Assembly: GCA_016286445.1 (NCBI GenBank)
Contig: JAEESS010000008.1
Location: 1-60,649, forward strand
DNA: 60,649 bases
Source of the DNA: Bacillota bacterium
GTDB taxonomy: Bacteria > Bacillota > Clostridia > Christensenellales > CAG-138
Direction of reading: 5' to 3'
In this document: positions 1-60,649 of the stretch, one piece after another
Layout of the letters: each line of letters opens with the position of its first letter
Numbering within the stretch: position 1 is the first letter of the stretch
Notes under the pieces: generated by a model
Database searches by the model: none
Told to the model about the DNA's origin: nothing
The model's input: the letters and a program-made list of their open reading frames with translations, nothing else
Translations under genes and position numbers: made by a program

Positions 1-836
1 AAGCTCTGCACCTGCGTCCGGCCGTAGTCGAACAGCAGCGTGCCCCACTGCTTCATCTCGGAACGCCGCCAGTCGGGATGCTCGTACGTCGGCGTGCCGT
101 CGAAGTAGGCGAGGCCGTAGGAATCGCGGGTGAAGTGCGCGGGGACCCAGTCCATGATGACGCCGAGGCCTCTTTCGTGCGCACGGTTGACAAAGTAGCG
201 GAAATCGTCCGGCGTGCCGTAGCGCGCGGTCGGCGCATAGTAGCCGGTGACCTGATAGCCCCAGCTCGGGTTGTACGGATACGCCATCAGCGGCATGCAC
301 TCGATGTGCGTATAGCCCATGTCCGCCGCGTAATCGACGAGCTCATGCGCAAGCTCGCGATAACCGAGACCCTTCTTCCACGAGCCCATGTGCACCTCGT
401 AGATGTTCATCGGCTCCTTGTGCCGCTTCGAGCAGCGCTTGATGTACGCTTCATCCGTCCACGGGAACGGCTGCGCTTCCCAGACCATCGACGCCGTGCC
501 GCCGGGTTCGCAGCGCTGCGCGTACGGGTCGGCCTTCATTGTGACGTAGCCGTTCGGACCCTGCACCGCGTATTTGTACAGATGTCCCTCGTTGGCGATG
601 CCGATCACGGCTTCCCATACGCCGGTCGAGCCGACGGGCGTCATCGGATCCTGGAACGGACTCCAGCCGTTCCAGTCGCCGACGACCGCAACGGTCATCG
701 CGTTCGGCGCCCAGACGGCAAACCGCCAGCGCTTTTCGCCGTCCACATCGATCAGGTGGCAGCCGAGCGAACGGTAAGCTGTTTTGGTTGTACCTTCGTT
801 GAAATAGTACAGTTCCTCATCGGTCAGAAAAGCCAT
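1..836 (-). CDS. glgB: 1,4-alpha-glucan branching enzyme, N-terminal part (runs off the window)
   Basis: About 278 N-terminal residues are visible; the gene continues beyond position 1. The product forms alpha-1,6 branches in glycogen in the cytoplasm. The first ~110 residues form a CBM48-type beta domain (WRFAVWAPNA, VVGDWNGW). The GH13 barrel then begins (MNIYEVHMGSW, HIECMPLMAYP, SWGYQVTGYYAPTARYG) and includes the conserved region-I motif DWVPAHF. The start codon is the ATG at 836, preceded by GAGGTG. A promoter-like element lies just upstream. GlgB and GlgX-type enzymes share this fold, but the tyrosine-rich YQVTGYYAPTARYG block and DWVPAHF are typical of GlgB. The catalytic Asp/Glu lie outside the window, so activity cannot be judged. 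Confidence 0.93.
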   Translation of the reverse strand, partial: MAFLTDEELYYFNEGTTKTAYRSLGCHLIDVDGEKRWRFAVWAPNAMTVAVVGDWNGWSPFQDPMTPVGSTGVWEAVIGIANEGHLYKYAVQGPNGYVTMKADPYAQRCEPGGTASMVWEAQPFPWTDEAYIKRCSKRHKEPMNIYEVHMGSWKKGLGYRELAHELVDYAADMGYTHIECMPLMAYPYNPSWGYQVTGYYAPTARYGTPDDFRYFVNRAHERGLGVIMDWVPAHFTRDSYGLAYFDGTPTYEHPDWRRSEMKQWGTLLFDYGRTQVQS

Positions 837-896
837 TTATTTCACCTCGTCCCGGGCGTATGGGGTTTCGCCTTCGCCCTATTTTTTTACACCACT

Positions 897-925
897 ATCA
901 TACCATATCCTTCGCACAATGGAAA
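897..925 (-). promoter_or_regulatory. Candidate sigma-A promoter of glgB
   Basis: On the minus strand, TTTCCA (925-920) and TATGAT (902-897) are separated by 17 bases, about 60 bases before the glgB start. The -10 box is good and the -35 box matches 4 of 6. Confidence 0.5.
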
Positions 926-978
926 GTGTTTCCACCCGTGAATTTATTGTAAAAGTGAGAAAAAGTTTCCGGAATCGT

Positions 979-1007
979 TTTATTTTTGACGCAGGCTGTG
1001 GTATACT
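979..1007 (+). promoter_or_regulatory. Possible promoter of the M23-like gene
   Basis: TATACT at 1002-1007 is preceded by TTTATT at 979-984 with a spacing of 17. The -35 is weak, so a non-housekeeping sigma factor is also possible. Confidence 0.3.
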
Positions 1008-1036
1008 GCAACAAAACGGAGGAAAGGAGCGCGGAC

Positions 1037-2194
1037 ATGAAGGACAAAACGAAGCGGCTGATCCTGATCGGGAGCTTTGCGCTTGTGCTGATTGCGCTTG
1101 CGGTCGCGCTGCCGCTTGTCTTCGGCGCGCCGAAGCTGTCGGTCACGGAGGCGCGCACCGTCCTGACGCCCGAGCCGAAAAAGGAGGAGGACGACGTGCT
1201 GGCGTATACGCCGGTCCCGATGCCGACGACGCCTGCCGGAACGCCCGTTCCCGTGTTTCCGCAGAAGGCGGTCAACCTGCTGGTAAACGGCACGCCGGTA
1301 TTCGCGGTCGACAGCCGCGAGGCGGCGGAACAGCTGGTGCGGCTGTACTTCGATGAATGCGCCTCCGAACATCTGGAAAGCAACGACGTCCTGCTGACTG
1401 CGACGATCGACGCCGAGCTCGCCACCGTGGCTGCCGACGGGTCCGTTGAGTATGTCGCGTTCGACGCCGCGCTGAGCAAACTGCGCAAGAACCGTTCGCT
1501 GATCCCGGTCCGCCGCACGGTCGAGCGCGTTTCCGTGCTGGCGGAGACGCCCGCGGCTGAGACCGAGCGTTCGGCGCTGCTGCCGCAGGGCGCGCGCATG
1601 CTGATCCGCTGCGGCGTTGAGAGCTGCACGCTCGTCTTTACCGAAACGCTGTATAAGGACGGGCTCGCCGTGTCCGAAACCGAGACGCTGCGCATGCCGA
1701 TCCGCACCGGCGCGGCGCGGCGCACGCTGCTCGGCACGTACCGGTATACCGCGCCGTCCGTGCCCGATACGCTGATCCCGAACGAGGGCAGCCGCGGCCC
1801 GAATCCGCAGTCGCTCTCCTTCATCGCGCCGGTCCGCGGCAAGCTCGTCGGCTGCTACGGCCTTGCGACCGGCGAAATGCGCTACGGCGTGGACTATGCC
1901 GCCTCGCCCGACACGCGCATCGTCGCGCCGGAATCCGGCACGGTCGTGTTCCTCGGCGAGCGGCCGGGGCTGGGCCATGTCATTGAGATCCGCCACGAGG
2001 AGGGCTTCGTATCCCGCATTTCCGTGGAGGCCGGAGCCGCCGTCCCCGGTCTTGCGCTCGAAAAGCATGTGCAGAAGGGCGAAACGATCGGCGTTCTCCC
2101 GCAGATCGAATCCCGCCGCGAAACGGTCCTGCACTACGAGCTTCTGATCGACGGGATCCCGTACAACCCGCTGTTCTACCTGCCGATGCAATAA
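1037..2194 (+). CDS. Membrane-anchored M23 (LytM)-like protein with a G5-like domain; catalytic motifs appear degenerate
   Basis: 385 residues from the ATG at 1037, which follows GGAAAGGAG; upstream in-frame codons have no ribosome site. Residues ~7-27 form one membrane segment, so the rest should lie outside the membrane. A Pro/Glu/Lys-rich linker follows, then a region beginning VNLLVNGTPVFAVDSREAAE and a stretch resembling a G5 domain (VRRTVERVSV... LLPQGARML...). The C-terminal ~110 residues have the LytM fold pattern (APVRGKLVGCYG, YGVDYA, IVAPESGTVVF, GLGHVIEIRH). In active M23 enzymes the zinc ligands sit in HxxxD and HxH. Here the equivalent positions read RYGVD and VLHYEL, so two ligands seem missing. 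It may be a structural, SpoIIQ-like protein. Assignment to the sporulation channel is only an idea. Confidence 0.75.
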   Translation: MKDKTKRLILIGSFALVLIALAVALPLVFGAPKLSVTEARTVLTPEPKKEEDDVLAYTPVPMPTTPAGTPVPVFPQKAVNLLVNGTPVFAVDSREAAEQLVRLYFDECASEHLESNDVLLTATIDAELATVAADGSVEYVAFDAALSKLRKNRSLIPVRRTVERVSVLAETPAAETERSALLPQGARMLIRCGVESCTLVFTETLYKDGLAVSETETLRMPIRTGAARRTLLGTYRYTAPSVPDTLIPNEGSRGPNPQSLSFIAPVRGKLVGCYGLATGEMRYGVDYAASPDTRIVAPESGTVVFLGERPGLGHVIEIRHEEGFVSRISVEAGAAVPGLALEKHVQKGETIGVLPQIESRRETVLHYELLIDGIPYNPLFYLPMQ

Positions 2195-2288
2195 CGGCGT
2201 TGCGTTCACGCGGCGTTCGTGCTATACTATCCGCATAGACCCCTCCTCCAGGCGAGCGTGGGGAAATGCGTTTTGGAAAGGAACGGTT

Positions 2289-2909
2289 ATGTATCTCATC
2301 GCAGGGCTCGGCAATCCCGGGCTGGGCTACAAAAAAACGCGGCACAACGCGGGCTTTCAGGCGCTCGACGTGCTGGCGGAGCGCTTCGGCATCCGCGTAA
2401 AGACCAAGGGCTTTTCGGCCCTGTACGGCGAGGGCCGCATCGGAAACGAGCGCGTAATCCTCTGCAAGCCCCAGACGTATATGAATCTGTCCGGCGACGC
2501 CGTACAGCAGCTTCTGCATTACTTCAAGCTTGCGCCGGAATCGCTGATCGTGCTGTACGACGACATCGACCTGCCGATCGGGAGCATGCGCATCCGCGCG
2601 AACGGCTCGGCGGGCAGCCACAACGGCATGCGCTCGATCATCGCCTGCGTGCATTCGGAAAACTTCGCGCGCGTGCGCATCGGCGTCGGCAAGGACGAAA
2701 GCCTGATGCTGCGCGACTATGTGCTGAAGCGCCCCTCGAAGGACGAGCAAAAGCAGCTCGACGAGGTCTTTCAGAACGCCGCCGACGCCGCCGCGCTGAT
2801 CGTCGCGGGAAACATCGGCGAGGCGCAGACCAAGTACAACAAAAAGCATGAGAAGAACCGCTCCGTCTCGATCGACGGACATAAGGACAGCATGGAACAT
2901 GGTGTATAA
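2289..2909 (+). CDS. pth: Peptidyl-tRNA hydrolase
   Basis: 206 residues, slightly longer than the usual ~190 because of a polar C-terminal tail. It cleaves peptidyl-tRNAs released prematurely from ribosomes. Family motifs are all present: GLGNPG at residues 6-11, RHNAG with the catalytic His near residue 19, KPQTYMNLSG, DDIDLP with the conserved Asp, and SAGSHNGMRSI. The ATG at 2289 is preceded by GGAAAGGA. It is followed directly by mfd, the common pth-mfd order of Firmicutes, and the two are probably co-transcribed. Confidence 0.96.
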   Translation: MYLIAGLGNPGLGYKKTRHNAGFQALDVLAERFGIRVKTKGFSALYGEGRIGNERVILCKPQTYMNLSGDAVQQLLHYFKLAPESLIVLYDDIDLPIGSMRIRANGSAGSHNGMRSIIACVHSENFARVRIGVGKDESLMLRDYVLKRPSKDEQKQLDEVFQNAADAAALIVAGNIGEAQTKYNKKHEKNRSVSIDGHKDSMEHGV

Positions 2910-2927
2910 TTGCACCCGGATATCCGT

Positions 2928-6368
<3,441 letters not shown>

Positions 6369-6405
6369 TAGGAAAAAATCACGGAAAGGAACCTGTATTT
6401 ATCAT

Positions 6406-7878
6406 ATGAAGCAATGGAAAAGACTGCTTGCCGTCTGTACGGCAGTTCTGATGGCGCTGTCCACGGTCGCGTGTCTGGTGTCAAAGACCGACGACGCCGA
6501 AGCGCCGACCGACAAGCCCGCGCAGACGACCGACAATCCCGCGCAAGCGGACGCGCCTGCCGCGTCCGGCACGTTTGACGGCGACGCGATCGCCATGGAG
6601 CTCGGCGACGTCAAGGTCACGGCGAACGAATTTGCGAACGTGTTTGATTCCTACATCGGCATGTTCTCGTACTCCGGCACGATCGACAGCGAGACCGTCG
6701 AGCAGTGCATCGCCATGGTGGAGGACGAGCTGGTCCGCTACTACCTGCCGCTGTGGAAGGCAAAGGAGCTCGGGATCACGCTCTCCGACGAGGAGGAGGC
6801 CGAGATCGAAACGCTCGTGCGCGAGCAGGTCGAGGAGGAGCGCAGCGCGCTGCTGTGCCAGTTTGCGTACTATTACGGTGCGGCGGAGGACATCCTTGAC
6901 GATGCGTCGATGCTGACCGAGGAACAGATCGCGACGGCGACCGACGGCATCAACGAGCAGCTTGCCGAGATGTTCTACGACGGCTTCGTGTTCGACGATT
7001 ACCTCGATATGGAGCGCGACAGCTACGCAGAGGGCTATCGCATCGACAAGCTGACGGCGATGCTGCAGGAACGCTATGCGGGCGAGCCGATCGGTGACGC
7101 CGGGATCGAGGAATGGTATCAGAAGACGCTCGAGGAGCAGAAGACCCGGTATACCGAAAATCCTTCGGAGTTCTACAGCGATACACTGAGCTATGACAGC
7201 GGCTTCGGCGACGCGCCGGCGCTGTACGCGCCGGACGGCTATGTCCGCGTGCAGGTCATTGAGATCGCGCCCGAAGGCGAGCCGGATCCCGCGATCGCGG
7301 AGAACCGTACAAAGCTGTCCGCGCTCGAAGCGGAATACGGCGCGATCCTCTTAAACGGCGGCGACGAAGCGCGCAAGGCCGAGATCGAGACGGAGTACGC
7401 CGCGCTGAAGGCGGAAACAGAGGCGCTGGAGAACACGTACTACGGCGACGTCCGCGCGAAGTGTGAAGCGGCGCGCGCCGCGCTTGCGGGCGGGGCCTCG
7501 TTTGAGGACGCCATGGATACGTACAACGCGCACGACGAGGGCGAATCCGGCAAGGACGAGCGGCTTGTGTACCTGAACGGCACGGACACGCGCAACGGCG
7601 ATCTGCAGGGGATCGTAAAGACGCTCGAGGCCGGCGCGTACTCCGAGCCGACGCTGCTTGACGGCGCATACGTGATCGTCAAGCTCGTCGAGCGCATCCC
7701 GGAGGGACCGATCGACCGCGCGTCGATCGACGAGTCGATCCGCGCCGCAGCAAGCGCCGTCATGACGGACGAAGCGTGGGAGGAGCAGTTTGACATCTGG
7801 CTCGAGGAAGCCAGAGCCGCCGTCGTGTTCCATCGCGAAACGTATGAAATGATCGGCGATACGTATCTGTACGAATAA
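6406..7878 (+). CDS. PrsA/SurA-like peptidyl-prolyl isomerase lipoprotein
   Basis: 490 residues. An N-terminal signal ends in the lipobox TVAC (Cys near residue 23), so it should be anchored to the outer face of the membrane. A Thr/Asp/Pro-rich linker precedes an acidic, helical SurA_N-like region (VTANEFANVFDSY...) and a C-terminal parvulin-like region (AALAGGASFEDAMDTYNAHDEG, NGDLQGIVKTLEAGAYSEP, GAYVIVKLVERIPEG). These are the landmarks of foldases that help secreted proteins fold. The gene directly follows mfd, as is common in clostridia. The GGAAAGGA ribosome site lies about 15 bases from the ATG, farther than usual. Whether the isomerase site is active cannot be judged by eye. Confidence 0.82.
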   Translation: MKQWKRLLAVCTAVLMALSTVACLVSKTDDAEAPTDKPAQTTDNPAQADAPAASGTFDGDAIAMELGDVKVTANEFANVFDSYIGMFSYSGTIDSETVEQCIAMVEDELVRYYLPLWKAKELGITLSDEEEAEIETLVREQVEEERSALLCQFAYYYGAAEDILDDASMLTEEQIATATDGINEQLAEMFYDGFVFDDYLDMERDSYAEGYRIDKLTAMLQERYAGEPIGDAGIEEWYQKTLEEQKTRYTENPSEFYSDTLSYDSGFGDAPALYAPDGYVRVQVIEIAPEGEPDPAIAENRTKLSALEAEYGAILLNGGDEARKAEIETEYAALKAETEALENTYYGDVRAKCEAARAALAGGASFEDAMDTYNAHDEGESGKDERLVYLNGTDTRNGDLQGIVKTLEAGAYSEPTLLDGAYVIVKLVERIPEGPIDRASIDESIRAAASAVMTDEAWEEQFDIWLEEARAAVVFHRETYEMIGDTYLYE

Positions 7879-7902
7879 TGCGCGAATAAGGAGGAAAAGA
7901 AG

Positions 7903-8328
7903 ATGTACTGTCCGAAATGCAGAAAGGTTTTGCCCGATGACGCAACCGTGTGCGACGCCTGCGGCGCGTCGATCGCCAAGGAGCCGGAGCTGATGTTCGA
8001 TCCGCCGAAGAAGGAAAAATCCGAAAAGGCGGAAAAGACGCCCGCCGTCAAGGACGCGTTCAAAAAATGGGCGCGCGAGCAGGGGTCGTTCTGCCTGATC
8101 GCCAAGGCGGTCGCCGTCGTGGTGATGCTGTTCTACCTGCTGACCGCGATCGTCTATACCGTCACGCTGATCGTCGAGCATTATGCGGGCGGCGTGATCT
8201 TCTCGGAGTTTTTCTTAAAGCTTCTGACCGGCCTTGTCTACGGCGTCATCATCTGGCTGCTGTCCGACGCAGTGCTGTACCTGCAGCGGCTGTATGAAAT
8301 GAAAAAGAAGGAACAGAAGGACAAATAA
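7903..8328 (+). CDS. Zinc-ribbon membrane protein of unknown function
   Basis: 141 residues with a strong ribosome site (AAGGAGG) before ATG 7903. The N-terminus is a zinc ribbon with two CxxC knuckles (YCPKCRK and CDACGAS). A charged Lys/Glu linker follows, then two hydrophobic segments at about residues 65-90 and 100-125 and a Lys-rich C-terminus. This layout is common in uncharacterised Firmicute proteins. It lies 24 bases behind the foldase gene and probably shares its transcript. No specific function can be assigned. Confidence 0.8.
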   Translation: MYCPKCRKVLPDDATVCDACGASIAKEPELMFDPPKKEKSEKAEKTPAVKDAFKKWAREQGSFCLIAKAVAVVVMLFYLLTAIVYTVTLIVEHYAGGVIFSEFFLKLLTGLVYGVIIWLLSDAVLYLQRLYEMKKKEQKDK

Positions 8329-8342
8329 GCTGCAAATAAACA

Positions 8343-8376
8343 GGGGCTGTTCAAACGTGCTTGAACAGCCCCTTCT
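8343..8376. terminator. Intrinsic terminator between convergent genes
   Basis: GGGGCTGTTCAA (8343-8354) pairs perfectly with TTGAACAGCCCC (8361-8372) around a 6-base loop. The T-tract is short on the plus strand and AT-rich sequence follows on the minus strand, so it may serve both the zinc-ribbon gene and the deacetylase gene. Confidence 0.75.
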
Positions 8377-8385
8377 GCATATTGT

Positions 8386-9519
8386 TCAATTCTGCACCTT
8401 CGAGTGGCACACCGGGCTCGTCAGGTCGAGGCCGAGGAACGTGTAGCCGTTTTTCGTGCCCCATTCGAGGATGGATTCGACGGCGCGCACGCTTTGAAGG
8501 TGAATGTCGTGCTGCAGCACGATCGCGTAGTCCGAATGGCTCTTGATGCCGCCGATGACGCGGTTCTTCACGTCCGCGCTCGTGTAGTTCTTGCCGCTGC
8601 TGTCGCCCGCGGAAACGGTCCAGTCGAAGTAGCGATAGCCCATGTCCTCCATGATCTTCGTGAGCCGCGTCATGATCCCCTTGTTCACGCGGCTGACCGT
8701 GTTCGCGCTGCCGCCGGGGAAGCGGAAGATGCGCGTGTACGAACCGGTCTGCTCCTTGATGACCTCCTGCGTCTTCAGAAAATCGTCAAAGTACGCCTGC
8801 TCGTTCTTATACATCTTCTTGTATTCGTGCGTGTAGGTGTGCACGCCGATGCTGTGCCCCTCCTCATACGCGCGCTTGATGATGTCCTTGCGGCCCTTGT
8901 TGCCGATCACAAAGAACGTCGCCTTGGCGTTGTATTTTTTCAGCACGTCCAGAAGCTGCTCGGTGTAGCCGCACGGCCCGTCGTCGAACGTCAGATAGAC
9001 GGTTTTTTCGGGCGGCATGACGATCTCCGGCATCTCGACCGGCACGACCTCGACCGTCCGCACGACCGTGGTGCTTCTGCCGTCGCCGTCGGTCGCGGAA
9101 TAGGACAGCTCGTACGTGCCGCACAGATACGGTACGACCTCGCCCGAGACCCTGACCTCGCCGATCGGATTGCGCAGATAATCCTCCGCAAAGTATCCCG
9201 GATCGGAGAACGTGAAGTCCGCAGGCACGGTGATGTGTTCCCCGCCGATCAGCGTAATGATCGGGCCGGTGACCGGGATCTCGGTGGGCTCCGGCGTCGG
9301 AACGGGCGTCGGCGGCAGCGTCGGCAGCGGGACCTCCGTTGCGGCAGGCGTCGGAGACGGCGTGACGACGATCGTCTCTTCGTCGTCGGCCGGTACGGCG
9401 GTCACGGCGGCAGTCGCTTCCGCAATCGGCGCGGATACGCTCGATTCGCTCGATCCGCATGCGGCGGCAAGCAGCAGCAACAGCGTGCAAAGCAGCATCG
9501 CGCATACGCTCCGTTTCAT
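8386..9519 (-). CDS. Polysaccharide deacetylase (NodB-type) lipoprotein with an Ig-like domain
   Basis: 377 residues from the ATG at 9519, preceded by GGAGGT; the longer frame upstream lacks a signal sequence at its start. A signal peptide ends in the lipobox LAAAC. A Thr/Pro-rich spacer precedes an Ig-like domain of the 'GTYELSYSATDGDG' type. The NodB domain then carries the expected motifs: TFDDGP (catalytic base Asp and metal Asp), HTYTH (metal His pair), RFPGG, DWTVSAGD and LQHDIH. This suggests extracellular removal of acetyl groups from peptidoglycan or another polysaccharide at the membrane surface. All catalytic motifs look intact. The exact substrate (GlcNAc or MurNAc) cannot be told from sequence alone. 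Confidence 0.9.
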   Translation of the reverse strand: MKRSVCAMLLCTLLLLLAAACGSSESSVSAPIAEATAAVTAVPADDEETIVVTPSPTPAATEVPLPTLPPTPVPTPEPTEIPVTGPIITLIGGEHITVPADFTFSDPGYFAEDYLRNPIGEVRVSGEVVPYLCGTYELSYSATDGDGRSTTVVRTVEVVPVEMPEIVMPPEKTVYLTFDDGPCGYTEQLLDVLKKYNAKATFFVIGNKGRKDIIKRAYEEGHSIGVHTYTHEYKKMYKNEQAYFDDFLKTQEVIKEQTGSYTRIFRFPGGSANTVSRVNKGIMTRLTKIMEDMGYRYFDWTVSAGDSSGKNYTSADVKNRVIGGIKSHSDYAIVLQHDIHLQSVRAVESILEWGTKNGYTFLGLDLTSPVCHSKVQN

Positions 9520-9585
9520 TCCGCGCACCTCCGTTCCTTCTCCGATAACCCTATTATTATGACACAATTCTCCATAAAATGCAAC

Positions 9586-9629
9586 GAAAAAAAGGATGTC
9601 CGGAAACGGCGTTCGTTTCGGGACATCCC
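9586..9629 (-). terminator. Terminator of trxB
   Basis: On the minus strand, GGATGTCC and GGACATCC frame an inner AAACG/CGTTT stem and are followed by a run of seven T (9593-9587). A strong rho-independent terminator just after the trxB stop. Confidence 0.85.
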
Positions 9630-9648
9630 TTCGTCGTAAAAGACCTTC

Positions 9649-10566
9649 TTATTTCCGCTCGTTGATGTAGCGGCAGGCGGCCAGCGCGGCGGTCGCGCCG
9701 TCGGCGACGGCGGTGGTGAGCTGGCGCACGTACTTCGAGCGGCAGTCGCCCGCGACGTAGACGCCCGGCGTGTTCGTGCAGCACTGCTCGTCGGTGTCGA
9801 AATAGCCGTACCTGTTCAGCGGGTGCAATTCCCTGAACGGCTCGTTTTCGGGGATCAGGCCGATCGCGACGAACAGCCCGTCGCACGCGATCTCACGCTT
9901 CTGGCCGGTCGTGCGGTTTTCGACCTCGACGCCCGCAAGCGCGTCGCCGTTCTTGATCAGCCGGTTGATCCTGAGGTTGGTCAGCACGCGCACGTTTTTG
10001 CGCGATTCGAGCACCTGCTGGAGTCTCTGTTCGCCGGTCAGCATCGGCAGGTCCTGCAGAATGACGACCTCCTTGCACTTTTCGGCAAGCAGGATCGCCT
10101 CCTGCAGCGCCGAGTTGCCGCCGCCCGCGACGCAGACGGTCTGGTTCGTGTAGAAATCGCCGTCGCAGACCGCGCAGAACGAAATGCCCTCGCCGACAAG
10201 CTCGTTCTCGCCTTCAAGGCCCAGCATGCGGTGCTTGACGCCGGTCGCGATCACCACGGTCAGCGCTTCGTAGCGGCCGCCCTCCTCGGTCTCGACGATC
10301 CTGAGGTCGCCCTCGGTCGTGACGGAGATCGCCTTTTCGAGTTCGACGTCCGCACCTTGGTGCAGGATCTGTTCGAGGAAGCGGTCCGCAAACTCGTTGC
10401 CGCTCATCTGGAGCGTGCCGGGGTAGTTTTCCACCTTCGGCGAGTGCGTGATCTGCCCGCCGAATCCGTGCTTTTCAAGCACCAGTACCGTCTTGCCGTT
10501 GCGCAGCGCGTACAGCGCCGCCGTCATCCCGGCGGGCCCGCCGCCGATCACGATCATGTCGTACAT
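9649..10566 (-). CDS. trxB: Thioredoxin reductase
   Basis: 305 residues, the normal size of the low-molecular-weight enzyme. It passes electrons from NAD(P)H through FAD to a redox-active cysteine pair and on to thioredoxin-like proteins. Seen in order: FAD-binding GGGPAGMTAALYA, GFGGQI, the active site CAVC within FCAVCDGDFY, the second nucleotide-binding motif AGGGNSALQEA, and the C-terminal FAD motif TPGVYVAGDC. The ribosome site AGGAGG precedes ATG 10566. It lies directly downstream of nrdD, whose product carries its own CxxC redoxin domain, so the reductase may regenerate that domain. Confidence 0.95.
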   Translation of the reverse strand: MYDMIVIGGGPAGMTAALYALRNGKTVLVLEKHGFGGQITHSPKVENYPGTLQMSGNEFADRFLEQILHQGADVELEKAISVTTEGDLRIVETEEGGRYEALTVVIATGVKHRMLGLEGENELVGEGISFCAVCDGDFYTNQTVCVAGGGNSALQEAILLAEKCKEVVILQDLPMLTGEQRLQQVLESRKNVRVLTNLRINRLIKNGDALAGVEVENRTTGQKREIACDGLFVAIGLIPENEPFRELHPLNRYGYFDTDEQCCTNTPGVYVAGDCRSKYVRQLTTAVADGATAALAACRYINERK

Positions 10567-10833
10567 ATGGTTCCTCCTATGTGGTAGTTCGGTTTCTTTA
10601 CAATCCCTACGCCTCGTGCCTCGGCACCCGATCCCGAAACATGGTCGCAGCGTGTCGCTGGCGCTCCTTCTGCTTCCTGTTTCGGTCGCACCTCACCTCG
10701 CTCCTCCTCGCACAGCGAGCGCTCGGATCGGTACCCCTTTACACAAGGGAGGCATTGGTCAGCGCGAAGGCCCCCTTGTGCAAAGGGGGCTGTCACGAAG
10801 TGACCGGGGGATTGTCCATATCTTCAAAACGAA
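10567..10833. repeat. Gene-free spacer with REP-like hairpin element
   Basis: No gene is seen between trxB and nrdD. The stretch holds a compound repeat-like element. GCCCCCTT pairs with AAGGGGGC (10770-10790), and directly after it GTCAC-GAA-GTGAC forms a mini-hairpin (10792-10804). A partly related sequence (CCCCTTTACACAAGGGAGG) lies at about 10734-10752. Similar C-rich/G-rich hairpins occur at 14345-14367 and 58228-58253. Confidence 0.6.
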
Positions 10834-10855
10834 TCTCCGCAGAAATCTGCGGAGA
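10834..10855 (-). terminator. Probable terminator of nrdD
   Basis: TCTCCGCAG (10834-10842), a 4-base loop, and CTGCGGAGA (10847-10855) form a perfect 9-bp stem 21 bases after the nrdD stop. On the minus strand it is followed by a T-rich but interrupted tail. Confidence 0.55.
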
Positions 10856-10876
10856 ATCGAAATGGAATCGTCAGGC

Positions 10877-13294
10877 TTATTTGTGCATCAGCCAGCCCTT
10901 GATGTCGCTGACGCCGCGGTACTTTTCAAAGCTGCCGTCGTCGTTTAAGAGCACCAGCGTCGGGGCCTGCTTGACGCCGTACTGTTCGACGAGCGCCTTC
11001 TCCTCGTTCGCGTTGAGCGGCGTGAACGCAACGCCCGCCTTTTCGAGCAGCGCGGTCGCCAGCTTGCAGTTCGGGCAGGTCGGCGTCTTGAACAGCAGCG
11101 CCTTCGGGGCGTCGGCCTTTTCGGGCGCGGCCGGCATGCAGCACGGCGCGGGCTCGATCGCTTCCGCCGCGGCCTCGGCGATCGTGTCGTCGGGCGCGGG
11201 GTTCGGGCCGACGTGGGTCAGATGCGAACGGCCAATGTTGTAAACCTTGCGGTCCTTGAATTCCTGCGCCTTGCCGTCGTTCCAGTTCTGGACCGGGCGG
11301 TAGTAGCCGGTGATGCGGGAATAGACCTCGGTCTTGTTGCCGCAGATCGGGCAGGTGAAGTGCTCGCCCGTGATGTAGCCGTGGTCCTTGCAGACCGAGT
11401 ACGTCGGCGACATCGTGTAGTACGGAAGCTTGTAGTTCTCCGCGATCTTGCGGACGAGGTTCGCGGCCGCTTTCCAGTCGGGCAGCTTCTCGCCGAGGAA
11501 GGCGTGGAACACGGTGCCGGAGGTGTAAAGCGTCTGCAGATCGTCCTGGATGTCCAGCGCGGAGAAGATGTCCTCGGTGTAGCCGACCGGCAGGTGCGAC
11601 GAGTTCGTGTAGTACGGCGTGCCGTTCATGTTCGCGGTGATGATATCCGGATACTTGGACTTGTCGTGCTTCGCGAAGCGGTACGTCGTGGATTCCGCGG
11701 GGGTCGCCTCGAGGTTGTACAGGTCGCCGTACTTCTCCTGATAGTCGGAGAGGCGCTCGCGCATGTGGTTCAGCACCTCGCGGGTGAACTTCTGCGTTTC
11801 GGGATGTGTGAGGTCCTTCCGGAGCCACTTGGCGTTCAGACCGACCTCGTTCATGCCGATCAGACCGATCGTCGAGAAGTGGTTGTTGAACGTGCCGAGG
11901 TAGCGCTTGGTGTACGGATACAGGCCCGCGTCGAGCAGCTTCGTGATGACGGTGCGCTTGGTCTTCAGACTGCGCGCCGCGATGTCCATCATCTTATCAA
12001 GCTCGGCGTAGAAGTCCTTCTCGTCCTTCGCCAGGTACGCGATGCGCGGCATGTTGATCGTGACCACGCCGACGGAACCCGTCGATTCGCCGGAGCCGAA
12101 GAAGCCGCCGGACTTTTTGCGAAGCTCACGAAGGTCGAGGCGCAGACGGCAGCACATCGAACGCACGTCGCTCGGCTCCATGTCCGAGTTGATGTAGTTC
12201 GAGAAATACGGCGTGCCGTACTTTGCGGTCATCTCGAAGAGCAGCTTGTTGTTCTCGGTCTCGGACCAGTCAAAGTCGCGCGTGATCGAATACGTCGGGA
12301 TCGGATACTGGAAGCCGCGGCCGTTGGCGTCGCCCTCGATCATGACCTCGATGAACGCCTTGTTGACCATGTCCATTTCCTTCTTGCAGTCGCCGTAGGT
12401 GAAGTCCATCTCCTTGCCGCCGACGATCGCGGGCAGGTTTTCGAGGTCCTTCGGCACGGTCCAGTCGAGGGTGATGTTGGAAAACGGCGCCTGCGTGCCC
12501 CAGCGGGACGGCGTGTTGACGCCGTAGATGAAGGACTGCACGCACTGCTTGACTTCCTTCTGCGTCAGATTGTCGACCTTGACGAACGGCGCAAGATAGG
12601 TGTCGAACGACGAGAACGCCTGTGCGCCTGCCCACTCGTTCTGCATGATGCCGAGGAAGTTGACCATCTGATTGCACAGCGTCGAAAGATGGCTTGCCGG
12701 GGAGGACGTGATCTTGCCGGGCACGCCGCCGAGACCCTCCTGGATGAGCTGCTTTAAGCTCCAGCCCGCGCAGTAGCCGGTGAGCATCGAAAGATCGTGC
12801 AGATGAATCGCCGCGGAACGGTGTGCCTCCGCGATCTCGTTGTCGTAGATCTCGGTCAGCCAGTAGTTTGCCGTGATCGCGCCGGAATTAGAAAGGATCA
12901 GACCGCCGACCGAATAGGTGACCGTCGAGTTTTCCTTGACACGCCAGTCGTTGATCTTCAGATAGTTGTCGACCAGATCCTTGTAGTTCAGCATCGTGGA
13001 GTTGATGTTGCGGATCTTCTCACGCTGCTTGCGGTACAGGATGTACGCCTTTGCGACATCCGCATAGCCGGACTCCGACAGCACCTTTTCGACGCTGTCC
13101 TGGATCTCCTCGACCGTGATCTTGTCGTCCTTGATCTTATCCTCAAAATCGCTCGTGACATGCAGCGCCAGCAGCTCGATCACGCTCGGATGATACTGCT
13201 TCCCCGTCGCTTCAAACGCCTTCGTGATCGCCGCCGTGATCTTGCCGATCGAAAATTCGGCGAGCTTTCCGTCTCTTTTAATGACTTCGTACAT
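10877..13294 (-). CDS. nrdD: Anaerobic (class III) ribonucleoside-triphosphate reductase with fused C-terminal redoxin domain
   Basis: 805 residues. It makes deoxyribonucleotides using a glycyl radical under anoxic conditions. Residues 1-90 form an ATP-cone regulatory domain (VIKRDGKLAEFSIGKI). The catalytic barrel includes MCCRLRLDLREL. A zinc-binding knuckle (C635, C648, C651 and a nearby His) leads to the radical loop NWNDGKAQEF with Gly674. After an Ala/Pro-rich linker (~680-730) a thioredoxin/glutaredoxin-like domain follows, with a CPNC active site at C740/C743 and the cis-proline motif APTLVLL. NrdD proteins of the E. coli type use formate as reductant and lack this tail. A fused redoxin suggests disulfide-based reduction, which fits the neighbouring trxB. 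The start at ATG 13294 has a G-rich ribosome site. Confidence 0.95.
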   Translation of the reverse strand: MYEVIKRDGKLAEFSIGKITAAITKAFEATGKQYHPSVIELLALHVTSDFEDKIKDDKITVEEIQDSVEKVLSESGYADVAKAYILYRKQREKIRNINSTMLNYKDLVDNYLKINDWRVKENSTVTYSVGGLILSNSGAITANYWLTEIYDNEIAEAHRSAAIHLHDLSMLTGYCAGWSLKQLIQEGLGGVPGKITSSPASHLSTLCNQMVNFLGIMQNEWAGAQAFSSFDTYLAPFVKVDNLTQKEVKQCVQSFIYGVNTPSRWGTQAPFSNITLDWTVPKDLENLPAIVGGKEMDFTYGDCKKEMDMVNKAFIEVMIEGDANGRGFQYPIPTYSITRDFDWSETENNKLLFEMTAKYGTPYFSNYINSDMEPSDVRSMCCRLRLDLRELRKKSGGFFGSGESTGSVGVVTINMPRIAYLAKDEKDFYAELDKMMDIAARSLKTKRTVITKLLDAGLYPYTKRYLGTFNNHFSTIGLIGMNEVGLNAKWLRKDLTHPETQKFTREVLNHMRERLSDYQEKYGDLYNLEATPAESTTYRFAKHDKSKYPDIITANMNGTPYYTNSSHLPVGYTEDIFSALDIQDDLQTLYTSGTVFHAFLGEKLPDWKAAANLVRKIAENYKLPYYTMSPTYSVCKDHGYITGEHFTCPICGNKTEVYSRITGYYRPVQNWNDGKAQEFKDRKVYNIGRSHLTHVGPNPAPDDTIAEAAAEAIEPAPCCMPAAPEKADAPKALLFKTPTCPNCKLATALLEKAGVAFTPLNANEEKALVEQYGVKQAPTLVLLNDDGSFEKYRGVSDIKGWLMHK

Positions 13295-13369
13295 AAAAAA
13301 TACCCCCGCTGGTAAAGTTTGTAATCCTTTTGGGACCGCCGGAAAAATCCCGCGATTCCGAGCAGTGCC

Positions 13370-13399
13370 ACTTTACCATATGTGGGGGTCTTGTGTCAA
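13370..13399 (-). promoter_or_regulatory. nrdD promoter
   Basis: On the minus strand, a consensus TTGACA (13399-13394) is followed after 18 bases by TAAAGT (13375-13370). The -35 box lies inside the proximal NrdR-box-like sequence. Confidence 0.5.
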
Positions 13400-13441
13400 T
13401 ATGTAGTGGTGATTGTTAACAAATCATACAATATCTTGTAT
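13394..13441. promoter_or_regulatory. Two NrdR boxes upstream of nrdD
   Basis: The distal box ATACAATATCTTGTAT (13426-13441) is a near-perfect palindrome close to the known NrdR consensus ACACWATATATTGTGT. The proximal box TGTCAATATGTAGTGG (13394-13409) matches about 10 of 16 positions. Their centres are 32 bases apart, three helical turns, the usual spacing of paired NrdR operators. The proximal box covers the -35 element, which fits repression when dATP is plentiful. NrdR itself is not in the window. Confidence 0.72.
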
Positions 13442-13499
13442 TTATGCGTTGCATATGCAAAAAGGCATATACGGCGGACGAACCACCGGAAAACGCAGA

Positions 13500-14189
13500 T
13501 TATATGCCCCTTAACGCGGTGTTCGGTACGGTTTTTCGGACAGCAGCGGCATACAGCTCCATGCATTCCCTTGTGGGTGCGTGGAAGTTCTCATAGACCA
13601 CCGTATCGCGGTCGGTGAACGCCTGCAGATAATATGCCTTCGCGCCCGCGATCCACTCGGAAATCGCGGTAAAATCGGATAAATCGTGCAGCTCGTCGAC
13701 GACGGTCGTGCGAAATTCGTAGTCGATTTTGCTGTTTAGGAGGATCGAAATGCTCTCGGAGATCGGCGCAAGGTCCATTTTTTCCAATCCGCATATATGC
13801 GCATAATGATGCGGTCCGCCCTTGACGTCCATTGCGACGTAATCCAAAAGCCCTTCGTCGAGCATCGCTTTGAGCCGGTCCGGATGCATGCCGTTCGTAT
13901 CGAGCTTCACGGGATAGCCCATTGCGCGGATCCTGCGGATGAGATCCGGAAGGTCCTTGCGGAGCGTCGGCTCGCCGCCGGTAAACGCGACGCCGTCCAA
14001 AAGCCCCTTGCGCTTTTCGAGAAATGCTAAAAGCTCGGCGTCGTCCATGACCGGCTTTGCCGTGCCGTCAATCAGCTCGGCATTGTGACAGAACGGACAG
14101 CGGAGATCGCACCCGCCCAAAAACACCGTGCACGCCACGCGTCCCGGGAAGTCCAAAAGCGTCATTTTCTGTAATCCGTGAATGTCCAT
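13500..14189 (-). CDS. nrdG: Anaerobic ribonucleotide reductase activating enzyme (radical SAM)
   Basis: 229 residues from ATG 14189, chosen for the AAAGGA ribosome site; an in-frame start further upstream would lie in a hairpin repeat. The radical-SAM cluster motif is CDLRCPFCHN (CX3CX2C), followed by FTGGEPTL (SAM binding) and DTNG. This is the pattern of glycyl-radical-enzyme activases of the NrdG type that begin 'GLQKMTLLDFPGRVACTVF'. It should place the radical on Gly674 of NrdD. Unusually, it lies upstream of nrdD, and the NrdR-controlled promoter falls between the two, so nrdG may also have separate expression. Confidence 0.9.
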   Translation of the reverse strand: MDIHGLQKMTLLDFPGRVACTVFLGGCDLRCPFCHNAELIDGTAKPVMDDAELLAFLEKRKGLLDGVAFTGGEPTLRKDLPDLIRRIRAMGYPVKLDTNGMHPDRLKAMLDEGLLDYVAMDVKGGPHHYAHICGLEKMDLAPISESISILLNSKIDYEFRTTVVDELHDLSDFTAISEWIAGAKAYYLQAFTDRDTVVYENFHAPTRECMELYAAAVRKTVPNTALRGI

Positions 14190-14202
14190 ATCCAATCCTT
14201 TC

Positions 14203-14520
14203 ATGCGCCGCAGGCGCAATTCATGCCGCGTTCAGGGGGCGACGTTCCCGGTGCCCCGCATACGCGAAACGCACTTCTTTGATCCGCGAAAAGCGTTCCG
14301 CTTTTCTGCGTGTGCTCCTCATCCGTCACTCCTTCGTCGTGACACCTTCCCCACATCAGGGGGAAGGCTTTTGGCTGCATATGCATGCCGTAGGGGGCGG
14401 CCTCCCGGACGCCCCGCATGCGCCGAAGGCATATCGCGTCCCGCAAGGGACATCTTGCGCCGCAGGCATATCGCTCCCCGAAGGGGACTTCAGGTGATAT
14501 GCGGCTCCGCCGCGCAAATG
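14203..14520. repeat. Hairpin-rich spacer, array A
   Basis: No gene is seen here. The stretch carries a series of short stem-loops: GCGCC-GCA-GGCGC (14205-14217), AAAAGCG-TTC-CGCTTTT (14289-14305), CCTTCCCC/GGGGAAGG (14345-14367), GCC-GAA-GGC (14422-14430), GTCCC-GCAA-GGGAC (14438-14451), GCC-GCA-GGC (14459-14467), TCCCC-GAA-GGGGA (14475-14487) and GCGGC-TCC-GCCGC (14501-14513). Several are separated by short ATATC-type spacers. Compare array B at 16295-16468. Confidence 0.8.
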
Positions 14521-15462
14521 TCACACCGCCGCGAGGATGTGCAGATTGCGGATGCCGCCGTCCGCGATCGAGTCGTTGACCGAGTACGCGTGCTTTTCGA
14601 GATCGCCGCAGATCGCCTTGGTCAGCCCCTGGTTCATCAGCTCGTCGATCACGTCCGCCGAAACGTCCTCGATCATGTCGTACTTCGATTCCGCCGTCGC
14701 GGGCTCGTTGTCGGTCGTGAGCAGCACTTCGAGCGTTTCCGCCGGCATTGAAAGCTTCGGAAGCGCCCGCATCGCGCGGAAGCTCCATTTATAATACGGC
14801 ATGTAGACGCCGTTCAGCAAAAACGCCGTATGCATCGCTGCTTTTACAAATTCCGCGACCGCAAGCTGCGCCGCTCCGGTCTCGCCGTGCTTCAAACAGC
14901 GCATATAGTTATACTGCCCCGCCTGCGCCATCAGCAAAAGGTTCCCCGCAAGCTTCTTTCTGCGGACGTCCTCGGGATACGCCGAAAGCCCTTCGCGGAT
15001 ACGCGTCGCCTCGCCGTACCCGTCAAAGAACAGCCTGCCGTTCGTCGCCTCGAAAAGCGCGTGCTCCGGCACGGTCAGCCATTGCGAAACGGTCAGGATC
15101 CCGTCCGCCGCGCCGACCTTGTCCCGAAAGAACTCCGCCGTACGCACAACGCCGTGCCGCGCGCCGCCGACCGGCGCGACCGTGCCGCGGGAAACGCCCA
15201 TAAACGCCTTCGGAAGCTTCGCGTAGGCGCGCTCGAGCGCAAACGCCGTCTTTCGGTCCACGACGTCCTCTCCCGGCAGCAAAAGCAAAAACCCCGGCTC
15301 AAAATCGTGATCGCGGCTCGTTTCGTCGTCGAAGCCCGCGCACTCCGAACCGCTGCCGAACAGCCCCGCCGCAAGCAGCGGCAAAAGATCGGCAAACTGC
15401 TCTTCGAGCATCGGTTTTCCATATTCCCGATAGAACCGTTCGGAAAGCTCAAGTCCGTTCAT
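14521..15462 (-). CDS. DUF4037 domain protein (nucleotidyltransferase-like)
   Basis: 313 residues. The N-terminal half contains the block LFGSGSECAGFDDETSRDHDF, which is the hallmark of the DUF4037 family. The GSEC...D.D pattern resembles the GS...D.D core of nucleotidyltransferases, but no activity is established. The rest is mainly helical. Its start overlaps the end of the TPR gene by 14 bases, so both are made from one message. DUF4037 genes are often seen beside TPR genes in Firmicutes, and the pair may act together. Substrate and role are unknown. Confidence 0.8.
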   Translation of the reverse strand: MNGLELSERFYREYGKPMLEEQFADLLPLLAAGLFGSGSECAGFDDETSRDHDFEPGFLLLLPGEDVVDRKTAFALERAYAKLPKAFMGVSRGTVAPVGGARHGVVRTAEFFRDKVGAADGILTVSQWLTVPEHALFEATNGRLFFDGYGEATRIREGLSAYPEDVRRKKLAGNLLLMAQAGQYNYMRCLKHGETGAAQLAVAEFVKAAMHTAFLLNGVYMPYYKWSFRAMRALPKLSMPAETLEVLLTTDNEPATAESKYDMIEDVSADVIDELMNQGLTKAICGDLEKHAYSVNDSIADGGIRNLHILAAV

Positions 15463-16276
15463 ACCATGCCCTCGCGCGGTCGTTCAGCTCGTTTGCCGCC
15501 GCAAACCAGCCGTAATACTCAAACGTCGGCGCGCATTTCTCGCACACAAAGGCGTAATACCCCTCGCGTGGAACGTCCGGCGCGTCCAAAAGCCGCTGCG
15601 CCGTTTCGAGATATGCGTCGATCGTTTCGGAAGCGTCCAAAAGCCCCTTCTCGTCCTCGGCGGCGTTCGCCATATTGAGGTAGGTGATCGCCTGCTCCAA
15701 AGCGCCGTGCGGGGCGTTTGCCATCGTTTCGATCGCCTTCTCATAAAGCGCGTTCGCTTCCTCAAACCGCCCGAGCGAAACGAGCGTCAGCGCCATGTTG
15801 TTGTAGAGCCCGCCGAGAAGCTCCGGCTTTAAGGACGGGATCGCTTCGTAATTCGTTCTTGCGCGTTCAAAGATCGCCAGCGCCCGTTCGTGCTCGCCGA
15901 ACGCCTGATACGCAGTCGCGGCGTTGACACAGGTCGTACCCGCCGTGATCGAGCCCTCGAACGCCAGCCTGTCCAAAAGCTGCAGCGCCGCTTCCGCCTG
16001 CGCAAAGGCTTTGTCTTTTTCGCCCGTCTTGCGGTAATGCCCGACGAGCTCGTTGCGGATCATCAGCTCGCCGCGCTGATCGCGGCCGAGCTTTGCTTCT
16101 TCAAGCCAGTAGAGAAGATGCCGCTCTACGCCCGCATAGTCGCGGCGCGACATGCATTCGTCCACCTTCTCCATGATCCGCTGCTGCGGGACCGGCTTCA
16201 CCTGCGCCTCCGCGCCGTACGGCTCCTCGCATAAAAGGCAGCGCGGCTCCAGATAATCTTCTTTGTCGATCGGCAT
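15449..16276 (-). CDS. Tetratricopeptide-repeat protein paired with the DUF4037 gene
   Basis: 275 residues. The start is ATG 16276, with GGAG eight bases upstream; longer in-frame starts fall in a hairpin repeat shared with the nrdG leader, so they are unlikely. The N-terminus has a CLLCEEPYG knuckle. From about residue 30 on there are helical repeats with TPR spacing (for example GEHERALAIFERARTNYEA and GRFEEANALYEKAIE). A cysteine pair near the C-terminus (CEKC) could bind metal with the N-terminal pair. TPR proteins are usually protein-binding scaffolds; the natural partner here is the DUF4037 product encoded next to it. Confidence 0.78.
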   Translation of the reverse strand: MPIDKEDYLEPRCLLCEEPYGAEAQVKPVPQQRIMEKVDECMSRRDYAGVERHLLYWLEEAKLGRDQRGELMIRNELVGHYRKTGEKDKAFAQAEAALQLLDRLAFEGSITAGTTCVNAATAYQAFGEHERALAIFERARTNYEAIPSLKPELLGGLYNNMALTLVSLGRFEEANALYEKAIETMANAPHGALEQAITYLNMANAAEDEKGLLDASETIDAYLETAQRLLDAPDVPREGYYAFVCEKCAPTFEYYGWFAAANELNDRARAWYERT

Positions 16277-16294
16277 ATTCTTCTCCGTTTCCAT

Positions 16295-16468
16295 GCGCCG
16301 CAGGCGCAATTCATGTTCCTTTGAAACAATTCATGACCGCAGAGCCGTCATAAACCAGTCGATTCTCCGGCAGGAGAATCCTCCTGAACGTGCCCGCAGG
16401 GCACATATCACATCCCGCAGGGATCTATCGCCCGCGCGCAGCGCGGATATCAATGCGCCGTCAGGCGC
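16295..16468. repeat. Hairpin-rich spacer, array B
   Basis: Six stem-loops in about 175 bases: GCGCC-GCA-GGCGC (16295-16307), GATTCTCC-GGCA-GGAGAATC (16361-16380), GTGCCC-GCA-GGGCAC (16390-16404), ATCCC-GCA-GGGAT (16412-16424), CCGCGC-GCA-GCGCGG (16432-16446) and GCGCC-GTCA-GGCGC (16455-16468). Stems differ in sequence but always pair, while the loop is GCA or a close variant. The first hairpin and its flanks match 14205-14217. Confidence 0.85.
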
Positions 16469-17146
16469 TTACCCTTCCCTTGCGTCCATCAAAAGCCAGC
16501 CGAGGCTCACCGGCGCGGAGAACGCCGTGCCGCAGTAGACGCACACATGCGCGCCGACCGCCGGCAAAGGCGCGCCGCAGTTCGGACAGTTGAAGCCCTT
16601 GATCGGGCTTTCCGGATCGTCCGCATAGCCTGCGATGTATACCAGGATCAGCCGCCGTTCCCGCGGGATCTCTGTCTTGTCGGTGTAACCCACCGAAGCC
16701 TGGCAGGTCAGCAGCTTCTTGCGCGTCGCGCCGTCATACGCGGCGATCGTCACACGATGCACTTCGATCCCGCCTGCGACGTCGCCGGGCAGACGGTCCT
16801 CGAAATCCTCCTTAAAGGTCTCGGTCGCGTCGTCCGTATAAAGCTGTTTGCCCTGTACGCCGCTCTCATAATACAGCCTTGCGTCGCGGCGCACGCGTTC
16901 TGCGAACACCTTGGGATTGAAGTCCGGAAAATCCTTCAGGATCTTCGGCAGTACGACCGATTCAAGCGAGGAAAGCGAGCGCGGCTTTTCCGGTTCCTTA
17001 TCCGCCGCGATCGCCTCGTCGAGCGCGTCCTTGATGTATCCGATCCGTTCCCGCACACCGCGCGTGGCACGGCGAATCCACAGGACCCCGCCGAACACCG
17101 TCAACAATCCGCAGCCCGCAAGCAGCGCAATGAGCCACCAATCCAT
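16469..17146 (-). CDS. Membrane-anchored protein with Tim44-like region and C-terminal zinc ribbon
   Basis: 225 residues from ATG 17146, preceded by GGAGG. A membrane segment (residues ~3-22, WWLIALLAGCGLLTVFGGVL) is followed by basic residues and a soluble region. The part around 'DFPDFNPKVFAERVRRDARLYYE' resembles Tim44-like domains of bacterial inner-membrane proteins. The C-terminus carries a zinc ribbon (CPNCGAPL...CVYCGTAF). A much longer open frame extends upstream on this strand but overlaps a convincing plus-strand gene, so only this part is real. Function is unknown. Confidence 0.75.
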   Translation of the reverse strand: MDWWLIALLAGCGLLTVFGGVLWIRRATRGVRERIGYIKDALDEAIAADKEPEKPRSLSSLESVVLPKILKDFPDFNPKVFAERVRRDARLYYESGVQGKQLYTDDATETFKEDFEDRLPGDVAGGIEVHRVTIAAYDGATRKKLLTCQASVGYTDKTEIPRERRLILVYIAGYADDPESPIKGFNCPNCGAPLPAVGAHVCVYCGTAFSAPVSLGWLLMDAREG

Positions 17147-17268
17147 ACGTTGCCTCCGTAATGATTTCTTTCTTTCAGTTTGGACGCATTCGGACAAATT
17201 GTCAAGAACAAATCTTGTCCCCGTTCGGATTTCCGGGATAATTGCGACAAATTTACACCAATCCCGTA

Positions 17269-17297
17269 TTGACAACGCGCGCGGCTTCAAGTAAAAT
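17269..17297 (+). promoter_or_regulatory. Strong sigma-A promoter
   Basis: TTGACA (17269-17274), 17-base spacer, TAAAAT (17292-17297), continuing into ATATAA. The same -10 extension occurs at 31235. It drives the gene at 17357. Confidence 0.8.
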
Positions 17298-17356
17298 ATA
17301 TAATAAGAATGGTATGACATTCGATCAAAATCCAAATAGAAATGAGAGGGGTTTGC

Positions 17357-18118
17357 ATGGAAGAAAAGAAAAAGAAACCGGTCGCAAAGACCGAAGCGGC
17401 GGAGACGAAGGCGGCTCCGAAACTGACCAAGGCAGAAGAAAAGAGCAAGGCAACGACGCTCCGCATCGTTGCTGTCATCCTTTGGGTGCTTGCGATCGGC
17501 TTTGAAGTCGTTGCGATCCTTTCGCTCATGAAGGCACTGTACATTTCGTGGCTTCCGCAGATGTGGTGCATGATCATCTGCATCGTGCTCGACCTCATTT
17601 GCTGCATCATTGCCGGTCTGCTTTGGAAGAAGGCGAGCTTCCTTGATCCGTTCAAGAAGACCAACAACAAGGTCGGCTTTGTGATCCTGAACCAGCTCGG
17701 CGTCATCATGGCGGTCATCTGCTTCCTGCCGCTGATCATCCTGCTCTTCACGAACAAGGACAAGATGGACAAGAAGTCCCGCATCATCGTCACCGTCGTT
17801 GCGATCGTCGCACTGCTGATCGCCGGTCTGTTCGGCGCAAACTTCAACCCGATCTCCGCAGAAGAAAAAGCGGCGGCGGAAGAACAGATCACGGATACCG
17901 TTTACTGGACGGCTTTCGGTCATAAGTATCACCTCTATGAGGATTGCCACACGATTGCAAACTCCGAGAAGAATCCCGGCACCGTTACCGACGCGATCGA
18001 CGCGGGCCGCACCGAAGTCTGCTACTACTGCGCACACAGAGCGGAGAAGGAAAACAACCTCAAGCTGGATGACCTGAACATTGAAGAAGGCGTTGAAGCT
18101 GTGACGCCGGGAGAATAA
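17357..18118 (+). CDS. Multi-pass membrane protein with a C-terminal Cys/His module
   Basis: 253 residues; ATG 17357 follows GAGAGG. The N-terminus is Lys/Ala/Glu-rich (~35 residues). Four hydrophobic segments follow at roughly 38-62, 70-95, 110-135 and 145-165. The C-terminal part contains 'VYWTAFGHKYHLYEDCHTI' and CYYC, with a His and three cysteines in a pattern also found in small metal-binding modules of clostridial surface or DNA-repair proteins. I do not recognise a named family. It is followed after 3 bases by the DUF937 gene, so the two are co-expressed from the promoter at 17269. Confidence 0.75.
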   Translation: MEEKKKKPVAKTEAAETKAAPKLTKAEEKSKATTLRIVAVILWVLAIGFEVVAILSLMKALYISWLPQMWCMIICIVLDLICCIIAGLLWKKASFLDPFKKTNNKVGFVILNQLGVIMAVICFLPLIILLFTNKDKMDKKSRIIVTVVAIVALLIAGLFGANFNPISAEEKAAAEEQITDTVYWTAFGHKYHLYEDCHTIANSEKNPGTVTDAIDAGRTEVCYYCAHRAEKENNLKLDDLNIEEGVEAVTPGE

Positions 18119-18121
18119 GCC

Positions 18122-19045
18122 ATGGCAGGCATTGATCTCAATTCCCTGATGGGACTGGTCGGCGGCGACGGCATCGACGCGATCGCAAAGGCGACGAAGA
18201 CCGACAAGAGTCAGGTCTCCGCGGTCCTGACTGACGCGCTGCCGGTGCTGGTCGGCAAGATGTCCGACAATGCCTCCACCAAGGACGGCGCGGCGTCGCT
18301 GAACCGCGCGCTGAACGAGCATAAAACGGGCGACGTCATCGACGTTGCCTCGTTCCTGCAGGGCGCGGACAGCAAGGACGGCAAGAAGATCCTCGGACAT
18401 ATCCTCGGCAGCGACGAAGCGGCGGCAACGAAGGCGATCTCGAAAAAGAGCGGTCTAAGCGGCTCCAAGGTCACCTCGATCCTCTCGATGGTCGCGCCGC
18501 TTCTGCTCTCGCAGCTCGGCAACAAGAAGGATGACGACGAAGCCGACAGCTCCGCGCTCGGCGGGCTCCTTGGCGGACTCCTTGGCGGCGGCTCTTCCTC
18601 GTCCTCCTCGTCCGGCGGCATCGGCGCAACGCTTCTTGGCTCGCTGCTCGGCGGCGGAAGCTCCTCCTCGTCCTCCTCGTCCGGCAGCGTGCTCGGCGGG
18701 CTTTTAGGCGGACTTTTCGGCGGCGACAAGGAAGAGGAAAAGGAGGAAAAGAAAGAAGATTCCTCGATCCTCGGCGGGCTTTTAGGCGGACTTCTGGGCG
18801 GAAACGATTCGAGCTCGACAAGCTCCGGCAAGAAAAAGACCGGCAAGAAAACGGGCACTTCGACCGCAAAGAAGAAGACCGGCACTTCGACCGCGAAGAA
18901 GAAAACGAGTACGACCACGGCTGCAAAGAAGAAGACCGGTACGACGTCGACCGGCAAAAAGACCGCGGCAAAGAAGACCTCTTCGACCGCAAAGAAAACC
19001 GGCACGACCGCGAAGAAGACCGCAAAAAAGAAGACGACCGACTGA
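18122..19045 (+). CDS. DUF937 protein with Gly-rich repeats and histone-H1-like lysine tail
   Basis: 307 residues. Residues 1-140 form a DUF937-like domain (LVGGDGIDAIAKATKTDKSQ..., LPVLVGKM). Residues ~145-240 alternate GGLLGGLLGG blocks with poly-serine runs and an acidic/Lys patch. The last ~75 residues are almost only K, T, A, S and G (AKKKTGTST, TAAKKKTG), as in histone-H1-like or HU-tail proteins. The first domain is widespread but of unknown function. The tail suggests binding to DNA, RNA or an anionic polymer; there is no signal peptide. It sits 3 bases after the previous gene and ends before a strong terminator. Confidence 0.82.
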   Translation: MAGIDLNSLMGLVGGDGIDAIAKATKTDKSQVSAVLTDALPVLVGKMSDNASTKDGAASLNRALNEHKTGDVIDVASFLQGADSKDGKKILGHILGSDEAAATKAISKKSGLSGSKVTSILSMVAPLLLSQLGNKKDDDEADSSALGGLLGGLLGGGSSSSSSSGGIGATLLGSLLGGGSSSSSSSSGSVLGGLLGGLFGGDKEEEKEEKKEDSSILGGLLGGLLGGNDSSSTSSGKKKTGKKTGTSTAKKKTGTSTAKKKTSTTTAAKKKTGTTSTGKKTAAKKTSSTAKKTGTTAKKTAKKKTTD

Positions 19046-19072
19046 CCGTCAAAACCGGCATTTACATTCGAA

Positions 19073-19095
19073 AGGAGCCTGCACGGCTCCTTTTT
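19073..19095 (+). terminator. Terminator of the DUF937 gene
   Basis: AGGAGCC (19073-19079), loop TGCAC, GGCTCCT (19085-19091), then T5. Confidence 0.85.
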
Positions 19096-19191
19096 CATCT
19101 ATTCCGAGAGCTCCCCACGTGCTATGAAGATCGCTCGCCGCTTTTTGTTAGGCTCATCCTGCGTTTTACGATTCTCGTTTAATCCGTTATA

Positions 19192-19220
19192 TTGACAGAA
19201 TGATAACCCTTTGCTAAACT
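19192..19220 (+). promoter_or_regulatory. Sigma-A promoter of the C39-like gene
   Basis: TTGACA (19192-19197), 17-base spacer, TAAACT (19215-19220), about 50 bases before the start codon. Confidence 0.75.
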
Positions 19221-19270
19221 GAAAATATCAATAAACTATACTATTGCTGACCATTGAACGGAGGGCAATC

Positions 19271-20878
19271 ATGAAAAAAATGTTGGCGATCGTACTGGGC
19301 GTTCTGATGCTCACGGCGCTGCTGCCGGCTTCGCTCGGCGGCATGAAGATCGCAGAGGCTGCAGGCGCATCGACTGCGAAAGTATATAACTGGAAACAGG
19401 GCGATTCGAAATGGAGCAATCTGTATAAGAGCTTACAATGGAGCAAAGCCTGCGCCGTCGTATCCATTGCGGCGCAAATTGCAAGGACCGATCTGGTTCG
19501 CGTCAACGAAAAAGCAACGACATTCAATACCACAACAAAAGAAGGTTTCAATCCTGCAACTTTCGCAAAGGTCGCCGTTCAAAAGGGCGTCATCAGCACC
19601 GCGGCGCGCATACAGGATTGGAACAAGGTAAAAAGTGTCGTTCCCGGTTTTCTTCGTGTAAAAAAGGATTACAAGCCGAAAAGCAGCTGGTCCTATGGGA
19701 AAAACGCGTTCAGCTACTATCCCTCTAAAACCAAGCAGGACATCGTCGATGCCATGACGTACTACCTCAGTCTCGGCTATTATCCGATCGTGGAAGGTCC
19801 CGGATCAAATTGGGCCAATACGCATGACAGCCGTCATTATGTCGCCGTCATCTCTGTTACATCAAACGATGTGAAGATTATGGATCCGGCGGACGGTAAG
19901 GTAAAGAGCATCTTCAGCAGAAAAAACTGGACGCCCGCCAATATCGATAAATGCGGCATCCCCAACGGTTACGGCTGCGCTATGCTGTATCGGGTCGATC
20001 CGACATACTTGCTCGTATCCGAGTTTAAGGGCACAGTTGAGTTTAATCCGGAAGATGTACAATTCAGAGGTACGACCCCCTATGTGATTGCGAACGGCAG
20101 CGCGCAGACGCCGCGCATCATCGTCAAGGACGAAAAAGGAAATGTTGTCGATCCGAGCAGATATACCTGCCAATACCTCGAAAACACCAACGCCGGCACG
20201 GGATATGTCAACGTGACGTTCACAAGCGAGTATTCCGGCTCAGCGCAGGCATGGTTCAAGATCTATCTGCCTGCAACGACGTCGACGAGAGTTGATAACG
20301 TCAAGGACGGTATTCGAATCAGATGGGAGCCTGTCGACGGTGCGGACGGTTACGTCATCTACCGGCGCGCATGGAGCAATACGACGAACGGATGGACGAC
20401 GTTTGAGCGTTGGAACAATACGCCGAATCTCTCTTGGACCGACACAACGGTATACGCCGGATCATGTTATCAGTACGGCATCAAGGCGTACTTTGCGCAG
20501 CGCGTCGATCCGGTCTCCGGTGCAACGATCGGCGGCAACGTCGGCGACAACTACAACCTCGGTGAGGTCGGTCCGCTGAAAAACACGGCCCGCATCACCA
20601 CACGCACACTGAAATCTGTGTGGCCGACGCAAGCGAAGGGAGAACTGAAAGCCAATTGGGATGCGAGCAAGGTCTTTACCGGATACCATCTGCAGGTCGC
20701 AACGGATCCTAAATTTACGGAAAACAAGCAAACGATCACCGTATACAGCGACAACGCAACGCTTTCAAATCTGCTTTCAAACACTGAGTATTATGTTCGT
20801 GTGCGCTCATTCCATATATTTGACGGTGCAACATATTATGGTCAGTGGTCAAATGTGTTGAGTTACAAAACATATTGA
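19271..20878 (+). CDS. Secreted C39-like cysteine protease with Ig-like and fibronectin-type domains
   Basis: 535 residues from ATG 19271 (ribosome site GGAGGG). A signal peptide ends near AEAAGA. Residues ~38-220 resemble a C39-type peptidase: YNWKQGDSKW, a candidate nucleophile C61 (SKACAVVSIA), H189 (DSRHYVAVI) and D205 (IMDPADG). The usual GCGPTA context of C39-like enzymes is changed to KACAVV. From ~250 on an Ig-like segment (PYVIANGSAQTPRIIVKD) and two FN3-like domains (GADGYVIYRRAW; TEYYVRVRSFH) follow. This C-terminal half is closely similar to that of the next gene. No wall anchor is seen. It is probably secreted and acts on peptide or peptidoglycan substrates outside the cell. Confidence 0.75.
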   Translation: MKKMLAIVLGVLMLTALLPASLGGMKIAEAAGASTAKVYNWKQGDSKWSNLYKSLQWSKACAVVSIAAQIARTDLVRVNEKATTFNTTTKEGFNPATFAKVAVQKGVISTAARIQDWNKVKSVVPGFLRVKKDYKPKSSWSYGKNAFSYYPSKTKQDIVDAMTYYLSLGYYPIVEGPGSNWANTHDSRHYVAVISVTSNDVKIMDPADGKVKSIFSRKNWTPANIDKCGIPNGYGCAMLYRVDPTYLLVSEFKGTVEFNPEDVQFRGTTPYVIANGSAQTPRIIVKDEKGNVVDPSRYTCQYLENTNAGTGYVNVTFTSEYSGSAQAWFKIYLPATTSTRVDNVKDGIRIRWEPVDGADGYVIYRRAWSNTTNGWTTFERWNNTPNLSWTDTTVYAGSCYQYGIKAYFAQRVDPVSGATIGGNVGDNYNLGEVGPLKNTARITTRTLKSVWPTQAKGELKANWDASKVFTGYHLQVATDPKFTENKQTITVYSDNATLSNLLSNTEYYVRVRSFHIFDGATYYGQWSNVLSYKTY

Positions 20879-20891
20879 CCGAGGCTATCTG

Positions 20892-20920
20892 CGGACACTC
20901 GAAAAGGGCGTCCGTTTTTT
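20892..20920 (+). terminator. Terminator after the C39-like gene
   Basis: CGGAC...GTCCG stem with a GAAAA loop region, then T6. Nearly the same sequence ends the next gene at 23293. Confidence 0.8.
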
Positions 20921-20953
20921 GTCGGCCCGTTTTGAAGTGGCTCCCCCGTTTCG

Positions 20954-21003
20954 TTGATTTTTTACAGATCGTACGGTACAATAATATCGTACGGTACAAT
21001 AAT
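20954..21003 (+). promoter_or_regulatory. Promoter with tandemly duplicated 18-bp unit
   Basis: TTGATT (20954-20959), 17 bases, TACAAT (20977-20982). The unit ATCGTACGGTACAATAAT occurs twice in tandem (20968-20985 and 20986-21003), duplicating the -10 box; each copy contains the palindrome CGTACG. Confidence 0.6.
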
Positions 21004-21052
21004 ATAGAAGGATCGTGAAATCCGATCGATTATGACAAGGAGGAAAAACCGT

Positions 21053-23278
21053 ATGAAAAACCGCAGAATCATCGCGCTGCTCCTTTGCGTCCTGCTGCTC
21101 GTTTCGGCTGCGCCGACAGCGTTTGCCGACGACGGCACACCGGAGATCCCCGAACCCGCGGGCCGCACGGAAAAGCCGCCCATGGTGCAGGTCAGAGGGA
21201 CCGATACCTTCCTTGACGACCCGCTTGCGCTCGGCAGCAACGATTTCGTCATCTCGACGGGCGGCGAAACCGTCTATCGACCCTTCACGCCGACCGTGTC
21301 CGCGACCTACTCGTTCACGTCCGTTTCCGGATACGATACCTACGGATATCTGCTTGACAGCGAGAAAAACCGGATCACCTACAACGATGACCTTAACAGC
21401 AACGAGTTCCTCATCCGGTACGAGCTGACCGCGGGCGAGACGTATTACCTCGGCGTACGGTATTACAGCACCGAATACACCGGCACGATCCCGGTCACGA
21501 TCGAGCAGCATCCGCTGCATACCTGCGGCGACGATCTTTTGTGGTCGTACGATGAAAGCAGCTGCACGCTGACCATAACCGGCTCCGGCGAAATGTGGAA
21601 TTTTGCATATTACTGCCGCCCGTGGGAAGCTTATACCGACAAGATCAAATCCGTCGTGCTGCCGGATGGACTGAAATCGATCGGTGCTTATGCGTTTTAC
21701 TGCGCATACGGTCTGACCGAGATCGACATTCCGGAAGGGGTGGAAACGATCGGTCAGGAAGCGTTTGAGTATTCAAATCTGAACGGCATCGTACTTCCGA
21801 AGTCGCTGATAACGCTCCGGGAATACGCGTTCTTTAGCTGCCCGTATCTGACCTCCGTCACGATGCAGGAGGGGTTGGAAACGATCGAATACTTTGCCTT
21901 TGGAAATACACCGATCGAGTCGTTTCGGATTCCGAAGACCGTCAAATATATCGGCAGCCATCCCGTCTACCATTGTCCGGAGCTGAAGCCGGAAGCGTTT
22001 ACGGTCGATCCCGCCAACCCGTATTATACTGTGGATAACGGCGTCCTTTTCTGGAACACTGACGAAGGTACCGTTCTGCTGCACTCTTATCTGTATACAA
22101 AGACCAACAGCATGTATACGGTAAGCGCAGACGGTATATATGGCAATGCGTTTTATGAAAACCCATATTCGAAAACGGTGATCCTTTCCGACGGCGTAAA
22201 GAGGCTGCACAGTTCTGCATTTTACAAGAGCTCTGCGCTTGAAACCATCGTGATCCCGACGTCGCTTACAGTGATCGAATGGGGCGCGACATTAGAATGC
22301 GCTGCACTTACGGACGTTTACTATCTCGGCTCGGAAGAAACGCGAAACAGCACTTTGACAATCTCCGACTATAATGACGCGCTGCTGAATGCGCAATGGC
22401 ATTACGGCGAGCCGTTCGACGGCACAATCGAATGGAACCCGGGCGACGTGCAGTTCAAGGGCGCAACGGCGTATGTAATCGCGAACGGCAGCGCGCACAC
22501 GCCGCGGTTCACGGTCAAGGATGCGGAAGGGAACGTCGTCGATCCGGCAAACTACGACTTCCGGTATGCCGAAAACGCCGCTCCCGGCACCGGTTATGTG
22601 ATTATCACGTTTAAGGACGCCTGCAAATACGTCGGCATTGTAAAGCAATTCTTTAAGATCTATCTGCCGGCGACGACGGCAACGACGGTCACAAACATCA
22701 AGAACGGCATCAAGCTGACGTGGAGCCCGGTCGAAGGCGCGGACGGCTACGTCATCTATCGCCGCGCATGGAGCACCACAACGAGCGGCTGGACCGACTT
22801 TGTCCGCTGGAACAACACGACGGCGACGGAGTGGACGGATACCGCGGTCTATGCGGGTACGCGGTATCAGTACGGCGTCAAGGCGTATTTCAACAAACGT
22901 ACCGACGACATCACCGGCAAGCTGCTCGGCGGCAATGTCGGCGACAACTTCAATCTCGGCATGGTCGGACCGCTCAAGACGACCGTCCGCATTACCACAA
23001 GAACGCTGAACAGCGTTACGCCGGGATCGAAGCAGCTGGTCGCGAAATGGACGGGCAGCGCGAACTTCACCGGCTATCAGCTGCAGATCGCAACGAACGC
23101 CGCCTTTACGGCAAACAAAAAGACCTTCACGATCGGCAATCCCAAAACGTACCAAAAGACGGTCACGGGGCTGCAGTCCGGCAAGACCTATTATGTGCGC
23201 GTACGGTCGTATCACGTCTTTGAAGGCGTAACGTACTATGGCGAATGGTCGAATGTGAAAAACTGTAAAGTAAAATAA
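21053..23278 (+). CDS. Secreted BspA-type leucine-rich-repeat protein with fibronectin-type C-terminus
   Basis: 741 residues from ATG 21053 with AAGGAGG upstream. A signal peptide (cut near AFA-DDG) precedes a beta-rich domain of the bacterial pre-peptidase C-terminal type (YRPFTPTVSATYSF...GETYYLGV). LRR_5/BspA repeats occupy ~165-430 (LPDGLKSIGAYAFY, IPEGVETIGQEAFE, IPTSLTVIEWGA). Residues ~470-741 hold an Ig-like segment and two FN3-like domains very similar to those of the preceding gene (GADGYVIYRRAWS, NVGDNFNLGMVGPLK). There is no LPXTG or SLH anchor. Such proteins commonly act in adhesion to host, food particle or neighbouring cells; that role is inference. Confidence 0.85.
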   Translation: MKNRRIIALLLCVLLLVSAAPTAFADDGTPEIPEPAGRTEKPPMVQVRGTDTFLDDPLALGSNDFVISTGGETVYRPFTPTVSATYSFTSVSGYDTYGYLLDSEKNRITYNDDLNSNEFLIRYELTAGETYYLGVRYYSTEYTGTIPVTIEQHPLHTCGDDLLWSYDESSCTLTITGSGEMWNFAYYCRPWEAYTDKIKSVVLPDGLKSIGAYAFYCAYGLTEIDIPEGVETIGQEAFEYSNLNGIVLPKSLITLREYAFFSCPYLTSVTMQEGLETIEYFAFGNTPIESFRIPKTVKYIGSHPVYHCPELKPEAFTVDPANPYYTVDNGVLFWNTDEGTVLLHSYLYTKTNSMYTVSADGIYGNAFYENPYSKTVILSDGVKRLHSSAFYKSSALETIVIPTSLTVIEWGATLECAALTDVYYLGSEETRNSTLTISDYNDALLNAQWHYGEPFDGTIEWNPGDVQFKGATAYVIANGSAHTPRFTVKDAEGNVVDPANYDFRYAENAAPGTGYVIITFKDACKYVGIVKQFFKIYLPATTATTVTNIKNGIKLTWSPVEGADGYVIYRRAWSTTTSGWTDFVRWNNTTATEWTDTAVYAGTRYQYGVKAYFNKRTDDITGKLLGGNVGDNFNLGMVGPLKTTVRITTRTLNSVTPGSKQLVAKWTGSANFTGYQLQIATNAAFTANKKTFTIGNPKTYQKTVTGLQSGKTYYVRVRSYHVFEGVTYYGEWSNVKNCKVK

Positions 23279-23292
23279 CCCGATCATCTGTA

Positions 23293-23321
23293 CGGACGCT
23301 CGAAAAGGGCGCCCGTTTTTT
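23293..23321 (+). terminator. Terminator after the LRR gene
   Basis: CGGACGCTC pairs with GGGCGCCCG (one mismatch) around GAAAA, followed by T6; near copy of the terminator at 20892. Confidence 0.8.
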
Positions 23322-23332
23322 GTCGGTTTCTA

Positions 23333-23361
23333 TTGCAATGTGCAGGGGAATTTGTTATAAT
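23333..23361 (+). promoter_or_regulatory. Sigma-A promoter of the patatin-like gene
   Basis: TTGCAA (23333-23338), 17-base spacer, TATAAT (23356-23361). Confidence 0.8.
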
Positions 23362-23401
23362 AAAAATAGAAATTTGTCCATTTGAATGAGGGGCGTCCAA
23401 A

Positions 23402-24187
23402 TTGAGTGAACGAAAGAAGATCGGCCTTGCGCTTGCCTCCGGCGGCGGGCGCGGCATGGCGCACATCGGCGTTCTGCAGGTGCTGACCGAACATCAGATT
23501 CCCATCGATATGATCTCCGGCTCAAGCGCCGGAGCATTGGTCGCCGCGATCTACGCGGCGGGTACGGACCTTTACATGCTGGAAAAATATCTCTGCACGC
23601 TGATGCCGAAGGACATCATCGATCCGACGGTCGTTACGCGCGGCGGATTCCTTTCCGGCAACAAAGTCTCCGAGATCGTCCGCACACTGACGCACGATCT
23701 TTCCATCGAGCAGACGAACATCCCGTGCTTCATCGGCGCGGCAGACCTTGAAACGTCGGAGTTTCACATCTTTGAGCACATCAAGCTGTACGAAGCAGCG
23801 CGGGCAAGCATGGCGATCCCCGGCGTCTTTACGCCGGTCAAGATCGACGGACACTGGTACATCGACGGCGGAACGCTGCAGGAGCTTCCGGTCGAGGTCT
23901 TGCGCGATCACGGCGCCGACGTCGTGATCGGCGTCGATCTGTCGATCAAGAAACGCTTTGTGATCGCCGACGACAAGGCGCCCGGCGCGCATGCGTCGCT
24001 TTTGCGTTCGTTCAACATGATGCAAAGGGAAATCACACAATTGCGGCAGGACCGTCTGGACGTTCGGATCAAGCCGGACGTATCCTTCATGAGCCTGCTC
24101 TCGACCGCCGGCGCTCAGGAAGCGATCCGTGTCGGGCGCGAATGCGCCGAGCGCGCGCTGCCGGAGATCGAAGCGCTTCTCCAATGA
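23402..24187 (+). CDS. Patatin-like phospholipase (RssA/YlbK type)
   Basis: 261 residues, starting at TTG 23402 with GAGGGG at proper distance. It has the full patatin set: oxyanion hole GGGRG (residues 15-19), nucleophile GSSAG with Ser42, and the DGG dyad Asp (IDGGTLQELPV). There is no signal peptide or membrane segment, so it is a cytoplasmic or membrane-surface serine esterase/lipase. It is short, like the uncharacterised YlbK/RssA proteins. It is followed after 52 bases by a GntR regulator and probably transcribed with it. Confidence 0.9.
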   Translation: MSERKKIGLALASGGGRGMAHIGVLQVLTEHQIPIDMISGSSAGALVAAIYAAGTDLYMLEKYLCTLMPKDIIDPTVVTRGGFLSGNKVSEIVRTLTHDLSIEQTNIPCFIGAADLETSEFHIFEHIKLYEAARASMAIPGVFTPVKIDGHWYIDGGTLQELPVEVLRDHGADVVIGVDLSIKKRFVIADDKAPGAHASLLRSFNMMQREITQLRQDRLDVRIKPDVSFMSLLSTAGAQEAIRVGRECAERALPEIEALLQ

Positions 24188-24239
24188 CCCTCACTCTTTC
24201 CGAAAAGCGACCTCATCAACCGCCAAGGAGGAATCATCA

Positions 24240-24947
24240 ATGAAACCGACCCCCGAACTTCCCCTGTATCTCAAGATCGCGGACGAGCTCCGCGCAAGAC
24301 TTTTGCTGCTGCCCGACGGCGCGCCGTTTGAAACGGAACAGGCGCTGACCGCGGAATACGGCGTTGCCCGCGGCACGGTCCGGCAGGCGCTTAACCTGCT
24401 TGTGCAGGAAGGGATCCTCTCGCGGACGCAGGGCCGCGGCTCATTCCGCACGGTGTCGAAGGAACAGCAGTACAACCTGATGCTCACGCAGGAGCTGACC
24501 GAGTCCATTCGCAAGGTCGGCACGAACAGCAGCGTGCGCGGACTGTCCATTACACTCGTGCCCGCAACGCCGGCGGTCGCGGATCTTCTGAAGATCCCGC
24601 ACGGCACAAAGGTCCGAAAGGTCCTCCGCACGCGCATCGTCGACGGTCAGCCGTACGCATACTGCATCGGGCATCTGCGCACGGATAAGGTCCCGGCATT
24701 CTATAAGCGCGACTACAAGACCTCGCTCGGAAATCTGGTCCGCTATGAACTAAAGGTGCATATCCATTCTCGGCGCTGTGATCTCTGTGCCGTCTCTGCG
24801 GACGAAACGGTCGCGGCGGCTCTGTCGATCCCGGTCGGCACGCCGGTCCTGAAGGTCACAATCGTCTGTCTCGGACGCGAACAGGAGCCGTTGCTTTCGG
24901 ACGTGTTCTATTTCCCGTCCTCCCAATCGCTGCATTTCGAGGTTTGA
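24240..24947 (+). CDS. GntR-family regulator, HutC/UTRA subfamily
   Basis: 235 residues from ATG 24240, with AAGGAGG upstream. The N-terminal winged helix spans residues ~5-75 (PLYLKIADELRARLL, ALTAEYGVARGTVRQALNLL, GILSRTQGRGSF). The C-terminal UTRA effector domain spans ~95-235 (KVRKVLRTRIVDGQPYAYC, IPVGTPVLKVT). Regulators of this class sense small molecules, often sugar phosphates or amino-acid derivatives. The target is not evident; the adjacent lipase is a weak candidate. It ends 86 bases before a strong terminator. Confidence 0.92.
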   Translation: MKPTPELPLYLKIADELRARLLLLPDGAPFETEQALTAEYGVARGTVRQALNLLVQEGILSRTQGRGSFRTVSKEQQYNLMLTQELTESIRKVGTNSSVRGLSITLVPATPAVADLLKIPHGTKVRKVLRTRIVDGQPYAYCIGHLRTDKVPAFYKRDYKTSLGNLVRYELKVHIHSRRCDLCAVSADETVAAALSIPVGTPVLKVTIVCLGREQEPLLSDVFYFPSSQSLHFEV

Positions 24948-25032
24948 CAAGGCATCAAAAAAGGAGCTCTTCGGGGCACCCTCCGCAAGGAAGGTGCTTT
25001 GAGGCGGCAATTACCAGCTCAAAAGGACATGA

Positions 25033-25067
25033 AACCGGCGTGACCATGATGGCCACGCCGGTTTTTT
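25033..25067 (+). terminator. Terminator of the patatin-gntR unit
   Basis: AACCGGCGTG (25033-25042) pairs with CACGCCGGTT (25054-25063), followed by Ts. Nothing else is recognised between here and 25240. Confidence 0.85.
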
Positions 25068-25239
25068 CTGATCTGTTCGGGTTTTGGGGCGCAAAATCCG
25101 ATGCTCGTTACAACTGTGGAAAGTAGAAGACCTGTTCGAAAAACCGGTATTTACCTGTGAGTGTACATACGAGTCATGCCTGCTTCTCCGCCATTTCATT
25201 TTTTCCGCAGCGCGGCGCCTGACATTTAATCTAAGGCTG

Positions 25240-26019
25240 TCAAAGCGCCTGCTCATTTTTTTTGATCATCTTTGCGGATCGTTTCCTCAGCGCTGCGTAA
25301 GCAAACCACATTGCATGAAAGGCCAGGATCAGCAGGACCGCGTAGATTCCGGCGCGCAGATACTGGTTTTCCGGGAATAACGGCATATCCAGCCGCAGGA
25401 ACAGGTAATCGGACCCCGGGAACGCCTCGTTCAGGAAAAATGCAGGGATCAGCATCAGCGTGATCGCGCCCATGCTGACCCAGATATCTCTGTAGCGCGG
25501 CCGCATCCCGTGCACGATCATCATATAGGCCGTGCTGAAGATCGGGATCAGGTGCTCACCGAAGTACTGGTAATAGCGGTAATACGAGGGGTCCACATCG
25601 TTCAGCACTGTCTGCGGAATGATACAGGCGATCGTCGCGCCGAACAGGGTCACGAAAAAGTTGAAGCCGAACAGCGTACGATTTTTGCTGACGACCATAT
25701 ACATGCAGGAGATGAGGCCGATGTCGCAAAGATGCAGCGGAAGTTTCGACATCATCAGGTACTGCCCGCTGGTGTCCCCGACATACAGCAGCCAGACGAA
25801 GAAGCTGAACTCCATGAGGAACATCGAAAAGGACAACCATCGGCGCAGGGTCTCTTCCTGTTTCCACGCACGGAGGCTCTCCCTTTTCCTCCAGACGAAG
25901 ATCAGCGCGGCGGCACACAGAAGGACAGGGATCAAATGCATGAGGCTGTAGGCGCGGAACGCACCGGGGCTGCCAAAGCCGAAGAACCCGTCGGAATAGT
26001 AGGTGTAATCGCCGCTCAC
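25240..26019 (-). CDS. YwaF-type (TIGR02206 family) integral membrane protein
   Basis: 259 residues with about seven hydrophobic segments. The motif LPLHLCDIG after the third segment and the pattern of conserved aromatic residues identify the YwaF/TIGR02206 family of membrane proteins. Function in bacteria is unknown. The start overlaps the stop of the preceding gene by 4 bases, so the two are translated from one message. Confidence 0.85.
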   Translation of the reverse strand: MSGDYTYYSDGFFGFGSPGAFRAYSLMHLIPVLLCAAALIFVWRKRESLRAWKQEETLRRWLSFSMFLMEFSFFVWLLYVGDTSGQYLMMSKLPLHLCDIGLISCMYMVVSKNRTLFGFNFFVTLFGATIACIIPQTVLNDVDPSYYRYYQYFGEHLIPIFSTAYMMIVHGMRPRYRDIWVSMGAITLMLIPAFFLNEAFPGSDYLFLRLDMPLFPENQYLRAGIYAVLLILAFHAMWFAYAALRKRSAKMIKKNEQAL

Positions 26020-26927
26020 TGCTCTTTTTCCCCTTTTTCATAGTAGGCATCGATGTACATCCTGCAGAGTTCCCTGAGCGGAAGACCGCTTTTGTACTTC
26101 TCTTCCATCATCCCGAGGATCCTGCGCGGCACGGTCAGTTCTCCGCCCGGGTCTCTGCTGCGGTTCCTGGCAGCAAGCGCCTCGATCGCGGAATCGATGC
26201 TGGGGCAATCGAACTCGCCCGCCGATTGGTAATAGGATACGGTCTGTTTTTTCCTCTTTTTATGAACGCTGTTATGTGCGGCGCGCAGCAGCAGCGCTAC
26301 AGCGAACGCAATCAGGACCATGCCAAGCACAACGAGCGGCAGCGGTACATACTGCGTAATATCCCGGATCTGGTAGTGGTCTCTCCAGCCACCGTTCTCC
26401 TCCCCGATCACGAAAACCAGCACGAAATAGAGGGCTGCGTACAGGACGACTGGCACGATCGCAAGAAACGTCGAGCGGAAGCTGACCTTGTGGTCCGAAT
26501 TGATGAAAATGAACAGCAGGATCGCAATGATCGGGTTGATCGTATGGAAGAGGATATTGTTCGAATACAGCATCATACGGTAGTAACTGGTCATCGGAGA
26601 AAGGATCGTGACCGCAATGAGGAACGTCAGCGCTACACCGGTTGTCGCTGTGTACAGCACGTTTACGACCCAGCGCGGCAGATGATAGTTGTCATAGCGC
26701 AGTCCGTCGACGGCGTACGGGATACACAGCGCCGCAGCGATGCCTGCGAACATATTTGCCAGGATCGTGAACATATGGTAGGACTTCCATCCGACCTCCT
26801 GAACGATCGCGTCCGGCGTGCTCAGCAGCTGGTCGCACACTGCAAGAAAGACCAGGAATGAAAGCAATGAGCAGGAAACGACCGCCACTCTGCAGCGCAT
26901 CCGGTTCGTTCTGATTGCATCTGACAT
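26016..26927 (-). CDS. Pr6Pr-like six-helix membrane protein with cytoplasmic tail
   Basis: 303 residues from ATG 26927, behind AAAGGAG. Six hydrophobic segments lie in residues ~10-225, with 'YHMFTILANMFAGI' and 'LFHTINPIIAILLF', which resemble the FTxxSN and HxxxP landmarks of Pr6Pr/FAR-17a-like proteins. A ~75-residue basic, soluble tail follows. It is coupled to the YwaF-type gene. The two families have a similar size and general architecture and could form a complex, but no function is known. Confidence 0.65.
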   Translation of the reverse strand: MSDAIRTNRMRCRVAVVSCSLLSFLVFLAVCDQLLSTPDAIVQEVGWKSYHMFTILANMFAGIAAALCIPYAVDGLRYDNYHLPRWVVNVLYTATTGVALTFLIAVTILSPMTSYYRMMLYSNNILFHTINPIIAILLFIFINSDHKVSFRSTFLAIVPVVLYAALYFVLVFVIGEENGGWRDHYQIRDITQYVPLPLVVLGMVLIAFAVALLLRAAHNSVHKKRKKQTVSYYQSAGEFDCPSIDSAIEALAARNRSRDPGGELTVPRRILGMMEEKYKSGLPLRELCRMYIDAYYEKGEKEQ

Positions 26928-27158
26928 TTCTTTTTACTCCTTTGTCCGGGAAAGCGTCCGCCCTTACGAAGCAGGACGGCAACACGAGATTGTTATTTGC
27001 TTCGGTTCCGTTTACACAGATTCCTCTGCCTGATTTCCTCACAAAACCCGATTTTTTAATGATTGTACCATTGCTGGCTGGCGTGGTCAAATATCTCGTG
27101 TTCAAACGGGAAGGAGATGCTTCCTTACGAAGCGCCTCCTTCGGCTCCTTTTTTGTAC

Positions 27159-28142
27159 TCAGTCTTTGACCGGCGGGAAGGTGACCGTGATCTCGGTGCC
27201 GATGCCCTCGGCGCTTTCGAGCACGATCGACGCGTGATGCTCCTCGCAGATGTGCTTGACGATCGCAAGCCCGAGCCCCGTGCCGCCCGTCGCCTTGCTG
27301 CGGCTTTTGTCGACGCGGTAGAACCGCTCGAAGATACGCCCGATGTGATGCTTTGGGATGCCGATGCCGGTGTCGCGCACGGAAAGCTGCCGCCCTGCCG
27401 TGCGGACGGTGACCGTGCCGTTGTCGCGGTTGTAGCGGATCGCGTTGTCCAGAAGGTTATAGAGAAGTTCGGAAAGAAGCGTGCGCACGCCGAACACCTC
27501 CACGGGTCCGCCCAGAAGCTGCACCGAAACGCCGCGCACCATGGCGGCGCTTCTCAGCGTTTCGACCGTCTGCGCCGCGAGCTCATACAGATCGACCTTT
27601 TCGGCGTTTTTCAGGATCTGCTGCTCGTCCAGCTCAGAAAGCGCGATGATGTCGGAGACAAGCGCAAGCATGCGGTTCGATTCGCGCCGGATACGCTCGG
27701 CAAAGACGCAGACGTCCTCTTCCTTCGCCATGCCGTTTTCGATCATTTCGGCATAGCCGGAGATTGAGGTCAGCGGCGTTTTCAGCTCGTGCGAGACGTT
27801 GGCGGTAAACTCGCGCCGGATCCGATCCGCGCGCTGCTGCTCGCCGAGGTCGCTCATGATCAGCACCGCGCCGGTGCGCAGACCGTTTTCCCGCAGATCC
27901 TGATAATGCAGACGCACCGCCTCGTTGAAAAGCTCGATCGTTTCGCTTCTGCCGCTACGGACGCCGCCGAAGAACGTGCGCACCTCGTCCGGCAGATCGC
28001 GAAGCGCGCCGACCGTGCCGGGCTGCATATGCAGCAGCGCATACGCCTTTTCATTGCAGAACAGCGCCGTCCCTTCGAGATCGAAGACCGCAACGCCGTC
28101 CTCCAGCGCATCGAGGATCCCGGAAAGCATGCTTACGTTCAT
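27159..28142 (-). CDS. PhoR-like sensor histidine kinase lacking membrane segments
   Basis: 327 residues. An N-terminal PAS-like domain (~5-95, ILDALEDGVAVFDLEGTALFCN) leads to HisKA with the phospho-acceptor H118 in NVSHELKTPLTSISGYAE, and an HATPase domain with N box (ELLYNLLDNAIRYN), G1 DTGIGIP, F box (IFERFYRVDKSRS) and G2 GGTGLGLAIVKH. All motifs are intact. PhoR/WalK relatives usually have one or two membrane helices before PAS; none is seen here and no longer start is available because the regulator gene ends 2 bases upstream. It should therefore be a cytoplasmic sensor, partner of the adjacent response regulator. Confidence 0.92.
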   Translation of the reverse strand: MNVSMLSGILDALEDGVAVFDLEGTALFCNEKAYALLHMQPGTVGALRDLPDEVRTFFGGVRSGRSETIELFNEAVRLHYQDLRENGLRTGAVLIMSDLGEQQRADRIRREFTANVSHELKTPLTSISGYAEMIENGMAKEEDVCVFAERIRRESNRMLALVSDIIALSELDEQQILKNAEKVDLYELAAQTVETLRSAAMVRGVSVQLLGGPVEVFGVRTLLSELLYNLLDNAIRYNRDNGTVTVRTAGRQLSVRDTGIGIPKHHIGRIFERFYRVDKSRSKATGGTGLGLAIVKHICEEHHASIVLESAEGIGTEITVTFPPVKD

Positions 28143-28144
28143 GC

Positions 28145-28813
28145 CTACCTCCCGAGCCGATAGCCGACGTTGCGCACGGTCTCGATGAGGCTTCCCGCGT
28201 CGCCGAGCTTCTTTCGCAGCGTTTTGATGTGCATATCCACGGTGCGTGATTCACCCGTAAACGCAAATCCCCATACCGCTTCCATAAGCCGGTCGCGCGT
28301 GACCGACGTTCCGATGTTTTCGAGAAGGTACTTTAATAGCCCGTATTCCTTGAATGTCAGCTCCGTTTCCCGTCCGTCGACGGTGACGCGGTGGCGATCG
28401 TCGTCCAGCTCGATCGTTTCGTATTTCAGCACTGCTGCCTGCCGGTGCGCGCGCCGCAAGAGCGCCTTGCAGCGCGACACAAGCTCCATGATGCCGAACG
28501 GCTTTACAAGATAATCGTCTGCGCCGGAATCGAGCCCTCGGACCTTGTCCGCTTCGGAGGTCTTTGCGGTGACCATGATAATCTGGACGGCGCGCGCAGA
28601 CGCGTCTGCGCGAAGGCGCTTCAGGATCTGCATCCCGTCCTCGCCGGGAAGCATGATGTCCAATAGCACAAGGTCCGGAAGCTGTGTCTGAACTGCCGCA
28701 AGAAACGCCTTCCCCTCCGGAAACGCCGCGACCGAAAGCCCCGCGCTCGATAACGCGTAGGCTTCCATTTCGCGGATGTCGGCGTCGTCCTCGACGATAT
28801 ATACGAGCGCCAT
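28145..28813 (-). CDS. OmpR/PhoB-family response regulator
   Basis: 222 residues. Receiver domain with acidic pocket (VEDD), phospho-acceptor D52 (LLDIMLPGEDG), T/K switch residues (MVTAK, LVKPFG), then a winged-helix effector domain (LTFKEYGLLKYLLEN, VWGFAF, TVDMHIKTLRKKLG, TVRNVGYRLG). The ATG at 28813 is one base past the stop of the M20 gene with no clear ribosome site, which points to translational coupling. The longer in-frame extension upstream only reads the M20 gene in a wrong frame. Pairs with the kinase at 27159. Confidence 0.93.
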   Translation of the reverse strand: MALVYIVEDDADIREMEAYALSSAGLSVAAFPEGKAFLAAVQTQLPDLVLLDIMLPGEDGMQILKRLRADASARAVQIIMVTAKTSEADKVRGLDSGADDYLVKPFGIMELVSRCKALLRRAHRQAAVLKYETIELDDDRHRVTVDGRETELTFKEYGLLKYLLENIGTSVTRDRLMEAVWGFAFTGESRTVDMHIKTLRKKLGDAGSLIETVRNVGYRLGR

Positions 28814-28814
28814 A

Positions 28815-30146
28815 TTACACAGCGGCGAGACGGCGGATCGCTTCCGCCATGCACACGGTGTTGAAGCGGATGTCCTCGATCGAGATCGATTCGTCCGGCA
28901 TATGGCACATGCTCTCCTCGCCCTCGCGCACGATGCCGAACGCGACCGCGTTGTCCATCTCGCGCGCATAGGTGCCGCCGCCCATCGACAGCGGTTTCGA
29001 GTCGGAGCCGTTCAGTTCGTTATAGACGTTCATCAGCGTGGAAACGAGCTCGCTGTCCGCCGGAATGAAATGTCCCGGCTTGATCGTCGTATCCGTGCGG
29101 ACAAAGCCCTCCTTTTCATACGCCGCATCCCAGGTTTTGAGAAGATCCTCCGCTTTTGCGGTGAACGGATGACGGCAGTCGGCGATGAAGCGGACGCCGT
29201 TTTCGTCGAAGCGGATCACGTCGGGCGAATAGGTCGTTCTGCCGGACTCGTCGGTCACGTCGACGCCGATCGTTTCGCCGTGCAGGTCATATCCCCAAAG
29301 CGTGTGCAGCGCGTTGACGGTCTTCATATCCTCCTCCGGAAGCGGCTGCTTTGTGAGGATGTCCATCAGCGCAAGCAGCGCGTTCTTCGCAAATTCCGGC
29401 ATGGATGCATGTCCGCCGCGGCCCTCGACCGTGATGCGGTTTTCTTCGTATGTTGCCGTGAATCCCTCCGGCGCCGCGACCGGAACCGCTTTACACGGAA
29501 GCTCCGCCCGGATCACGCCGGGAATGACGTTCGCCGCCGTGCCGCAGTCGATCCGAAGCGCGGAGACGTATTTCTTCTCATAGGTCGTATGCATGATCCC
29601 CATCTCGGAATTGACGACCGGATACTCCGCGTCCGGCGTGAACGCCAGCGTCGGCTGTCCTTCGACCTCCAGATAATGCTCGACGCCCAAGGAGCCGATC
29701 TCCTCGTCGCAGCCGAGGATGACGCGCACGCGGCGCTTCATCGGGAAGCCCTTCGCCTTGATCGCGGCGAGCGCATAGATGGCGGACAGCGCCGGGCTCT
29801 TGTCGTCCAGCGTGCCGCGTCCGATGATGCGTCCGTCCTTTTCGGTTGCGGAATACGGCGGTACGCTCCAGCCTTCGCCCTCCGGCACGACGTCCAGATG
29901 CGCCAGGATCCCGAGCAGTTCCTCGCCCTCGCCGTACTCGACCACGCCGCAGTAGCCGTCGACGTCCCACGCCTTCAAACCGAGCCTGCGCGCGATCTGA
30001 AGCGTTGCCTGCAGAGCTTCATACACGGTCTTGCCGAACGGCTTGCCCGGCTCTGCGGGATCTCCGCGGGATACGGACGGGATGCGCACGAGCGCTTTCA
30101 GATCTTCGATCTGGTCTCTGAGCGTTGTTTCGATCCAATTCTTCAT
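28815..30146 (-). CDS. M20 family dipeptidase (PepV/Sapep type)
   Basis: 443 residues from ATG 30146 (ribosome site GGAAGGA). Metal-dependent cleavage of dipeptides in the cytoplasm is expected. Motifs: AHLDVVPEG (first metal His and Asp), RGTLDDKSP (bridging Asp), CDEEIGS (catalytic Glu and metal Glu), the lid-domain signature GRGGHASMPE, and the C-terminal GGGTYAREM. The gene lies 17 bases after yitT and one base before the response regulator. Confidence 0.92.
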   Translation of the reverse strand: MKNWIETTLRDQIEDLKALVRIPSVSRGDPAEPGKPFGKTVYEALQATLQIARRLGLKAWDVDGYCGVVEYGEGEELLGILAHLDVVPEGEGWSVPPYSATEKDGRIIGRGTLDDKSPALSAIYALAAIKAKGFPMKRRVRVILGCDEEIGSLGVEHYLEVEGQPTLAFTPDAEYPVVNSEMGIMHTTYEKKYVSALRIDCGTAANVIPGVIRAELPCKAVPVAAPEGFTATYEENRITVEGRGGHASMPEFAKNALLALMDILTKQPLPEEDMKTVNALHTLWGYDLHGETIGVDVTDESGRTTYSPDVIRFDENGVRFIADCRHPFTAKAEDLLKTWDAAYEKEGFVRTDTTIKPGHFIPADSELVSTLMNVYNELNGSDSKPLSMGGGTYAREMDNAVAFGIVREGEESMCHMPDESISIEDIRFNTVCMAEAIRRLAAV

Positions 30147-30163
30147 GTTTTCCTTCCTTTCTG

Positions 30164-31093
30164 TCAGTTGACTGCGGAGAAGCCCTTGCCGATGACCTCC
30201 CGCGTATCGATAATGGAGATGATGGCCTTCGGATCCTTTTCGAGAACGATCCGGCGAATGCTCGCAAGCTCGATCGTCTTGGTCAGGATATAGACCAGCG
30301 TCTTTTCTTGATTGGTGTACGCCCCGCGGCACGGGATGTAGGTCACGCCGCGGTGCATCTTGTTCAGCACGTCCGGCGCGATCTCATCCCATTTGTCCGA
30401 GATGATGAACAGCGTCTTGGTGCGGTTGATGCCGAGGATGATGTTGTTGAACGCGATGCTCATGACGAACAGCGCGATGATCGAAAGCGCCGCGCTTTCT
30501 ACGCCCATCCGGTAGTCTCCCGCGCCGATCGCGCGCACAACGCCGAGCGCAATCGCGATCACGACGTTCAGCGACATTGAGATCGTGCCCATTGAGATCG
30601 AAAACTTGCGGTTCAGAAGCAGCGAAACGATGTCCATGCCGCCCGTGCTGCCGCCGAGCCGAACGATCATGCCGCCCGCGACGCCCATCGTGACGGCGCC
30701 GAACACCACGGAGACCACGCGCCATGCCGGCTCCTCCACATTGAACAGCTGCGGAAGCCGGAGGTTTCCGAACAAAGCGAGCTCCGCCGCAAAGAGCACG
30801 GTCATCAGCAGCGTATAGACCGTGAATCGGATGTGCAGATACCGGAACGCAAGGAAGAGAAGCGGCGTATTTGCGATCACGACGAAGATCCAGTTCGGGA
30901 TCATGCCGTTTGTCGCGTAGGATATCAGCATCGAAATGCCGGTAACGCCGCCGGTAACGACGCCCGCGGGCGTATAGAGCATGACGACCGCCAGCGCTTC
31001 GACCGTGATCATCAGCGTCATCAATACGATCGCCTTGCTTTCGCGCAGGATCGCTTTTCGGTCGATCCGCCGTTTTTTGTGAGACTGTTCCAT
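30164..31093 (-). CDS. YitT family membrane protein (DUF161 plus DUF2179)
   Basis: 309 residues from ATG 31093, with GGAGG upstream. Five to six hydrophobic segments with the typical repeats VVTGGVTGISMLI and RLGGSTGGMDIVSLLLNRKF mark the YitT family. The C-terminal DUF2179 domain (RGVTYIPCRGAYTNQEKTLVYILT) is a soluble, probably ligand-binding part. Substrate is unknown. It is the first gene of the operon yitT / dipeptidase / regulator / kinase. Confidence 0.92.
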   Translation of the reverse strand: MEQSHKKRRIDRKAILRESKAIVLMTLMITVEALAVVMLYTPAGVVTGGVTGISMLISYATNGMIPNWIFVVIANTPLLFLAFRYLHIRFTVYTLLMTVLFAAELALFGNLRLPQLFNVEEPAWRVVSVVFGAVTMGVAGGMIVRLGGSTGGMDIVSLLLNRKFSISMGTISMSLNVVIAIALGVVRAIGAGDYRMGVESAALSIIALFVMSIAFNNIILGINRTKTLFIISDKWDEIAPDVLNKMHRGVTYIPCRGAYTNQEKTLVYILTKTIELASIRRIVLEKDPKAIISIIDTREVIGKGFSAVN

Positions 31094-31122
31094 GCCGTCC
31101 TCCACAAATTTCTTCAGTATAC

Positions 31123-31151
31123 AGTATACCAAGTTTTTTCCGTGCTTGCAA
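31123..31151 (-). promoter_or_regulatory. Sigma-A promoter of the yitT operon
   Basis: On the minus strand TTGCAA (31151-31146), 17 bases, TATACT (31128-31123). The -10 lies within the direct repeat GTATACTGTATACT. Confidence 0.75.
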
Positions 31152-31211
31152 GCCCGAAACCGGTCCTTCAGCGCTGCCTGTCCGGTTTTGATCCCGTCGT
31201 TCATCAAATGA

Positions 31212-31240
31212 TTGACATTTCTGCAGAAATACGCTAAAAT
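31212..31240 (+). promoter_or_regulatory. Strong sigma-A promoter of the DUF4234 gene
   Basis: TTGACA (31212-31217), 17-base spacer, TAAAAT (31235-31240), continuing ATATAA as in the promoter at 17269. Confidence 0.8.
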
Positions 31241-31295
31241 ATATAAAGGCTTGGATTTAATCCGGCCGAAAGGAAAAATTGAGGAGGCATTTATA

Positions 31296-31715
31296 ATGGA
31301 AACCACCCAGAAACCCATCAACCAGCTCAGAACCAACCGTGGTCTTGCGAAGTACATCCTTCTGTCGCTCGTCACGCTCGGCATCTATGCTCTGGTCGTG
31401 AACTGCCACATCTCTTCCGAGATCAACGAAGTCGCATCCCGCTATGACGGCAAGAAGACCATGCATTATGCATTGCTGTTCTTCCTGATCGCTCCGATCA
31501 CGCTGGGCATTGCGGCGATTGTTTGGCAGCACAAGATCTCCAACCGTATCGGCGACGAGCTGAAGAGAAGAAATCAGAACTACGAGTTCAGCGCAAAGAC
31601 CTACTGGCTCTGGGGCGTTCTCGGCGCTCTGATCATCGTCGGACCGTTCATCTACTATCACAAGTTCCTGAAGTCCATGAACCTGATCAATGCCGACTAC
31701 AACATCAACGGCTGA
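31296..31715 (+). CDS. DUF4234-type small membrane protein
   Basis: 139 residues from ATG 31296, behind GAGGAGG. Three hydrophobic segments at ~18-40, 60-82 and 108-130, with the motif LVTLGIYALV near the first, a signature of DUF4234 and related proteins. It stands alone between its own strong promoter and terminator, with tRNA-like abundance of common codons, so it may be well expressed. Function unknown. Confidence 0.8.
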   Translation: METTQKPINQLRTNRGLAKYILLSLVTLGIYALVVNCHISSEINEVASRYDGKKTMHYALLFFLIAPITLGIAAIVWQHKISNRIGDELKRRNQNYEFSAKTYWLWGVLGALIIVGPFIYYHKFLKSMNLINADYNING

Positions 31716-31731
31716 TTTCTGCCCACACAAA

Positions 31732-31757
31732 AACCACCCGGATTCGGGTGGTTTTTT
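31732..31757. terminator. Bidirectional terminator
   Basis: AACCACCCG (31732-31740), loop GATT, CGGGTGGTT (31745-31753), then Ts; As on the 5' side give a T-tract on the minus strand. Serves the DUF4234 gene and the LCP gene. Confidence 0.85.
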
Positions 31758-31762
31758 CATGC

Positions 31763-32932
31763 TTATTCGTCCTTGCCGTAGAGCACCTGGCGAAGCAGAA
31801 TGCGGTTCTTTTCAAACGTGGGCAGCAGCGCGTACGCGCCGTCGACGTTGAGTTCGGTATAGGAATCGTCGAACGGCAGCCGGTGCGTCGCAAACGTCAA
31901 TTCCCCTGCGACCGCCATCTCATAGCCGACGCTGCGCAGCGTTTCAAAATCGACGTTGGAGCGGATGCTCCTGAAGATCGTGACAAAGAACGGATAGAGA
32001 AACTCGCTGCTGAATTGATCCTTCAAATACAGGAACGCGTCGTGCACGATCTCCACCTGCCGGTCCGCGCGTCCGAGATCGCCCTTGTTGTCCGAGGTGC
32101 GGTCAAGAAGCAGTGCAACGATCTCCTTTCCGGAAAGCTGCTGTTTGCCCGCTTTCAGCGAGCCGCCGCAGATCTCGTTGAGATACGCAGCCTCCTGCTT
32201 ACTGAGATCCGCCGGAATGCCGTTGACTCCGTCCGCAAGCGCGGCAAGCTCGTCCGTACCGGTGACGACGTAGTTTTGAATATCGAGTTCAAAAACGTCG
32301 TTGAGCGTGTTGATCAGCAGACCGATCCCGCCGCGCGCGTATGCGGTATTGACGCGCTTCCATTCATCCTCCGAAAGCGGCACGAGCATATCCCTTGCGA
32401 CGGAAACGACCGTAAACTTCTGCTGCAGCTGGTTATACGTCGCAAGAAAGATCATGTCCGTCTGCCGTTCTTCGGACTTGATCGAGCCGTTCTGCACCAC
32501 GATGATCATGGAGAAGATGAAGCGGTCGATCTTTTTCTGTTCGTAGATCGGGACTTCCTTGATCTCGCCGGTCTCGTAATAGTCGACGTCGCCGCGCATC
32601 GCTTCGCCGAACAGCTCCGCGTCCGGCGTCGGAAGCGCATTCACGTCGATCGGCTTGTAGGTGCGCCGCACGGTTTGCACCCCGCAGGAGATCAGATGAA
32701 ACCCGCGGCTGTCGCAGGAGAAGAACCGCGTTTCGCGGCACATCTCCACCTTGGTCATGCCGAGCACGATCCCGAGCACGGCAAGCAGCGCAAACGCAAT
32801 GCACAGCGCAAAGAACGCGATCCGAAGCTTACGATGCGGCTTTCCGGTCGGTACCGGCTGCACGTCGGCAGTCGTTTCGGACTGCGGCGCTTCGGGCTTT
32901 TCCGGGTTCTGAAGCAGATCCTTTTCTTCCAT
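31763..32932 (-). CDS. LytR-CpsA-Psr (LCP) family glycopolymer ligase
   Basis: 389 residues. A ~35-residue cytoplasmic Pro/Glu-rich tail and one membrane helix (~36-58, IAFFALCIAFALLAVLGIVL) place the rest outside. The LCP domain has the usual Arg/Asp set: RQTDMIFLATYN, VVSVARDMLVPL, KRVNTAYARGG, the GG-turn region DGVNGIPADLS, and LLLDRTSDNKGDLGRADRQ. LCP enzymes transfer wall glycopolymers from undecaprenyl diphosphate to peptidoglycan. Its location directly after a surface glycopolymer region fits that role. It shares a transcript with the 35-residue peptide and the phosphodiester glycosidase. Confidence 0.9.
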   Translation of the reverse strand: MEEKDLLQNPEKPEAPQSETTADVQPVPTGKPHRKLRIAFFALCIAFALLAVLGIVLGMTKVEMCRETRFFSCDSRGFHLISCGVQTVRRTYKPIDVNALPTPDAELFGEAMRGDVDYYETGEIKEVPIYEQKKIDRFIFSMIIVVQNGSIKSEERQTDMIFLATYNQLQQKFTVVSVARDMLVPLSEDEWKRVNTAYARGGIGLLINTLNDVFELDIQNYVVTGTDELAALADGVNGIPADLSKQEAAYLNEICGGSLKAGKQQLSGKEIVALLLDRTSDNKGDLGRADRQVEIVHDAFLYLKDQFSSEFLYPFFVTIFRSIRSNVDFETLRSVGYEMAVAGELTFATHRLPFDDSYTELNVDGAYALLPTFEKNRILLRQVLYGKDE

Positions 32933-32943
32933 CCCGCGCCTCC

Positions 32944-33051
32944 TTACAGTGCGATCAGCGCAATGTCAACGGCGAGCATAACAAGCGTCAGCACCGCCAT
33001 CACGGCGATGCCGACGATCCAGCCCGTTTTTCCAAAGGCATGTTTTTTCAC
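32944..33051 (-). CDS. 35-residue single-helix membrane peptide
   Basis: A tiny frame starting with GTG 33051: a basic N-terminus (MKKHAFGKTGW) followed by one long hydrophobic helix ending at the C-terminus (VLTLVMLAVDIALIAL). GGAG sits eight bases before the GTG and overlaps the end of the glycosidase gene, whose stop is 4 bases upstream, so translation is probably coupled. The LCP gene begins 11 bases after its stop, with GGAGG after this stop serving as its ribosome site. Such size and position suggest a helper of the membrane-bound neighbours. No family is recognised. Confidence 0.6.
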   Translation of the reverse strand: MKKHAFGKTGWIVGIAVMAVLTLVMLAVDIALIAL

Positions 33052-33054
33052 GGT

Positions 33055-34179
33055 TTATTCTCCATATACTTTGTTCGGCGTCACCTGCGACAACTCCGGC
33101 GCGTTGCCGTCGGCGTCATATTCCGCAAACGCCATAAGGTCCTTGATGTTGCGGCCGTCCACCAAGTCGCCATCGCCGTCCTTGAATTGTGCGGGGACGT
33201 TGATCGTCTTTCCCATGAACACCATCGCCGTGCTGTATCCGCCGTCAAGGTTCATTGCGTCCGTACAGCCGAGCGAAAGCATCAGCTCCGCCATCTCCTG
33301 CTCGGTCATGCCGATGGACTTCTTGGTTCTGCCGTCGACCGCGACCGCAATATAGTGTCCCGGCTCGCAGTAGCCGAAGATGATGCGCGGCTGGCGTGTG
33401 TAATTCCCGAGCTTGTTCTGGATCTCGCCGTTCTGCACGAGCACCGGTCCGAACTGCAGCGCGTGCCATATGCCGCCGTGCTGCTTGTTTTCTTTCTCGT
33501 AGTTGTAGTTTTCCTTCTTTGCGCGGTTGATAAGCTTTGCGGAACCGTCCTTATAGATGATCAGAATGCCCATGCGGAACATGCTGTTGCTCTTTTCCAC
33601 ATTCTTTTTTACGACCGTGCCGTTGTGGATGACAAGTCCGCTGTTATAGCTGCCGGAAAAGCCGAGGATCGCGTGCTCGCGCTGCGCAAACTGTTCGGGA
33701 TCCTCCGGACCGGAATTGAACTTGCCGTGCCCGAAGCCCATGCGGAAGCTGTTGATGTTCCGGATCCAGATATCCGCAACGTAATAGACGATGCTGTCTT
33801 CTTCGTTCTCCTCCCGCTTGATCGCGATGCGCAGCTCGTCGCTCTGATAGCTCCAGTCCGCATCCGCTCCGGTATCGTGGTCCGGGAAGCGACCGGTGGA
33901 AACGTCTCCCTCAATCGGCGGACGCGTTGCAAACGGCGTCGGCTCGGGTGTGGACTCCGGCGTTTCGACTGTCTCCGTCGCCTGCGGCGTCTCGGGGATC
34001 GCCGTAAATACCTGCGTGTCCGTCGATACAGCGACGACCGTTTCCTCTGCGTTGTCTTCAAAAGGCGTTTGGGTTTCGACGTTCGGGTCCGTTTCGCTTT
34101 GGAAGCATCCGAACATGCCGATCAGCATCAGGACGCCGAGCCCGATGCAGAGCAGTTTTGAACAATATCGTTTCATCAT
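33055..34179 (-). CDS. Phosphodiester glycosidase (NAGPA/DUF2233) lipoprotein
   Basis: 374 residues from ATG 34179, with GGAAAGGA upstream. A signal sequence ends in the lipobox IGMFGC, so the protein should be tethered outside the membrane. A long Thr/Glu/Pro-rich linker follows. The C-terminal ~230 residues are an NAGPA domain (RMGFGHGKFNSGPED, GFSGSYNSGLVIHNG, LQFGPVLVQNGE, and the hallmark GCTDAMNLDGGYSTAMVF). This fold removes GlcNAc from phosphodiesters in eukaryotic NAGPA and acts on surface glycans in bacteria. With an LCP ligase in the same operon, trimming or remodelling of a phosphate-containing wall polymer is likely, though not proven. Confidence 0.87.
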   Translation of the reverse strand: MMKRYCSKLLCIGLGVLMLIGMFGCFQSETDPNVETQTPFEDNAEETVVAVSTDTQVFTAIPETPQATETVETPESTPEPTPFATRPPIEGDVSTGRFPDHDTGADADWSYQSDELRIAIKREENEEDSIVYYVADIWIRNINSFRMGFGHGKFNSGPEDPEQFAQREHAILGFSGSYNSGLVIHNGTVVKKNVEKSNSMFRMGILIIYKDGSAKLINRAKKENYNYEKENKQHGGIWHALQFGPVLVQNGEIQNKLGNYTRQPRIIFGYCEPGHYIAVAVDGRTKKSIGMTEQEMAELMLSLGCTDAMNLDGGYSTAMVFMGKTINVPAQFKDGDGDLVDGRNIKDLMAFAEYDADGNAPELSQVTPNKVYGE

Positions 34180-34293
34180 GTGTAATTCCTTTCCGTGTTT
34201 CCGCACGACCGCTCCTCTCGGCTAAGCCGGGCGTCCTGCGAACACCTTTTTATGGAACGGGCATACTTGCCCCGTCTATATCTTGCCTTTTAT

Positions 34294-34322
34294 ATCTTAT
34301 CGAACGTTCGCAAAAAAAGCAA
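34294..34322 (-). promoter_or_regulatory. Promoter of the glycosidase-LCP operon
   Basis: On the minus strand TTGCTT (34322-34317), 17 bases, TAAGAT (34299-34294). The spacer contains the palindrome CGAACGTTCG. The first 13 bases equal those of the glycopolymer operon promoter at 44742. Confidence 0.7.
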
Positions 34323-34364
34323 GCGAATCGGCGAAACTTTACTTTTTCGATACATTTATGACGC

Positions 34365-34386
34365 AAAAAGGAGGGTTTCCCCTCCT
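34365..34386 (-). terminator. Terminator of the glycopolymer operon
   Basis: On the minus strand AGGAGGG, loop GAAA, CCCTCCT and a T-run (34369-34365). Confidence 0.85.
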
Positions 34387-34409
34387 TACTGTCTGCAGAA
34401 ACTGCCGTT

Positions 34410-35561
34410 TTATGACCGTTTTACCAGGCGTTTCAGCCCATGCACCGCTTTCCGAAGCGGCGCGATGCGGTACAGGCGTTTTTTGATCGATTCCGTTAAC
34501 AGCCCGCGCCGGTAAAAATCGACCGTCTTTTTGAACAGAAATCTCCGCTCCCCCGGACGCTTCGACGTGCCTGCGCCCGCGACGCGGTCGAACCGCTTCT
34601 GCATTTCTGCGTCGACTGTTTTGTACTTCGGACTGCGTGAAAACGCGGAAAGCTCGATCCGAAGCCCGTCGGAAAGCGGCATCAGCTCGGACTGGCGCAT
34701 GCCTGTCGCCGTGAGGATCTTTGTGTTGTCGATCACACGTTCCAGCATGCGGTCATACTTGATCTGCCACGGACGCCCGACGACGTTCCGGTACGTTTCG
34801 AGCGGCACGATCCTCACCCGCATGCCGAGAATGCGCCGATACAGATTCAGCACCTCGCCCCAGGCATGATGCTCCGCCGTCGCCGCGGTATACGTTTCGC
34901 CGTACGCCGCTTCGTTCAGCACGAGCCGCGCGATCATTCTGCCGACGTCGCCCGCCCAGGTCATCGTCGCCTGCTTATGCAGCATCTCCTTCGGGAAGAT
35001 GACCGTCTTGCGGTTCAGCGCGCGGACCAAAAACTCGTTTGCCTCCATTGTGCCGAGCTGGAACCGGTCGCCGCCGTAAGTGATCGCGGGACGGATGATC
35101 GTGAAATTCCGTCGTCCGCTCGCTCTCAGAATATCCTCCTGCCGCGCCTTCGTGAGACCGTATTCGTCGGTTTTCAGATACTCCGGATCGTTGACGCTGT
35201 CCAGAAGCCGCGGGCTTTGTTCGGTGATCGGATTTTTGCCGTTGTCGCCGTATACGCGGTACGAGGACAGGAAAAGATAATGGGTCGTGCTTGAAAGCAG
35301 CTTTTCACAGCGCGCCGCAAACGATTCGGTCGTATAGATCATGAAATCGACGATCGCGTCGAACCGCTCCGAAAGAAGCTCGTCCAAAAAAGCTTCGTCC
35401 TTTGCGTTGCCCTGCAGATACACAAGCCCGCGCTCGTTCGACGCGTGCGCCGAACGGCTCGTGATGTATACCTCGAAGCCTTCCCGCAGAAGCGCCGGAT
35501 ACAGCGCTTCGCCGATCGTGCCCGTTCCCCCGAGCAGCAGGATCCGTTTCCGTTCTTCCAT
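34410..35561 (-). CDS. NAD-dependent epimerase/dehydratase (extended SDR)
   Basis: 383 residues. The Rossmann start ILLLGGTGTIGEAL binds NAD(P). The catalytic region reads 'LFLSSYRVYGD' with YGLTKARQE giving the YxxxK pair. Inferred role: modification of a nucleotide sugar or sugar residue of the surface glycan. It is the last gene of the long operon. A GTG at 35570 overlaps the previous stop (GTGA) and could be the start instead of ATG 35561, adding three residues. The C-terminal ~90 residues are basic and go beyond the usual SDR length; they may contact membrane lipids or a partner. Confidence 0.87.
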   Translation of the reverse strand: MEERKRILLLGGTGTIGEALYPALLREGFEVYITSRSAHASNERGLVYLQGNAKDEAFLDELLSERFDAIVDFMIYTTESFAARCEKLLSSTTHYLFLSSYRVYGDNGKNPITEQSPRLLDSVNDPEYLKTDEYGLTKARQEDILRASGRRNFTIIRPAITYGGDRFQLGTMEANEFLVRALNRKTVIFPKEMLHKQATMTWAGDVGRMIARLVLNEAAYGETYTAATAEHHAWGEVLNLYRRILGMRVRIVPLETYRNVVGRPWQIKYDRMLERVIDNTKILTATGMRQSELMPLSDGLRIELSAFSRSPKYKTVDAEMQKRFDRVAGAGTSKRPGERRFLFKKTVDFYRRGLLTESIKKRLYRIAPLRKAVHGLKRLVKRS

Positions 35562-35566
35562 AGGCG

Positions 35567-38527
35567 TCACCGGACCGTGCGGTTGAACGCGCGCATATTC
35601 TTCAGCGCCGTCTTTTCGTCCTCGACGTCGGTGAAGACCTCGAATACGACAGGCTTCTGGAACGCTTCGGGATCGCAGAAGCGCGCGATCTGTTCGTCAA
35701 ACGCGTCCTTTGCCGCAGCGGTCATGTAAGCAAAGCCCATCGACTCCGCCCACGCCTTTGCGCTGCCGAAATGTCCGTGCGCTGCGATGAGATCGTCGGT
35801 GTCGGAACCCCAAAGCCGTTCAAGGCTCGCATTCAGACGGAACTCCGCGCCGCGCGCGTTGTTGATCAGCAGGATGCGGAGGTTGTTTCCGACGTGCCGG
35901 TTGCCGAGCGCGTTCATGTCATAGAAGAACGCAAGATCGCCGATCAGCGCGAACGACAGCCGTTTGGGATCGGAAAGCGCCTGTCCGAGCGCCGTGGAGA
36001 CCGCGCCGTCGATGCCGAAGCCGCCGACGTTGCAGCTGACGGTGACGCTCGGATCGAGGCTGAAGAAGTTCATGCTGCGCAGCGAGTTCAGAATCCCGAG
36101 ATGCAGATAGCTGTTCTTCGGCAGCAGCGCGGAAAGCTTCGACGCCGCATAGATATTGGACAGCGGCAGCACGGGCGCTTCCACCTTCGGCAGCAGACCC
36201 CGGATGAGTCCGTAATAGTCCGTATTCGTGCGCGCCGCGCTGAGCGTGCGGAAGAAGAACCGCTCCGAGCAGAAGAAGAGTTTTTCGACGATTTCCGCGC
36301 CGTGACGGTTGTGGAATTTGCGATCCTCCGAGATGCGCCATACGCGTCTTCCGCGGAACAGGCGGCTTGCGCTGTAATCGCCGGACACCGAGCCCATGTC
36401 GATCACGAGATCCGGAAGCTCACTGAGCTCCGCAAGATCGCCTGCGACAGCGCTCAGCACGCGGTTTGTGCCGGTATAGTTCGCGGTATGGTCGCAGAAC
36501 ACCGCCGCGCCGCAGTTTTCCGCAAACGCCTCGATCGCCGCTTTCGTTTCCGCGTCAAAGGGCTTGTGCGCGCCGATAAACAGCGCGATCCGCTTTTTTT
36601 GAAGATCCGCGATCAGCGCGTCCGCAGGGAAATCCTCGGCGTCGTATACGTCGATCTTCTGCACGTCCGGAAGCTTCGGCGTTTTGAACGAATAGAGATT
36701 GCCGACCGGCAGATTGATGTGCACCGGACCGGCGTCGTGCCGCGTTGCGGTATACAGCGCTTCGTTGACGAGCTGGACGCAGGTCCTGAAATCCTCGTCG
36801 TCCTTGATGAGCGGCAGGATCGCCGCAAACCGCTTGACGTCGTTCTGCGAAACGGTGCGATCCGTCATCTGCGGCATGAAATCGCTGTAGCACGGCGAAT
36901 GGTGCTGCGAGGTGATCGCGATCACCGGAAGGTTCCGGTAATACGCCTCGGTAAGCCCGGGGATGTAATCGCGCGAGGCGGTCGCGCCGGTGCAAGAGAT
37001 CGCGACCGGCTCGCCGGATGCGAACGCCAGTCCGCCCGCAAGGTACGCCGCGCCGCGCTCGTCGACCGCGGAGTATACCTCGAAGAACGGATCGAGCTGT
37101 ACCGCGCGCGAGATCGGCACGTTCGTCGTACCGGGCGAAACCACGATCTTCCGGATGTTGTATTGCTTCAGAAGCGCAAGCACGACCTGCGCGTTTTTGT
37201 CGTCGGTATACATCGGTTTTCCCTTCTGCGCCGCTTCGATCTGCGCGCGCACCGGAACGGACGCGGGCTTTGCCGCCGCCGGTTTTGCCTTTGTTTCGGG
37301 GACGAATGCGGGCTGTTCCTTCGGCAGATCCTTTTCGGAAAGGAACGCCGGCTTCTCTGTTCCGCCGCAGCAGTATCTGAGGTAGCGCACGGACTCCGCG
37401 CGAAGCGTTTCCAGCGCGGCGTCTGTGTTCGTCCAGTCGACCGGACGCCCGATGATTCCGCCGATCTCGCCGGTCTCGTCGGTATAGCGGTCCGAAAGTC
37501 CGAGCTTATCGAGAAGCTCCGAAACGCGGTTGCCCGTCTCCTTGTGCAGGATCGTCGCGAAACGTTTATGATACAGCACGGAGAAGACCGTGCCGTGGAA
37601 CGAGTTCGTCAGAACGTATTCGGCGTTCCTGATATACCAGATGAACTCCTCCGGCGAGCAGACCCGATGATCCTTGATCCGGCAGTTTTCCGCGTTCGGA
37701 TTGCCGTTGACGTCAATTAGGTGCAGTCCCGTCTGACGTTCCAGAAGCTTTGCCGCTTCGTTGACCTGCTTCTGCGCAGGACCCGGCATCGTATAGACCG
37801 CGATGAACGGACGCTTTTCGAGCGGCTCCTTCGGCAGCAGGGCGTCGTACGCCGCGGCGTCCAGCAGCAGCGTCGGGTCGACGTCGATGTGCATCGGCGT
37901 CTTCGGGTCCGCCGCCTGCATGACGGGACGCAGGAACTTTGCTTCGCGAAGCGAGACCGCGTTGAGCTTTTTGAGCATCGGCGCGATCGTCTTCTTTGCC
38001 GCTTCCGGATCGGCGAAGAATGTGCCGACCGCATAGGTCGCGCGGCGGACGTCCTTTTTCCCGAAATCCAAAAAGTATGCGGGATCGTATACGCCGTCCG
38101 TCAGCTTGCTGTTCCAGAGCTGATCGCTGCCGGAAAGGTACAGATCGCATTTCGGCGGATGCGCGCGAAGCTGTCCGATCGTACGGTAAATGCGCGTCTC
38201 CTTGAGATGCGCCTTGCGGAACGCCTTGAACTTCTGCTCGCGCGGGAGCTTCACCTTGGCGTTTTTCCACGAGTGCACCGTGTCGTAAAAACCCTTGGCG
38301 CCGTGATAGGTGCGGGTCAGGATGTTGCGCGCCGGCTCGCGGAACTTTTTGCCGCCGTAATAGATCGGATTCTTGTGCGCGGCGTACCGGTTCCAGTGAT
38401 ACCACGGAACGTAATTGATGACCTCCGCCTCGTTTCCGAGCGATTCAAGCTTGCTTTGCAGCGCCCAGCACTGCAGCGCCGCGCCGCAGTTGAACGGAAA
38501 ATGAAATGTTACGATTCCGACCTTCAT
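35567..38527 (-). CDS. Fusion protein: polysaccharide pyruvyl transferase + MenD-like thiamine-diphosphate enzyme
   Basis: 986 residues. ATG 38527 overlaps the preceding stop (ATGA). Residues 1-385 form a polysaccharide pyruvyl transferase domain (GIVTFHFPFNCGAALQCWAL, LSGSDQLWNS, TNSFHGTVFSVLYHKRF), which normally uses PEP to put pyruvyl ketals on sugars. An Ala/Pro/Lys-rich linker covers ~390-440. Residues ~440-986 are a complete ThDP enzyme resembling MenD: VVSPGTTNVPI, the conserved Glu490 in AVDERGAAYLAGGLA, and the cofactor motif GDLAFFYDMNALG near 862. No menaquinone genes are near, so menaquinone synthesis is unlikely. The surroundings point to a pyruvate- or 2-oxoacid-derived decoration of the surface glycan. 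I know of no described enzyme with this combination; the reaction is open. Confidence 0.85.
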   Translation of the reverse strand: MKVGIVTFHFPFNCGAALQCWALQSKLESLGNEAEVINYVPWYHWNRYAAHKNPIYYGGKKFREPARNILTRTYHGAKGFYDTVHSWKNAKVKLPREQKFKAFRKAHLKETRIYRTIGQLRAHPPKCDLYLSGSDQLWNSKLTDGVYDPAYFLDFGKKDVRRATYAVGTFFADPEAAKKTIAPMLKKLNAVSLREAKFLRPVMQAADPKTPMHIDVDPTLLLDAAAYDALLPKEPLEKRPFIAVYTMPGPAQKQVNEAAKLLERQTGLHLIDVNGNPNAENCRIKDHRVCSPEEFIWYIRNAEYVLTNSFHGTVFSVLYHKRFATILHKETGNRVSELLDKLGLSDRYTDETGEIGGIIGRPVDWTNTDAALETLRAESVRYLRYCCGGTEKPAFLSEKDLPKEQPAFVPETKAKPAAAKPASVPVRAQIEAAQKGKPMYTDDKNAQVVLALLKQYNIRKIVVSPGTTNVPISRAVQLDPFFEVYSAVDERGAAYLAGGLAFASGEPVAISCTGATASRDYIPGLTEAYYRNLPVIAITSQHHSPCYSDFMPQMTDRTVSQNDVKRFAAILPLIKDDEDFRTCVQLVNEALYTATRHDAGPVHINLPVGNLYSFKTPKLPDVQKIDVYDAEDFPADALIADLQKKRIALFIGAHKPFDAETKAAIEAFAENCGAAVFCDHTANYTGTNRVLSAVAGDLAELSELPDLVIDMGSVSGDYSASRLFRGRRVWRISEDRKFHNRHGAEIVEKLFFCSERFFFRTLSAARTNTDYYGLIRGLLPKVEAPVLPLSNIYAASKLSALLPKNSYLHLGILNSLRSMNFFSLDPSVTVSCNVGGFGIDGAVSTALGQALSDPKRLSFALIGDLAFFYDMNALGNRHVGNNLRILLINNARGAEFRLNASLERLWGSDTDDLIAAHGHFGSAKAWAESMGFAYMTAAAKDAFDEQIARFCDPEAFQKPVVFEVFTDVEDEKTALKNMRAFNRTVR

Positions 38528-39612
38528 CTTTTCACCATTCTTTTGATTTTTCTTTTCAGTCTGTTCACGACCCGCTTGACCTTGTAGAACAGGGCGAACG
38601 CCTTGTCCTTTACCTTCCACGACCGCATGACGCGATCGAGCTTCACGGGATCCTTCGCCTTGATTGCGGCGCAGATGCGGTTCGTAAAGCCGGACCGGGA
38701 TTTCTTTTCAAACGTGACCGCGTCGATCACTTCCGGGAACTCCATCAGCTTTCCGTATTCCGCGATCTTCTCCTCCTGGCTGAGATCGGCGTAAAGGATC
38801 TTTTTACAGGTATTCTTCACGACGGTGAAGAAGATATTCTTCAGCTTCGGCAAATACTGTTCGAGTCCGTTTTCCTTCATCAGCCCGCAGCGCCGGTCGT
38901 ATCCGTTGACCAGGAACCGGAACGTGTCCTTGCGGTAGCCCTTCGACAGCGATTCCTCCTGCTGCCGGTAACGGTACATCACCGCGCCCATCGCCGCGAT
39001 CGTGCTGACGTGCTTCAGATAGTCCGTGACAAAGACGCAGTCCTCCTCATAGGAGATCGCCGGATCGAACCGGATCCCGTACTCGCGGATGATCCGCATC
39101 GGATACAGCTTCGCCCAGATGGAGACGCCGAACATGTTCGTCTTCGGCACCGTGTACAGCATCAGAAACTGCTGCAGATCGCGGAACATTCCGACATAAA
39201 AATGCGTCAGCTGAAAATGCTTTACCCAGTCTTCGTTGAACCGGTCGAACCCGCAGATCACGAGATCCGTGCCGTATAGGTCCTCGACCCGGACCATGTC
39301 CTCAAAGTAATTCGGCAGAACGACGTCGTCCGCGTCGATGAACATCAGATATTTGCCCGAAGCTTTTTCGATGCCGTCGTTTCTCGCGTTCGATACGCCG
39401 CCGTTCTCCTTATGAATGACAATAAAGCGCGGATCCTGCTCTGCCGCTTCGTCACAGATGCGTCCGCTGCCGTCCTTTGACCCGTCGTCTACAAGGATCA
39501 CTTCCCATTCCGTAAAGGTCTGTTCTCTGATCGAATCCAGACACTCCGGCAAATGCTGCTCCGCATTATAAACCGGGATCACGACGCTCAGGATCGGTGT
39601 TTTCTGCTCCAT
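38524..39612 (-). CDS. Family 2 glycosyltransferase
   Basis: 362 residues. GT-A fold start VVIPVYNAEQHLPECLDSI, nucleotide-binding VDDGSKDGS, NGGVSNARNDGI, and the metal-binding DxD region FIDADDVVLP. The C-terminal ~150 residues are helical and basic, typical of wall-polysaccharide GT2 enzymes. Acts in the cytoplasm or at the membrane face on a lipid-linked acceptor. Its stop overlaps the start of the fusion gene. Confidence 0.92.
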   Translation of the reverse strand: MEQKTPILSVVIPVYNAEQHLPECLDSIREQTFTEWEVILVDDGSKDGSGRICDEAAEQDPRFIVIHKENGGVSNARNDGIEKASGKYLMFIDADDVVLPNYFEDMVRVEDLYGTDLVICGFDRFNEDWVKHFQLTHFYVGMFRDLQQFLMLYTVPKTNMFGVSIWAKLYPMRIIREYGIRFDPAISYEEDCVFVTDYLKHVSTIAAMGAVMYRYRQQEESLSKGYRKDTFRFLVNGYDRRCGLMKENGLEQYLPKLKNIFFTVVKNTCKKILYADLSQEEKIAEYGKLMEFPEVIDAVTFEKKSRSGFTNRICAAIKAKDPVKLDRVMRSWKVKDKAFALFYKVKRVVNRLKRKIKRMVKR

Positions 39613-39639
39613 TGATTCCCCTCCCCCTGAAGTTTGTTG

Positions 39640-40419
39640 TTATTTGGTATTGGTAAGACCGAGCTCTCGCTCATATGATTCATAGACAATGTCCGGCCGA
39701 TCGATCATTCTGACATGTCCGTGATCCAGCCAGACCGCATTCTTGCAGAGCTCGATGACCGGCGCCTTTGCATGCGAAACAAACAGCAGCGTCGTTCCGT
39801 TGTCCAAAAGCGTCTTGATGCGCGCGCGGCATTTTTCCTGAAATGCCGCGTCGCCGACTGCAAGCACCTCGTCGATGATCAGAATGTCCGGATCGACGAT
39901 CGTGGCGACCGCAAAGCCGAGACGCGCGCGCATGCCGCTCGAATAATTCTTGATCGGCAGATCCATGAAATTCCAAAGCTCCGCGAACTCGACGATCTTT
40001 TCGTACTGCTCCTTCATGAACTTGCGGCTGTGACCCAGGACCGCGCCGTTGATGAAGATGTTTTCCTGTGCCGTGAGATTGGGATCAAAGCCCGCGCCGA
40101 GCTCAATCATCGGCGCGATGCTGCCGCTGACCCGCACCGAGCCCTTATACGGCGCGAGGATCCCGCAGATCAGCTTCAAAAGCGTGCTTTTGCCCGCGCC
40201 GTTCGTGCCGATCAGCGCCCACGACTCGCCCTGGTTGATCGTCAGATTGACGTCGGTCAGGGCATAAAACTCCTTGAAGCGCAGCTCGCGCTTCACAAGC
40301 TTGATAAAGTATTCCTTGAGGTTGTCCAGCTTTTCGCCGGCGATGTTGAACCGGACCGAAGCGTTCTTGATCTCGATGCAGGGCTGTCCCTGTTTTATTA
40401 GCTTTCCCAATTGTTCCAT
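39640..40419 (-). CDS. ABC exporter ATPase, TagH/Wzt type
   Basis: 259 residues. Walker A GTNGAGKST, Q-loop region, signature YSSGMRARLGFAVAT, Walker B ILIIDEVLAVGD and the switch His (FVSHAKAPV) are present. The long first part before Walker A and the GSIAPMIELGAGFDPNLTAQEN block are typical of teichoic-acid and O-antigen exporters. It lacks the extra C-terminal carbohydrate-binding domain of long Wzt proteins. The start is ambiguous: ATG 40419 or TTG 40425 next to the permease stop. No clear ribosome site, so coupling to the permease is likely. Confidence 0.92.
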   Translation of the reverse strand: MEQLGKLIKQGQPCIEIKNASVRFNIAGEKLDNLKEYFIKLVKRELRFKEFYALTDVNLTINQGESWALIGTNGAGKSTLLKLICGILAPYKGSVRVSGSIAPMIELGAGFDPNLTAQENIFINGAVLGHSRKFMKEQYEKIVEFAELWNFMDLPIKNYSSGMRARLGFAVATIVDPDILIIDEVLAVGDAAFQEKCRARIKTLLDNGTTLLFVSHAKAPVIELCKNAVWLDHGHVRMIDRPDIVYESYERELGLTNTK

Positions 40420-40425
40420 AGGCAA

Positions 40426-41271
40426 TTAAATATACAGGATGAATTTGTTCTTGGTCGCCTTGAACGTCAGTGTGCCCGCAATCAGGAACACCACCGCCAC
40501 CGCCGCGCCGCGCCACATGAGCTCCGGCGTCGGGACCTCCCATGCGTCCGCGTTCTGTAAGATGAAGTAGCGGAACTGCTGGATATACATATACATCGGA
40601 TTGAACCTGCGGATGAACAGTCCGATCGCGTCCGCGGCAAGGTTTTTGTTCGGCTCGTTGTCATTATAAAAGCTGCCGAGCGAATAGAAGATCGGCGTCA
40701 GGTACATCCACGCGAGCGTAATGACGCCCCAGATGTTTTTGATGTCCCGGAAGAACACGGTCGCCGCCGCAAGCAGCATGCCGAGCCCGACGCAGAACGC
40801 GTACAGCTCGATGATCGGAATGAAGATCAGCAGATTGCACCAACGGAACGGAACCTTTGTCGCGATCATCACGATCACCAGCGCGCCGAGCGAGAGCACG
40901 AAATTGACCATGCTGCTCGTGACCTTGGAAAGCGTGAAGATATACTTCGGTACGTTCGCCTTTTTGAGCAGCGACGCGCTTTCGATGACCGACGTCATCG
41001 CCTTGTTCGTCGCTTCACGCATGAACGAGAAGAGAATGTTGCCGCAGATCAGATACACCGGGAAATTCTCGATCTTGCGCTTGAACATTGTCGAGAACAC
41101 GATGACCATGACCAGCATCGACAGAAGCGGGTTCAGCACGCTCCAAAGATACCCCAAAAAGCTTCTGCGGTATTTCAGCTTGATGTCCCGCTGCACAAGC
41201 AAGACCAAAAGGTCCCAGTATGTGAGGAACCTTGTGACCCAGCCCTTCAGTGTCTTTACGATTTTTTGCAT
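40426..41271 (-). CDS. ABC-2 type exporter permease, TagG/Wzm type
   Basis: 281 residues with six hydrophobic segments. The N-terminus (DLLVLLVQRDIKLKYRRSFLGYLWSVLNPLLSM) is the signature of polysaccharide/teichoic-acid export permeases. It forms the channel with the ATPase encoded next. The gene overlaps the glycerophosphotransferase gene by 16 bases. Confidence 0.93.
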   Translation of the reverse strand: MQKIVKTLKGWVTRFLTYWDLLVLLVQRDIKLKYRRSFLGYLWSVLNPLLSMLVMVIVFSTMFKRKIENFPVYLICGNILFSFMREATNKAMTSVIESASLLKKANVPKYIFTLSKVTSSMVNFVLSLGALVIVMIATKVPFRWCNLLIFIPIIELYAFCVGLGMLLAAATVFFRDIKNIWGVITLAWMYLTPIFYSLGSFYNDNEPNKNLAADAIGLFIRRFNPMYMYIQQFRYFILQNADAWEVPTPELMWRGAAVAVVFLIAGTLTFKATKNKFILYI

Positions 41272-42464
41272 TGTTGTTTCACCATCTCCCTGATCGCTTC
41301 GGTCGTCCGTTCCGAGCTTTGATCGTCCCTAAGCGTAAAGAACCGGTCGACCCTTTCCCCATATTCCGCCGCCATGCGGCAATCGTTTTCGATCACGCCG
41401 GAAAGCGCGCCGATCGCATCTGGAACGGTTTCGGCGATCGGACCGAACCCGTCCCGTTCAAAATCGAAATATCCGCTCGGCAGATGCCCCTCGCGGAACG
41501 CCTCATGGTCGAACTGAAAACAGACGACCGGTTTCTTCATAAACGCAAAATCCATATGCACGCTCGAATAGTCGGTCACGAGCACCGCCGCTTTTTTCAG
41601 CAGCTCCGGCACGGAAACCTCGTTCCAGCGTTTGATCTCGATCCGGTCCGACGCCGCCTTGAAGCAAGTCTCGAAACGCGACATGTTGCGATGCACGCAG
41701 AAGATCGCGCGCTTGCCGGTCCTTTTGAGCAGCGCGTCGAGCGCGGGATCGCTCAAAAACGCGTTCCAGCTCCGGTAATACACGCTTTCGGAAAACGCCG
41801 CGTCCGTTCTGCACGCGCGTTCGAGCCACATCCGCCACGTCGGCAGGATCAGCACGAGCGACGGATCGGGCTCTGCGCCGAGCAGATCGTCGAATCGGCA
41901 GAAGCCCGTATACCGCACGACCCCGTCCGGATAACCGAACGTATCGCGGATGAACTCATACTCCGGCTTTGCCGCGCAGCAGAACAGGCTCAGCCTTGCG
42001 TTTTCCGCATGCAGAAACGGCAGATCGTTCATCGTCACGCCGTGCTGCAGAAACACGCGGCGGTTTTTGAGCCAGCCGAGCACGACCTCCAAAAGATAGC
42101 ACACCGGCGCGTTCGGCTTGCCGCCCTTCTGACTCGAAATGTTGACCTCGGCGGCAAGGTAGTATATCCAGTGCCGAAGACTTCCGAACGGAACGACGGG
42201 ACCGATCGCCGCGACCGTTTCGTACGCCGGAGAGCGGCGATGGATCGCATAGACCGCGTCGATCTCCGGATGCCGCGCGCGTAAATGCCGGAACAGCGCG
42301 AATGCGTTGTCCTGCGCCTCCATGGCGTATTCGCACAGCAGCCACAGATGCTTTCGCTTTCTTTTATAGATCGCCGCAGGCAGCAGCGCCAAAAGAAACA
42401 GAAAGAAATGACCGACGTCCCCGATGCGCACGCGTCTGAGCTTTGCAAGGATCGATTCCTTCAC
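41256..42464 (-). CDS. CDP-glycerol glycerophosphotransferase (TagF/TagB-like)
   Basis: 402 residues from GTG 42464, whose GTGA overlaps the stop of the upstream GT2 gene and which has AGGAGG at ideal distance. N-terminal hydrophobic helix (HFFLFLLALLPAAIY). Conserved C-terminal domain with FLQHGVTMNDLPFLH and VLVTDYSSVHMDFAFMKKPVVCF, the core of poly(glycerol-phosphate) polymerases/primases. It should transfer glycerol phosphate from CDP-glycerol to the lipid-linked glycan. No CDP-glycerol synthase (TagD) is in the window, so the donor must come from elsewhere. A single short TagF suggests a limited number of units or a repeating sugar-GroP polymer. Confidence 0.9.
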   Translation of the reverse strand: MKESILAKLRRVRIGDVGHFFLFLLALLPAAIYKRKRKHLWLLCEYAMEAQDNAFALFRHLRARHPEIDAVYAIHRRSPAYETVAAIGPVVPFGSLRHWIYYLAAEVNISSQKGGKPNAPVCYLLEVVLGWLKNRRVFLQHGVTMNDLPFLHAENARLSLFCCAAKPEYEFIRDTFGYPDGVVRYTGFCRFDDLLGAEPDPSLVLILPTWRMWLERACRTDAAFSESVYYRSWNAFLSDPALDALLKRTGKRAIFCVHRNMSRFETCFKAASDRIEIKRWNEVSVPELLKKAAVLVTDYSSVHMDFAFMKKPVVCFQFDHEAFREGHLPSGYFDFERDGFGPIAETVPDAIGALSGVIENDCRMAAEYGERVDRFFTLRDDQSSERTTEAIREMVKQQCKKS

Positions 42465-43210
42465 AGCCAGTACCTCCTGACGCCGTGCAGAAGATAGCCC
42501 GCAAAGCAGAGGATCCGTCTGAACGGTCCGATCCCGAGACAGCGGTAGGTGTTCCACATCATGCCGGCGGAACGGACCTTGCTGCCGGTCTTTGAGCTCT
42601 TTGTGACGCGATAGCGCGCAAGCGGCTCGTCGATCCCGACCGCCTTTGCGCCGTCCTTTAAGATCCGGTACCAGCTGATCACGTCCTCGTGCAGATGGCT
42701 GTGCTCCATCGGATGCCGTTCATAGACCGTGCGCTGCACGAGAACCGTGCTGGTCACGATATCGTTTCCGGACAAAAGCCGGTTCGCCGTCACCGTTTCC
42801 GGCGCGTGGAAAATCTTTCCGGTCGGTTCGCCGCGTTCATCGATGCAGACCGCCGCCGTAAAGACGAGCGCCGCTCCGGTCTTTTCCATCACCGCAAGCT
42901 GCCGATCGAGCTTGTCCGGCTCCCAAAGATCGTCGCTGTCCAAAAACGCGATCCGTTCCGCACGCGCGTCGTTGACACCGCAGTTTCGCGCGTTTGCCAC
43001 GCCTCCGTTTTTCAAAAGCGTGATCACCCGGACGCGCGCGTCTTCCTTCTGAAGCCGCGCAAGGATCTCCGGCGTGCCGTCGTCGGACCCGTCGTCGACC
43101 GCGATCACTTCGATGTCCCGCACCGTTTGCCGAAGCGCGGATCGGATGCTTTCCTCCGCCGTTTTTTCGCACCGATATGCCGGTATAACGACGCTGACGC
43201 GCGGGCTCAT
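42461..43210 (-). CDS. Family 2 glycosyltransferase
   Basis: 249 residues: SVVIPAYRCEKTAEESIRSA, AVDDGSDDGT, NGGVANARNCGV, AFLDSDDLWEPDKL. A compact GT2 enzyme with the usual DxD-like site and a hydrophobic C-terminus. Overlaps the epimerase gene by ATGA upstream and the glycerophosphotransferase gene by GTGA downstream. Confidence 0.92.
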   Translation of the reverse strand: MSPRVSVVIPAYRCEKTAEESIRSALRQTVRDIEVIAVDDGSDDGTPEILARLQKEDARVRVITLLKNGGVANARNCGVNDARAERIAFLDSDDLWEPDKLDRQLAVMEKTGAALVFTAAVCIDERGEPTGKIFHAPETVTANRLLSGNDIVTSTVLVQRTVYERHPMEHSHLHEDVISWYRILKDGAKAVGIDEPLARYRVTKSSKTGSKVRSAGMMWNTYRCLGIGPFRRILCFAGYLLHGVRRYWL

Positions 43211-44028
43211 TGCGGTTCCTCCTCTTTGTTCGGCAGCGGAAGCTCCCGAAGGTCCTCATACACAAGGTCCCCGAACGCCTTCCTGCCGACGTGCGTGCAC
43301 GCGCGTAAGGCACGGATCGCGGGATTGAATAGCCCGGAACGCTTCGGCGTTCGTCCCTGCTCTTCCATGGCGCGCGCAATCAGCGTGCGCGTTGCGATCG
43401 GCTCCGGCTCCTGCGGAAAAAAGACGCCAGCGCGCGGCGTGTCAATGAGCCGACGCACCGTATCGCACAGCGTATCGATCGAAACCATGCTGCGGCGGTT
43501 CTCAAAATCGGGGCAGAACGGCAGACGCTTTGCAAGCCGCCTGAGCCTTTCCGGATTGCCCTTTGCGCCGGGACCGAACACCATCGGCGGACGCAGGATC
43601 GAAACGAGAAACGTTTCGTCCGAAAGCGCGGCGATGCGCCGTTCCGCTTCAAACTTCGAGCGTCCGTACTGCGTGACGGGCTTCGGGATCGTATCCTTTG
43701 TGATCGTGCCCGTCTCCATGCCATATACGCTCATCGTGCTGAAAAACACAAACTGCTTTACGCCGCCGCGCTTTGCCGCCTTTGCGAGCGCTTCGGTCAG
43801 ATCGCGGTTGACGCGCATATACAGCGCTTCCGTTTCGCGCGTTTCCTTTTGATGCACGATCGCCGCGGTATGCACGACTGCGTCAAAGCCTTTCCAATCG
43901 AGCGTCTCCGGAAGACCGTTCCGCAGCGAGACCGTTTCCGCAGCGTACCGCTCCGGCGTTCTGTTCAGCGCGTCGCAAAGCGACGAAGCGATCCAGCCGT
44001 GTTCGCCTGTGATCAGGATCCGCTTCAT
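43207..44028 (-). CDS. NAD-dependent sugar epimerase/dehydratase
   Basis: 273 residues from ATG 44028, which overlaps the sugar-transferase stop (ATGA). Rossmann motif LITGEHGWIASSL, catalytic Ser region FFSTMSVYG and YGRSKFEAE (YxxxK). It resembles the epimerases found beside priming sugar transferases, where they make or modify the first sugar. The exact nucleotide sugar is not evident. Confidence 0.88.
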   Translation of the reverse strand: MKRILITGEHGWIASSLCDALNRTPERYAAETVSLRNGLPETLDWKGFDAVVHTAAIVHQKETRETEALYMRVNRDLTEALAKAAKRGGVKQFVFFSTMSVYGMETGTITKDTIPKPVTQYGRSKFEAERRIAALSDETFLVSILRPPMVFGPGAKGNPERLRRLAKRLPFCPDFENRRSMVSIDTLCDTVRRLIDTPRAGVFFPQEPEPIATRTLIARAMEEQGRTPKRSGLFNPAIRALRACTHVGRKAFGDLVYEDLRELPLPNKEEEPQ

Positions 44029-44636
44029 TTCCGGTTCTCTTGCCTGTCCTCGCGCTTGCCTTCGCTGAAGCCCTTGCGCGTGATGACCGTGGAAACCGTT
44101 TTCCAGATGCACTTCATGTCCATTCCGAAGGTCACATGCGCGGCATATTCGCCGTCGTAACGCGCCTTCTCCTCCACCGACAGCGAGTCGCGCCCGTTGA
44201 CCTGCGCCCAGCCGGTCAGTCCGGGAAGAACGTCGTTTGCGCCGTTCTTATCGCGCTCGGCAATGAGATCGTACTGGTTCCAGAGCGCGGGCCGCGGTCC
44301 CACGAACGACATCTTGCCGGTAAAGATCTGCAGAAGCTGGGGAAGCTCATCCAGGCTTGCTTTTCTCAAAAACCGTCCCGACCGCGTGATCCAGTGATGC
44401 GAATCGGAAAACATATGCGTCGGAACGTTGTTCGGCGCGTCCTTTCGCATGGTGCGGAACTTCAGAATCTCAAATTCCGTTTTATGGATGCCGATCCGCG
44501 TTTGCCGGAACAGCACGGGACCCTCGGAATCCAGCTTGATCCAGACCGCGATCACCGCCAATAACGGAGAAAGCGTCAGGATCGCGAGACCCGACAGCAC
44601 GATATCCAGTATTCGTTTCCAATATTTTTGATACAT
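44025..44636 (-). CDS. Undecaprenyl-phosphate sugar phosphotransferase (priming enzyme)
   Basis: 203 residues from ATG 44636 (GGAG upstream). One hydrophobic re-entrant helix near residues 8-32 (ILDIVLSGLAILTLSPLLAVIAVWI), then the catalytic block FRQTRIGIHKTEFEILKFRTM, LRKASLDELPQLLQIFTGKMSFVGPRP and GLTGWAQVNGRD. This is the small monotopic sugar-transferase family that starts a glycan on undecaprenyl phosphate at the inner face of the membrane. It is the first gene of the glycopolymer operon. Confidence 0.94.
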   Translation of the reverse strand: MYQKYWKRILDIVLSGLAILTLSPLLAVIAVWIKLDSEGPVLFRQTRIGIHKTEFEILKFRTMRKDAPNNVPTHMFSDSHHWITRSGRFLRKASLDELPQLLQIFTGKMSFVGPRPALWNQYDLIAERDKNGANDVLPGLTGWAQVNGRDSLSVEEKARYDGEYAAHVTFGMDMKCIWKTVSTVITRKGFSEGKREDRQENRK

Positions 44637-44713
44637 TTCCGCTCCGTTCTTGCCCGATTGCAAAATTTGTCGAACCGAAAGGTACACCACTGCGATGATA
44701 TTACGTTAACCGT

Positions 44714-44742
44714 ATCATAGCACAGGTATGCAAAAAAAGCAA
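44714..44742 (-). promoter_or_regulatory. Promoter of the glycopolymer operon
   Basis: On the minus strand TTGCTT (44742-44737), 17-base spacer, TATGAT (44719-44714). The 78-base leader contains GTTAAC and no obvious structure. Confidence 0.75.
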
Positions 44743-44807
44743 CCGTGCACGATCATTCGTTGTGTAAAAATAATAAGAACATTTTCCCGGTTTCGGCGCA
44801 TTTCCTC

Positions 44808-44837
44808 TTGACAAAGCCCCCGTATTCGCGGTATCGT
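44808..44837 (+). promoter_or_regulatory. Promoter of the glycine cleavage operon
   Basis: TTGACA (44808-44813), 18 bases, TATCGT (44832-44837). The start of transcription would be just upstream of the riboswitch. Confidence 0.6.
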
Positions 44838-44861
44838 ATACAAGGACAAAAAACCGAATAC

Positions 44862-45042
44862 CGTCACGGACGATGGGCCCGGGAGAGGTCGTAAAAACGG
44901 CGCCGAAGGGGAACTGCAGAAACTCTCAGGCAGAAGGATCGGACCCGGACGTGACTCCGGAAAGGAAAGGGATCGACCCTTTACGCCGTCGGTGCAACCG
45001 CTGATGCCAGCGGGAATCTCTCAGGCTTATTACGGAGGCGCA
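44862..45042 (+). ncRNA. Tandem glycine riboswitch (gcvT motif)
   Basis: Aptamer 1 (about 44862-44955) has GGGAGAGG, GCGCCGAAGGGG and AAACTCTCAGGCA at the expected positions; its ends CGTCACG/CGTGAC pair. Aptamer 2 (about 44955-45042) has CTCCGG/CGGAGG as P1, ACGCCGTCGGTGCAAC and AATCTCTCAGGC. Two aptamers joined by a short linker are the classic cooperative glycine sensor upstream of gcvT. Here glycine should switch the operon on. Aptamer 2 carries GCCGTCGG in place of the more usual GCCGAAGG. Confidence 0.93.
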
Positions 45043-45068
45043 GGGTACAGGCGTACTTTGCGCTTTTT
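45038..45068 (+). terminator. Riboswitch expression-platform terminator
   Basis: GCGCA-GG-GTAC, loop AGGC, GTAC-TT-TGCGC, then T5 (45064-45068). The stem begins at the 3' edge of P1 of aptamer 2, so glycine binding may compete with it. A further hairpin (GCGGCGGGTGCCGCG region) lies before gcvT. Confidence 0.65.
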
Positions 45069-45151
45069 CATTTTCCCGCGGCGGGTGCCGCGATCATTTC
45101 ACACTGCGGCAGGCGCCGCAAATGTTCATCATTTTTATAAGGAGGATTCTC

Positions 45152-46393
45152 ATGAGCGAACTCAAACGTACCCTACTGTATGACGCGCACGTCGCTGCCG
45201 GCGCAACGATGGTCGACTTCGGCGGCTGGGAAATGCCGATCCAGTATCCGGAAGGCATCATTGCGGAACATCTGTATACCAGAAGCTGCTGCGGTCTTTT
45301 CGACGTATCCCATATGGGCCGTCTCATCATCGAAGGACCGGAGCGTCTCGCGTTTTTGCAGCATGTGCTTTCGAGCAACGCAGCGCTGCTCGGCGTCAAT
45401 CAGGCGCAGTACTGCATCATTCCCGCGGAGGACGGCAGCGCCGTCGACGACGCGTACCTCTACCGCTTCGAGGAGGACCGGTTCCTGCTCGTCGTCAACG
45501 CGTCGAACACCGATAAGGACCTCGCGTGGTTTGCGCCGATCGTCAAGAACTACGACTGCACGATCAAAAACATCACGAACGAAACGGTCTCCATCGCGGT
45601 GCAGGGTCCGAAGAGCGAAGAGATCCTGAAGACGCTCGCGGGCGTCGACGAAGTCACCAAGCCCGCGCGCAACAATCTCAGCACGCTGATGATGGAAGGA
45701 CACGAGGTCCTCGTCTCCCGGACGGGCTATACGGCGGAGCCGATCGGCTACGAGCTGTTCTTAAAGAACGAAGACGCGCACTGGATGTGGAACCGTCTCA
45801 TCGAGCTCGGCGGCAAGCCCGCAGGGCTGGGCGCGCGCGACACGCTCCGCATGGAAGGCATGCTCCCGCTGTACGGCGACGAAATGGGCGTCGACGAAGA
45901 GGGCAAGCCCATGCCGATCTTTGCGCTGGCGCTTGCGAAGTTCGCGGTCTCGTTCGACGAGGCGAAGGGCGACTTTGTCGGCCGTGAAGCGCTTAAAAAG
46001 CAGGCGGCTGCGCAGGCTTGCTTCAAAGCGAAGGACTACAATCCCGAAGCGATGGCGACGCTCAGTAAGCGCGTCCGCCCGATCGCGCTCCTCGATCGCG
46101 GCGTCATCCGTCACGGCATGGAGGTATACCGCAACGGCGAGATGATCGGCTGGGTCACCAGCGGCACGATGATCCCGTACTATCAGACCTCCGGCGAAGG
46201 CGCCGACGTCAAACTGCTTCCCGAAACCGGCAAGCGCGCGATCGGCATCTGCTACATCAAGTCCGACGTTCCGGTGAACGGCGAAGTCGAGGTCGACGTC
46301 CGCGGCAAGCGCCTCAGAGCCGTCATTCCCTCGAAGCACATCTCCAACAATGTCCCGCCCTATGTGGTGCCGGTCATTTATAAACAAAAATAA
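45152..46393 (+). CDS. gcvT: Glycine cleavage system T protein (aminomethyltransferase)
   Basis: 413 residues from ATG 45152, behind AAGGAGG; upstream in-frame codons belong to the leader. Takes the aminomethyl group from lipoyl-GcvH and gives methylene-THF plus ammonia. Seen: MVDFGGWEMPIQYPEGIIAEH, CGLFDVSHMGRL, the folate-binding Asp region SRTGYTAEPIGYELFL, GLGARDTLRMEGMLPLYG and the C-terminal beta-barrel. First gene of the gcv operon and direct target of the riboswitch. Confidence 0.97.
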   Translation: MSELKRTLLYDAHVAAGATMVDFGGWEMPIQYPEGIIAEHLYTRSCCGLFDVSHMGRLIIEGPERLAFLQHVLSSNAALLGVNQAQYCIIPAEDGSAVDDAYLYRFEEDRFLLVVNASNTDKDLAWFAPIVKNYDCTIKNITNETVSIAVQGPKSEEILKTLAGVDEVTKPARNNLSTLMMEGHEVLVSRTGYTAEPIGYELFLKNEDAHWMWNRLIELGGKPAGLGARDTLRMEGMLPLYGDEMGVDEEGKPMPIFALALAKFAVSFDEAKGDFVGREALKKQAAAQACFKAKDYNPEAMATLSKRVRPIALLDRGVIRHGMEVYRNGEMIGWVTSGTMIPYYQTSGEGADVKLLPETGKRAIGICYIKSDVPVNGEVEVDVRGKRLRAVIPSKHISNNVPPYVVPVIYKQK

Positions 46394-46411
46394 TTTCAGG
46401 AGGATAGAATC

Positions 46412-46786
46412 ATGACAATCAAACCCGAATTGCAGTACAGCAAGGACCACGAGTGGGTCAAAAAGGAAGACGACCTCTTCGTCATCGGCATCTCCGATTT
46501 TGCGCAGGACGCGCTCGGCGATCTCGTGTTTGTGAACCTGCCGGAAGTCGGCGACGCGGTCACCGCGGGTGAAGCGTTCGGCGACGTCGAATCCGTCAAG
46601 GCGGTCAGCGATCTGCTCTGTCCGGTCTCCGGCACCGTTGCCGAGATCAACGAGGAGCTCCTCGACGCGCCCGAAAAGCTCAACGAGGATCCGTACGGCG
46701 CGTGGATCATCAAGGTTTCCGACGTCACCGCAACCGAAGAGCTTCTGGACGCAGCGGCGTACGAAGCATTCATCGCGGAGGCATAA
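46412..46786 (+). CDS. gcvH: Glycine cleavage system H protein
   Basis: 124 residues. The lipoyl carrier shuttling the aminomethyl group between GcvP, GcvT and E3. Lipoylation site Lys63 in GDVESVKAVSD; typical start 'YSKDHEWVK' and end 'PYGAWIIKV'. It lies 18 bases behind gcvT, and 3 bases separate it from gcvPA. Lipoate is probably attached by the LplA encoded downstream. Confidence 0.97.
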   Translation: MTIKPELQYSKDHEWVKKEDDLFVIGISDFAQDALGDLVFVNLPEVGDAVTAGEAFGDVESVKAVSDLLCPVSGTVAEINEELLDAPEKLNEDPYGAWIIKVSDVTATEELLDAAAYEAFIAEA

Positions 46787-46789
46787 CGC

Positions 46790-48103
46790 ATGGGAAGCTA
46801 CGTTCCTTCCACCGAGGAACAGCGCCGGGAAATGCTCAAAGCGATCGGGCTTTCGGATTACCGTGAGCTCTATCGCGACGTGCCGGAAAACATGATCTTA
46901 AACCGTCCGCTCGATCTGCCCGAAGGCAAGAGCGAGATGGAAGTGCGCAATGCGATGGCAGAGCTCGCGGCGAAGAACACGGTCTATAAGACCGTGCTTC
47001 GCGGCGCAGGCGCATACGATCATTACATTCCGTCGATCGTGAAGTATATCCCCGCAAAGGAAGAGTTCCTCACCGCGTATACGCCCTATCAGGCGGAGAT
47101 AAGCCAGGGCGTTTTACAGTCGATCTTCGAGTATCAGACGATGATCGCGGAGCTGACCGGCATGGACGCAAGCAACGCGTCCGTGTACGACGGCGCGACC
47201 GCGGCTGCCGAAGCCGCCGCCATGTGCCGCGACCGCAAGCGCCGCGTCACGCTGATCTCGGCGACGACGCATCCGGACGTGATCAACACGGTCCGCACCT
47301 ACTGCTACGGCACCAACGACGAGCTTCTGGTCGTTCCGATGAAGGACGGCAAGACCGACATCGAGGCGCTCCGTACCATGCTGAACGACGGCGTCGCTTC
47401 GTTCTATGTACAGCAGCCGAACTTCTACGGCGTCTTTGAGGACGCGGAAGCTTTGGGCGAGCTTGTGCATGCGGCGGGCGCGATGTTTGTGATGGGCTGC
47501 AATCCGATCGCGCTTGCGATCATGAAAACGCCGAAGGATTGCGGCGCGGACGTTGCGGTCGGCGAAGGGCAGCCGCTGGGCATGCCGATCGGCTTCGGCG
47601 GTCCGTACCTCGGCTTTATGGCGACGACCATGAAGCACATCCGCAAGCTCCCCGGCCGCATCGTGGGCGAGACGACCGATCACGACGGCAACCGCGCGTA
47701 CGTCCTGTCCCTGCAGGCGCGCGAGCAGCACATCCGCCGCGAAAAGGCGAGCTCCAACATCTGCTCGAACGAAGCGCTGTGCGCGCTGACCGCGGGTCTG
47801 TATATGGCGACGATGGGTCCCGACGGCATGGCGGAGGCGGCAAAGCAGTGCATGGCAAAGGCGCATTATCTTGAAAAAGCGCTCACCGCGATCCCCGGCG
47901 TACGTCTGCGCTACGACGCGCCGTTCTTCCACGAGTTCCTGCTCGACATGCCGAAGTGCAAAGAGATCGAACAGGCGCTTGCCCAAAAGGGCATCCTCTC
48001 CGGACTTCCCATAGAGTCCGGCATGCTCTGGTGCGTCACCGAAAAGGTCAGTAAGGCGACGCTCGACGAGGTCGTTTCCGTGGTCAAGGAGGTGCTCGCA
48101 TGA
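46790..48103 (+). CDS. gcvPA: Glycine decarboxylase subunit 1
   Basis: 437 residues, matching the N-terminal half of single-chain GcvP. Motifs: YVPSTEEQRREML, GAGAYDHYIPSIV, FTAYTPYQAEISQG-like block (FLTAYTPYQAEISQG), and GGPYLGFMATTMKHIRKLPGRIVG. The split into two chains is the usual form in Firmicutes and archaea. Its last bases overlap the gcvPB start (ATGA), giving coupled, equimolar synthesis. Confidence 0.96.
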   Translation: MGSYVPSTEEQRREMLKAIGLSDYRELYRDVPENMILNRPLDLPEGKSEMEVRNAMAELAAKNTVYKTVLRGAGAYDHYIPSIVKYIPAKEEFLTAYTPYQAEISQGVLQSIFEYQTMIAELTGMDASNASVYDGATAAAEAAAMCRDRKRRVTLISATTHPDVINTVRTYCYGTNDELLVVPMKDGKTDIEALRTMLNDGVASFYVQQPNFYGVFEDAEALGELVHAAGAMFVMGCNPIALAIMKTPKDCGADVAVGEGQPLGMPIGFGGPYLGFMATTMKHIRKLPGRIVGETTDHDGNRAYVLSLQAREQHIRREKASSNICSNEALCALTAGLYMATMGPDGMAEAAKQCMAKAHYLEKALTAIPGVRLRYDAPFFHEFLLDMPKCKEIEQALAQKGILSGLPIESGMLWCVTEKVSKATLDEVVSVVKEVLA

Positions 48104-49503
48104 AACTGATTTTTGAAAAGAGCGTTCCTGGACGCAAGTGCGATATTCTGCCGAAGTGCGACGTTCCCGCGGTCGAGCTGCCGGAAGGTCTCAATCGCGA
48201 AACCGCGCCGCATCTTCCCGAGATGAGCGAGACCGACGTTTCCCGCCACTACACCGAGCTCAACAAGCAGGTACACGGCGTGAACTGCGGCTTCTATCCG
48301 CTCGGTTCCTGCACCATGAAGTACAATCCGCGCATCGACGAAGAAGCGGCGGCGATGGAGGGTTTTACAAACATCCACCCGCTCGCGCCGAAGTCCTCGG
48401 TCCGCGGCGCGCTCGAAGTGCTCGACACGCTGCGCGCGGATCTCTGCGAGATCACCGGCATGGACGGCATGACGTTCCAGCCCGCGGCGGGCGCGCACGG
48501 CGAATTTACCGGCGTGCTGCTCATCAAGCAGTATCACGATTCGCGCAATGACAAAAAGCGCACCAAGATCATCGTGCCGGATTCCGCGCACGGCACCAAC
48601 CCCGCAACGGCGGCGATGTGCGGCTATCAGGTCGTGAACATCCCCTCCGCGCCGGACGGCTGCGTCGATCTTGAAGCGCTGAAATCTGTCCTCGGCGACG
48701 ACGTCGCAGGCTTGATGCTGACGAACCCGAACACGGTCGGCATCTTTGACGAGAACATCCTTGAGATCACGAAGCTCGTGCACGAGGCGGGCGGTCTGTG
48801 CTACTACGACGGCGCAAACACGAACGCGATCATGGGCGTCGTGCGCCCCGGCGATATGGGCTTCGACTGCATCCACCTGAACCTGCACAAGACGTTCGCC
48901 ACCCCGCACGGCGGCGGCGGTCCCGGCGCAGGCGCGGTCGGCTGCAAGGAGTTCTTAAAGCCGTTCCTGCCGCACTCCGCTTTGATGGATCGTCCCGGCA
49001 GGCTGCAGGTCCGCGCGTTTATGGGCAACTTCCTCGTGTGCGTCCGCGCGCTCGCGTATGTGATGACGCTCGGGCGTGAGGGCATCCCGGAGGCGGCGAC
49101 CAACGCGGTCCTCAACGCGAACTATCTGATGCAAAAGATCAAGGGCACGTTCACGCCCGCGTTCGACCGCATCTGCATGCACGAGTTCGTGCTCGACCTC
49201 TCGCACTACGAGAAGGAGACCGGCGTTTCCGCGCTCGACGTTGCGAAGTCGCTGATCGACTACGGCATGCATCCGCCGACAATGTACTTCCCGCTGATCG
49301 TGCACGAAGCGCTGATGCTCGAGCCGACCGAAACGGAAAGCATGGAGACGCTCGACTGGGCTGCGGACGTGTTCCGTAAGCTCTACGAGCTCGGCAAGAC
49401 CGATCCCGAAGCCATGCACGGCGCGCCGCATCACACCCCGATCGGCCGTCCGGACGAAGTCAAGGCAGCGCGCAACCCGATCGTGCGCTACACCTTTGCA
49501 TGA
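48100..49503 (+). CDS. gcvPB: Glycine decarboxylase subunit 2 (PLP-binding)
   Basis: 467 residues. Carries the pyridoxal-phosphate lysine, Lys264, in HLNLHKTFATPHGGGGPGA. Other landmarks: GFYPLGSCTMKYNPR, QPAAGAHGEFTG, PDSAHGTNPATAAMCGY, CYYDGANTNAIMG and the C-terminal GMHPPTMYFPLIV. Together with GcvPA it decarboxylates glycine and loads GcvH. Overlaps lplA by 4 bases. Confidence 0.97.
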   Translation: MKLIFEKSVPGRKCDILPKCDVPAVELPEGLNRETAPHLPEMSETDVSRHYTELNKQVHGVNCGFYPLGSCTMKYNPRIDEEAAAMEGFTNIHPLAPKSSVRGALEVLDTLRADLCEITGMDGMTFQPAAGAHGEFTGVLLIKQYHDSRNDKKRTKIIVPDSAHGTNPATAAMCGYQVVNIPSAPDGCVDLEALKSVLGDDVAGLMLTNPNTVGIFDENILEITKLVHEAGGLCYYDGANTNAIMGVVRPGDMGFDCIHLNLHKTFATPHGGGGPGAGAVGCKEFLKPFLPHSALMDRPGRLQVRAFMGNFLVCVRALAYVMTLGREGIPEAATNAVLNANYLMQKIKGTFTPAFDRICMHEFVLDLSHYEKETGVSALDVAKSLIDYGMHPPTMYFPLIVHEALMLEPTETESMETLDWAADVFRKLYELGKTDPEAMHGAPHHTPIGRPDEVKAARNPIVRYTFA

Positions 49504-50474
49504 TCGAGCGGATCGCAGTCTATGAAAGCGAGGGGTTCGATCCCCATCGCAACCTTGCCATTGAGCAGCACCTGCTGGAGACCGTCGAAGGCGGGTGCTG
49601 CCTTCTTTATCTGTGGCAGAACGAACGCACGGTCGTCATCGGCAAGAACCAGAACGCCTGGGCGGAGTGCCGCACGACAGAGCTCTTCAAGGACGGCGGC
49701 AGGCTCGCAAGGCGCCTGTCCGGCGGCGGCGCGGTCTATCACGACCTCGGAAACCTGAACTTCACGTTTTTGATGCGCGAGGAGGATTACGACCTCATGC
49801 GCCAGCTTTCCGTGATCCGCAGGGCGTGCCGTCTTTGCGGGATCGAAACGGAGATCTCGGGCAGAAACGACCTGCTCGCTTCCGGGCGCAAGTTTTCCGG
49901 CAACGCGTTCTGTCACCACGAGGGACGCGCCTATCATCACGGTACGCTGCTGGTCGACGTCGACGCGGACGCCATGGGACGATATTTGAGCCCCTCGAAG
50001 GCAAAGCTCGAAGCCAAAGGCGTGGAAAGCGTGCGTTCGCGGGTCATAAATCTCAAGAAGCTGAACCCCGCGATCACGGTCGATATGCTGAATTCCGCGA
50101 TGCGGCAGGCGTTTTCGGAGGTCTATGACCTTCCGGTATCCGCGCCGCCCGTCATCGACGGGACGCGGATCGAAGCGCTCACTGCGCACTACGCAAGCGA
50201 CGCGTGGCTCTTCGGGCAAAAGCTGCCGTTCTCGTTCCGCTGCGAACAGCGGTTCCCCTGGGGCGGCGTCGAGCTGCAGCTTTTTGTCGATCGCGGCGTC
50301 ATTCAAAACGCCGCCGTCTATACCGACGATATGGACCCGGCGCTTGCGCCGAAGCTCAGAACAGCGCTCGCCGGCTGCCCGTTTTCCCTTGCGGCGATGC
50401 AGGCGCGCATCGAAACAGAAAACCTCCCGCACGCGCGGGACATCATTCAAATGCTGACGGAACAGGAGATTTGA
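49500..50474 (+). CDS. lplA: Lipoate-protein ligase A
   Basis: 324 residues. Activates lipoate with ATP and attaches it to Lys63 of GcvH. Motifs: RRLSGGGAVYHDLGNLNFTF (lipoyl/AMP loop), GRNDLLASGRKFSGNAF (with catalytic Lys) and HHGTLLVDVD. The C-terminal ~90 residues form the small accessory domain. Its place in the gcv operon makes GcvH the clear target. Full-length, with both domains, so it should be independent of LipL-type relay. Confidence 0.94.
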   Translation: MIERIAVYESEGFDPHRNLAIEQHLLETVEGGCCLLYLWQNERTVVIGKNQNAWAECRTTELFKDGGRLARRLSGGGAVYHDLGNLNFTFLMREEDYDLMRQLSVIRRACRLCGIETEISGRNDLLASGRKFSGNAFCHHEGRAYHHGTLLVDVDADAMGRYLSPSKAKLEAKGVESVRSRVINLKKLNPAITVDMLNSAMRQAFSEVYDLPVSAPPVIDGTRIEALTAHYASDAWLFGQKLPFSFRCEQRFPWGGVELQLFVDRGVIQNAAVYTDDMDPALAPKLRTALAGCPFSLAAMQARIETENLPHARDIIQMLTEQEI

Positions 50475-50475
50475 T

Positions 50476-51840
50476 ATGTACGATTTTGATCTGATCGTCG
50501 TGGGCGGCGGCCCCGGCGGATACGAAGCGGCGCTGCATGCCGCAAAGCTCGGTTTGAAAACCGCGCTCATCGAAAAGGACTTTGTCGGCGGCACCTGCTT
50601 AAACCGCGGCTGCATCCCGACCAAGGCGCTTTTACACGCGTCCGGCGTCTATGAGGAAGCGAAAAACGGCGCGGCGCTCGGTATTTCCTGCGAGCCGACG
50701 TTCGATCTTTCCGCGATCTATGCCTATAAGCAGCAGGTTGTGGAAAAGCTCAGAGGCGGCGTCGAAGGGCTTTTGAAGAGCGCGAAGGTCACGGTTCTGA
50801 ACGGTCTCGGCACGCTGACGGCGGAACATACCGTTTCGGTCGGCGACGCGACCTATACCGCGGAGAACATTCTCCTTGCGACGGGCTCGGTACCCGCGCG
50901 TCCGCCAATCCCGGGTCTCGACCTTGACGGTGTTCTGACCTCGGATGACCTTTTGGCGGGCGTTGCGCCGTTCAAGTCCGTCGTCATCATCGGCGGCGGC
51001 GTCATCGGCATGGAGTTTGCGACGTTCTTCAACGATCTCGGCGTTGAAGTCACCGTGGTCGAAGGGCTCGACCGGCTGCTGCCGCTGCTCGATAAGGAGC
51101 TTGGGCAGAACCTTTCCATGATCATGAAAAAGCGCGGCGTAAAGATCGCAACCGGCGCGATGGTCAAGTCGGTCACGAAGACCGAAGCCGGACTTTCGGT
51201 CAACTTCGAGTCCAAGGGCGCGCCCGCAAGCGCGGAAGCCGAGGTCGTGCTTTGCGCGATCGGCAGACGTCCCTATACCGACGGGCTGTTCGGCGAGGAC
51301 GTTGCGCTTGAAATGGAAGGCAGACGCATCAAGGTCAACGAGAAGTTCGAGACCTCGATGCCCGGCGTCTATGCGATCGGCGACGTCTCCGCGAAGATCC
51401 AGCTTGCGCACGTCGCGACGGCACAGGGGCTTTATGCAGTCAACGAGATCGCGGGAAAGCCCAACGGCGCGGACCTTTCGATCGTGCCGAGCTGCGTCTA
51501 CACCCGCCCGGAGATCGCCTCCGTCGGCATGACTGAGCAGGAAGCGAAGGACGCGGAGATCCCGGTAAAGGTCGGAAAGGTCACGATGTTCTCTAACGGC
51601 AGGACCGTCATCGTGAACGGCGACCGCGGCTTTATGAAGGTGCTTGCGCATGCGGAAACGCGAAAGATCCTCGGCGTGCAGATGATGGGCGTGAACGTAA
51701 GCGACATGATCGGCGAGCTCGGTCTTGCGATTGCAAACGGTCTGACGCCCGAAGATCTCCTCAAAGCGATGCGACCGCACCCGACCTTCGAGGAAGCGCT
51801 GACCGATGCGTTAAGAGACCTTTGCGCAAAGTTAGGCTGA
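50476..51840 (+). CDS. lpdA: Dihydrolipoyl dehydrogenase (E3 / glycine cleavage L protein)
   Basis: 454 residues. FAD motif VVGGGPGGYEAALHAA, redox disulfide in GGTCLNRGCIPTK (residues ~40-45), NAD motif IIGGGVIGMEFATFF, second FAD motif MPGVYAIGDV, and the active-site base in RPHPTFEEALTDAL. Re-oxidises dihydrolipoyl-GcvH and completes the operon. Starts one base after lplA and ends before a strong terminator. Confidence 0.96.
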   Translation: MYDFDLIVVGGGPGGYEAALHAAKLGLKTALIEKDFVGGTCLNRGCIPTKALLHASGVYEEAKNGAALGISCEPTFDLSAIYAYKQQVVEKLRGGVEGLLKSAKVTVLNGLGTLTAEHTVSVGDATYTAENILLATGSVPARPPIPGLDLDGVLTSDDLLAGVAPFKSVVIIGGGVIGMEFATFFNDLGVEVTVVEGLDRLLPLLDKELGQNLSMIMKKRGVKIATGAMVKSVTKTEAGLSVNFESKGAPASAEAEVVLCAIGRRPYTDGLFGEDVALEMEGRRIKVNEKFETSMPGVYAIGDVSAKIQLAHVATAQGLYAVNEIAGKPNGADLSIVPSCVYTRPEIASVGMTEQEAKDAEIPVKVGKVTMFSNGRTVIVNGDRGFMKVLAHAETRKILGVQMMGVNVSDMIGELGLAIANGLTPEDLLKAMRPHPTFEEALTDALRDLCAKLG

Positions 51841-51856
51841 TATCGATTTATACCGG

Positions 51857-51886
51857 CACCCGGCGGGATTTCCGCCGGGTGTTTTT
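51857..51886 (+). terminator. Terminator of the gcv operon
   Basis: CACCCGGCGG (51857-51866), loop GATTT, CCGCCGGGTG (51872-51881), then T5. Confidence 0.92.
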
Positions 51887-52021
51887 GTATGGATATAAGG
51901 GCGGGTGCATAAATGGCGCTCCGCCCGTCCGGGCTTCCTGTATAATCATTCGGTTTTGTCGTTTTAACTGCGTATAATAAAAATTTTTCATTCATTATCA
52001 ATATAATTGTATAGAAAGGTA

Positions 52022-52050
52022 TAGATTTTTTATGCAGATTGTGCTATGAT
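52022..52050 (+). promoter_or_regulatory. Possible promoter of the papain-family gene
   Basis: TATGAT at 52045-52050 in a very AT-rich leader; a 17-base spacing would put a poor -35 (TAGATT) at 52022. The region 51890-52040 is unusually AT-rich for this window. Confidence 0.4.
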
Positions 52051-52106
52051 AAACAGGTCAAAGTGCCGGGGGTTCCGGTGCAAATTATCAGAAGAGGAGA
52101 CCTTGT

Positions 52107-55100
52107 ATGAATCGTACAACCAAGAAGCTGCTCGCCGTTTTTCTGGCGGCGATCATGATCCTTGCCCTGCTCCCTGCCGCGGCGTTTGCGGAAGGGACGC
52201 GTCGGGGTCCTGGACGTCTTTCGGATGAACAGTTGAAAACAGGCTATATCGCCACGCCGGACCACGGCACCCGCGCCGTTTCCGATGCGTATGTACGCGG
52301 CGATATGGAAACGTATTACCGTCTCTCCGGCATTCAGCCTACGCGTGACACGCTGCCGAGCTCGTACAACAGCAATACGCTTGGTTACGTCACCTCCGTC
52401 AAGAACCAGAACCCGTACGGCTCCTGCTGGGCGCACGCGGCGATGGCAAGCGTTGAGAGCTACATGATCAAGCACGGCATTGAAGTCGGCTCCACCGGCT
52501 CCGCCGCCACGACGAGCCTCAACCTTTCCGAGACGCAGCACTGCTTCTTCAACTACTCGAGCGCCTACGACGCCGAGGGCATGCTGACCGGCGACAAGAC
52601 CACGCTGCTCGGCTCCGACGGCTGCCTGGATTCCGGCGGCAACGGCGAGATGAGCGCATACACCCTGCAGAGCTGGGTCGGCGCGGCAAGCGAAAGCGAC
52701 GCCTCCGCCCTGCAGTACAGCAAAGCGAGCACGGTCGCAAGCTCCGGTCTCGACAGCAAATACTCCTATCAGTACGACATCTGCCACGTCCAGAACTCCG
52801 AGTGGATCCCCGGCACGGACATTGAGGGCATCAAGCGCGCGATCATGGAATACGGCGCCGGCAACATCAGCTACTATGAGACCGGCAACGCCTACACCTA
52901 CACCTGCACGATCGACACCACTTCTCAGGACAGCAGCTCCCACAAGTGGTCGAACCACGCGATCACGATCGTCGGCTGGGACGACAGCATTGCGGCAAGC
53001 CGCTTCTCCCCGAACAAGCCGTCGAGCTCCGGCGCCTGGATCTGCAAGAACAGCTGGGGCACGAGCTATTTCAGCCAGGGCTACACCTACATCTCCTATG
53101 AGGACACCACCGTTCTCGAGGGCTACATCTACTTCTACGATGCGGAGCCGATCGACAACTACGATCACAACTATCAGTACGACGGCACCTGCAACCCGGT
53201 CCCCTATGGCTCCGGCAACCGCACCGGCTTTGCGAACAACACCAAGGTCGCGAACGTCTTTACCGCAAAGGGCAGCGAGAGCCTCGAAGCGGTCGGTTTC
53301 TGCAGCTGGGACGAAGCGCTTTCCTACACGCTTGAGATCTATAAGAACCCGACGACCGGCAACCCGTCCTCCGGTACGCTGATGACCACGCAGACCGGTA
53401 CGCTGACCTATTCCGGCTACTACACCATCACGCTCGACAACCCGGTCGCGCTTGCCGCAGGCGACACCTTCTCGGTCGTCTTCACGCAGAACGTCCCGGT
53501 CGCGGACGACGCCGGCAAGTACGTCCACACGCCGTATGACGCGAACTTCTATGACACGAGCGTCGTCTCCTGGGCAAAGTGGGAGCACGCAAACCACGGC
53601 AACACCTCCTACTATAAGGAGCCGAACGGCAGTTGGACCGACTGCCCGGACAACGGCGACTACCGCATCAAGGCGTACACCAAGGACGTGAGCTTCACCG
53701 TCACCGCGGTCTCCAACAACACCGCATGGGGCACGGTTTCCGTCAACGGCACCAAGATCACCGCAACGCCCGCAGCCGGCTACTATGTATCCGACTATGA
53801 GGTCGTAAGCGGCACCGCAACGGCAACGATCAACGGCAACATCATCAACGTTGCGCCGTCGACCGACTGCACGATCAGGATCATCTTCGCGCCGAAGCCC
53901 ACCTACACCGTGAACTACCGCTCCATCGGTTCTTCCGAAGGCAGCGTGAGCGCACAGATCTATGACGTCATCAACCTGCCGACCTCCGTCAGCAACGTTC
54001 CGAGCGATTGGACCTTCATCGGCTGGACGACGGCAGAAATCGCCGAGACCACCGCGGAGCCCGAATTCTACGCGCCCGGCGCGGAATACACCGTGACCGC
54101 GAACGCCACGCTGTATGCGCTGTTCACCCGCACGGAGGGCACCGGCGATCTGATCTATCGGCTGGTCAACGACAACCTCTCCGACTGGTCCGGCAACTAC
54201 GTCATCACCTACGCCAAGGATACGGGCATGTACGTGCTGAAGACCGCGAGCAAGGATCAGCGCATCGAGACCACCTCCGCAGGTCAGTCCATCACGTACG
54301 CAAACTCCGGCATCACGCTGGACGGCGAAGTCCTGCGCAACGTCGGTTCGGATTACGTGTTCGCCTTTGCAAAGAACGGCAACTACTACACGATCAAGAA
54401 CGACGGCACCGGCTACTGGATCGGCACGCAGAGCACGTATCTGCACAATATGCAGTCGTATCAGTCCGAGTATTCCGACTGGAACATCGAATACGACCTC
54501 TACAACATCTGCATGAAGATCAGCAATGTTGCGAGCACGCAATACACCTACCTCGTCAAGGGCTCCAACAGCTACTTCGTAGTCAACACCGGCTACACGA
54601 CCAACAAGACGCAGGTCTGGAAGGAAGAGGTCGAGGGCATTACCTACTATAACAGCAACCCGGCCGCGCCGCATACGCACACCTACGGCGATTGGACCTC
54701 GAACAACGACGGTACGCACAGCCATTCCTGCACAGAGTGCGGCGACATCGTCACCGAAAGCTGCACCTACAACGACGTCGTGACCGCGCCGACCGCGACC
54801 GAACAGGGCTACACGACGCACACCTGCACCGTTTGCGGCTACTCCTTCGTCGATAGCTACACCGACGCGCTCGGCTACACGGTGACCTTCTCCGTGCCCG
54901 CAGGCGTCACCGCGCCCGCAGCCATGAACTGTCAGGCAGGTGCATCCATCACGCTCCCGACCGTCACCGCGCCCGCAGGATACACCTTCCTCGGCTGGGT
55001 CACGGAGGATTACAACAACGTCGCGACGCTGCCTGAGGTGCTGACCGGCAGCTACTCCGCGACCGCGGACATCACGCTGAAGGCGCTGTTCTCGCACACC

Positions 55101-55628
55101 GATACCTCTGCGGCAGCCTTTGAGCTGGTGACCGAAGCGCCGGATAGTTGGGAAGGCAGCTACGTCATCACATACGGCAAGACCGACGCAATGACCGTCC
55201 TCAAAGGCGTTGCCGGCACCAAGAAGCTTGAGACCGCGAAGGCGGGCGCCTGTGCCGCGTTCAATACGACCGGCATGGCGCTCAACGGCGAGACGCTGGA
55301 GAACGTAACGAACGACTACATCTTCACGATCGCTGCGGCGGGTGACAAGTTCACCGTGCAGAACGTCGCGACCGGCTCGTATCTCGCAAGCCGCGGTGGG
55401 TATCTGTACAGCTACAAGACCAACACGGCAAGCTACAACCGCTGGACCTTCGCGATCGCCGAAGGCACCGTGGACGCCACGAACGCGGCAAGCACGAAGC
55501 TTCCGCACCTCGGCTTCAACACGTCGAAGAACTACTTTGCGATCAGCCGCACCGCTGTTCCGGAGATCTGCTTCTGGAAGATGGGTGGCGTGACCGAGAC
55601 CACGACCTATACCACGGTCATCGGCTGA
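52107..55628 (+). CDS. Large secreted papain-family cysteine protease with repeated C-terminal domains
   Basis: 1173 residues. Signal peptide (cut near AFA-EGT). Papain (C1A) domain ~80-345 with the full active site: Q101 and C107 in VKNQNPYGSCWAHAAM, H284 in WSNHAITIVGWDD, N315 in CKNSWGTSYF. A jelly-roll 'lectin-like' domain usually found after such proteases follows (~350-540). Then come an InlB-B-type segment (GWTTAEIAETTAEPEFYAPG), a duplicated ~130-residue domain (around 680-850 and 1005-1165), and between them a module with CTECG and CTVCG knuckles. No wall anchor is seen. A 1238-codon open frame on the opposite strand is a by-product of codon bias. Confidence 0.9.
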   Translation: MNRTTKKLLAVFLAAIMILALLPAAAFAEGTRRGPGRLSDEQLKTGYIATPDHGTRAVSDAYVRGDMETYYRLSGIQPTRDTLPSSYNSNTLGYVTSVKNQNPYGSCWAHAAMASVESYMIKHGIEVGSTGSAATTSLNLSETQHCFFNYSSAYDAEGMLTGDKTTLLGSDGCLDSGGNGEMSAYTLQSWVGAASESDASALQYSKASTVASSGLDSKYSYQYDICHVQNSEWIPGTDIEGIKRAIMEYGAGNISYYETGNAYTYTCTIDTTSQDSSSHKWSNHAITIVGWDDSIAASRFSPNKPSSSGAWICKNSWGTSYFSQGYTYISYEDTTVLEGYIYFYDAEPIDNYDHNYQYDGTCNPVPYGSGNRTGFANNTKVANVFTAKGSESLEAVGFCSWDEALSYTLEIYKNPTTGNPSSGTLMTTQTGTLTYSGYYTITLDNPVALAAGDTFSVVFTQNVPVADDAGKYVHTPYDANFYDTSVVSWAKWEHANHGNTSYYKEPNGSWTDCPDNGDYRIKAYTKDVSFTVTAVSNNTAWGTVSVNGTKITATPAAGYYVSDYEVVSGTATATINGNIINVAPSTDCTIRIIFAPKPTYTVNYRSIGSSEGSVSAQIYDVINLPTSVSNVPSDWTFIGWTTAEIAETTAEPEFYAPGAEYTVTANATLYALFTRTEGTGDLIYRLVNDNLSDWSGNYVITYAKDTGMYVLKTASKDQRIETTSAGQSITYANSGITLDGEVLRNVGSDYVFAFAKNGNYYTIKNDGTGYWIGTQSTYLHNMQSYQSEYSDWNIEYDLYNICMKISNVASTQYTYLVKGSNSYFVVNTGYTTNKTQVWKEEVEGITYYNSNPAAPHTHTYGDWTSNNDGTHSHSCTECGDIVTESCTYNDVVTAPTATEQGYTTHTCTVCGYSFVDSYTDALGYTVTFSVPAGVTAPAAMNCQAGASITLPTVTAPAGYTFLGWVTEDYNNVATLPEVLTGSYSATADITLKALFSHTDTSAAAFELVTEAPDSWEGSYVITYGKTDAMTVLKGVAGTKKLETAKAGACAAFNTTGMALNGETLENVTNDYIFTIAAAGDKFTVQNVATGSYLASRGGYLYSYKTNTASYNRWTFAIAEGTVDATNAASTKLPHLGFNTSKNYFAISRTAVPEICFWKMGGVTETTTYTTVIG

Positions 55629-55645
55629 TTCATCGGTAAACATAA

Positions 55646-55680
55646 AAGCGCTGTCCCGAACGGGACGGCGCTTTTGTTTT
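55646..55680 (+). terminator. Terminator of the papain-family gene
   Basis: AAGCGCTGTCCC pairs with GGGACGGCGCTT (one G-T pair) around a short loop, then TTGTTTT. Confidence 0.88.
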
Positions 55681-55691
55681 GCCCGCGGGCG

Positions 55692-55720
55692 TTGAAAAGG
55701 GATCTGCAATATGGTATAAT
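55692..55720 (+). promoter_or_regulatory. Sigma-A promoter of the APH-like gene
   Basis: TTGAAA (55692-55697), 17 bases, TATAAT (55715-55720). Confidence 0.82.
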
Positions 55721-55748
55721 AAAAGTTAGGGAAAAAGGAGGTCTGCAT

Positions 55749-56801
55749 ATGGAAACACAATGGACGCCGGATGCCGTGCTGTCGCAGTTTGGCTTGTTAG
55801 CGTCTAAAGGAGAGCCGACCGTTTTTCTGCATGAGGAAGACGAGGACGGATATTTCAAGCATATCATCGGCGTCACAACGACGGACGGTCGGCGCCTTGT
55901 GTTGAAATTATGCCACGAATTTCTGGACGGCGAGCTGCCCGAGCTTTCCGCAGAGCGGGATATCAAGGAAAAGCAATGCGCGTTTGCCTCCTTCTTACGC
56001 GAAAACGGCATTCTGACGCCGCGCTTCTACCGTTCGGACGGACATTTCTGTTTGGAAACCGCCTGTTCGGGCGTTCCCTGCGTCGCGACCGTTGAGGAAT
56101 ATTGCGGCGAGGAGATCCGTGAGATCACGGAGCCGCTTGCCTTCCGGATCGGCGCGCTGGTCGCACAAATCCACATGCTGTCTCTGGCGCACGGGTATCG
56201 GATCGGCTGCGGCACGCTGTTTTCCGCTGCGGAACAGAACGACGTTGACTGCATGGATCGGTTTTTGACGCTTGCAAAGTCCGACGGGATCGATCCGTCC
56301 CTTTTGGCGCAGATCGAAACGCACATCGAACGAAAACGCGCCGCGCTGACCGCCGAATGGGATACGCTGCCGAAGTCCGCCGTGCAGGGCGATATATCGA
56401 TCAACAATCTGATCGACACGCCGGAGGGGCTGCTCGTATTCGACTATAACAACGCGGGCGACGTGGTCCTCGTCTCCGACCTTGTTTTGGAGGGGCTTCT
56501 GACCGCATATGAAATGGATCTTCCGGAAAACGTACCCGCATCATATCGCGAACGGCTGTTCCCGGCTTTTCTTGACGGCTATCTGTCCGTTCGGGAGCTG
56601 ACGGAGGCAGAGCAGCGTATCGGCTGGGAGATCTATACGCTGTACCATGCGCTTTGGTTTACACGCATCGTTTACAACGAGGATTCTCTTGAAAAGCGGC
56701 TGCAGCGCAACGACTATGACGGCGCAAACACGCTGCTGCGCCGTATGCTTGAAGATATCACGGAGCCGGACGACGGCAGATTCGCCCGCAGACCGGCATG
56801 A
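55749..56801 (+). CDS. Aminoglycoside-phosphotransferase-like kinase
   Basis: 350 residues from ATG 55749, behind AAGGAGG. Kinase-like fold of the APH/choline kinase group: N-lobe lysine in RLVLKLCHEFLDGE, catalytic loop AVQGDISINNL with the Asp and Asn, and the metal-binding DYNNAGDV in place of the common DFE/D. The usual HGD is QGD here. Substrate unknown. Such proteins phosphorylate small molecules as often as antibiotics, and nothing here marks a resistance gene. rarA follows after 35 bases. Confidence 0.78.
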   Translation: METQWTPDAVLSQFGLLASKGEPTVFLHEEDEDGYFKHIIGVTTTDGRRLVLKLCHEFLDGELPELSAERDIKEKQCAFASFLRENGILTPRFYRSDGHFCLETACSGVPCVATVEEYCGEEIREITEPLAFRIGALVAQIHMLSLAHGYRIGCGTLFSAAEQNDVDCMDRFLTLAKSDGIDPSLLAQIETHIERKRAALTAEWDTLPKSAVQGDISINNLIDTPEGLLVFDYNNAGDVVLVSDLVLEGLLTAYEMDLPENVPASYRERLFPAFLDGYLSVRELTEAEQRIGWEIYTLYHALWFTRIVYNEDSLEKRLQRNDYDGANTLLRRMLEDITEPDDGRFARRPA

Positions 56802-56836
56802 CACGCTTTTAACGACCTTTCAAAAAGGAGGTTGCC

Positions 56837-58162
56837 ATGAACGAGCAGCAAACGCTTTTGAACGCGGCGCTCAGAGAGCCGCTTGCGGCGCGCTTGCGTC
56901 CCGAAACGATCGACGAGGTCGTAGGGCAAACACATCTCATCGGACCGAACCGGATCCTTCGCCGCATCATCGAGCAGGACGCGGTTTCTTCCATGATCTT
57001 CTGGGGACCGCCGGGCGTCGGCAAGACGACGCTTGCGCATGTGATCGCAAACCAGACAAAGGCGAAATTCATCAATTTCTCCGCGGTCACCAGCGGCATC
57101 AAGGAGATCCGCACCGTGATGCAGCAGGCGGACGAAAACCGGATGTTCGGCGAAAAGACGATCGTATTCGTCGACGAGATCCATCGTTTCAACAAGGCAC
57201 AGCAGGACGCGTTTCTGCCGTTTGTGGAAAAGGGCAGCATCATTCTGATCGGCGCAACCACCGAAAACCCGTCCTTCGAGGTCAACGGCGCGCTCCTTTC
57301 CCGCTGCAAGGTCTTTGTTCTGAAAGCGCTTTCGGAGGACGATCTCTTTGCGCTTCTGCGCCGCGCGATCGAAAGTCCGAAGGGCTTCGGAAATCAAAAG
57401 GTCGAGATCACCAACGACGTTCTTCGCATGATCGCGGCGTTTGCGAACGGCGACGCACGGACCGCGCTTTCTACGCTTGAGATGGCGGTGCTGAACGGCG
57501 ATTACGACGACGGTGTGATGAAGGTCTCGGTCGATACCGTCGAACAGTGCACCTCGAAAAAATCGCTTCTGTACGACAAGACAGGGGAGGAGCATTATAA
57601 TCTGATCTCCGCGCTGCACAAATCGATGCGCAATTCCGATCCGGACGCCGCGGTCTACTGGCTCGCGCGGATGCTTGAAGCGGGCGAGGACCCGATCTAT
57701 ATTGCGCGACGCGTGACGCGCTTTGCAAGCGAGGACGTCGGCCTTGCCGATCCGCGCGCTCTGGAGCTTGCGGTTGCGGCGTTTCAGGCGTGTCACCTGA
57801 TTGGCATGCCGGAATGCTCCGTGCATCTGACGCAGGCCGTCGTATACCTGTCGCTTGCGCCGAAGTCGAACGCCCTCTATATGGCGTACGAAAACGCGAA
57901 ACGCGACGCGGTCACGCAGCTTGCGGAGCCCGTGCCGCTGCACATCCGCAACGCGCCGACCAGGCTCATGAAAGAGCTCGGCTACGGCAAGGGCTATCAG
58001 TACGCGCACGATACCGTCGACAAGCTGACCGATATGCGGTGTCTTCCCGATTCGCTGCTCGGCAAGGTGTATTATGAGCCGACCGGGCAGGGGCTGGAAA
58101 GCCGCTTCAAGGAACGGCTCGAACAGATCAAAGCGTGGAAGGCCGCGCAGGAAAAGAAATAA
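56837..58162 (+). CDS. rarA: Replication-associated recombination protein A (RarA/MgsA)
   Basis: 441 residues. AAA+ ATPase related to the clamp-loader group; acts at stalled forks. Seen: RPETIDEVVGQTHL, Walker A WGPPGVGKTT (57-64), Walker B VDEIHRFNK (113-116), sensor 1 GATTENPSFE, SRCKVF (arginine finger region), and the C-terminal tetramer/DNA-binding part (YWLARMLEAGEDP, ASEDVGLADP). ATG 56837 has AAGGAGG. Complete length for the family. Confidence 0.95.
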   Translation: MNEQQTLLNAALREPLAARLRPETIDEVVGQTHLIGPNRILRRIIEQDAVSSMIFWGPPGVGKTTLAHVIANQTKAKFINFSAVTSGIKEIRTVMQQADENRMFGEKTIVFVDEIHRFNKAQQDAFLPFVEKGSIILIGATTENPSFEVNGALLSRCKVFVLKALSEDDLFALLRRAIESPKGFGNQKVEITNDVLRMIAAFANGDARTALSTLEMAVLNGDYDDGVMKVSVDTVEQCTSKKSLLYDKTGEEHYNLISALHKSMRNSDPDAAVYWLARMLEAGEDPIYIARRVTRFASEDVGLADPRALELAVAAFQACHLIGMPECSVHLTQAVVYLSLAPKSNALYMAYENAKRDAVTQLAEPVPLHIRNAPTRLMKELGYGKGYQYAHDTVDKLTDMRCLPDSLLGKVYYEPTGQGLESRFKERLEQIKAWKAAQEKK

Positions 58163-58227
58163 ACGAGATCTGCAACGAAATATACGGAAGAGATAAAAGA
58201 TCCTTTCATCCGTCAGTTGACGCCGAC

Positions 58228-58258
58228 AGCTTCCCCATCCTGAGGGGGAAGCTTTTTT
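58228..58258 (+). terminator. Terminator of rarA
   Basis: AGCTTCCCC (58228-58236) and GGGGAAGCT (58245-58253), followed by T-run. The stem resembles the CCTTCCCC/GGGGAAGG hairpin at 14345, with related flanks (CATCCGTCA). Confidence 0.85.
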
Positions 58259-58355
58259 GTTGCGTATGATACGCCTTTCCCGTGAGCGGGAAACGGGATG
58301 AAGTTTGCATCAGCTCGTATTCCGTACAAATTGGTGAAGCGTCAAGAAGCGACAA

Positions 58356-58382
58356 ATTCCCTTGCAGAATCTGCAAGGGAAT
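58356..58382. repeat. Perfect 12-bp inverted repeat
   Basis: ATTCCCTTGCAG (58356-58367), loop AAT approximately, CTGCAAGGGAAT (58371-58382). No T-tract. Similar plan to 10834-10855. A smaller hairpin TTTCCCG/CGGGAAA lies at 58276-58293. The rest of 58163-58445 holds no gene. Confidence 0.75.
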
Positions 58383-58394
58383 CGTTTACAGACG

Positions 58395-58430
58395 GAAAAG
58401 CGCCTCTCCCGCACTGGGAGAGGCGCTTTG
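58395..58430 (-). terminator. Terminator of the repeat/phosphoesterase-like gene
   Basis: On the minus strand AAAGCGCCTCTCCC and GGGAGAGGCGCTTT form a perfect 14-bp stem around a 5-base loop, followed by TTTTCC. A short T-run but a very stable stem. Confidence 0.8.
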
Positions 58431-58445
58431 ATTCTATGCTGTCGC

Positions 58446-60649
58446 TCAGAACAGATCTTCGAATCTGAATGCATCCGCATCCGGCTTGGTTTCATCATAC
58501 GTGAACGCCTTGCCTGTGGCTGCATCGACCGTGTCGAACTTGACCGTATTCGTATCCGGATCGATCTTCACGATTCTGACGATGCCGAGACCGTTCTCTT
58601 CGTCCGCAGCGTAGTTGAACATCGCAACCGCAACCTTGCGCTCTCCATAGGTCATTTCCTTATGGAATGCGCCGTCCGCGTTGCCGCAGAGGATCATGCA
58701 GACATTCTCGTTGTCCTTCACGATCTTCTCCTCGATCAGCTTGCCGAACGCCGTCAGCTCGCCTGCCGCATCCATGTAATCGTTGACAAGCAGGATCACA
58801 TGATCGCCGCTGCGCGATGCAATCGCGTTATTGACGAAGCTGAGCCACTTCTCTTCGCGTTCCTTCTCCTCGTCGGTCTCCGCGATCTTCTGGTAGCCGA
58901 TACCGACAACCAGTACCTTCTTATCTGCGAATCTGCGGAACCAGATGGAGTTGTCCTCGAAGGTCGTCGTGTTGCTGTTCAGCTTGGCTGCGAGATACGC
59001 GTCGTAGCTCATCTCATCGCCGTTGACGTCCTTCGTACCTGCAACGCTGAAGAACTGCTTTCTGAGACCGCTCAGAATGTTCTTTGCGGAGGTCCATGCC
59101 GCTTCGTTGTCGAACGCGTCGACCACGTTACCGGTGCTGACCACTGCATCGAGCTTGCCGGTCTTGTTCGCATAGTCGACGATCGTCTTGAACGCATCGT
59201 CATATGCGCCTTCACCCTTCAGCAGCAGGTCGGATACCCACAGCAGCGAGAATCCCTCATCGGGCAGCGGTACGATCTCGAACGTGCCTTCCGTAATCGT
59301 GATGTTGTAGTTCGATGCAGCGAATGCGGTTCTTGCGATGCCGATATTGCCGCCGAGTACATTCATGACCGCGCATCTGCCGATCTCTCTGATGATCGTC
59401 TTGGTGCCGACCTCGCCATGGATCGCGTAGGTGCCGACGTCTTCGCCCTCATCACGGAAGATCTTGATGAGATCTGCCGGGATCGTTTCGCCTTCCACAA
59501 GTCCTTCAACCGTGAAGGTGAATTCGGGATCATCGGTGCCGTAGTACTTCCAAGCGTCGTTGATCGTGATCGTCAGATCCTTCGGCAGGACCGTCAGCGT
59601 GTAGCCGTCCTTCACGACGTCTTCGTACGCCGGATGGGTTGCCTTGATCGAGAACGTCGTCGTGCCGACTTCCGTGCGGCTCGGTGCCGTGGTGGTCCAC
59701 GTTGCGCCGCCGTCGGTGCTGTACCAGACCGTGGAGCCTGCTGCCGTCGCCGTTGCGGTCAGGGTATGTGCCTTGCCGTCGTAGATGACCGTGATGCTTC
59801 CGGATTCAACATCCATTGTCTCGTCGTCATCGCCGGGTTCCGGATCGATGTCGTTGTCGTTGCGCTTCTTGGTCGGGTCTTCGACTTCAGCCTGCGCCGT
59901 GACGCTGTCGCCGTCCGGATCGGTTGCCGTTGCTTTCGCAATGTTCTTAACGCTGCCCGCAACAACGTCGTCCGCGATGACTGCGTATGCCTTCGATTCG
60001 AAGCTCTTGCTTTCGTTCGGCGCCAGGGACGCAATCGTCCAGGTATCACCCGTGAGCTCATCCACGATCGTGACATTCGTCAGCGTGACATTGCCTTCGT
60101 TCGTTGCCGTGATCTTGTAGGTGATCTCCTCGTCGAGGACGTACTTCTCATCCGCCGGCGTGGAAGTGGTTTCCTTGGTCAGCGTCAGCTTCGCGTCCTT
60201 CGTTTCAACCGGTTCGGGATCTTCGCCCGGATCGACCGGTACATCAGGATCATCCGGATCGGGGCTCGTGCCCGTTGCCGTTGCGACGTTCACAACTTCG
60301 CCGTTGAGGATGTCCGCTTCGGTCACCACGTGCTCTGCGGTGAACTCTTCGCTTGCACCCGGTGCGAGGCTCGCGATCGTCCACTCGTCGCCCGTCAGTT
60401 CGTCGGTGACGGTGATGTCCGTGATCGTCAGGTTGCCGTCGTTCGTTACCGTGATCTTGTAGGTGATCGTCTCGCCCAGCGCGTACGTCTCGCCGTTTGC
60501 CGGAGTGGATGTCGTCTCCTTCGTGATCGTGATGTGACCGTTCGGCTCATCCGTCGGTTCCGGATCCTCGCCCGGATCGACCGGTACGTCAGGATTCTCA
60601 GGATCGGGGCTGTCGCCCGTCGCAGTCGCGACGTTCACAACTTCGCCCG
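58446..60649 (-). CDS. Large secreted repeat protein ending in a degenerate metallophosphoesterase domain (5' end outside the window)
   Basis: 734 residues visible; the frame stays open past 60649, so the apparent GTG at 60638 is not the start. First come repeats of 115 residues (345 bp) with DUF11/CARDB-like pattern (ITYKITVTNDGNLTITDITV, WTIASLAPG) and acidic DPD/VPVDPGEDPEP linkers. An MBG-like domain and an Ig-like part follow. The last ~270 residues match the layout of secreted calcineurin-like phosphoesterases but each metal motif is altered: DxH reads SDL, GDxxD reads GNVVD, GNHD reads GTKD, the next His is Asn (VNDY) and GHxH reads GNAD. The fold seems kept while the active site is lost. 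No anchor is seen at the C-terminus. Confidence 0.8.
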   Translation of the reverse strand, partial: GEVVNVATATGDSPDPENPDVPVDPGEDPEPTDEPNGHITITKETTSTPANGETYALGETITYKITVTNDGNLTITDITVTDELTGDEWTIASLAPGASEEFTAEHVVTEADILNGEVVNVATATGTSPDPDDPDVPVDPGEDPEPVETKDAKLTLTKETTSTPADEKYVLDEEITYKITATNEGNVTLTNVTIVDELTGDTWTIASLAPNESKSFESKAYAVIADDVVAGSVKNIAKATATDPDGDSVTAQAEVEDPTKKRNDNDIDPEPGDDDETMDVESGSITVIYDGKAHTLTATATAAGSTVWYSTDGGATWTTTAPSRTEVGTTTFSIKATHPAYEDVVKDGYTLTVLPKDLTITINDAWKYYGTDDPEFTFTVEGLVEGETIPADLIKIFRDEGEDVGTYAIHGEVGTKTIIREIGRCAVMNVLGGNIGIARTAFAASNYNITITEGTFEIVPLPDEGFSLLWVSDLLLKGEGAYDDAFKTIVDYANKTGKLDAVVSTGNVVDAFDNEAAWTSAKNILSGLRKQFFSVAGTKDVNGDEMSYDAYLAAKLNSNTTTFEDNSIWFRRFADKKVLVVGIGYQKIAETDEEKEREEKWLSFVNNAIASRSGDHVILLVNDYMDAAGELTAFGKLIEEKIVKDNENVCMILCGNADGAFHKEMTYGERKVAVAMFNYAADEENGLGIVRIVKIDPDTNTVKFDTVDAATGKAFTYDETKPDADAFRFEDLF

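Follow-up and report, generated by a model that had tools for sequence, protein, structure and literature searches.

Sugar branching by a thiamine-diphosphate (ThDP) carboligase together with a ketoreductase has a precedent in yersiniose and paulomycose, as set out in the accessible parts of two reports (PMC12247030, PMC4753412). The systems concerned, YerE-like ThDP enzymes with a ketoreductase and AviB/Pau11-12 with Pau7, may share a function with the locus described here, namely surface-sugar decoration. Polysaccharide pyruvyl transferases (PVTs) of Pfam family PF04230 form ketals in the cases known from the available sections of PMC10435577 and PMC6801904. MenD carries out a Stetter-like addition to isochorismate, and in the B. 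subtilis enzyme the counterpart of E. coli MenD Arg395 contacts both substrates, according to an extract of PMC2914249. A search of a literature library found no paper on the pairing of a PVT with a MenD-like ThDP enzyme.

The window analysed here, 60,649 nucleotides of contig JAEESS010000008.1 from a Bacillota bacterium, holds this pairing in one gene (Table 1). As the original prediction proposed, a PVT and a MenD-like ThDP enzyme share a single frame, with an Ala/Pro/Lys linker between them, and the gene lies within a wall-glycopolymer operon. Both halves have Pfam matches, the operon also encodes an ABC exporter and glycosyltransferases, and an LCP transferase is encoded on the same strand. 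The original prediction named no strand: read on the plus strand, the interval contains an in-frame stop; on the minus strand it contains none. The ATG at 38527 gives the 986-residue protein, and a GTG at 38620 is the start of the longest ORF. The fusion start overlaps the stop of GT2a by 4 nt, and the fusion stop overlaps the start of SDRx, likewise by 4 nt; GT2a adjoins the fusion in 11/11 fusion loci. The remaining operon genes encode an ABC exporter ATPase and permease, a glycerophosphotransferase, a glycosyltransferase (GT2b), an epimerase and an initiating sugar transferase.

Table 1. Features of the fusion gene and its surroundings, in window coordinates.
Feature	Position	Strand	Basis or remark
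Phosphodiester glycosidase (NAGPA) and LCP family glycopolymer transferase	31763..34206	minus	Pfam, NCBIfam
SDRx, extended short-chain dehydrogenase/reductase	34410..35570	minus	Pfam Epimerase, E 5.3e-12
PVT-ThDP fusion ORF	35567-38527	minus	986 aa, no internal stop
ThDP half, residues 439-986 and stop	35567..37213	minus	MenD-derived ThDP enzyme
Glu895, at E. coli MenD I474 position	35843..35845	minus	Family signature, E in 81/81
Arg817 (E. coli MenD R395)	36077..36079	minus	80/81
Glu490, catalytic ThDP glutamate (E. coli MenD E55)	37058..37060	minus	81/81
Internal site that may start translation of a free ThDP subunit	37211..37227	minus	ATG at 37213, purine-rich stretch 14 nt upstream
Linker, residues 391-438 (approx.)	37214..37357	minus	Ala/Pro/Lys rich
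PVT half, residues 1-390 (approx.)	37358..38527	minus	PF04230, TxSFHG type
GT2a, family 2 glycosyltransferase, third module gene	38524..39612	minus	Pfam, E 9.6e-42
Remaining wall-polymer operon	39640..44690	minus	Pfam, NCBIfam

The fusion is real. The same open PVT-ThDP fusion occurs at 11 further loci, and no stop or frameshift separates the halves in any of the 12 genes compared (the window plus 11). In four pairwise comparisons of fusions, dN/dS was 0.14–0.25 for the PVT half and 0.12–0.23 for the ThDP half. An artefact of assembly, sequencing or frame was rejected. The linker evolves fast: it is 40–57 aa long across the 12 fusions, its mean identity to the window is 39% versus 73% and 82% in the two halves, and its model has pLDDT below 50 at residues 406–424 and 427–429.

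The PVT half matches PS_pyruv_trans (PF04230) over residues 13–327, with E 2.7e-27 and 96.8 bits against a gathering cut-off of 25.3. It shares with the ketal pyruvyltransferases CsaB and Pvg1 the Pfam family, the PEP-binding histidine (H311) and probably a conserved arginine (R194); H311 and R194 are kept in 56/56 aligned rows. It differs from them at the arginine of the RxH motif, which is Ser309 in the window's TxSFHG subtype; because this arginine beside the PEP histidine is absent, the donor of the PVT half is uncertain. For the CsaB PEP-site residues Arg148, Arg306, His308 and Lys328, the histidine and the serine in place of arginine are seen in alignment to Pvg1 5ax7, and R194 and R334 were tentatively paired with Arg148 and Lys328 by their spacing. 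That Pvg1 chain is the only PDB chain reached by the PVT family profile (E 0.0013). Only fusion rows went into the PVT part of the structure model, which is of low quality over residues 1–170, and no PVT structure is among the 50 fold matches listed for the fusion model. At two other loci (L029 and L034) the start of an ORF resembles a PVT, and PVT-like genes may hide there.

The ThDP half is a MenD descendant in which the MenD substrate residues have been lost. It matches Pfam TPP_enzyme_N at residues 446–548 (E 2.1e-18), its best NCBIfam model is menD (TIGR00173, covering residues 445–851), and phmmer aligned it with S. aureus MenD 7tin at E 4.5e-31. The listed fold matches of the fusion model are MenD too, at rmsd 17.5–19.4 Å and query TM 0.25–0.32, and domain placing in that model is therefore unreliable. 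Against menD the fusion scored 153.6 bits, its ThDP half 155.5 and the gene in the genome search 156.3, all short of the curated cut-off of 244.2. In a quick tree of 93 rows, made without bootstrap, the 81 family rows form one clade beside Bacteroidota MenD (SH-aLRT 99), separate from true MenD. The AVDERG glutamate and GDL...N motif noted originally are present as Glu490 and as GDL...NN with Asp864 and Asn890, and E55, D442, N469 and Q118 (E. coli MenD numbers) are each kept in 81/81 rows. The fold, the catalytic Glu, the Asp/Asn metal ligands, Gln118 and Arg395 are common to MenD and this family, which resides in glycan clusters with an oxidoreductase and differs in its pocket. The Ile474 position has Glu in 81/81 family rows versus Ile in 9/9 MenD rows. 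R33, R107 and R413, which are isochorismate and 2-oxoglutarate residues in E. coli MenD, correspond to T468, H542 and V834 in the window; R413 is lost in 81/81 rows, R33 and R107 are kept only in a 9-row clade and a few others, and most family rows have lost the isochorismate-binding residues. K292/R293 are also lost; one alignment sets E. coli R293 against Y and another sets K292 against it, so that the replacing residue is left unnamed.

Surface-glycan clusters that carry this MenD-like subfamily come from taxa bearing some 13 phylum labels, some of them MAGs; among the culturable, non-pathogenic holders are Marinobacter confluentis, Celerinatantimonas diazotrophica, Amphritea atlantica and Proteiniphilum acetatigenes. 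We compared 80 loci. The whole fusion served as query, and of 105 loci the best 80 were kept, a choice that biases the sample toward PVT carriers. In these best 80 loci, an NAD(P) oxidoreductase lies within two genes of the ThDP gene in 70 and a PVT accompanies it in 62; the PVT is missing by profile in nine and distant in one, while no reductase was recognised in six and it is 5–6 genes away in three. Four types of oxidoreductase fill this place: SDRx, two classical SDRs and an AKR. The original prediction missed the oxidoreductase, which is the more constant partner (70/80 vs 62/80). Its suggestion that a pyruvate-derived group is made in one protein stays a conjecture: besides the greater constancy of the oxidoreductase, the PVT-ThDP fusion occurs in just a single 12-row clade of the 93-row tree, and the donor need not be pyruvate.

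Chance neighbourhood was rejected by comparing proximity with that of other cluster genes. A PVT lies within one gene of the ThDP gene in 46/80 loci, versus 33/107 for GT2, 9/77 for GT4, 6/39 for WZX and 1/44 for epimerases. For the reductase the count is 61/80 (76%), versus 3/107, 4/77, 28/39 and 0/44, respectively; WZX therefore matches the ThDP gene in nearness to the reductase. The genomes with SDRx are also those with the ThDP gene, 12 of 41 overall and 12 of 23 within the window's genus, and a sister cluster, L145, is without exactly GT2a, the fusion and SDRx. Tree agreement between ThDP and SDRx was r 0.78 (n = 30), or 0.54 (n = 23) once the Marinobacter-type clade was left out, against 0.16–0.21 for the GT2 control. 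For the PVT it was 0.40 with ThDP and 0.23 with SDRx. The tree of the WZX flippase shows agreement as well (0.58; 0.26). Other fusions join the same parts differently: SDRx with PVT (4 loci), SDR3 with PVT (1), AKR with ThDP (2) and GT2, SDRx, ThDP and PVT together (1).

The window's SDRx keeps YxxxK and GGTG, and its model (pLDDT 90.2) has the fold of NDP-sugar SDRs. It has this fold and the YxxxK site in common with NDP-sugar extended SDRs such as Cj1427 and UDP-GlcNAc 4-epimerase, from which it is set apart by 18–19% identity, a TM of about 0.6 and scores outside every NCBIfam equivalog cut-off.

GT2a, the PVT-ThDP fusion and SDRx form a co-inherited module of three genes and four domains in an ABC-exporter wall-glycopolymer cluster. 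Because the same parts recur in surface-sugar clusters of many bacteria, the module probably builds a sugar decoration so far undescribed. From its parts we infer an activity, donor, acceptor and step order, with the PVT half still using PEP, and we hold this mechanism tentatively, at somewhat less than an even chance. GT2a would supply the sugar. The ThDP half, with its changed pocket, would decarboxylate a 2-oxo acid and join the resulting acyl carbanion to a carbonyl group of the sugar or of a sugar-linked acceptor. SDRx would perform the matching ketone redox step, either reduction of the acyloin or prior oxidation of the sugar to a ketone acceptor, and the PVT half would then place PEP-derived pyruvate on the resulting diol.

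The preserved ThDP core (81/81), the separation from MenD, the reductase linkage, the tree agreement, the same-genome occurrence, the alternative fusions, the yersiniose and paulomycose precedents and the SDRx fold all support this module. Against it stand Ser309, the WZX linkage and WZX tree agreement, the moderate PVT tree agreement, the PVT-favouring choice of loci, the loci without PVT or reductase, and a gap in acceptor synthesis. RmlB, Gmd and RfbG make the usual NDP-4-keto-6-deoxy acceptors, and no match to them was found in the window genome (E limits 1e-80, 1e-60 and 1e-60), which also distinguishes it from the YerE-like systems. The NCBIfam models also point away from YerE: menD scores 154 bits and acetolactate synthase models, which we take to be YerE's side of the ThDP superfamily, at most 47. 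If the proposed chemistry holds, it would be a second decarboxylase-family route, besides the YerE-like one, to C-branched or acyl-extended surface sugars, and the fused proteins would be ready bench handles.

The acceptor gap extends to 8/27 cassette genomes (the window and seven more) at the same limits, and this would suit an unlikely alternative in which no C-C bond is made: the ThDP half would produce an aldehyde from a 2-oxo acid, which the oxidoreductase would reduce to an alcohol; this small hydroxy compound would be attached to the glycan by the PVT-like half or by a glycosyltransferase. A partner role filled by any of four oxidoreductase folds, including aldo-keto reductases, agrees with this, as does an invariant acidic residue at standard position 476, next before the catalytic Glu (477) of pyruvate decarboxylases (PMC3534367, part of the text). 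However, a carboligase is more natural given MenD descent, SDRx has an NDP-sugar SDR fold, and the neighbourhoods share no constant enzyme that would activate a small hydroxy compound.

The halves might also have been joined only for co-expression, each acting on its own sugar in one polymer, with an internal start giving a free ThDP subunit as well; we judge this unlikely. The limitation of the fusion to one clade and the low agreement of SDRx with PVT (0.23) are consistent with it. So is the old ThDP start, whose ATG is kept in 10/12 fusions and whose upstream SD-like RGARRGGA is kept in 9/12, in the stretch that evolves fastest; at -4.6, the window's duplex energy lies inside the background (median -2.7, 5th percentile -6.5). 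Weighing against it are the independent fusions that join PVT with SDRx, with SDR3 or in all four domains, and a ThDP-PVT tree agreement above the GT2 control.

Quite improbable, in our estimate, is a Stetter pathway anchored on the glycan, in which the PVT half would put an enolpyruvyl group rather than a ketal on the sugar, the ThDP half would add an acyl carbanion to it, and the reductase would reduce the ketone and fix the new stereocentre. MenD's own Stetter-like chemistry, the direct PVT-ThDP and SDRx-PVT fusions and conserved Arg817, which could hold a carboxylate, speak for it; the ketals made by known PF04230 enzymes and the loci that keep ThDP and reductase without PVT speak against it. 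If true, it would yield a sugar bearing a C-C-extended acid, take MenD chemistry beyond quinone synthesis for the first time, and explain why the three enzymes travel together and fuse.

Last, a true MenD (SEPHCHC synthase) with an attached pyruvyl transferase would account for the top menD model, the MenD fold matches and two cassette genes that belong to the 9-row clade and, at 275 and 267 bits, exceed the MenD cut-off, but was rejected as very improbable on score (154–156 bits vs 244), a clade outside MenD, loss of R33, R107, K292 and R413, and the finding in the window genome (81.7% complete) of no isochorismate synthase match (TIGR00543, E 0.001) and a MenB match only below cut-off. The original view that MenD function is unlikely therefore holds, on stronger grounds than those first given, and the two outcomes named as refuting the prediction, a broken frame and a ThDP half among true MenD, were looked for and did not appear. 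A true MenD occurs in addition to the cassette ThDP gene in 8/26 cassette genomes. Some members of this glycan-cluster subfamily pass the NCBI MenD cut-off, and menaquinone predictions based on them would be wrong. A search of E. coli genomes with the Celerinatantimonas gene gave no match at the DNA level, and a plasmid search returned two matches, one of them annotated menD.

We found a single open frame of 986 aa on the minus strand of the window (35567-38527, start ATG at 38527) that carries, by Pfam, a PF04230 polysaccharide pyruvyl transferase (PVT) domain and a thiamine diphosphate (ThDP)-binding domain. A scan of genome contigs yielded 105 relatives, the best 80 of which were kept as loci; ORFs were called mechanically, many loci are MAGs, and L025 and L027, near-identical in type to Marinobacter loci, may be mis-binned. 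Eleven of these best 80 loci join PVT and ThDP enzyme in one frame. The frame is open in all 12 fusions (the window and 11 loci), and both halves, but not the linker, evolve under constraint. The fusion is real, as originally predicted. Its structure model had a mean pLDDT of 80.6 and a pTM of 0.56, with the linker disordered.

MenD was the best profile for the ThDP half, at 153.6 bits versus a cut-off of 244.2 (second-best model, 47 bits). The closest PDB sequence was MenD 7tin (E 4.5e-31), and all of the 50 fold matches listed were MenD. In a quick maximum-likelihood tree of 93 rows, with SH-aLRT support, no bootstrap, and long outgroup branches flagged, 81 cassette rows formed one clade (SH-aLRT 99) beside Bacteroidota MenD (SH-aLRT 92) and outside nine MenD references. 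This position and the low profile score agree with the earlier view that MenD function is unlikely. Cofactor residues E55, Q118, D442 and N469 (E. coli MenD numbers) are kept in 81/81 cassette rows and R395 in 80/81. R413, one of two 2-oxoglutarate-binding arginines of B. subtilis MenD according to parts of PMC2914249, is lost in all 81. R33 and R107, placed on the isochorismate side in the same parts of that source, are lost in most rows and kept in a nine-row clade (L058, L077-L084). At Ile474, which adjoins the thiazolium, all 81 family rows have Glu and 9/9 MenD rows have Ile; this place is superfamily standard position 476, mostly Met or Ile according to a section of PMC3534367. Judged by these residues, the donor pocket is changed across the family and the acceptor pocket too in most rows. 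Within the nine-row clade, L084 has three consecutive ThDP-family ORFs (588, 279 and 323 aa; 5106-8561), perhaps a broken duplicate.

A separate true MenD over the cut-off was present in 8 of 26 cassette genomes; two further genes exceed it, L094 and L095, but they belong to the cassettes of Bifidobacterium saguini and Eisenbergiella tayi. Those two genes call for caution with the cut-off, argue against a sharp line in their clade, and are a likely source of wrong menaquinone annotation. The window genome (81.7% complete) gave no other menD over cut-off, no isochorismate synthase match, and a menB match only below cut-off.

The PVT half alone had no match among PDB sequences at E 0.01, and its family profile reached only Pvg1 (E 0.0013). 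In this subtype, Ser replaces the arginine beside the PEP histidine (residue roles as given for CsaB in parts of PMC10435577), which makes it uncertain that this half forms ketals from PEP.

Among the best 80 of 105 loci, profiles at E 0.01 placed an oxidoreductase no more than two genes from the ThDP gene in 70 and a PVT equally near in 62; because the query contained PVT, the PVT proximity figures are favoured and the reductase figures are not. With strict labels and a distance of at most one gene, the counts were 61/80 for reductase and 46/80 for PVT. The nearest oxidoreductase within four genes was SDRx (an extended SDR) in 39 loci, a classical SDR in 20, a second classical SDR in 9 and an aldo-keto reductase in 3; it lay 5-6 genes away in three others. 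By the same profiles, no oxidoreductase was recognised in 6/80 loci (L054, L058, L078, L079, L080, L082) and no PVT in 9/80. Control genes showed lower proximity except the WZX flippase, which was equally near reductases (28/39) because a common order is WZX-SDRx-ThDP-PVT-GT2. Tree distances of ThDP correlated with those of SDRx at r 0.78 (n=30), or 0.54 (n=23) once the Marinobacter-type clade is left out. Correlation was weaker with PVT (0.40; 0.39 without that clade); it was 0.58 with WZX (0.26), 0.16 with GT2 (0.21) and 0.36 with a classical SDR. SDRx versus PVT gave 0.23.

No genome had one of SDRx and the ThDP gene without the other: both were found in 12 of the 41 genomes, which are 12 of the 23 in the window's genus (within-genus Fisher p 7e-7, treating genomes as independent though they are not). 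Genus frames span 984-1286 codons; at least three of these 12 genomes are genomes of the 11 fusion loci, and the two sets therefore overlap. Across the wider order the ThDP gene was found in 3/151 genomes; in two of them its frame has 595-598 codons, hence no fusion. The glycosyltransferase gene GT2a adjoins the fusion in 11/11 fusion loci, including L009, where another ORF masks it in the gene table. G192, a genome with neither SDRx nor ThDP gene, retains eight wall-polymer genes (initiating transferase, epimerase, GT2b, glycerophosphotransferase, both exporter genes, NAGPA and LCP); only GT2a, the fusion and SDRx are missing from its cluster (one genome, 20 kb stretch; flanks differ). This module-less sister cluster, L145, encodes a 929-aa protein (7860-10649, plus strand) with YidC-type 60KD_IMP and sulfatase-type domains, beside another glycerophosphotransferase-family gene.

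Other loci join these parts in different combinations, with N-terminal extensions of 365-375 aa on the ThDP genes of L056 and L070. In the window, the GT2a/fusion and fusion/SDRx joints each overlap by 4 nt, and the three genes together match the L060 protein in their four domains.

Features of the cassette family and of the fusion joint
Feature	Location	Remark
SDRx fused to PVT	L015-L018	
SDR3 fused to PVT	L042	
AKR-ferredoxin fused to ThDP	L056 8972-12109	N-terminal extension is an aldo-keto reductase with 4Fe-4S domain
AKR-ferredoxin fused to ThDP	L070 8072-11221	by length and tree place beside L056 only
GT2, SDRx, ThDP and PVT fused	L060 3-5489, Kiritimatiellia MAG	single 1828-aa frame
Cassette gene passing NCBI MenD cut-off	L058 2892-4676, Bifidobacterium saguini	275 bits
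Cassette gene passing NCBI MenD cut-off	L082 11116-12888, Eisenbergiella tayi	267 bits
ATG and purine-rich stretch at fusion joint	window 37211-37227	possible internal start

The best reading is that the module may decorate a glycan. The ThDP enzyme would take an acyl group from a 2-oxo acid and add it to a carbonyl; making or reducing the ketone would fall to the oxidoreductase, and the PVT would add pyruvate. Sections of PMC12247030 and PMC4753412 offer a precedent in YerE or AviB/Pau11-12 acting with a ketoreductase. The predicted fold of SDRx is that of NDP-sugar SDRs, GDP-heptose dehydrogenase Cj1427 among them, so it may equally supply the keto acceptor. A plain copy of the YerE system is disfavoured, since RmlB, Gmd and RfbG, the dehydratases that the search of 27 genomes covered, had no match at strict E limits in eight: the window genome, the three other fusion-clade genomes searched (G024-G026) and four more. 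We found no open-access paper that describes the PVT/ThDP pairing or a MenD-derived enzyme in glycan clusters, and no word starting in thiamine or fusion occurs in a review of pyruvylation (PMC6801904). The folds and the logic are known; we rate the descent and the combination as new.

An internal start for the ThDP half is possible. The former start codon is still ATG in 10/12 fusions, and RGARRGGA lies at a constant distance upstream in 9/12, in the stretch where the gene evolves fastest. Duplex energies for this SD-like stretch are modest, with the window's value inside background, so we treat this as a lead, not a result.

Elsewhere in the window, 45122-51840, on the opposite strand to the adjoining wall-polymer operon, encodes glycine cleavage T and P proteins, a lipoate ligase and a pyridine nucleotide-disulphide oxidoreductase. 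The minus strand also encodes a TMEM164-family membrane protein (25240-26019) and a repeat-type surface protein with DUF7507, DUF11 and MBG_2 domains (58446-60638).
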